Shown here piece by piece: positions 1-17,608 of a DNA stretch of 17,608 nt (position 1 is its first letter; each line of letters starts with the position of its first letter). The position numbers and the translations under genes were made by a program. Origin of the DNA: Hyphomicrobiales bacterium (GTDB lineage Bacteria > Pseudomonadota > Alphaproteobacteria > Rhizobiales > Xanthobacteraceae); NCBI GenBank assembly GCA_016201085.1, contig JACQDO010000104.1, forward strand, positions 1 through 17,608, written 5' to 3'. The notes under the pieces were generated by a model. That model was not told the DNA's origin, did no database searches, and saw only the letters and a program-made list of their open reading frames with translations.

Positions 1-1
1 G

Positions 2-391
2 AGCGATTTCGCGGCGAACATGCGGCAGGCGGAGGAATTTCTCGAAATCTACCGTTCGCGCGCCAAACTCATCGTTACGACGCTGCTGCATTGCGCGCTG
101 CCGGCGATCGCCATGGGCATTCCGGTCGTGCCCTTCTATCCGCTCAACAACGAGACGGCGCACGCCTCCGACCGCGAAAGATTTTCCTCGCTTGAGGGCC
201 TTAGTCGCGTTTATCGGTTTGAGGAGATCGACCATGTCGACTGGAACCCCGCGCCCATCGACGTCGGCGGCATCAAGCTCAAGATTTTCGATCGCTTCTA
301 CGAGATGGCGATGCGGTGGCACCTCGCCCCGCCACCCCCGCTCGGACCCATCGCGCCGCCGAGCACGTTGCCGCCGCGAGTAACTCCGTAA
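2..391 (+). CDS. Polysaccharide pyruvyltransferase-like protein, C-terminal part (5' end outside window)
   Basis: The reading frame is open from the window edge to the TAA at 389-391, so only the last 129 codons are present. The segment with TTLLHCALPAIAMGIPVVPF resembles the C-terminal donor-binding region of the polysaccharide pyruvyltransferase family, in which an invariant His sits in a T-x-L-H-x-A-x-P-A-x-A-x-G-x-P pattern. It is followed by a conserved-looking DRERFSSLEGL stretch and a DW pair. Family members transfer pyruvate ketals, or act as glycosyltransferase-like enzymes, on cell-surface polysaccharides in the cytoplasm. The tail is Pro-rich (residues about 103 to 126 of the visible part) and probably disordered. 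The next gene is convergent and also acts on glycans, so this looks like the edge of a polysaccharide locus. The exact substrate cannot be told, and a GT-B glycosyltransferase is a possible alternative. Confidence 0.62.
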   Translation, partial: SDFAANMRQAEEFLEIYRSRAKLIVTTLLHCALPAIAMGIPVVPFYPLNNETAHASDRERFSSLEGLSRVYRFEEIDHVDWNPAPIDVGGIKLKIFDRFYEMAMRWHLAPPPPLGPIAPPSTLPPRVTP

Positions 392-495
392 TTTTTTCAA
401 TGATGCAGTGCAGAGCCCTGCGCCGACCGATGGAATCGAAGGGCTATATCTTTTCGACGACGGGCCTATACCCGCGGCCAAGTTAGAGGCACGGG

Positions 496-1335
496 CTAAA
501 GCAAATCATTCGGCAGTTTTATCCAATCGTCCGGCATGAGGTCGGACACGGACCGGTTGTTTTTGAACCATTTTTCCGGAGCGATAACGATTTTATCCGG
601 GGCAGCCGAAAGCCAAGCTCCCCACCAGCTGTAACTACTGTTTGCAATAATGAAATGCTTACATCTCGTCATCAGTCGCATGTCATGCACGCCTGGTTTA
701 TCTTTGTTGCAATCGACGAAGACGCAAGGCGCGTCAGGCTTTATATTCTCACGGGCCCAATCCAAATCGTCTGAAAATACGAAAAAGGTCGGCTGCGAAA
801 GCCTTTCCTTGAGCAATCGAATCCCTTCGCCGTAGTATTCGGCCGGACAAACGCCAAAGATACTGTTCACGTACGGATCGGTCCAATAGTCGGCCCGGCG
901 CACGTGAATACAAACCGAACACGACTCCTCAATGCGCTTCATCGTTGATGTGTTGGCAGGGTTGGGCGGCGAGGTCATGGAAAACTCACGCAGCAGAACG
1001 GATCTGATGTCGCTGAAATACTTCCAGCTCTGCCAGAATCCTCTCAAATAGATATTACCCTTGAGAAGAAACACGTCGCCGGAAAATCCCACCTGTCTAT
1101 CATCCACTGTCGTAAACAGCATCCGCTTGTGCGGCCAGGTCATGGGCGCGAATCGGCGCAACAACGATTGGGTCGATTCCCGTAAAGCCATTTTGTCTAA
1201 GAAATTCAACCGCGCAGCTTGAATGGCCAGTCGGTCAAGCTCATAGCGTCGCACGCGAGCTTTCCTATAGAAGTCCAAATCCAGTTTGAGAGGCGCATTG
1301 TTTCGAATGGCGAGCGTGCGGAATACGTTCCACAA
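496..1335 (-). CDS. Alpha-1,2-fucosyltransferase-like (GT11) protein lacking its N-terminal motif, possibly a pseudogene
   Basis: This is a glycosyltransferase family 11 protein, a group that adds fucose from GDP-fucose to surface glycans. Visible family signatures are the LKLDLDFY segment (about residues 16-23), YLRGFWQSWKYF (about 96-107), the GDP-fucose motif HVRRADY (144-150), FFVFSDD (184-190) and NSSYSWWGAWL (232-242) followed by the IAPEKWF block. The open frame begins at a TTG immediately after an in-frame TAG (1338-1336). Typical members begin 10 to 20 residues earlier with a GGLGNQ-type glycine-rich loop. Here only a blurred trace (WNVF) remains. An ATG at 1351 in another frame reads M-Q-A-K-L before diverging, which fits a small deletion or frameshift at about 1335-1345. 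No Shine-Dalgarno sequence precedes the TTG. The gene looks richer in A and T than its neighbours, hinting at horizontal transfer. The family call is firm; function is doubtful. Confidence 0.75.
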   Translation of the reverse strand: MWNVFRTLAIRNNAPLKLDLDFYRKARVRRYELDRLAIQAARLNFLDKMALRESTQSLLRRFAPMTWPHKRMLFTTVDDRQVGFSGDVFLLKGNIYLRGFWQSWKYFSDIRSVLLREFSMTSPPNPANTSTMKRIEESCSVCIHVRRADYWTDPYVNSIFGVCPAEYYGEGIRLLKERLSQPTFFVFSDDLDWARENIKPDAPCVFVDCNKDKPGVHDMRLMTRCKHFIIANSSYSWWGAWLSAAPDKIVIAPEKWFKNNRSVSDLMPDDWIKLPNDLL

Positions 1336-1351
1336 CTAGCTTGGCTTGCAT

Positions 1352-1653
1352 CCGATGAAGTTCGAGCTGAAGGTGGCGCCGGATTCAGAATCCAATATGT
1401 AATCGTAGCACTGAAAGGGCAAATAGCGGTTATTGGTCCACAGCGGCCACCGAGGCCGACGGCATTTGTCTACTTGTCGTTGAATCCGGCGCCTGGCAAA
1501 GCGTGGCGAATGGCAAACCAGTCTCGACCACCGCATGCGGGAAAAACGGTCGCGCCCGCAGCCTAAAGCAAAAGGCTAGACAGCACGCCGACAAGGATGG
1601 CCGCCTTGTGTAGCCTCGCCTCGACCGCGCGACTCGCCATGCCGCAACATTGC
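1352..1653. other. Intergenic stretch without a recognised gene; possible gene remnant
   Basis: About 300 bases separate the fucosyltransferase-like gene from the end of the beta-helix reading frame. A 66-codon minus-strand frame (1536-1336) runs straight into the TAG that precedes the fucosyltransferase. Its last part, around LPFQCYDYILDSESG, looks protein-like, so this may be the remnant of a gene whose end became joined to the fucosyltransferase. I do not recognise the family. A weak five-base-pair hairpin (AGCCT/AGGCT) sits at about 1560-1577. No promoter, tRNA or insertion-sequence end was seen. Confidence 0.3.
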
Positions 1654-2892
1654 CTACTGCCGCGGCAGCGTCGATGTCGGCGCCGCGCTAGCGCCGCGGA
1701 TCACGTTGTTGCCGTAGGATGTGACGGTGCCGCCGCCGGTGATGGCGAGCTTTTGCCCGGTGCCGATCAGGCTGGACGCCGACAGATACGCGGCGCCGCC
1801 CTGGGCGGACTGCACCGCGAAGCTGGTATGGGTTTCAAACGTCGTGCGGTCGATGACCGCGGTGTTGGCGGCACCACCGGCGCCCTGCACGTTCACGCCG
1901 CCGGCGTTACGGCTAATGACGCTATCCTGCAACAAGAGCTTCGTGCCGCTGGTACCGACCAGATTGATGCCATTGCCGGTGAAGCCGTGGATCGAGCTGC
2001 GGCGAATGACCACGCTACCGCTGCCGATGATGTTGACGCCGTGCACGCCGCTTCCCTGGCCTTCGATATCGATGCCTTGCAGGACGATCTTATCGTTGAC
2101 GCCGGCATTGACGGTAATGCCATTGCACGCCGCCACCTGCACGCCGGCGGTGCCGGCCACACAGAGGATGGATATCGACTTCGCGATAGTCACGACGCCA
2201 AAGTTGGAGCCATCCATGCAATTGATCTCGCCGCCAGCCGCGGTCTTGGACAGCGCGCCGGCGAAGGTCGAACATGGCGCCACCAGGGTGCAATCGTTGC
2301 TGTCGCTGCCGGCGCCGGAAACCCAGGTCTGCGAGGCTAGCGGCGCGCTACCGCCGGAATTGACCGTGAGCGCGGCATTCCGGGTCTGATCGCCTTGACC
2401 ATTCGTGGTGTTGGCGAAACTGACGGTAGCGTTGTAGCCGCCGATCGGCAGGCTGTTGGCGTTCGAATTGACCGTAAAGGTTATCGTCGTCGGCGAAGTG
2501 GTCAGGGTGCCGGATGCCGACGATGCGCTGAGCCAGCTCGGCAGCCCGGTGATCGAATACCCGATCACGCCGCTATTGGTGCTCAGCTGATACTGGAACG
2601 ACGCGGGCGAAAAAGGGCCGCCGGGATTCCCCACGCTCGCCATGTTGGTCGCCGGAGTGACCTGGAGAACCGCCGCATCATCGACCACCAGTACGGCGCC
2701 GATCGTCAATGCCGTCGTGCTGCTGGTCGTATCGTTGAATACGATCGTCGCCGTGTAAATTCCCGGCGACAGAGCGTTGGCATTCGAATTGACGGTAAAG
2801 CTCACCGGCGTCCCGCCGGTTGTCGCGGTGCCGGAGGTCGATGACGGGGTCAGCCAGGTTGGAACGCCGGTGATGGAGTAATTCTGCGACAC
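1654..2892 (-). CDS. C-terminal part of the broken S8 protease: BACON/Ig-like repeats plus right-handed beta-helix domain
   Basis: The open frame is 412 codons from a GTG at 2892. That GTG lies inside a domain and gives no signal peptide, so it is unlikely to be a true start. Reading the same frame further upstream to about 3045 gives the end of the subtilase domain (PRIRLDAALAAL) and the start of the first repeat. Order of parts: repeat 1 (to residue 73), repeat 2 (about 74-178), then the beta-helix domain (about 183-412). The beta-helix domain has an opening TWVSGAGSDSNDC/APC motif, short degenerate rungs rich in G, V, I and N (GVNIIGSGSVVIRRSSIHGF) and an ending YGNNVIRGASAA. It is closely similar to the 257-residue neighbour at 4657-5430. 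Right-handed beta-helices commonly bind or cleave polysaccharides, but no catalytic site is recognisable here. As an independent gene it would be cytoplasmic and truncated; as part of the protease it would be an exported C-terminal module. Confidence 0.8.
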   Translation of the reverse strand: MSQNYSITGVPTWLTPSSTSGTATTGGTPVSFTVNSNANALSPGIYTATIVFNDTTSSTTALTIGAVLVVDDAAVLQVTPATNMASVGNPGGPFSPASFQYQLSTNSGVIGYSITGLPSWLSASSASGTLTTSPTTITFTVNSNANSLPIGGYNATVSFANTTNGQGDQTRNAALTVNSGGSAPLASQTWVSGAGSDSNDCTLVAPCSTFAGALSKTAAGGEINCMDGSNFGVVTIAKSISILCVAGTAGVQVAACNGITVNAGVNDKIVLQGIDIEGQGSGVHGVNIIGSGSVVIRRSSIHGFTGNGINLVGTSGTKLLLQDSVISRNAGGVNVQGAGGAANTAVIDRTTFETHTSFAVQSAQGGAAYLSASSLIGTGQKLAITGGGTVTSYGNNVIRGASAAPTSTLPRQ

Positions 2893-2991
2893 CGGAGACG
2901 CCGTCAGCGTGTAATTGAAGGACGCAGGCGCAAACGGACCGCCCTGCGGACCGCCCGTTTGAATGTCCGTGTTTGGCGATACGGCGATCGA
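2359..2991 (-). repeat. Two tandem BACON/Ig-like protein repeats of about 105 residues
   Basis: Repeat 1 is encoded at 2991-2674 and repeat 2 at 2673-2359. Shared landmarks in order are V-x-P near the start, GGPF-PASF, then YSITGxPxWL, S-x-S-x-SGT, FTVNSNAN and GxYxAT. The YSITG-x-P-x-W-L core resembles BACON and related Ig-like adhesive domains seen in secreted bacterial proteins. They probably act as a spacer between the protease and the beta-helix domain. Confidence 0.75.
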
Positions 2992-4406
2992 GCCGGGGGC
3001 GTTGCAATTGAGGGCCGCGAGCGCGGCATCGAGACGAATGCGCGGCCCGCCACGTGCGGGGTGGCCATCGAGGTGCCGGCTGCGCAGGCGTAGAAAGCTG
3101 TCGTTGCACTGGAAATATCGGCGTACGACGACATGATATCCAAGTTGTTGGCGCCAAATTGGCAGTTCCCACCCGCCGAACCGCCCGGCGCGAGTAGCGC
3201 GACGATGGTCGCCATATTGGAGAAGGAGGAGACGACGTCGCTTTTGGTCGTCGACCCGACCGCCACCGCGCTCGAGATGCAGGCCGGATGGCTGATCGTT
3301 GTTTTATCACCATCATTGCCGGAAGCGATCGCGGTCAGCACGCCGGCGGCCCGTAAATTGTCAATCGATGTTTTTTGTAAGTCGCTGTCGCATGCCGAGG
3401 ATGTATTCGGCCCGCCACCGAGGCTCATATTGACCGAGGCGACGTTTACGCCGGCAACCGGCGTGAGGTGCTGGTAGATATAGTCGAGGGCGCGAACCTG
3501 ATCCGAGTCGTATGAGGCGACGCACGGTGCCGCGCTCGGGTTGCAATCGCTCGCGCTGTTGAAGCGCGTGAACACCTGGATGGCGAAAATCTTGCCGTCG
3601 CGGGCCACGCCGTTGATCGGCTCGCCTGAGTTCTGGCTGGTGTTGAGGCCGGCGGCGATGCCGGCGACGTGCGTACCGTGCCAGCAAAGATTGGACGAAC
3701 CGTTGATGCAAGCGGCCGTGGTCGAGTTGGCCGAGCCACCCCCGGTTTGCGAGCTCAGGCCGTTCGGGCACAGCGACACGTTGCCGCCAAAGCCATTGGC
3801 ATTGGAAAAACAGGCCTCGGCAACCACCTTGCCGCTGAGAAATTCATGATTCGACTGCACCCCGGTATCGAGCACCGCGACCGCCCAGCCGGCACCGGTG
3901 GCGCCGTTGCTGTAGGCCGTCGGCTGACCGATCAGCGGCACGCTCTGCAACAGCAGCGGCGGCCTGGCGCGGTCGATATTGATGCTCTTGACCTGCGGAT
4001 CGGCGGCGAGGGCTTCCAGCTCCGCGACATCCACATTGATGGCGAATCCGGGCGTGATCTCGAAACGGCTGTGCTGGCGGGTGAAGCCCTGGCCCTGACG
4101 CAGATTTCTCGCATCGCCGAAGTGCCTCGCGAGAACCGTGTCTTGTATAGCGGCGACCTGCGCTTTGGCCGTCGCGATAGCCGCCGCATCGGGCCTGGCC
4201 TGATTGGCGATGGCGGGGGCATTCAAAAGCACGATCACGCGCACTTGGCCGTTCGTCTGCGCCATCGTGGCGATCGAGCCCGCCTCCGGCGCTTTGCTCG
4301 CCAAAGCGGTTGAAACCTGTTGTGCATGTCCCAAATGGACGCCGGCGACGAGCGCGAGCGTGGTAACGCCCGCCGCAATCGCGGCACGGATATGTCGCAT
4401 CATCAT
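2904..4406 (-). CDS. Secreted subtilisin-like serine protease (S8), frame broken after the catalytic serine
   Basis: Numbering starts at the ATG at 4406, chosen over a GTG at 4463 because it puts Met-Met-Met-Arg-His directly before a hydrophobic signal peptide that ends at about GHA-QQ. The parts are an I9-type propeptide (about residues 55-155), then the S8 catalytic domain. The triad is Asp180 in VAVLDTG, His243 in HGTHVAG and Ser446 in GTSMATPHVAG, with oxyanion Asn364 in SGND. Paired cysteines in the catalytic domain fit an extracellular enzyme. After Gly454 (about 3045) the frame changes to an Arg/Pro/Ser-rich tail of 46 residues unlike any protease. The proper continuation (PRIRLDAALAAL) lies in another frame, and the roughly 40 residues normally between the two are absent. 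So this is a protease whose last helices and C-terminal modules have been cut off. Location next to the T2SS operon suggests it was an exported substrate. Confidence 0.85.
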   Translation of the reverse strand: MMMRHIRAAIAAGVTTLALVAGVHLGHAQQVSTALASKAPEAGSIATMAQTNGQVRVIVLLNAPAIANQARPDAAAIATAKAQVAAIQDTVLARHFGDARNLRQGQGFTRQHSRFEITPGFAINVDVAELEALAADPQVKSINIDRARPPLLLQSVPLIGQPTAYSNGATGAGWAVAVLDTGVQSNHEFLSGKVVAEACFSNANGFGGNVSLCPNGLSSQTGGGSANSTTAACINGSSNLCWHGTHVAGIAAGLNTSQNSGEPINGVARDGKIFAIQVFTRFNSASDCNPSAAPCVASYDSDQVRALDYIYQHLTPVAGVNVASVNMSLGGGPNTSSACDSDLQKTSIDNLRAAGVLTAIASGNDGDKTTISHPACISSAVAVGSTTKSDVVSSFSNMATIVALLAPGGSAGGNCQFGANNLDIMSSYADISSATTAFYACAAGTSMATPHVAGRAFVSMPRSRPSIATPPARSPYRQTRTFKRAVRRAVRLRLRPSITR

Positions 4407-4594
4407 GTCGATAGACCGAATCCGAGCATCGTTGCCGAACGCACTCTGGCCGAATACCGGCACAAGTTAACGACTCACCGCCCAGTTTGTTCGAGCATGC
4501 ACAAGGTAACGGCGATCGCCAAAGATGTACCGGTCAATCTGCCGGTGGTCCTCAGCGAATCGTCGTGGCTTGCAGCTAATCGCATATGCGGAAA

Positions 4595-4629
4595 CCCTGC
4601 AACAACCCCCTTTCGGGGTCGTTGCAGGG
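4595..4629 (-). terminator. Hairpin terminator of the 257-residue beta-helix gene
   Basis: A near-perfect inverted repeat: CCCTGCAAC (4595-4603) pairs with GTTGCAGGG (4621-4629), and ACCCC (4605-4609) with GGGGT (4615-4619), around a five-base loop with one A/C mismatch. It lies 28 bases past the stop at 4657. On the minus strand it is followed by only a short T run (TTTCC), so Rho-independent termination may be imperfect. Confidence 0.75.
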
Positions 4630-4656
4630 TCGGGAACGCACAAAGATCGAATTCGC

Positions 4657-5430
4657 CTACTGCAACGGCAACGCCGGCGGCAACGCCGCGCTGGCTCCGC
4701 GAATGACGTTATTGCCGTAGGTCTGGATGGCGCCGGTTCCGGAGAGGACGACTTTCGTACCGGTGCCGATCAAATTCGATAGCGACATGACCCCGGTGCC
4801 GCCTTGGGCAATTTGGAACGCGAAGTTCGTGTGGGTCTCGATCGTCACACGGTCGATAGTCCCTGTACTGGCAACGCCGCCAGAGCCCTGCACATTGACA
4901 CCGCCGCCATTATTGGAAATGACGGAATCCTGCACCAAGACCTTAGCGCCGGCGACCGAGTTGACTAGATTGACGCCATTGCCTGAGAAGTGGTGGATCG
5001 TGCAACGGCGGATGATCACGTTGCCGCCGGTGAGTATATTCACGCCGTGCAAACCAGTCCCCAAACCTTCGATATCGAGACCGATGAGGATGACTTCGTC
5101 GGTCGCATTGGGAACATTCACATTGATTGCGCTGGAGCCGCCGCTAATGAGAACGCCCGCTTCGACGAATTCAGCGCGCAGCGTGATCGGCTTGGTGATG
5201 GTCACCGCGCCAAAACCGCCGGGGTCGAGTACGTCGATGGCGCCGCCCGACGCGGTCTTGGAGATGGCGCCGGCAAAGGTCTTGCACGGCGCGGTGCGGC
5301 TGCACGGATTGACGTCGTCGCCGACGCCAGAAATCCAGGTTCGCGTCGCTTGGGCGAATGCCGGTGTAACAAATGACGTGGCGGCGATAGACGTCACGGC
5401 CAGCGCAAACAAAAAGGCGAGTTTTCTCAT
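4657..5430 (-). CDS. Exported right-handed beta-helix protein (257 residues)
   Basis: The N-terminus is a clear Sec signal peptide: MRKL, a hydrophobic core, and a PAFA-QA cleavage site near residue 27. The mature part begins with TWISGVGDD-x-N-x-C and an APCKTFAGAISK segment, where Cys pairs may form a disulfide. It then runs as short beta-helix rungs such as GVNILTGGNVIIRRCTIHHF and VLVQDSVISNNGGGVNVQG and ends with YGNNVIRGASAALPPALPLQ. The ATG at 5430 is supported by GGGAGG five bases upstream. It is a clear paralogue of the C-terminal domain of the broken protease gene, and shares fold and ending with the 330-residue protein at 6518-7510. No catalytic residues can be assigned. The position after (pseudo)gspM-gspN copies suggests an extracellular T2SS substrate, perhaps glycan-binding; this is inference. 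Confidence 0.85.
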   Translation of the reverse strand: MRKLAFLFALAVTSIAATSFVTPAFAQATRTWISGVGDDVNPCSRTAPCKTFAGAISKTASGGAIDVLDPGGFGAVTITKPITLRAEFVEAGVLISGGSSAINVNVPNATDEVILIGLDIEGLGTGLHGVNILTGGNVIIRRCTIHHFSGNGVNLVNSVAGAKVLVQDSVISNNGGGVNVQGSGGVASTGTIDRVTIETHTNFAFQIAQGGTGVMSLSNLIGTGTKVVLSGTGAIQTYGNNVIRGASAALPPALPLQ

Positions 5431-5433
5431 ACG

Positions 5434-5441
5434 GCCCTCCC
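5434..5441 (-). promoter_or_regulatory. Ribosome binding site of the 257-residue beta-helix gene
   Basis: GGGAGGG lies on the minus strand just upstream of the ATG at 5430 with about five bases of spacing. It is one of the best Shine-Dalgarno matches in the window and fixes the start. The 147 bases between this gene and the gspN remnant are A/T-rich, but no convincing -35/-10 pair was found there. Confidence 0.7.
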
Positions 5442-5577
5442 ATAAGTTGATATACTTTTAGCACAGGCGCCGCGTGATAACAGCGGAATGATATAACAAT
5501 TATGTGAACCTTGCCGGACATGGATAGTATTTTCGTAAAAACCGATGGCTCTATTTTTCATCGGCGTAGCATTCCAA

Positions 5578-5987
5578 TTACAGTTGCTCATCGATTTTTT
5601 GTATGACCCGACCATTCCCGCCAGGAGATGGAACAAGTTGCTTCCCGGGCACCGGAAGACGCAGCGTCTCGAGTTGTCGCTCTTTCTCAAGCGTCGCTTC
5701 GCGCGCCTTGACCGAACGAAGAATCCAGCCTGCATGACCCTCCCCGATTCGCAGACGAACGACGTTATGCGTCGATTGATCGAGAAATATGCCGAAACCT
5801 TCGGTTTCGCCGACCACGGTTCCGACCAACACAAGGTTCGGATGCTGCGGCGTGGGGGGAGCGTTTACAACCCTTGGTTGAGCTACTCATCGGGCGACGT
5901 CGCCGCCAGCGTCACCGTTTGCGCGGCCCCGATAAGGCAAAGCCCAGTTATCGCTCCGCAGAGGACTTGGGCGGGCCGGCGCTTCAT
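5578..5987 (-). pseudogene. Decayed second copy of the gspN-like gene, internally deleted
   Basis: The copy starts at the ATG at 5987 (ATGA overlap with the gspM remnant), as in the intact pair. It encodes MKRRPAQVLCGAITGLCLIG, matching the signal peptide of the intact protein, then stops at a TAG (5885-5883) after ATSPDE. Homology resumes in another frame at about 5880 with VVNAPPTPQHPNLVLVGTVVG and continues as the HR-like domain (VVRLRIGEGHAGWILRSV, then LETLRLPVPG) to the TAA at 5578. The linker carrying NPLWAIPLGSLAGTRERPIFS in the intact gene is missing, so roughly 150 bases were deleted out of frame. An 84-codon piece (5832-5578) still encodes an uninterrupted HR-like domain, but it lacks a signal peptide. 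Confidence 0.85.
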
Positions 5988-6331
5988 TTTGTCCCCTTCC
6001 ATTGACCCGTCCGGGATCCGCACGCGGGCGTTACCCGCGACGGTAGACTTTGCGGCGCCTGCACGACCAGCTGGTCGACAAACAAGAACGGCATTCCGGC
6101 TTCCAGGTCGTAGAGCAATTTCTGCAGGTTGGCCTGCTCCATCATCTCGCAACCGATCGGCAAAGTTATATAACCATCTTTGGCTTTCGGCCGCCGCAAG
6201 TTCACCGGCGAAGACTGCACGCTGCCGCCAACTTGCGCGATGGCGCCCGCTACCCACTGCAAAAGCGCGGCGTCACCTAGCGCTAGCGTGACATTGCCGA
6301 TGAATATGGTCTCAGGCGGATAGTAGGTCAA
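5984..6331 (-). pseudogene. Decayed second copy of gspM, 3' half only
   Basis: Encodes a near-copy of residues 80-187 of the intact GspM at 8296-8859. Shared strings include VAGAIAQVGGSVQSS, LLYDLEAG (LYDLEAG in the intact copy) and FLFVDQLVVQ, and both end GQWKGTK. The N-terminal cytoplasmic and membrane-spanning half is absent; an in-frame TAG lies just upstream of the first codons. The tail between QAPQ and GQWKGTK is out of frame relative to the intact gene, showing small indels. A one-codon insertion (EMMEQ for EMEQ) is also visible. Without the membrane anchor it cannot act as GspM. Confidence 0.87.
5985..6320. repeat. Diverged direct repeat of 8297-8625 (gspM 3' end and gspN 5' end)
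   Basis: The two segments align over their whole length in the same orientation at nucleotide level, with the copies about 2.3 kb apart. The longest exact match I found by eye is 35 bases (6058-6092 against 8379-8413), and 5986-6008 against 8298-8320 is another of 23 bases. Retained DNA-level identity implies a fairly recent duplication. Confidence 0.85.
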
Positions 6332-6473
6332 TTTTAGCTATCAATTCTCAGCGTCTCGAAATGCATGGGCGAACGGTTGCATTACTCAGTCCTGCATAAG
6401 TACCACAACGTGATCAAAACAATTGCGAAGGAAATGCGGCCTCGGCAGCCACCGATTGTCGCACAAAAACGCT

Positions 6474-6505
6474 GCGCCCCGGGCGACCGAGGTCACCCGG
6501 GGCGC
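6474..6505 (-). terminator. Rho-independent terminator of the 330-residue beta-helix gene
   Basis: A perfect ten-base-pair G/C stem: GCGCCCCGGG (6474-6483) with CCCGGGGCGC (6496-6505). A further GAC/GTC inner stem lies in the loop. It starts 12 bases past the stop at 6518. On the minus strand it is followed by AGCGTTTTTG, giving the T run expected of an intrinsic terminator. Confidence 0.88.
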
Positions 6506-6517
6506 CAGACTGCAACA

Positions 6518-7510
6518 TCACTTCAGATTAACCGAGAACAGCGCGGCACCGTCATCGGCATTGAATTGCACGACATTGTTGCCATACGAGAAAACATTGC
6601 CGTTGTTGACCATGTTCACCGCCAAGGAATGACCCATCACCGTTGCCCCGTTGAGTACGATCTGGGCGTTCCCCCCGTTGGCAAGGAGCCCGGTGGTCGA
6701 GTTCAGCACATCGGTGTTCTCGACCACGACTCGGGCAGTGCCGCCACCGGAGACGGGCGCGACCGCGGTGATCGTTCCACCCGGCGTTTTGGTGATGATG
6801 CTGTTTGACACCAGGGTGCGCACAAATCCGGTCGTCAGCGTAGCGTCCGAACGCACGCCCTGACTGCCACAATGATGAATCTGGCTGTTCTTGACTGCGA
6901 CGGTCGGCGCCACCGAACCGCCTTGCGGCTTGACGCTAAGACAGGTCGTGTTGAGCTCGGCGATGTCGGAGTCGATGATATAGACGTCGGGATCGGCGGT
7001 ACCGGCCAATGGCCAAACCTGCACGCCGTTTCCATTAAAGCCACGAACTTGCGTATTGTGCAGTTCAAGTCGACCGACCTGCTGGACGTTGATCCCGTTC
7101 TGGCCGGCTTGGCCGTTGCCGCCGAGCCAGACATCGAAGAACTTCACCGAGGCGTTTGCTCCGGGGACATTGATCGTAATCAGATCGCCGCTGCCACCCG
7201 GGGTCGCATTGTCAGGTGACACGATGATGACAGCCTGGCTACCTGATACTCGGAATATTGTGCTCGCAGTGACGCTGACATTTTCCTTCCAGCCGCCGCT
7301 ACTGATAAAAATTACATTCTGCACGCCCCCTAAGCCACTGGCCACGCTCTGCGCGTGGCCGATGGTCAAGCACGGTGAAGAAGGGGTGAGACAATCGTTG
7401 GCATCATTTCCCCCCTTGGAAAGGAATACAAAGCCCGCCGAAGCCATCGTTGCCGTGCCGCAAAGAAATGCCGCCGCGCCGGCAGCAGTGATCAACCTGT
7501 GAATCATCAT
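6518..7510 (-). CDS. Exported right-handed beta-helix protein (330 residues)
   Basis: A Sec signal peptide (MMIHRLITAAGAAAFLCG, cleavage near TMASA-GF, about residue 25) leads into FLSKGGNDANDC and SPCLTIGHAQS. These correspond to the opening motif of the two other beta-helix proteins. Rungs rich in G, V, I and N follow, e.g. GINVQQVGRLELHNTQVRGF and VYIIDSDIAELN. The end is YGNNVVQFNADDGAALFSVNLK, sharing YGNNV with its paralogues. The ATG at 7510 is preceded by AGGGGG seven bases upstream; the second ATG is equally possible. It lies 126 bases after gspN with a candidate promoter of its own, so it may be transcribed both from the T2SS operon and independently. Substrate and activity are unknown; secretion through the T2SS is inferred from position and signal peptide. 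Confidence 0.85.
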   Translation of the reverse strand: MMIHRLITAAGAAAFLCGTATMASAGFVFLSKGGNDANDCLTPSSPCLTIGHAQSVASGLGGVQNVIFISSGGWKENVSVTASTIFRVSGSQAVIIVSPDNATPGGSGDLITINVPGANASVKFFDVWLGGNGQAGQNGINVQQVGRLELHNTQVRGFNGNGVQVWPLAGTADPDVYIIDSDIAELNTTCLSVKPQGGSVAPTVAVKNSQIHHCGSQGVRSDATLTTGFVRTLVSNSIITKTPGGTITAVAPVSGGGTARVVVENTDVLNSTTGLLANGGNAQIVLNGATVMGHSLAVNMVNNGNVFSYGNNVVQFNADDGAALFSVNLK

Positions 7511-7558
7511 CTTGTATCCCCCTGATGTTTGGCCTCTGTCTTGTTTTTGGGCCCTGTT

Positions 7559-7578
7559 CGCATCCGAAAAAGGACGCG
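7559..7578 (-). other. Small hairpin in the 5' leader of the 330-residue beta-helix gene
   Basis: CGCATCC (7559-7565) pairs with GGACGCG (7572-7578), with one G-U wobble on the minus-strand RNA and a T-rich six-base loop. It would sit between the candidate promoter and the ribosome binding site. It could affect mRNA stability or be incidental. Confidence 0.4.
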
Positions 7579-7587
7579 ATCGATAAA

Positions 7588-7616
7588 ATTATGAAGTAAT
7601 AAAAAAGTGGTTGCAA
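7588..7616 (-). promoter_or_regulatory. Candidate promoter of the 330-residue beta-helix gene
   Basis: On the minus strand, TTGCAA (7616-7611) and CATAAT (7593-7588) are 17 bases apart in an A/T-rich stretch and match sigma-70 -35 and -10 elements at four and five of six positions. Transcription would begin near 7581, leaving a leader of about 70 bases. Confidence 0.5.
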
Positions 7617-7636
7617 ATAAATTTCATAAAGATTTT

Positions 7637-8299
7637 TCAATTACCGTAGCCCGGTTCCTTGGACGACGATGGGTTGTATGATCCGGGCCGCTGCAACTGA
7701 TTTCTCGTCGCGGCGGGATTCGATCGGGCCGCTTCGTTGCTCGGCGACCTCTGTGCCGTATCGCCCGGCTTCGGAAACGCCAGTGTTTCCAATCTGTTGT
7801 CTTTTTGCAGTGTCACGGAATTGTTCTCGACCGACTTGAGGACCCAGCCCATGTGGTTCGCGCCGGTCCGCAATCGCACAAAGTTCTGGCTGGCCCTGTC
7901 CACGAAGACCGCAATCGAATCCGAACCCCCGCGGACCGTGCCAATCAGGGAAAGTTCCAGCGACGCAGGCGGCGGCGGTGGCGGCATGGCTGACACCACC
8001 GGTACGGAGATCGGTACATTGACCGCGGCCGGCGCCGGTGGACGCCGGGACGGTGAAAATATCGGCCGCTCCCGCGTGCCGGCGAGTGAGCCGAGCGGAA
8101 TGGCCCACAGTGGATTGCCGGACTGAACGCGCTCCCGCGCGGCTTGCGGCAAAGCCCTGTCCAAATTTATCGCGCCGCGAGCGGCATCGGATTTCAGCTC
8201 CTCGCTCGATGTCGCCGCCGGCGTCGCGCTTTGCATGGCTCCGGCGAGGCAAAGCCCGGCTATCAATTGCCGGAGGATATGGGCGGGGCGGCCTATCAT
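7637..8299 (-). CDS. gspN: T2SS GspC/GspN-like protein with HR-like domain
   Basis: 220 residues from the ATG at 8299, which overlaps the gspM stop as ATGA and has AAGGGG six bases upstream; an ATG at 8314 is less likely. Residues 1-29 form a signal peptide or anchor (ILRQLIAGLCLAGAMQSA). Then come NPLWAIPLGSLAGTRERPIFS (about 62-82), a Pro-rich linker (87-111) and an HR-like beta domain (about 115-176: LELSLIGTV, VFVDRASQNFVRLR, GWVLKSVENNSVTLQ, LETLAFPKP). That last layout resembles the homology region of GspC, which links the inner-membrane platform to the secretin GspD. No other gspC candidate is in the window, so this protein may fill that role. The gene name follows usual annotation of such operons and is provisional. 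The tail is Asn/Ser/Pro-rich and probably flexible. A decayed copy lies at 5578-5987. Confidence 0.78.
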   Translation of the reverse strand: MIGRPAHILRQLIAGLCLAGAMQSATPAATSSEELKSDAARGAINLDRALPQAARERVQSGNPLWAIPLGSLAGTRERPIFSPSRRPPAPAAVNVPISVPVVSAMPPPPPPASLELSLIGTVRGGSDSIAVFVDRASQNFVRLRTGANHMGWVLKSVENNSVTLQKDNRLETLAFPKPGDTAQRSPSNEAARSNPAATRNQLQRPGSYNPSSSKEPGYGN

Positions 8300-8859
8300 T
8301 TTGTCCCCTTCCATTGACCCTTCACCGCGACCAAGACGCGCATGCGGGCGCTACCCGCGACGGCGGTCTCTTGCGGGCCCTGCACGACCAGCTGGTCGAC
8401 AAACAAGAACGGCGTGCCGGCTTCCAGGTCGTACAGCATTTTCTGCAAACTGGCCTGCTCCATCTCGCAACTGATCAGCAAAGTGATAAAGCCGTCCTTG
8501 GATTTCGGCCCCTGCAAGTCCACCTGCGAAGACTGTACGCTGCCGCCTACTTGCGCGATGGCGCCCGCCACCCGTTGCAGCAGTGCCGCGCCGCCGACCG
8601 TTATTGTTTCGCCACCCAGAAACGGCGACCCAGCCGGCACCGCGCCGCCCGGCAGAGTGGCCGGATTGCTCGTTCGCTGGCGCGCTTCGAGCTGGTTCAG
8701 AATGTCGACCGAGGATGCAAGATTGGCGCGTTCGGCAAAAATATCCGCCAGCGCAATCCAGATCGTGGCAAGGAACGCGACAATAACGATGATATAGGCC
8801 GCGGCCGCGATGCTGGGGTATCGCGCAAGATAGCGATTGAATGCAAGATCGGCGGTCAT
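8296..8859 (-). CDS. gspM: T2SS inner-membrane platform protein GspM
   Basis: 187 residues. A short cytoplasmic start (MTADLAFNRYLARYPS) is followed by one membrane helix (about residues 16-38), a coiled-coil-like stretch (40-62) and a periplasmic ferredoxin-like domain (about 85-187: VAGAIAQVGGSVQSS, FLFVDQLVVQG). This is the usual GspM layout; GspM partners GspL and GspE in the assembly platform. The ATG at 8859 overlaps the gspL stop as ATGA, and the stop overlaps the gspN ATG the same way, pointing to coupled translation. Its 3' half is duplicated as a remnant at 5984-6331. Confidence 0.88.
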   Translation of the reverse strand: MTADLAFNRYLARYPSIAAAAYIIVIVAFLATIWIALADIFAERANLASSVDILNQLEARQRTSNPATLPGGAVPAGSPFLGGETITVGGAALLQRVAGAIAQVGGSVQSSQVDLQGPKSKDGFITLLISCEMEQASLQKMLYDLEAGTPFLFVDQLVVQGPQETAVAGSARMRVLVAVKGQWKGTK

Positions 8860-9923
8860 GACGCTGTCGAAAATACCGGTTTGATATGCGCTTCGATGTG
8901 GAAGCGATCCCCCGGATCGGAAGGCGATCGGGTGGTGGGAGCGAAAAACGTCGCGCGATCGAAATGCGGCGACTGCTCGATTAGACCGATCAAGGCCGGA
9001 GCATCGCGGCTGATGCCGACGATCTGGACTTTGTCGCCTTCGATGCGGAGTTCCGTGACATAGGTATTGTCCGGTAGAACTTTCGTTAGAGCTTCGATCA
9101 CGATCACGCTCGCCGGCGTCTGATTCTTCCGTCGCGCCAGATTGGCCAGCGTGGAATTGGCGACGGCGTCGCTTCCGGCGCGAATGATGCCGCGGCGTTC
9201 GGCAATACGACGGGACACGTCGGACTGGCGATTTTGTAGATCGTTGCCGATGACGATATCGGCGGAAATCGCCAATGCCGAGAGAATCGCCAAGGAGAGC
9301 AGCGCGGCAATAAGCGCACGACGGACTTGGCGAACCTCGAGTGTGCCTGCCGCGGATTGCTCGAAAATCTTGATCGTGGCTTTATCGGCCAGTTCGCTTG
9401 GCAAAGTCGTAGAGACGATGGTCGATTTCACGCCAAACTGGTCGATCGCCTGGACGATGGGAACGATCTGTGGGCGAGCCGTGGCCGCGATCGTCACCGA
9501 AATCCGATCGTTAGCGATATCCGTCGGCGCGCTCCAGCCGAAGACCGCCTCGCCGGCACCCCATGGCGTGATCCGGTCGATCTGCGCACGCACGACGCCA
9601 TCGAGAAATTCCGTGGCGCGTCGCGGCAATTCGATCGAGCGAAAGAAAAATCGATCCGGCCGCATGGCCAGCTCGACCCGGCTGCCTTTCAGCATGGCCG
9701 TCGCGGACCCCGCGCAACTGGCGACGCCGTTTGCTATTTTCACCTGCAGCGAGGACGGCGATGTATCGCCGGCCGGTGCCTGCAATATGAATGTCCCACT
9801 CTCCTGTTCGACGAGCCGTACCCGGCGCGGCGCCACCAACCGATCGAGCATCGTCACCGCGCCCGCGGCGACGCAGTCCATCCAGCGCAAAAAGCCGTCC
9901 ATGATTTGGCGCAGGAACTTCAT
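8856..9923 (-). CDS. gspL: T2SS platform protein GspL (PilN-type C-terminal domain)
   Basis: 355 residues. The N-terminal half (about 1-200) is cytoplasmic and resembles the actin-like fold of GspL/PilM, with VELAMRPDRFFFRSIELPRR and a downstream DRITPWGAGEAVFGW block. In GspL this part binds the ATPase GspE. A single membrane helix follows (about 203-225, ALIAALLSLAILSALAI), then a heptad-rich segment (to about 285) and a periplasmic PilN-like domain containing VLPDNTYVTELRIEGDKVQI. The gene follows gspK after 33 bases and overlaps gspM by four. GAGGAAA lies about 10 bases before the ATG at 9923. Confidence 0.9.
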   Translation of the reverse strand: MKFLRQIMDGFLRWMDCVAAGAVTMLDRLVAPRRVRLVEQESGTFILQAPAGDTSPSSLQVKIANGVASCAGSATAMLKGSRVELAMRPDRFFFRSIELPRRATEFLDGVVRAQIDRITPWGAGEAVFGWSAPTDIANDRISVTIAATARPQIVPIVQAIDQFGVKSTIVSTTLPSELADKATIKIFEQSAAGTLEVRQVRRALIAALLSLAILSALAISADIVIGNDLQNRQSDVSRRIAERRGIIRAGSDAVANSTLANLARRKNQTPASVIVIEALTKVLPDNTYVTELRIEGDKVQIVGISRDAPALIGLIEQSPHFDRATFFAPTTRSPSDPGDRFHIEAHIKPVFSTAS

Positions 9924-9956
9924 CGCAAGCCGTTTCCTCGATCCATGCCAGGCCGA

Positions 9957-10874
9957 TCAGCCATCGAAATCGTCCGTCCAGAATAACACGCGATAGGGGT
10001 CCGGGGCTTCTTCCAGCGGAAGAATAACAGCCTCAGCATTAATACGGCGGCCTTTGGCCAGTTCGACCCGGACCGTTACCCTTATCGCTTTGCTAGCCTG
10101 CAAGGTGGCGCTGGCTTGCGCCGGCCCGAGCAATTGCGGCAGCAACCGGGCGTCCTGGCGCAGTGTGTTGCGCTGATTAAGAACGGCATCGAGACGCTCC
10201 GGCGTCATCCCGGGAAGGGCGGCGATGACCTCGGGTGCGGCGTCCAGGACATTGATCGTGCCCATACCGCTGTAAATCGTCACAAAGGACCTGGCCCGCT
10301 CGATCAAGGCCGGTGGCAAACCGAGCACCAGCCAAAGTTCTTGCACGTGCATGAAAGGACCCAAGCGTGGACCATAGGACAGGCCGGCATTTCGATAAGC
10401 CGTGGTCTCTTTGTCCTCGCTCTGGTCCGCATCGGGATTTGCCGAGAAAGCGGACGTTCGCCAGCCGATGACGCGCTCCGCGTAATTCTTTGCCGCGTCG
10501 GACGATGCACCGAGCGCTCTGAACAAGCCCTCCAGCAAAGGCTGAGGCGCCGAGTTGAGATCGATTCTGGCTGCTTCGGACTTGAAATCCACCGCGACAT
10601 CCGACCTGCCGAGGTGGAAGTTGAACGTGCCGCTGCTGGGGCGTTCTTCCAGCTTCACCGCGCTTAAGTAATAGGCCGTCAGTTCGAGCGCCGCCGACGC
10701 GGAGGCGTTGGCTTGCATGCGGTCGTTATTGACCTCGACGCTGGTCGCGGCATTGACGACATACAGCGCGTAGATCGCCGCCAGCACTGCCAGTCCGCCG
10801 AGAATCCACAGCACGGCGACGAGAATAAACCCGTCGTTTGATTTTCGGCTGCGCTTGGGTGCCGCTGACGCCAT
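9957..10874 (-). CDS. gspK: T2SS minor pseudopilin GspK
   Basis: 305 residues. A prepilin leader ends at SNDG, followed by FILVAVLWILGGLAVLAAIY. The mature start has Phe at +1 but Ala rather than Glu at +5, as is typical of GspK, the pseudopilin at the tip. The large periplasmic part has the Asp/Asn-rich LNSAPQPLLEGLF and INVLDAAPEVIAALPGM motifs of the GspK helical domain. It forms the tip complex with GspI and GspJ. The ATG at 10874 is one base after the TAA of a 14-codon ORF that begins on the gspJ stop. The ribosome binding site is weak (GGGT), so coupling from upstream may matter. Confidence 0.92.
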   Translation of the reverse strand: MASAAPKRSRKSNDGFILVAVLWILGGLAVLAAIYALYVVNAATSVEVNNDRMQANASASAALELTAYYLSAVKLEERPSSGTFNFHLGRSDVAVDFKSEAARIDLNSAPQPLLEGLFRALGASSDAAKNYAERVIGWRTSAFSANPDADQSEDKETTAYRNAGLSYGPRLGPFMHVQELWLVLGLPPALIERARSFVTIYSGMGTINVLDAAPEVIAALPGMTPERLDAVLNQRNTLRQDARLLPQLLGPAQASATLQASKAIRVTVRVELAKGRRINAEAVILPLEEAPDPYRVLFWTDDFDG

Positions 10875-10875
10875 G

Positions 10876-10920
10876 TTAGGACCCGGTCACGTGTTTGCCT
10901 CGCGCCGCCACATCGTTCAT
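10876..10920 (-). CDS. Tiny 14-codon bridging ORF between gspJ and gspK
   Basis: An ATG at 10920 overlaps the gspJ TGA (ATGA) and reads MNDVAARGKHVTGS to a TAA at 10878-10876. The gspK ATG follows one base later (TAACATG). The ORF exactly fills the gap between gspJ and gspK, so it may carry ribosomes across by termination-reinitiation rather than make a useful peptide. Such a fit can also arise by chance. I do not recognise the peptide. Confidence 0.3.
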   Translation of the reverse strand: MNDVAARGKHVTGS

Positions 10921-11633
10921 TTGCCGGGATTGGAGGCGGCGGGTGGCGCATTGGCCGGCGGATAAATACACGCCTTGGCATCCGTCGCGCGGGCGCATTC
11001 CGCCGGCGCGCCGACACGCAGGACGGTGGCCGTCGACACCGCCAGCGTGCGTTGCGTCGCCGCATCGCGAACCGATACACGAATGGCGACAGGCAACTGG
11101 TCCGCGTCGCGCCAGTCGTTCCGCCAGACGTGATCGGGGCCCGCATAAGAAAATATCGCCCGATAAGGCGCGCGCATGAACACCACCGGGTCGGAGAAAT
11201 TCGCCAGGTCGCGAAGTTTGGCGTTCACGGCAAGCGGCGCGAACGGGCGGCGCGCGCGCACCAAGGCCAGGCCACGATTATCGGACATTGTCGAGATACT
11301 CACCACTTCCAGTCCGGGCCGCGTGTTGGGCCCGATTGCCGTTCGCACGAAACGCACGGCGAGCTCATCGCCCTCGAACAACGGCTGCTTGGCCTTGCCG
11401 TTCGCCGTGACGAATTCCGCCGCCGAGAGATCGGCGACCAGACGTTCGAGACCCAGCCCGAGAAGTTCCGCCCGCTGCACATGCGCGAAGCCGCGATTCC
11501 AGTTCGGCAGCCATTGCGCCGTCACGCTGGCAAGCGCGGCCAGGATTCCGACCATCAGGACCAATGCGACCAGCATCTCGAACAGGGAGAACCCCGCCTT
11601 GGCGTCCGGCTGCCGGTGCTGGCGCTTGCTCAT
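10917..11633 (-). CDS. gspJ: T2SS minor pseudopilin GspJ
   Basis: The ATG at 11633 (overlapping the gspI stop as ATGA) gives 238 residues with a short basic leader, MSKRQHRQPDAKAG, cut before FSLFEMLVALVLMVGILAAL. Phe +1 and Glu +5 are the class III signal-peptide residues read by prepilin peptidase. A longer open frame to 11783 is antisense-style extension through gspI and is not used. The periplasmic part fits GspJ (LERLVADLSAAEF, then a beta-rich region). GspJ packs with GspI and GspK at the pseudopilus tip. The C-terminal tail is Ala/Pro-rich with two Cys (AECARATDAKACIYPP). Confidence 0.92.
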   Translation of the reverse strand: MSKRQHRQPDAKAGFSLFEMLVALVLMVGILAALASVTAQWLPNWNRGFAHVQRAELLGLGLERLVADLSAAEFVTANGKAKQPLFEGDELAVRFVRTAIGPNTRPGLEVVSISTMSDNRGLALVRARRPFAPLAVNAKLRDLANFSDPVVFMRAPYRAIFSYAGPDHVWRNDWRDADQLPVAIRVSVRDAATQRTLAVSTATVLRVGAPAECARATDAKACIYPPANAPPAASNPGK

Positions 11634-12037
11634 TCCGCTGGCCTGCGTCCGAGCCGCACGGTGGTGACGGAGAATCGCGTTCCGCCCGGCGTTTGCACCG
11701 TGATCGCCGCCGTCAGCGGCACCCAAGGCGTGGGCGCCTTTGCGTCGAGCGCGCCGGGGAAGGGTCGCACATCGATCCGCCAAAGCTGGCCGTCTCTTTC
11801 TCCGGACAGCATACCGACGGTGAGGTTGTTGCGGTCCGGAAGCCCCACTTCGATAGCGCGCGCCGTCTCCACCAGCACCAGGTGATCGTCGAGCGCTTGC
11901 GTGCCACGCACGGCAACGCCGACCAGCGAACCAACCGATAATAAAATCGCGGCGATCACCGCCAAGGTGACGACCACCTCGATCAGCGTGAAACCGGCGG
12001 AGCCGGGCGCGGGCCTAGAGGGCGTTAAGCGGCACAA
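11630..12037 (-). CDS. gspI: T2SS minor pseudopilin GspI
   Basis: The TTG at 12037 is chosen because GGAGG lies eight bases upstream and it gives a short leader (MCRLTPSRPAPGSAG) cut before FTLIEVVVTLAVIAAILLSV, with Glu at +5. An ATG at 12088 in the same frame would need a 74-base overlap with gspH and has no comparable signal. The mature protein is about 120 residues, usual for GspI: a helix, then a small sheet with WRIDVRPFPG and a VPLTAAITVQTPGG end. It partners GspJ and GspK in the tip complex. The start overlaps the gspH end by 23 bases. Confidence 0.88.
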   Translation of the reverse strand: MCRLTPSRPAPGSAGFTLIEVVVTLAVIAAILLSVGSLVGVAVRGTQALDDHLVLVETARAIEVGLPDRNNLTVGMLSGERDGQLWRIDVRPFPGALDAKAPTPWVPLTAAITVQTPGGTRFSVTTVRLGRRPAE

Positions 12038-12491
12038 TTTCAACGCCTCCGGTGAGCCAATTGACGCGAATTTGGTAGCCAGCGCCAAGCCGCGTCAGCG
12101 CGATAACGCCGCCGCACGACATGCCGGAGGCGAAAAACACGATGGTGGAACCGGCCTCGCGTTGATTGCAACGACTGGCCATAGCCGCATCGAATTGCAC
12201 GTCGTTCGGTACGCGCACGGCGCGCGCCGAGGCGCCCGAGCGCACCGATCGACCGATCGCGTCGATTTCGGTCGCGGTCGCGATGTGTCGACGGATGGCC
12301 GCATTGCGGTCGGCCTTGAGCAACGTGGCGATCTCCAGCGCATAGGCTTGCAGCCTCGAGCGCGAGGTGCCGCGCGGAATCTCCGGCAGCAGAATGGCGG
12401 CGACCAGCGCGATGATGGCGAGAACGCAAACGACTTCGATGAGAGTGAAGCCACCCTCGCCCGCGGCGCGCTCAGCGGGTCCAGCTGGCAA
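12015..12491 (-). CDS. gspH: T2SS minor pseudopilin GspH
   Basis: The class III leader ends at AAGEGG, followed by FTLIEVVCVLAIIALVAAIL with Glu +5. The beta-rich C-terminal part (VIALTRLGAGYQIRVNWLTGGVEIVPLNAL) fits GspH, which joins the pseudopilus shaft to the tip. The start is uncertain. The frame is open to a codon at 12584 inside gspG, but that would give an overlong leader. The TTG at 12491, which overlaps the gspG end by 20 bases, gives a leader of 14 residues (MPAGPAERAAGEGG) and is preferred, although its ribosome binding site (GGGA) is weak and distant. An ATG at 12536 is the alternative. Confidence 0.85.
   Translation of the reverse strand: MPAGPAERAAGEGGFTLIEVVCVLAIIALVAAILLPEIPRGTSRSRLQAYALEIATLLKADRNAAIRRHIATATEIDAIGRSVRSGASARAVRVPNDVQFDAAMASRCNQREAGSTIVFFASGMSCGGVIALTRLGAGYQIRVNWLTGGVEIVPLNAL
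12046..12050 (-). promoter_or_regulatory. Ribosome binding site that decides the gspI TTG start
   Basis: GGAGG on the minus strand, inside the end of gspH, is eight bases before the TTG at 12037. No equally good signal precedes the in-frame ATG at 12088. Confidence 0.6.
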
Positions 12492-12930
12492 TATCGGCGG
12501 CGGTTCCCGAGCCGCCCTCCTGACCGTCGGAGCCATAGGACATGATATCATAGGGGCCGTGCTCGCCGGGCGAACGATAAACATAGGCCTTACCCCATGG
12601 ATCGGCGGGCAGCACGCCGCCTTTCAGATAAGGACCGTTCCACGATGGAACCGTTCCCGGGGATTGCACCAGCGCCGTCAAGCCTTCCGATGTGGACGGA
12701 TAACGGCCGGTATCGAGATTGAACAGATCGAGCGCGCTGCCAAAGCTCTGTATTTGAATTTTGGCGGCCTTGACTTTCGATTCTCCGAGATAATTGAGCA
12801 CGCGCGGGCCGACCAAACTCATGATCAGAGCGATGATGGCAATGACGACCAGAATTTCGATCAGCGTGAAACCGCCCTCGCCGCGCGCGCGTTTTAGACG
12901 TTCTCTTATGCTCGCAAGCCTCACCATCAT
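12472..12930 (-). CDS. gspG: T2SS major pseudopilin GspG
   Basis: 152 residues with leader MMVRLASIRERLKRARGEGG cut before FTLIEILVVIAIIALIMSLVG (Glu +5). The rest is a textbook GspG: YPSTSEGLTALV, the DPWGKAYVYRSPGEHG block and the calcium-binding loop near YDIMSYGSDGQEGG. Repeated assembly of this protein forms the pseudopilus that pushes substrates through the secretin. AGGGGG directly before the ATG at 12930, overlapping the end of gspF, supports the start; the second ATG is equally usable. It lies six bases after the gspF stop. Confidence 0.97.
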   Translation of the reverse strand: MMVRLASIRERLKRARGEGGFTLIEILVVIAIIALIMSLVGPRVLNYLGESKVKAAKIQIQSFGSALDLFNLDTGRYPSTSEGLTALVQSPGTVPSWNGPYLKGGVLPADPWGKAYVYRSPGEHGPYDIMSYGSDGQEGGSGTAADIASWTR

Positions 12931-12936
12931 GTCCCC

Positions 12937-14151
12937 CTACTCGATGATTTGGGTGACCGACAGCAGAGCGGTCATCACGGAAACGATCAGACCGCCGACA
13001 ATAGCACTGATGAGGATTATCGCAATTGGACCGGTGACGCCGACAATTCGATCGAGACTGCGCTGCAGCTTCGCCTCGTAGAATTCGGCCACGTTACCGG
13101 CGAGCACCGGCAACTGCCCGGTTTCCTCACCGATGCGTAACATGCGAATGGCCATCGCCGGCAGCAGCGTGGTATCGGCAAGCGCATCCGATAATTTCCC
13201 GCCGTGCCGCACCCGATCCACCGCCTTGTTCCAGATCGCCGCGTTGTCGGTCGATCCAAGCATATCGACAAGAATGCGAAGCGTCGTGGTAAGCGCAACG
13301 CCGCTGCCGAGAAGTACGCCGAGATTGCGACAAAACAAGGCGGTGTAGTGCAGCCGTAAGACGGGGTTCAAGAACGGCAACCGCGTCAGCAGGCCGACGA
13401 TCTTGGCGCGCACGCTGGCGCGCCGCAGCACCAGCCAGCCGCCAAGAATGAGACCAATGGCGCCCGCTTCTATAAATTCGAGGTGCGCGCGCACGAATTT
13501 CGACAGACCGAAAAGCGTCGCCACAATGGGATCGAGCTTGGCGTTGAAGTCCTGCAGCACCGCCGCGAATTGCGGAATAACGAACAGAAGAAAGAACGTC
13601 AGCACACCGCAGGCGGCGAACAGCACGAAGGCCGGATAGCGCAAGGCATCCGCCACCTTGCGCCGCATCGCCTCGGCGCGATTGCGTTCGCTGCCCAGCA
13701 CGTCGAGCACGTAGTCAAGCGCGCCGGACGCCTCGCCGACGCGTACCAGCGCGATATACATCGCCGGGAACAAGGTCGGATGATGCGCCAGCGCTTCCGA
13801 AAAGCTTTCGCCGGCCAGCACGCGGCCCCTGATCTGGGCGACCACCGAACGCAGCCGCCCGATGTCGATGTCGACGGCCAGCAGATCGAGCGCGTCGTCG
13901 ATACGGGCCCCTGCCTTGAGCAGCAGCGCCAGATCGCGGGTGAAAACGGTGACGTCCTCGGCGCGCGGCCGCGATAACAACGAAAGATTCAGACGCTCTT
14001 TGTAACCGCCGCCCGCCTCGGTCACGGTCTCGATCGGCACCAGGCCGAGAAATTCGATGCGATTGGCGACTTCCGCGGCGGTGGGCGCCGTGATCGATCC
14101 GCTCACCAATTCGCCGCTTTGCGTGATGGCGCGGTACCGGTAATTTGGCAA
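12937..14151 (-). CDS. gspF: T2SS inner-membrane platform protein GspF
   Basis: 404 residues from a TTG at 14151, giving MPNYRYRAITQSGELVSGS, the usual GspF beginning. GGAG sits six bases upstream, and the TTG starts one base after the gspE stop. An earlier TTG at 14163 is possible. Two T2SF domains can be seen: the first with FTRDLALLLKAGARIDDAL and FPAMYIALVRVGEASG (about 65-190), the second with HYTALFCRNLGVLLGSGVAL and LLPAMAIRMLRIGEETGQLP (about 265-385). Hydrophobic helices occur at about 165-190, 220-240 and 375-398. GspF is the central platform protein that couples the ATPase GspE to pseudopilus assembly. Confidence 0.97.
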   Translation of the reverse strand: MPNYRYRAITQSGELVSGSITAPTAAEVANRIEFLGLVPIETVTEAGGGYKERLNLSLLSRPRAEDVTVFTRDLALLLKAGARIDDALDLLAVDIDIGRLRSVVAQIRGRVLAGESFSEALAHHPTLFPAMYIALVRVGEASGALDYVLDVLGSERNRAEAMRRKVADALRYPAFVLFAACGVLTFFLLFVIPQFAAVLQDFNAKLDPIVATLFGLSKFVRAHLEFIEAGAIGLILGGWLVLRRASVRAKIVGLLTRLPFLNPVLRLHYTALFCRNLGVLLGSGVALTTTLRILVDMLGSTDNAAIWNKAVDRVRHGGKLSDALADTTLLPAMAIRMLRIGEETGQLPVLAGNVAEFYEAKLQRSLDRIVGVTGPIAIILISAIVGGLIVSVMTALLSVTQIIE

Positions 14152-14161
14152 GTCAGACTCC
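14149..14161 (-). promoter_or_regulatory. Ribosome binding site and TTG start of gspF
   Basis: GGAG (14161-14158), six bases, then TTG (14151-14149). This lies across the gspE stop (14155-14153) and selects the TTG that produces the family-typical MPNYRYRA start. Confidence 0.6.
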
Positions 14162-15850
14162 AACCGTCGTCACACGGAGAACTTCCGCGGCCGACGTCAC
14201 TCCCATGCGGCATTTGACAATCGCATCGTCGATCATCGACGTCATTCCGGCCTTGGTGGCCGCGCGTTGAATGACTTCCGAGTCGGTGCGCTCCGTGATC
14301 AGATCGCGCACGCTGCCGGTCATTTCGATGATTTCAAAGATACCGCTGCGACCGCGATAGCCGGTGCCGCCGCAGCGATCGCAGCCGTGCGGCTCGTAGA
14401 CCGTGTCGCCGGCGCGGAAGCCGAGCACGGAGAAACGCGGATCGTCGGCGATGTCGTCGGCCTTCAATTTCTTACGCACCTTGCAGCGGTCGCACAGCAT
14501 GCGGACGAGCCGCTGCGCGATGGTCGCGCGCAGGGTCGATTTAAGCAGGAAGCCCTCGACCCCGAGATCCAACAGGCGCGGCAGCGCCGCCGCCGCCGTT
14601 TCGGTGTGCAATGTCGTCAGCACCAGGTGGCCGGTGAGCGCGGCATGCACCGCGATATTGGCGGTCTCGGCGTCGCGAATTTCGCCGACCATGATCACGT
14701 CGGGGTCTTGGCGCACGAAAGAGCGCAGCGCCGAGGCGAAGGTCAAGCCGATGGACGGCTTCACCTGCGATTGATTGACCCCATGCAGCTCGTACTCGAC
14801 GGGATCTTCGATGGTCAGGATCTTGCGATGCGGCTGATTGAGGATCGACAGCATCGTCGCCAGCGTCGTCGTTTTACCGCTTCCGGTCGGGCCGGTGATG
14901 ATGATCATGCCGTGCGGCAGCGACAGCAGATGCTGCATTCTCGGTTCGTCTTTATCCGACAGTCCGAGCTTGGCGAACTCGAGCAAGCCACGATCGCGCG
15001 GCAAAAGCCTGACGACGGCCGACTCGCCATGCTGGGTCGGCATGGTGGCGACGCGGATATCGATTTCCGACCCCGCCACGCGCAGGCGTGCGGCGCCGTC
15101 CTGCGGCAGACGGCGTTCGGAAATATTCAGCCCGGATAAAATCTTGATGCGCGAGATCAGCGCATGCGGCAGTGCGCCCGCCGGAGGTGCGACCGCGCGC
15201 AGCAAGCCATCGACCCGCATGCGAACGACGAGACCGTTGCGGAACGGCTCGATGTGGATGTCGCTCGCCCGCAACTCCATCGCTTTTTCGAGCAGATCGT
15301 TGACGGCGCGCACGATGGGCGCGCCGCTGGCGAGATCGCGCAGATTCTCGATGTCATTCTCGGCATGCGCGGTAGTGGCTGCGGCGGCTTCCGGCTGGGC
15401 AAGATCGTCGTCGCCGATGCGCGCCGTCAGCACGGTGGCGACATCCTCGAACGAGGCGACCGTAACGGTCACCGGCGCGCCCAGCACGATTTCCGCCGCG
15501 CGCACGGGCGCCCCGTCGTTGGGGTCCGTCACCGCTATGACATACCGTCCGTCCGCCGTCTCAAAGGGAAAGACCGACATTTCCCGCAAAAAGCGCGGTG
15601 AAAAACGTCCGACGATCGCCGCGGCTTCCATGAGCTGCGCCAGGTTCATGCGGGCGATACCATGAAAGCGCGCCACCTCATCGGCGAAGTCGTTCGCCGA
15701 CAAATCGGTCAACTCCCATAATCTTCGCAGCGTTTGACCCGAGCCGGGAACATTGCGGGCATCGAGTTTTGCAATCACGTCGCCGGCAATGAGATTCCGG
15801 CCGACCAAATACTTGGCGAAACCTTCCGCGTTATTTGAGGAACCATCCAT
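14153..15850 (-). CDS. gspE: T2SS assembly ATPase GspE
   Basis: 565 residues. The N-terminal domain (about 1-150) includes an N1E-like region that binds GspL. The C-terminal ATPase core has SDIHIEPF (196-203), Walker A GPTGSGKT (320-327), the Asp box TIEDPVEY (346-353), Walker B VGEIRDAETA (388-397), the His box (about 408-416, LTTLHTE) and the tetracysteine zinc motif (CDRC at 453-456 and CDRC at 490-493). It hydrolyses ATP in the cytoplasm to drive pseudopilin assembly. As first gene of the minus-strand operon it starts at the ATG at 15850. No clear Shine-Dalgarno sequence is near; GAGG lies 14 bases upstream. Confidence 0.98.
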   Translation of the reverse strand: MDGSSNNAEGFAKYLVGRNLIAGDVIAKLDARNVPGSGQTLRRLWELTDLSANDFADEVARFHGIARMNLAQLMEAAAIVGRFSPRFLREMSVFPFETADGRYVIAVTDPNDGAPVRAAEIVLGAPVTVTVASFEDVATVLTARIGDDDLAQPEAAAATTAHAENDIENLRDLASGAPIVRAVNDLLEKAMELRASDIHIEPFRNGLVVRMRVDGLLRAVAPPAGALPHALISRIKILSGLNISERRLPQDGAARLRVAGSEIDIRVATMPTQHGESAVVRLLPRDRGLLEFAKLGLSDKDEPRMQHLLSLPHGMIIITGPTGSGKTTTLATMLSILNQPHRKILTIEDPVEYELHGVNQSQVKPSIGLTFASALRSFVRQDPDVIMVGEIRDAETANIAVHAALTGHLVLTTLHTETAAAALPRLLDLGVEGFLLKSTLRATIAQRLVRMLCDRCKVRKKLKADDIADDPRFSVLGFRAGDTVYEPHGCDRCGGTGYRGRSGIFEIIEMTGSVRDLITERTDSEVIQRAATKAGMTSMIDDAIVKCRMGVTSAAEVLRVTTVGV

Positions 15851-15891
15851 GCGAATGGGCGCGCCCTCGCGTTAACTATCCCAGATTATCC

Positions 15892-15921
15892 TTGACAGAG
15901 AACAAGATAATTATCGACTAT
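15892..15921 (+). promoter_or_regulatory. Candidate gspD promoter
   Basis: TTGACA (15892-15897) is a perfect sigma-70 -35 box. Eighteen bases later GACTAT (15916-15921) is a modest -10 match (three of six). Transcription would begin near 15928 and run toward gspD. The -35 box is strong, the -10 box is not. Confidence 0.4.
15906..15915. other. Perfect 10-base palindrome at the shared gspE/gspD promoter region
   Basis: GATAATTATC reads the same on both strands. It includes the minus-strand -10 box and sits between the two -35 boxes, so it could be a binding site for a dimeric regulator or simply reflect A/T-rich promoter DNA. Confidence 0.35.
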
Positions 15922-15937
15922 GCGGGAAAATTGTCAA
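15910..15937 (-). promoter_or_regulatory. Candidate promoter of the gspE-N operon
   Basis: On the minus strand, TTGACA (15937-15932) is followed after 16 bases by GATAAT (15915-15910), matching six of six and five of six sigma-70 consensus positions. Transcription would start near 15903, about 50 bases before the gspE ATG. The -10 region interleaves with the opposite-strand gspD promoter, so polymerases could compete. Confidence 0.65.
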
Positions 15938-16027
15938 ACAATGTAAGCTTGTAAGCCGTTAGCGCCGGTCTTGGCTAACGCAGGGTGCGTAACTGGGGCA
16001 ACTTCTTTGCCGATCATCGGTGGTTTT

Positions 16028-17608
16028 GTGCGTTTGTGTCGGTCGGTTCGCATGGGACCGCTGGGTATCCTTGTCATGGTCGCCGGCACGACGCTGGCCG
16101 GATGCAATTATTTAATCCCGGACAACGCGCAAAACCGCTCGCCGAATATAATCGACCAAACGCAATCGATCGATCTGCTGCCGCGCTTTCCGCAGCCAAG
16201 CGAGCCGGTGACGGCCAACCGTGCAAAAGATCCTCGCAGCGCCGTCTACAATGGCGCGGCCGAGCAGGCGGAGAACACGCCCGCGGTGACGCTGCAAGGC
16301 GCCGAACCGTCGGCCAGCGGCGATGGGTTCGACCTCAATTTCGAAAACGCGCCGGTGACCACCGTCGCCAAGGTTATTCTCGGAGACATACTCGGCACCG
16401 GATACATCATCGATCCGCGCGTACAAGGTACCGTCACGCTGACCTCGGGACGCCCCGTTCCCAAGAGTGAGGTCCTCTACGTCCTCGAAAGCGCGCTGCG
16501 AGTCAGCAATGTCGCGCTCATCCGCGACGCCAATGGATATCGGCTGGTTCCTGGCAATGAGGCGGTCGCCAGCGGACGTCTCGATGTCGCCACGGCAAAC
16601 GGTCGTCCGCAAGCGGGCTACGGGGTCAGTGTCGTGCCTGTGCGATTTGTGGCGGCCCCCACCCTTATCAAGTTGCTGGATAATTTTGCGGTCAAACAAG
16701 GCACGCTACGGGTCGATACGGCCCGCAACATGATCATCGTCCAAGGCACCGGGCCGGAACGCCGATCGGCCATCGAAACCGTGCTCAATTTCGATACCGA
16801 TTGGATGCGCGGCCAAACGGTTGGCGTTTTTCCCGTACGTCACAGCACTCCGGAAGCGCTCATTACGGAAGTTGAGAAAATCATGGATTCCGGCGAAGGC
16901 GGCCTCAGCCAGAATCTTGTCAAGATGCAGCCGATCGCTCGGCAGAACGCCATCCTGGTTGTCACCAGTAAACCGTCATTGCTCAAGACCGCGCAGAACT
17001 GGATTCGCCGCCTCGACAATTCGGAAATTTCCAGTACCGGCGTGAAAGTTTACCGCATCAGATACGGTGACGCGCGTTATATAGCCAAAATATTGAACGA
17101 CATGTTTGGAGCGGGCGGCGCTTCGGGCGGCAGCATCGATTCGGCATCGAGTCAGATTGCGCCGGAAGCGGGCTTGACGACGACCTCAAGCGGCGCCGGC
17201 GGTTCAACCGCGATTACTCCCGCCGAACGACTGACCGGCGGTCCGGCACTGAGCCGGCAAGCTAACGCGGATAATCAAACGCCCAGCGGCGGCTCGCGCG
17301 CGCTGAGCGGTGCGCGCGGCGCTGCGGGGGCGGCGTCATTGTTGCCGAATATCCGCATCACCGCCGACGTGACCAATAATTCGCTGTTGATATACGCCAA
17401 CGAAGAAAACTACCGTATTATCGAAGGAGCGCTGCGCCAGATCGACCGGCCGCAGCTGCAGGTCGCCTTCGATGCGACCATCGCCGAGGTTTCGCTGAAC
17501 GACAGCCTGACCTATGGCGTTCAGTTTTTCCTGAAAAGCAGCAATGTCGGCGCCCCGCCCGATACCGGCTCGGCCATCAATACCATCGGCACCAGCGCGA
17601 TTCTGGGC
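16028..17608 (+). CDS. gspD: T2SS outer-membrane secretin GspD, lipoprotein (3' end outside window)
   Basis: Open without a stop to the window end (527 codons). The GTG at 16028 is preferred over the ATG at 16052 because it adds the basic residues MRLCRSVRM before the hydrophobic core. A lipobox LAGC with Cys26 (16103-16105) suggests a lipid-anchored secretin that may reach the outer membrane without a separate pilotin. Domains: N0 (about 98-179, FDLNFENAPVTTVAKVILGD), N1 (about 200-264, VVPVRFVAAPTLIKLLD), N2 (about 265-335) and N3 (about 338-475), then the start of the secretin core (QLQVAFDATIAEVSLNDSLT). N3 is split by a Gly/Ser/Ala-rich insert of roughly 80 residues (about 360-440), as often seen in secretins. 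GspD forms the gated outer-membrane channel. It is transcribed away from gspE, separated from its partner genes. Confidence 0.95.
   Translation, partial: MRLCRSVRMGPLGILVMVAGTTLAGCNYLIPDNAQNRSPNIIDQTQSIDLLPRFPQPSEPVTANRAKDPRSAVYNGAAEQAENTPAVTLQGAEPSASGDGFDLNFENAPVTTVAKVILGDILGTGYIIDPRVQGTVTLTSGRPVPKSEVLYVLESALRVSNVALIRDANGYRLVPGNEAVASGRLDVATANGRPQAGYGVSVVPVRFVAAPTLIKLLDNFAVKQGTLRVDTARNMIIVQGTGPERRSAIETVLNFDTDWMRGQTVGVFPVRHSTPEALITEVEKIMDSGEGGLSQNLVKMQPIARQNAILVVTSKPSLLKTAQNWIRRLDNSEISSTGVKVYRIRYGDARYIAKILNDMFGAGGASGGSIDSASSQIAPEAGLTTTSSGAGGSTAITPAERLTGGPALSRQANADNQTPSGGSRALSGARGAAGAASLLPNIRITADVTNNSLLIYANEENYRIIEGALRQIDRPQLQVAFDATIAEVSLNDSLTYGVQFFLKSSNVGAPPDTGSAINTIGTSAILG

What the first reader, a model, noticed from the sequence alone, without database searches (positions are those of the whole stretch)
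1654..7510. Cluster of three exported beta-helix modules attached to the end of a T2SS operon
Two stand-alone signal-peptide proteins (7510-6518 and 5430-4657) and the C-terminal domain of an S8 protease (to 1654) share an opening motif with Cys, the same rung style and a YGNNV ending, and all follow gspN on the same strand. T2SS substrates are often encoded beside their machinery. This looks like a locally expanding family of dedicated T2SS cargo, with the beta-helix either free or acting as a C-terminal module, possibly the secretion-recognition part. The family link is seen directly; secretion by this T2SS and a recognition role are inference.
Basis: partly seen in the sequence, partly recalled or inferred. 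Interest (0 to 1): 0.72.

Follow-up and report, generated by a model that had tools for sequence, protein, structure and literature searches.

The report
T2SS-linked beta-helix cargo gene cluster
Beside the genes of a bacterial protein-export machine sit several genes for exported spiral-shaped (beta-helix) proteins; related genes recur next to the same kind of machine in other bacteria and as tail pieces on secreted enzymes, so they are probably its cargo, though this has not been tested here.

Summary
Two stand-alone proteins (bh1 6518-7510, bh2 4657-5430) and a third module (bh3, 1654-2346, behind two BACON domains) share a two-Cys opening and a YGNNV end; bh1 and bh2 are modelled as beta-helices.

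Corrections: "gspN" looks XpsN/GspC-like; bh1 is only 25-30% identical to the others; the S8 frame breaks near 3045, so bh3 is not fused as assembled; a decayed second gspM-gspC pair lies between bh1 and bh2; a fourth copy (contig C299) ends a sugar dehydrogenase.

Support for T2SS cargo: in 198 family genomes 11 of 17 carriers have GspG against 25 of 181 non-carriers. Without the window, 5 of 10 carriers with GspG have a copy within about 11 kb of gspG (0.16 expected). A single-contig 9.1-Mb genome has three tandem copies after the operon. Related modules occur in S8, S53 and GSDH proteins.

Not shown: "dedicated" (16 of 17 GspG-negative carriers checked also lack GspD over the cut-off), "recognition part" (cap equally conserved without T2SS), and secretion itself. 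Most likely a turnover-prone T2SS cargo family with constant cap and variable rungs.

The parts
15971..17608 (+). gspD (secretin), divergent from the operon, cut by the contig end
   Evidence: TIGR02517 248.6 bits over positions 1-374 of 600, below the cut-off because cut short; open-ended ORF
14153..15850 (-). gspE (secretion ATPase)
   Evidence: T2SSE 3.2e-129, MshEN 1.7e-7
12937..14163 (-). gspF
   Evidence: T2SSF 2.4e-50
12472..12930 (-). gspG (major pseudopilin)
   Evidence: T2SSG 2.8e-41; TIGR01710 154 bits, over the cut-off
9957..12584 (-). gspH, gspI, gspJ, gspK
   Evidence: N_methyl matches, for gspJ below the cut-off; T2SSK_1st 2.2e-9; gspH, J and K found in the same order in L062 and L112
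8296..9923 (-). gspL (8856-9923) and gspM (8296-8859, XpsM type)
   Evidence: PilN 1.3e-14, T2SSM_b 2.4e-27; NF040576 116 bits, cut-off 60
   Evidence: NF041515 GspC 3.5e-8 and T2SSC 0.0043, both below the curated cut-offs; XpsN described as GspC homologue (PMC11981180 passages)
6518..7510 (-). bh1: stand-alone exported beta-helix protein, 330 aa, starting 126 bp after the gspC-like gene
   Evidence: model pLDDT 79.5, pTM 0.82; no Pfam match; 4 homologues besides itself in the protein search
5581..6319 (-). decayed second gspM-gspC pair
   Evidence: gspM 65% over 117 aa; gspC pieces 62% over 39 and 44-45% over 71-79 aa; gspC piece 72.5% over 102 aa to gspC of L062; DNA repeats D3, D5, D7, D8; T2SSM_b 1.8e-17
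4657..5430 (-). bh2: stand-alone exported beta-helix protein, 257 aa
   Evidence: Beta_helix PF13229 26.6 bits, cut-off 25.9; model pLDDT 84.4, pTM 0.79
2904..4463 (-). S8 (subtilase) catalytic ORF; frame lost near 3045
   Evidence: Peptidase_S8 2.8e-26; 75% identity to P0139 up to HVAG
2347..2892 (-). BACON domains, now in another frame than the S8 ORF
   Evidence: BACON_2 6.2e-8, 2 stretches; aligned to P0139
1654..2346 (-). bh3: beta-helix module at the C-terminus of the BACON ORF
   Evidence: 55% identity to bh2; 80% to the module on C299; PF13229 22.5 bits, below the cut-off

Best explanation
The locus is the 3' cargo end of an Xps-like T2SS operon. bh1 and bh2 carry signal-peptide-like N-termini and are most likely exported by Sec to the periplasm, fold there as beta-helices closed by a conserved two-Cys N-cap, and are released or displayed by the adjacent T2SS. 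The same module, often behind Ig-like or BACON domains, also occurs joined to unrelated secreted enzymes (S8 and S53 proteases, GSDH), which would make a T2SS-secreted or surface-held enzyme. The position after the gspC-like gene turns over: different bh lineages occupy it in related genomes, and here a decayed gspM-gspC pair with bh2 behind it lies next to an intact gspC-like gene with bh1 behind it. Shown by calls: homology, predicted fold, linkage, co-occurrence, fusions, relic. Inferred: signal peptides (by eye), secretion by T2SS, the disulfide, and binding of glycans or matrix as the job of the variable rungs.
For: Co-occurrence with GspG: 11 of 17 carriers vs 25 of 181 non-carriers (OR 11.4, p 1e-5) and 8 of 9 vs 35 of 240 (p 3e-6). 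Control in the same 198 genomes: autotransporters against GspG, OR 2.3, p 0.14 (weak, as 167 of 198 have the family). Linkage: leaving the window out, 5 of 10 carriers with GspG have a copy within about 11 kb of gspG, 0.16 expected, p 7e-8; counting Bradyrhizobium once, p 5e-6. The arrangement varies: after the gspC-like gene in L062 and L112 (three copies), beyond gspD in L114, L115 and L116, and an S53-bh fusion beyond gspD and a prepilin peptidase in L117. The linked label needs at least 7 changes forced by well-supported branches of a 124-row tree, so the association was gained or lost several times. Fusions: 44 fusion-sized proteins (473-1286 aa), the query included, hold the module; 5 carry S8, 9 the S53 pro-domain, 3 GSDH.
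Against: Of 17 GspG-negative carriers checked, 16 have no GspD over the cut-off either, so another route, or a periplasmic life, is possible; several of these are draft bins of unknown completeness. 25 of 36 GspG genomes in the family sample have no family member. In 5 of 11 carriers with GspG no linkage was seen. bh1's one strong relative in the family sample (G604, 483 bits) is not near gspG. Cap conservation does not depend on T2SS (0.88 vs 0.89, p 0.63). Genomes are not phylogenetically independent, and the 11-kb limit was chosen after seeing the places. A terminator-like stem (14 pairs) follows bh1, though 8 such sites were found where shuffles give 4.1, so bh2 need not be in the operon. 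No secretion data exist here.
Confidence: 0.68

Rival explanations
1. The flank of the T2SS operon is a landing site for accessory genes of exported proteins; the beta-helix proteins do not use this T2SS but stay periplasmic or leave by another route, as they must in genomes without T2SS.
For: 16 carriers without GspG and GspD over the cut-off; no linkage seen in 5 of 11 carriers with GspG; L112 has another large open frame with Ig- and cadherin-like matches after its bh genes.
Against: It does not explain the genome-wide co-occurrence with GspG, nor linkage at both operon ends in separate lineages.
Confidence: 0.2
2. The module is a ligand- or matrix-binding domain (sugar polymer, own capsule or cell wall) that works outside the cell. 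T2SS exports it, but recognition lies elsewhere, for example in the Ig-like or BACON domains of the fusions or in scattered loops. It can be true together with the cargo reading.
For: Many of the listed fold matches are polysaccharide-acting beta-helices and tailspikes, and some are adhesins. In published work T2SS information lies in an Ig fold (VesB; PMC12369372 passages) or in Fn3 and helix loops (Pel3; PMC7949064 abstract and passages). Distal rungs vary while the cap is constant.
Against: Stand-alone bh1 and bh2 show no Ig or BACON match and still sit beside the T2SS. No conserved catalytic or binding site was looked for in detail or identified. The fold is very common.
Confidence: 0.4
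3. In this particular genome the cluster is decaying or is an assembly mosaic: the S8 gene is split, gspM-gspC is present as a relic, and the genome is in 526 contigs.
For: Frame loss near 3045; relic; completeness 88.57%, 526 contigs.
Against: gspE to the gspC-like gene, bh1 and bh2 are open. The relic is 44-65% identical to the intact genes in protein, too different for a plain assembly duplicate.
Confidence: 0.12

Closest known systems
Beta-helix pectinases secreted by the Out T2SS of Dickeya and Pectobacterium (PelC, Pel3/PelI)
   Same: Parallel beta-helix exported by a T2SS; Pel3 combines an Fn3 domain with the helix (PMC7949064 abstract and passages)
   Different: No sequence match at E up to 1 to any solved chain for the bh2 profile, and for bh1 only 0.037 to the pectin methylesterase PemA; no catalytic residues identified; in Pel3 the helix is the enzyme, while here it is free or fused to other enzymes
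Rhombotarget A (PDB 9cdu, 9cdv)
   Same: Appears among the Foldseek matches of both models (best E 2.5e-3 and 2.3e-2); named as a T2SS substrate of Acinetobacter in one passage of PMC5861075
   Different: 10-17% identity in those rows; the window proteins end without a GlyGly-CTERM-like hydrophobic tail, by reading
Pfam PF13229 Beta_helix
   Same: bh2 passes the cut-off (26.6 vs 25.9 bits)
   Different: bh3 falls below it and bh1 has no match; the two-Cys cap marks this subfamily in our alignments
C-terminal export or surface domains shared by unrelated enzymes (GlyGly-CTERM with rhombosortase, search listing only; T9SS CTD, recalled)
   Same: One C-terminal part on several unrelated enzymes
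   Different: A whole folded module of about 230 residues that also exists free, with no processing motif seen

Membership tests
T2SS substrate | Sec or Tat signal peptide | tested here: inconclusive
   Signal-peptide-like N-termini by eye for bh1, bh2 and S8; no predictor was run
T2SS substrate | Extracellular appearance depends on GspD or GspE | not testable with these tools
   Needs mutants
T2SS substrate | Genome has a T2SS | tested here: met
   gspD, gspE-M and an XpsN/GspC-type gene in the window. Family-wide it is only enriched: 57 of 76 distinct named carrier genomes have GspG over the cut-off
Pfam PF13229 Beta_helix | Score over the gathering cut-off | tested here: inconclusive
   bh2 26.6 (met); bh3 22.5 and bh1 none (not met); cut-off 25.9
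Right-handed parallel beta-helix fold | Stacked coils matching solved beta-helices | tested here: met
Autotransporter (T5SS) | C-terminal beta-barrel PF03797 | tested here: not met
   No such match at E up to 0.1 in bh1, bh2, the bh3 ORF or the S8 ORF
GlyGly-CTERM / rhombosortase target | C-terminal Gly/Ser motif, hydrophobic segment, basic tail | tested here: not met
   C-termini read directly: no hydrophobic segment plus basic tail; no dedicated model was run
GspC (for the 'gspN' gene) | Curated model over the cut-off | tested here: not met
   NF041515 33.5 bits, cut-off 150; T2SSC 17.4, cut-off 27. The homology region and position fit XpsN, so 'works like GspC' is inference
XpsM-type GspM | NF040576 over the cut-off | tested here: met
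   116.2 bits, cut-off 60
S8 protease with C-terminal BACON-beta-helix | One open frame from catalytic domain to helix | tested here: not met
   Frames differ in the window; intact relatives P0134, P0135 and P0139 exist

The most novel reading that the evidence does not exclude
The beta-helix is a portable T2SS cargo module with a constant part (signal peptide and two-Cys cap) and interchangeable distal rungs, and it turns over together with GspC, a T2SS component implicated in substrate contact (EpsC of Vibrio, PMC12369372 passages). Here the relic gspC resembles the near relative L062's gspC (72.5%) and bh2 shares L062's bh N-terminus (80% over 45 residues) but not its rungs, while the intact, divergent gspC-like gene (55% to L062) is paired with the distant bh1. 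If so, gspC-bh pairs are matched units and the module alone could route enzymes through the T2SS.
Probability: 0.18. Interest if true: 0.85.

Novelty: new variant of a known kind. Interest (0 to 1): 0.6.

Why it matters
How the T2SS recognises folded cargo is an open question: PMC7949064 (abstract, passages) calls substrate recruitment elusive, and PMC12369372 (passages) speaks of the lack of a universal linear signal. A domain that exists free beside the machine and also as a part of at least three unrelated enzyme classes gives natural domain swaps to test. It also bears on Bradyrhizobium: one genome paper judged the T2SS of two strains non-functional because gspC was missing (PMC4070871 passages); an unrecognised XpsN/GspC-type gene may be the reason (inference; those two strains were not examined here).

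Tried and rejected
Rejected: (a) bh1, bh2 and bh3 as one recent local expansion: the tree puts bh3 with the C299 copy, bh2 next to that pair, and bh1 elsewhere. (b) Cap as a T2SS-specific signal: equally conserved without T2SS. The loci were partly chosen by a cap pattern, which inflates cap conservation; on 26 rows that cover the cap, from whole-profile search or the window's genome, the contrast remains (0.80 vs 0.42-0.53). (c) Autotransporter passenger: no PF03797 match. (d) Phage origin: no PHROGs match at E 0.01 for the three ORFs, which is no proof. (e) Known enzyme: the bh2 profile has no solved relative at E up to 1; bh1 has four weak ones, the best three pectin methylesterase PemA sequences at 0.037.

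Limits and rows dropped. The protein search for bh2 scored only 7999 candidates and showed 120; the fusion search scored 7993. Many flanks are short, so 'unlinked' is not proof of no linkage; linkage is by tblastn, L033 shows only part of gspD, and a 118-residue, 32% gspE match in L110 was not counted. In the tree L114, L116 and L118 were dropped as duplicates of other loci. L123 (G625) was labelled 'no T2SS'; later found a GspD there (66% complete genome). The tree is a quick one with SH-aLRT only. For the GspD check I gave 17 of the 26 GspG-negative carriers; left out were G492 (apparently the same genome as G592) and eight with sub-cut-off GspG matches. Of the 16 without GspD over the cut-off, 14 have sub-cut-off secretin matches, which I take for other secretins (recall). 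GspD was not searched in the rest of the samples. The class sample (2 of 240, one the window's own genome) had no paired GspG search. With the bh1 profile 13 of 198 family genomes match, all of them also carriers by A2. Literature: ten searches of an open-access library, lists cut at 10-25 rows; none of the listed titles and abstract beginnings describes this family beside a T2SS.
Full report
WHAT IS THERE. The window is contig C268 of an unnamed 3.66-Mb genome (526 contigs, 88.57% complete). Its genus is probably Pseudolabrys: a same-genus genome (G592) has a contig of 3,450,436 bases, the same length as that of Pseudolabrys sp. Root1462 (inference). The 'gspN' product has a weak GspC homology region (NF041515 3.5e-8, T2SSC 0.0043, both below the curated cut-offs). 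XpsN of Xanthomonas is now regarded as a GspC homologue (PMC11981180, passages), while the GspN studied in Acinetobacter is AsmA-like (PMC12802150, abstract). I therefore read the gene as XpsN/GspC-type; this is inference.

(1) The S8 reading frame is lost just after the catalytic-serine motif, near 3045, and the BACON-bh part continues in another frame; compared with P0139 about 39 residues are absent by my count. Intact proteins of this architecture exist (P0134, P0135, P0139). (2) Between bh1 and bh2 lies a decayed second gspM-gspC pair (about 5581-6319). Its gspC piece is 72.5% identical over 102 aa to gspC of the near relative L062 (whose gspE is 92% identical to the window's), but only 44% to the window's intact gene, which is itself 55% identical to L062's. 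(3) A fourth copy on contig C299 ends a GSDH-Ig-BACON protein of 817 aa; its module is 80% identical to bh3.

DISTRIBUTION AND T2SS. With a 29-row profile (A2), members at E up to 1e-10 occur in 9 of 249 genomes of the order, 17 of 198 of the family and 2 of 240 of the class, the window's own genome counted in each. GspG over the cut-off occurs in 43 of 249 and 36 of 198. Carriers have it in 8 of 9 and 11 of 17; non-carriers in 35 of 240 and 25 of 181 (p 3e-6 and 1e-5; without the window 1.8e-5 and 3.5e-5). In 76 distinct carrier genomes from a separate, partly overlapping scan 57 have GspG over the cut-off (40 of 48 and 18 of 29, one genome in both; two loci were not held). As a control, autotransporters against GspG give OR 2.3, p 0.14. 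Against exclusivity: of 17 GspG-negative carriers checked for GspD, only one (G625) has it over the cut-off. So 16 carriers seem to lack a T2SS; several are draft bins, but the Phyllobacterium sp. 628 record is titled a complete genome.

LINKAGE. In the family sample, leaving the window out, 5 of 10 carriers with GspG (G651, G143, G749, G667, G633) have a copy within about 11 kb of gspG; 0.16 are expected (the limit was chosen after the fact). G651, one contig of 9.1 Mb, has three copies after gspE...gspC on the same strand; L062 has one about 200 bp after gspC; L114, L115 (genus of G143, apparently Bradyrhizobium) and L116 have theirs beyond gspD; L117 has an S53 (pro-kumamolisin) protein of 1267 aa with the module near its C-terminus, beyond gspD and a prepilin peptidase. 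Of 80 named loci 21 have gsp genes within the fetched flanks: 18 titled Bradyrhizobium, one Bradyrhizobiaceae, one Xanthobacteraceae and one Hyphomicrobiales bin. On a 124-row tree the linked label needs 10 changes, at least 7 forced by well-supported branches. bh1's strong relative in G604 is not near gspG.

ARCHITECTURE. Among 127 family ORFs in 101 loci (window included) three are clear multi-domain fusions (C299, bh3's ORF, L117); five other long ones have an N-terminal extension of about 90-110 residues, perhaps an early start codon. A length-matched protein search found 44 fusion-sized proteins, the query included: 5 with S8, 9 with the S53 pro-domain, 3 with GSDH, others with Kelch, TIG, Ig-like or GH113 and GH123-like matches. 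P0127 carries an HELGH metal-site-like motif by eye and no peptidase match in Pfam. In P0134, P0139 and P0127 the helix is at the C-terminus; I did not check the place in all 44.

CONSTANT CAP, VARIABLE RUNGS. Positions 21-80 are 83-95% conserved in blocks of 20, positions 121-240 32-52%. On 26 cap-covering rows from whole-profile search or the window's genome the figures are 80% and 42-53%, and the Cys pair is present in 26 of 26. Carriers with and without T2SS do not differ in the cap (0.88, n 94; 0.89, n 18, one of them mislabelled; p 0.63). bh2's first 45 residues match L062's bh best of all loci (80%), yet L062's bh is not found with the C-terminal half of bh2 at E 1e-3. This suggests rung exchange behind a constant start; it rests on one pair of loci.

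HOW IT MOST LIKELY WORKS. Sec export, periplasmic folding under the cap, export by the neighbouring T2SS, and an outside role in which the variable rungs bind a polymer. Only the anatomy and the association with T2SS are shown. In two studies the T2SS information sits in an Ig fold or in several loops of an Fn3-plus-helix enzyme (PMC12369372 passages; PMC7949064 abstract and passages), so in the fusions the BACON or Ig domains may matter as much as the helix. A rhizobial proteome paper lists a different parallel beta-helix repeat protein as PrsDE-exported (T1SS), in a strain where it found no T2SS components (PMC2275737 passages): the fold alone does not imply T2SS.

VERDICT. New variant of a known kind.

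Noticed in passing
window 5581-6319 (-): Decayed gspM-gspC pair whose gspC piece is nearer to gspC of L062 than to the window's own intact gene; hints at replacement of the operon end.
   Followed up: partly
window 7637-8314 (-): The gene called gspN is XpsN/GspC-like; a published statement that two Bradyrhizobium strains lack gspC (PMC4070871) may reflect a missed XpsN-type gene.
   Followed up: partly
L004 2607-5060 (-): GSDH-Ig-BACON-beta-helix protein on another contig of the same genome, with a module 80% identical to bh3.
   Followed up: yes
P0127 and P0128: Two fusion proteins (HELGH-bearing and GSDH) whose longest contigs have the same length, 6770; they may be neighbouring genes.
   Followed up: no
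L062 162-809 (-): Another ORF matching the bh1 profile (E 1.1e-17) at the other end of the same T2SS operon.
   Followed up: no
G667: Thirteen family matches in one 5.2-Mb genome that also has GspG; a strong expansion.
   Followed up: no
window 496-1335 (-): Glycosyltransferase family 11 gene (1.8e-31) downstream of the cluster.
   Followed up: no
L038 and L049: A record titled Klebsiella pneumoniae MAG carries two family members; perhaps a mislabelled or contaminated bin.
   Followed up: no
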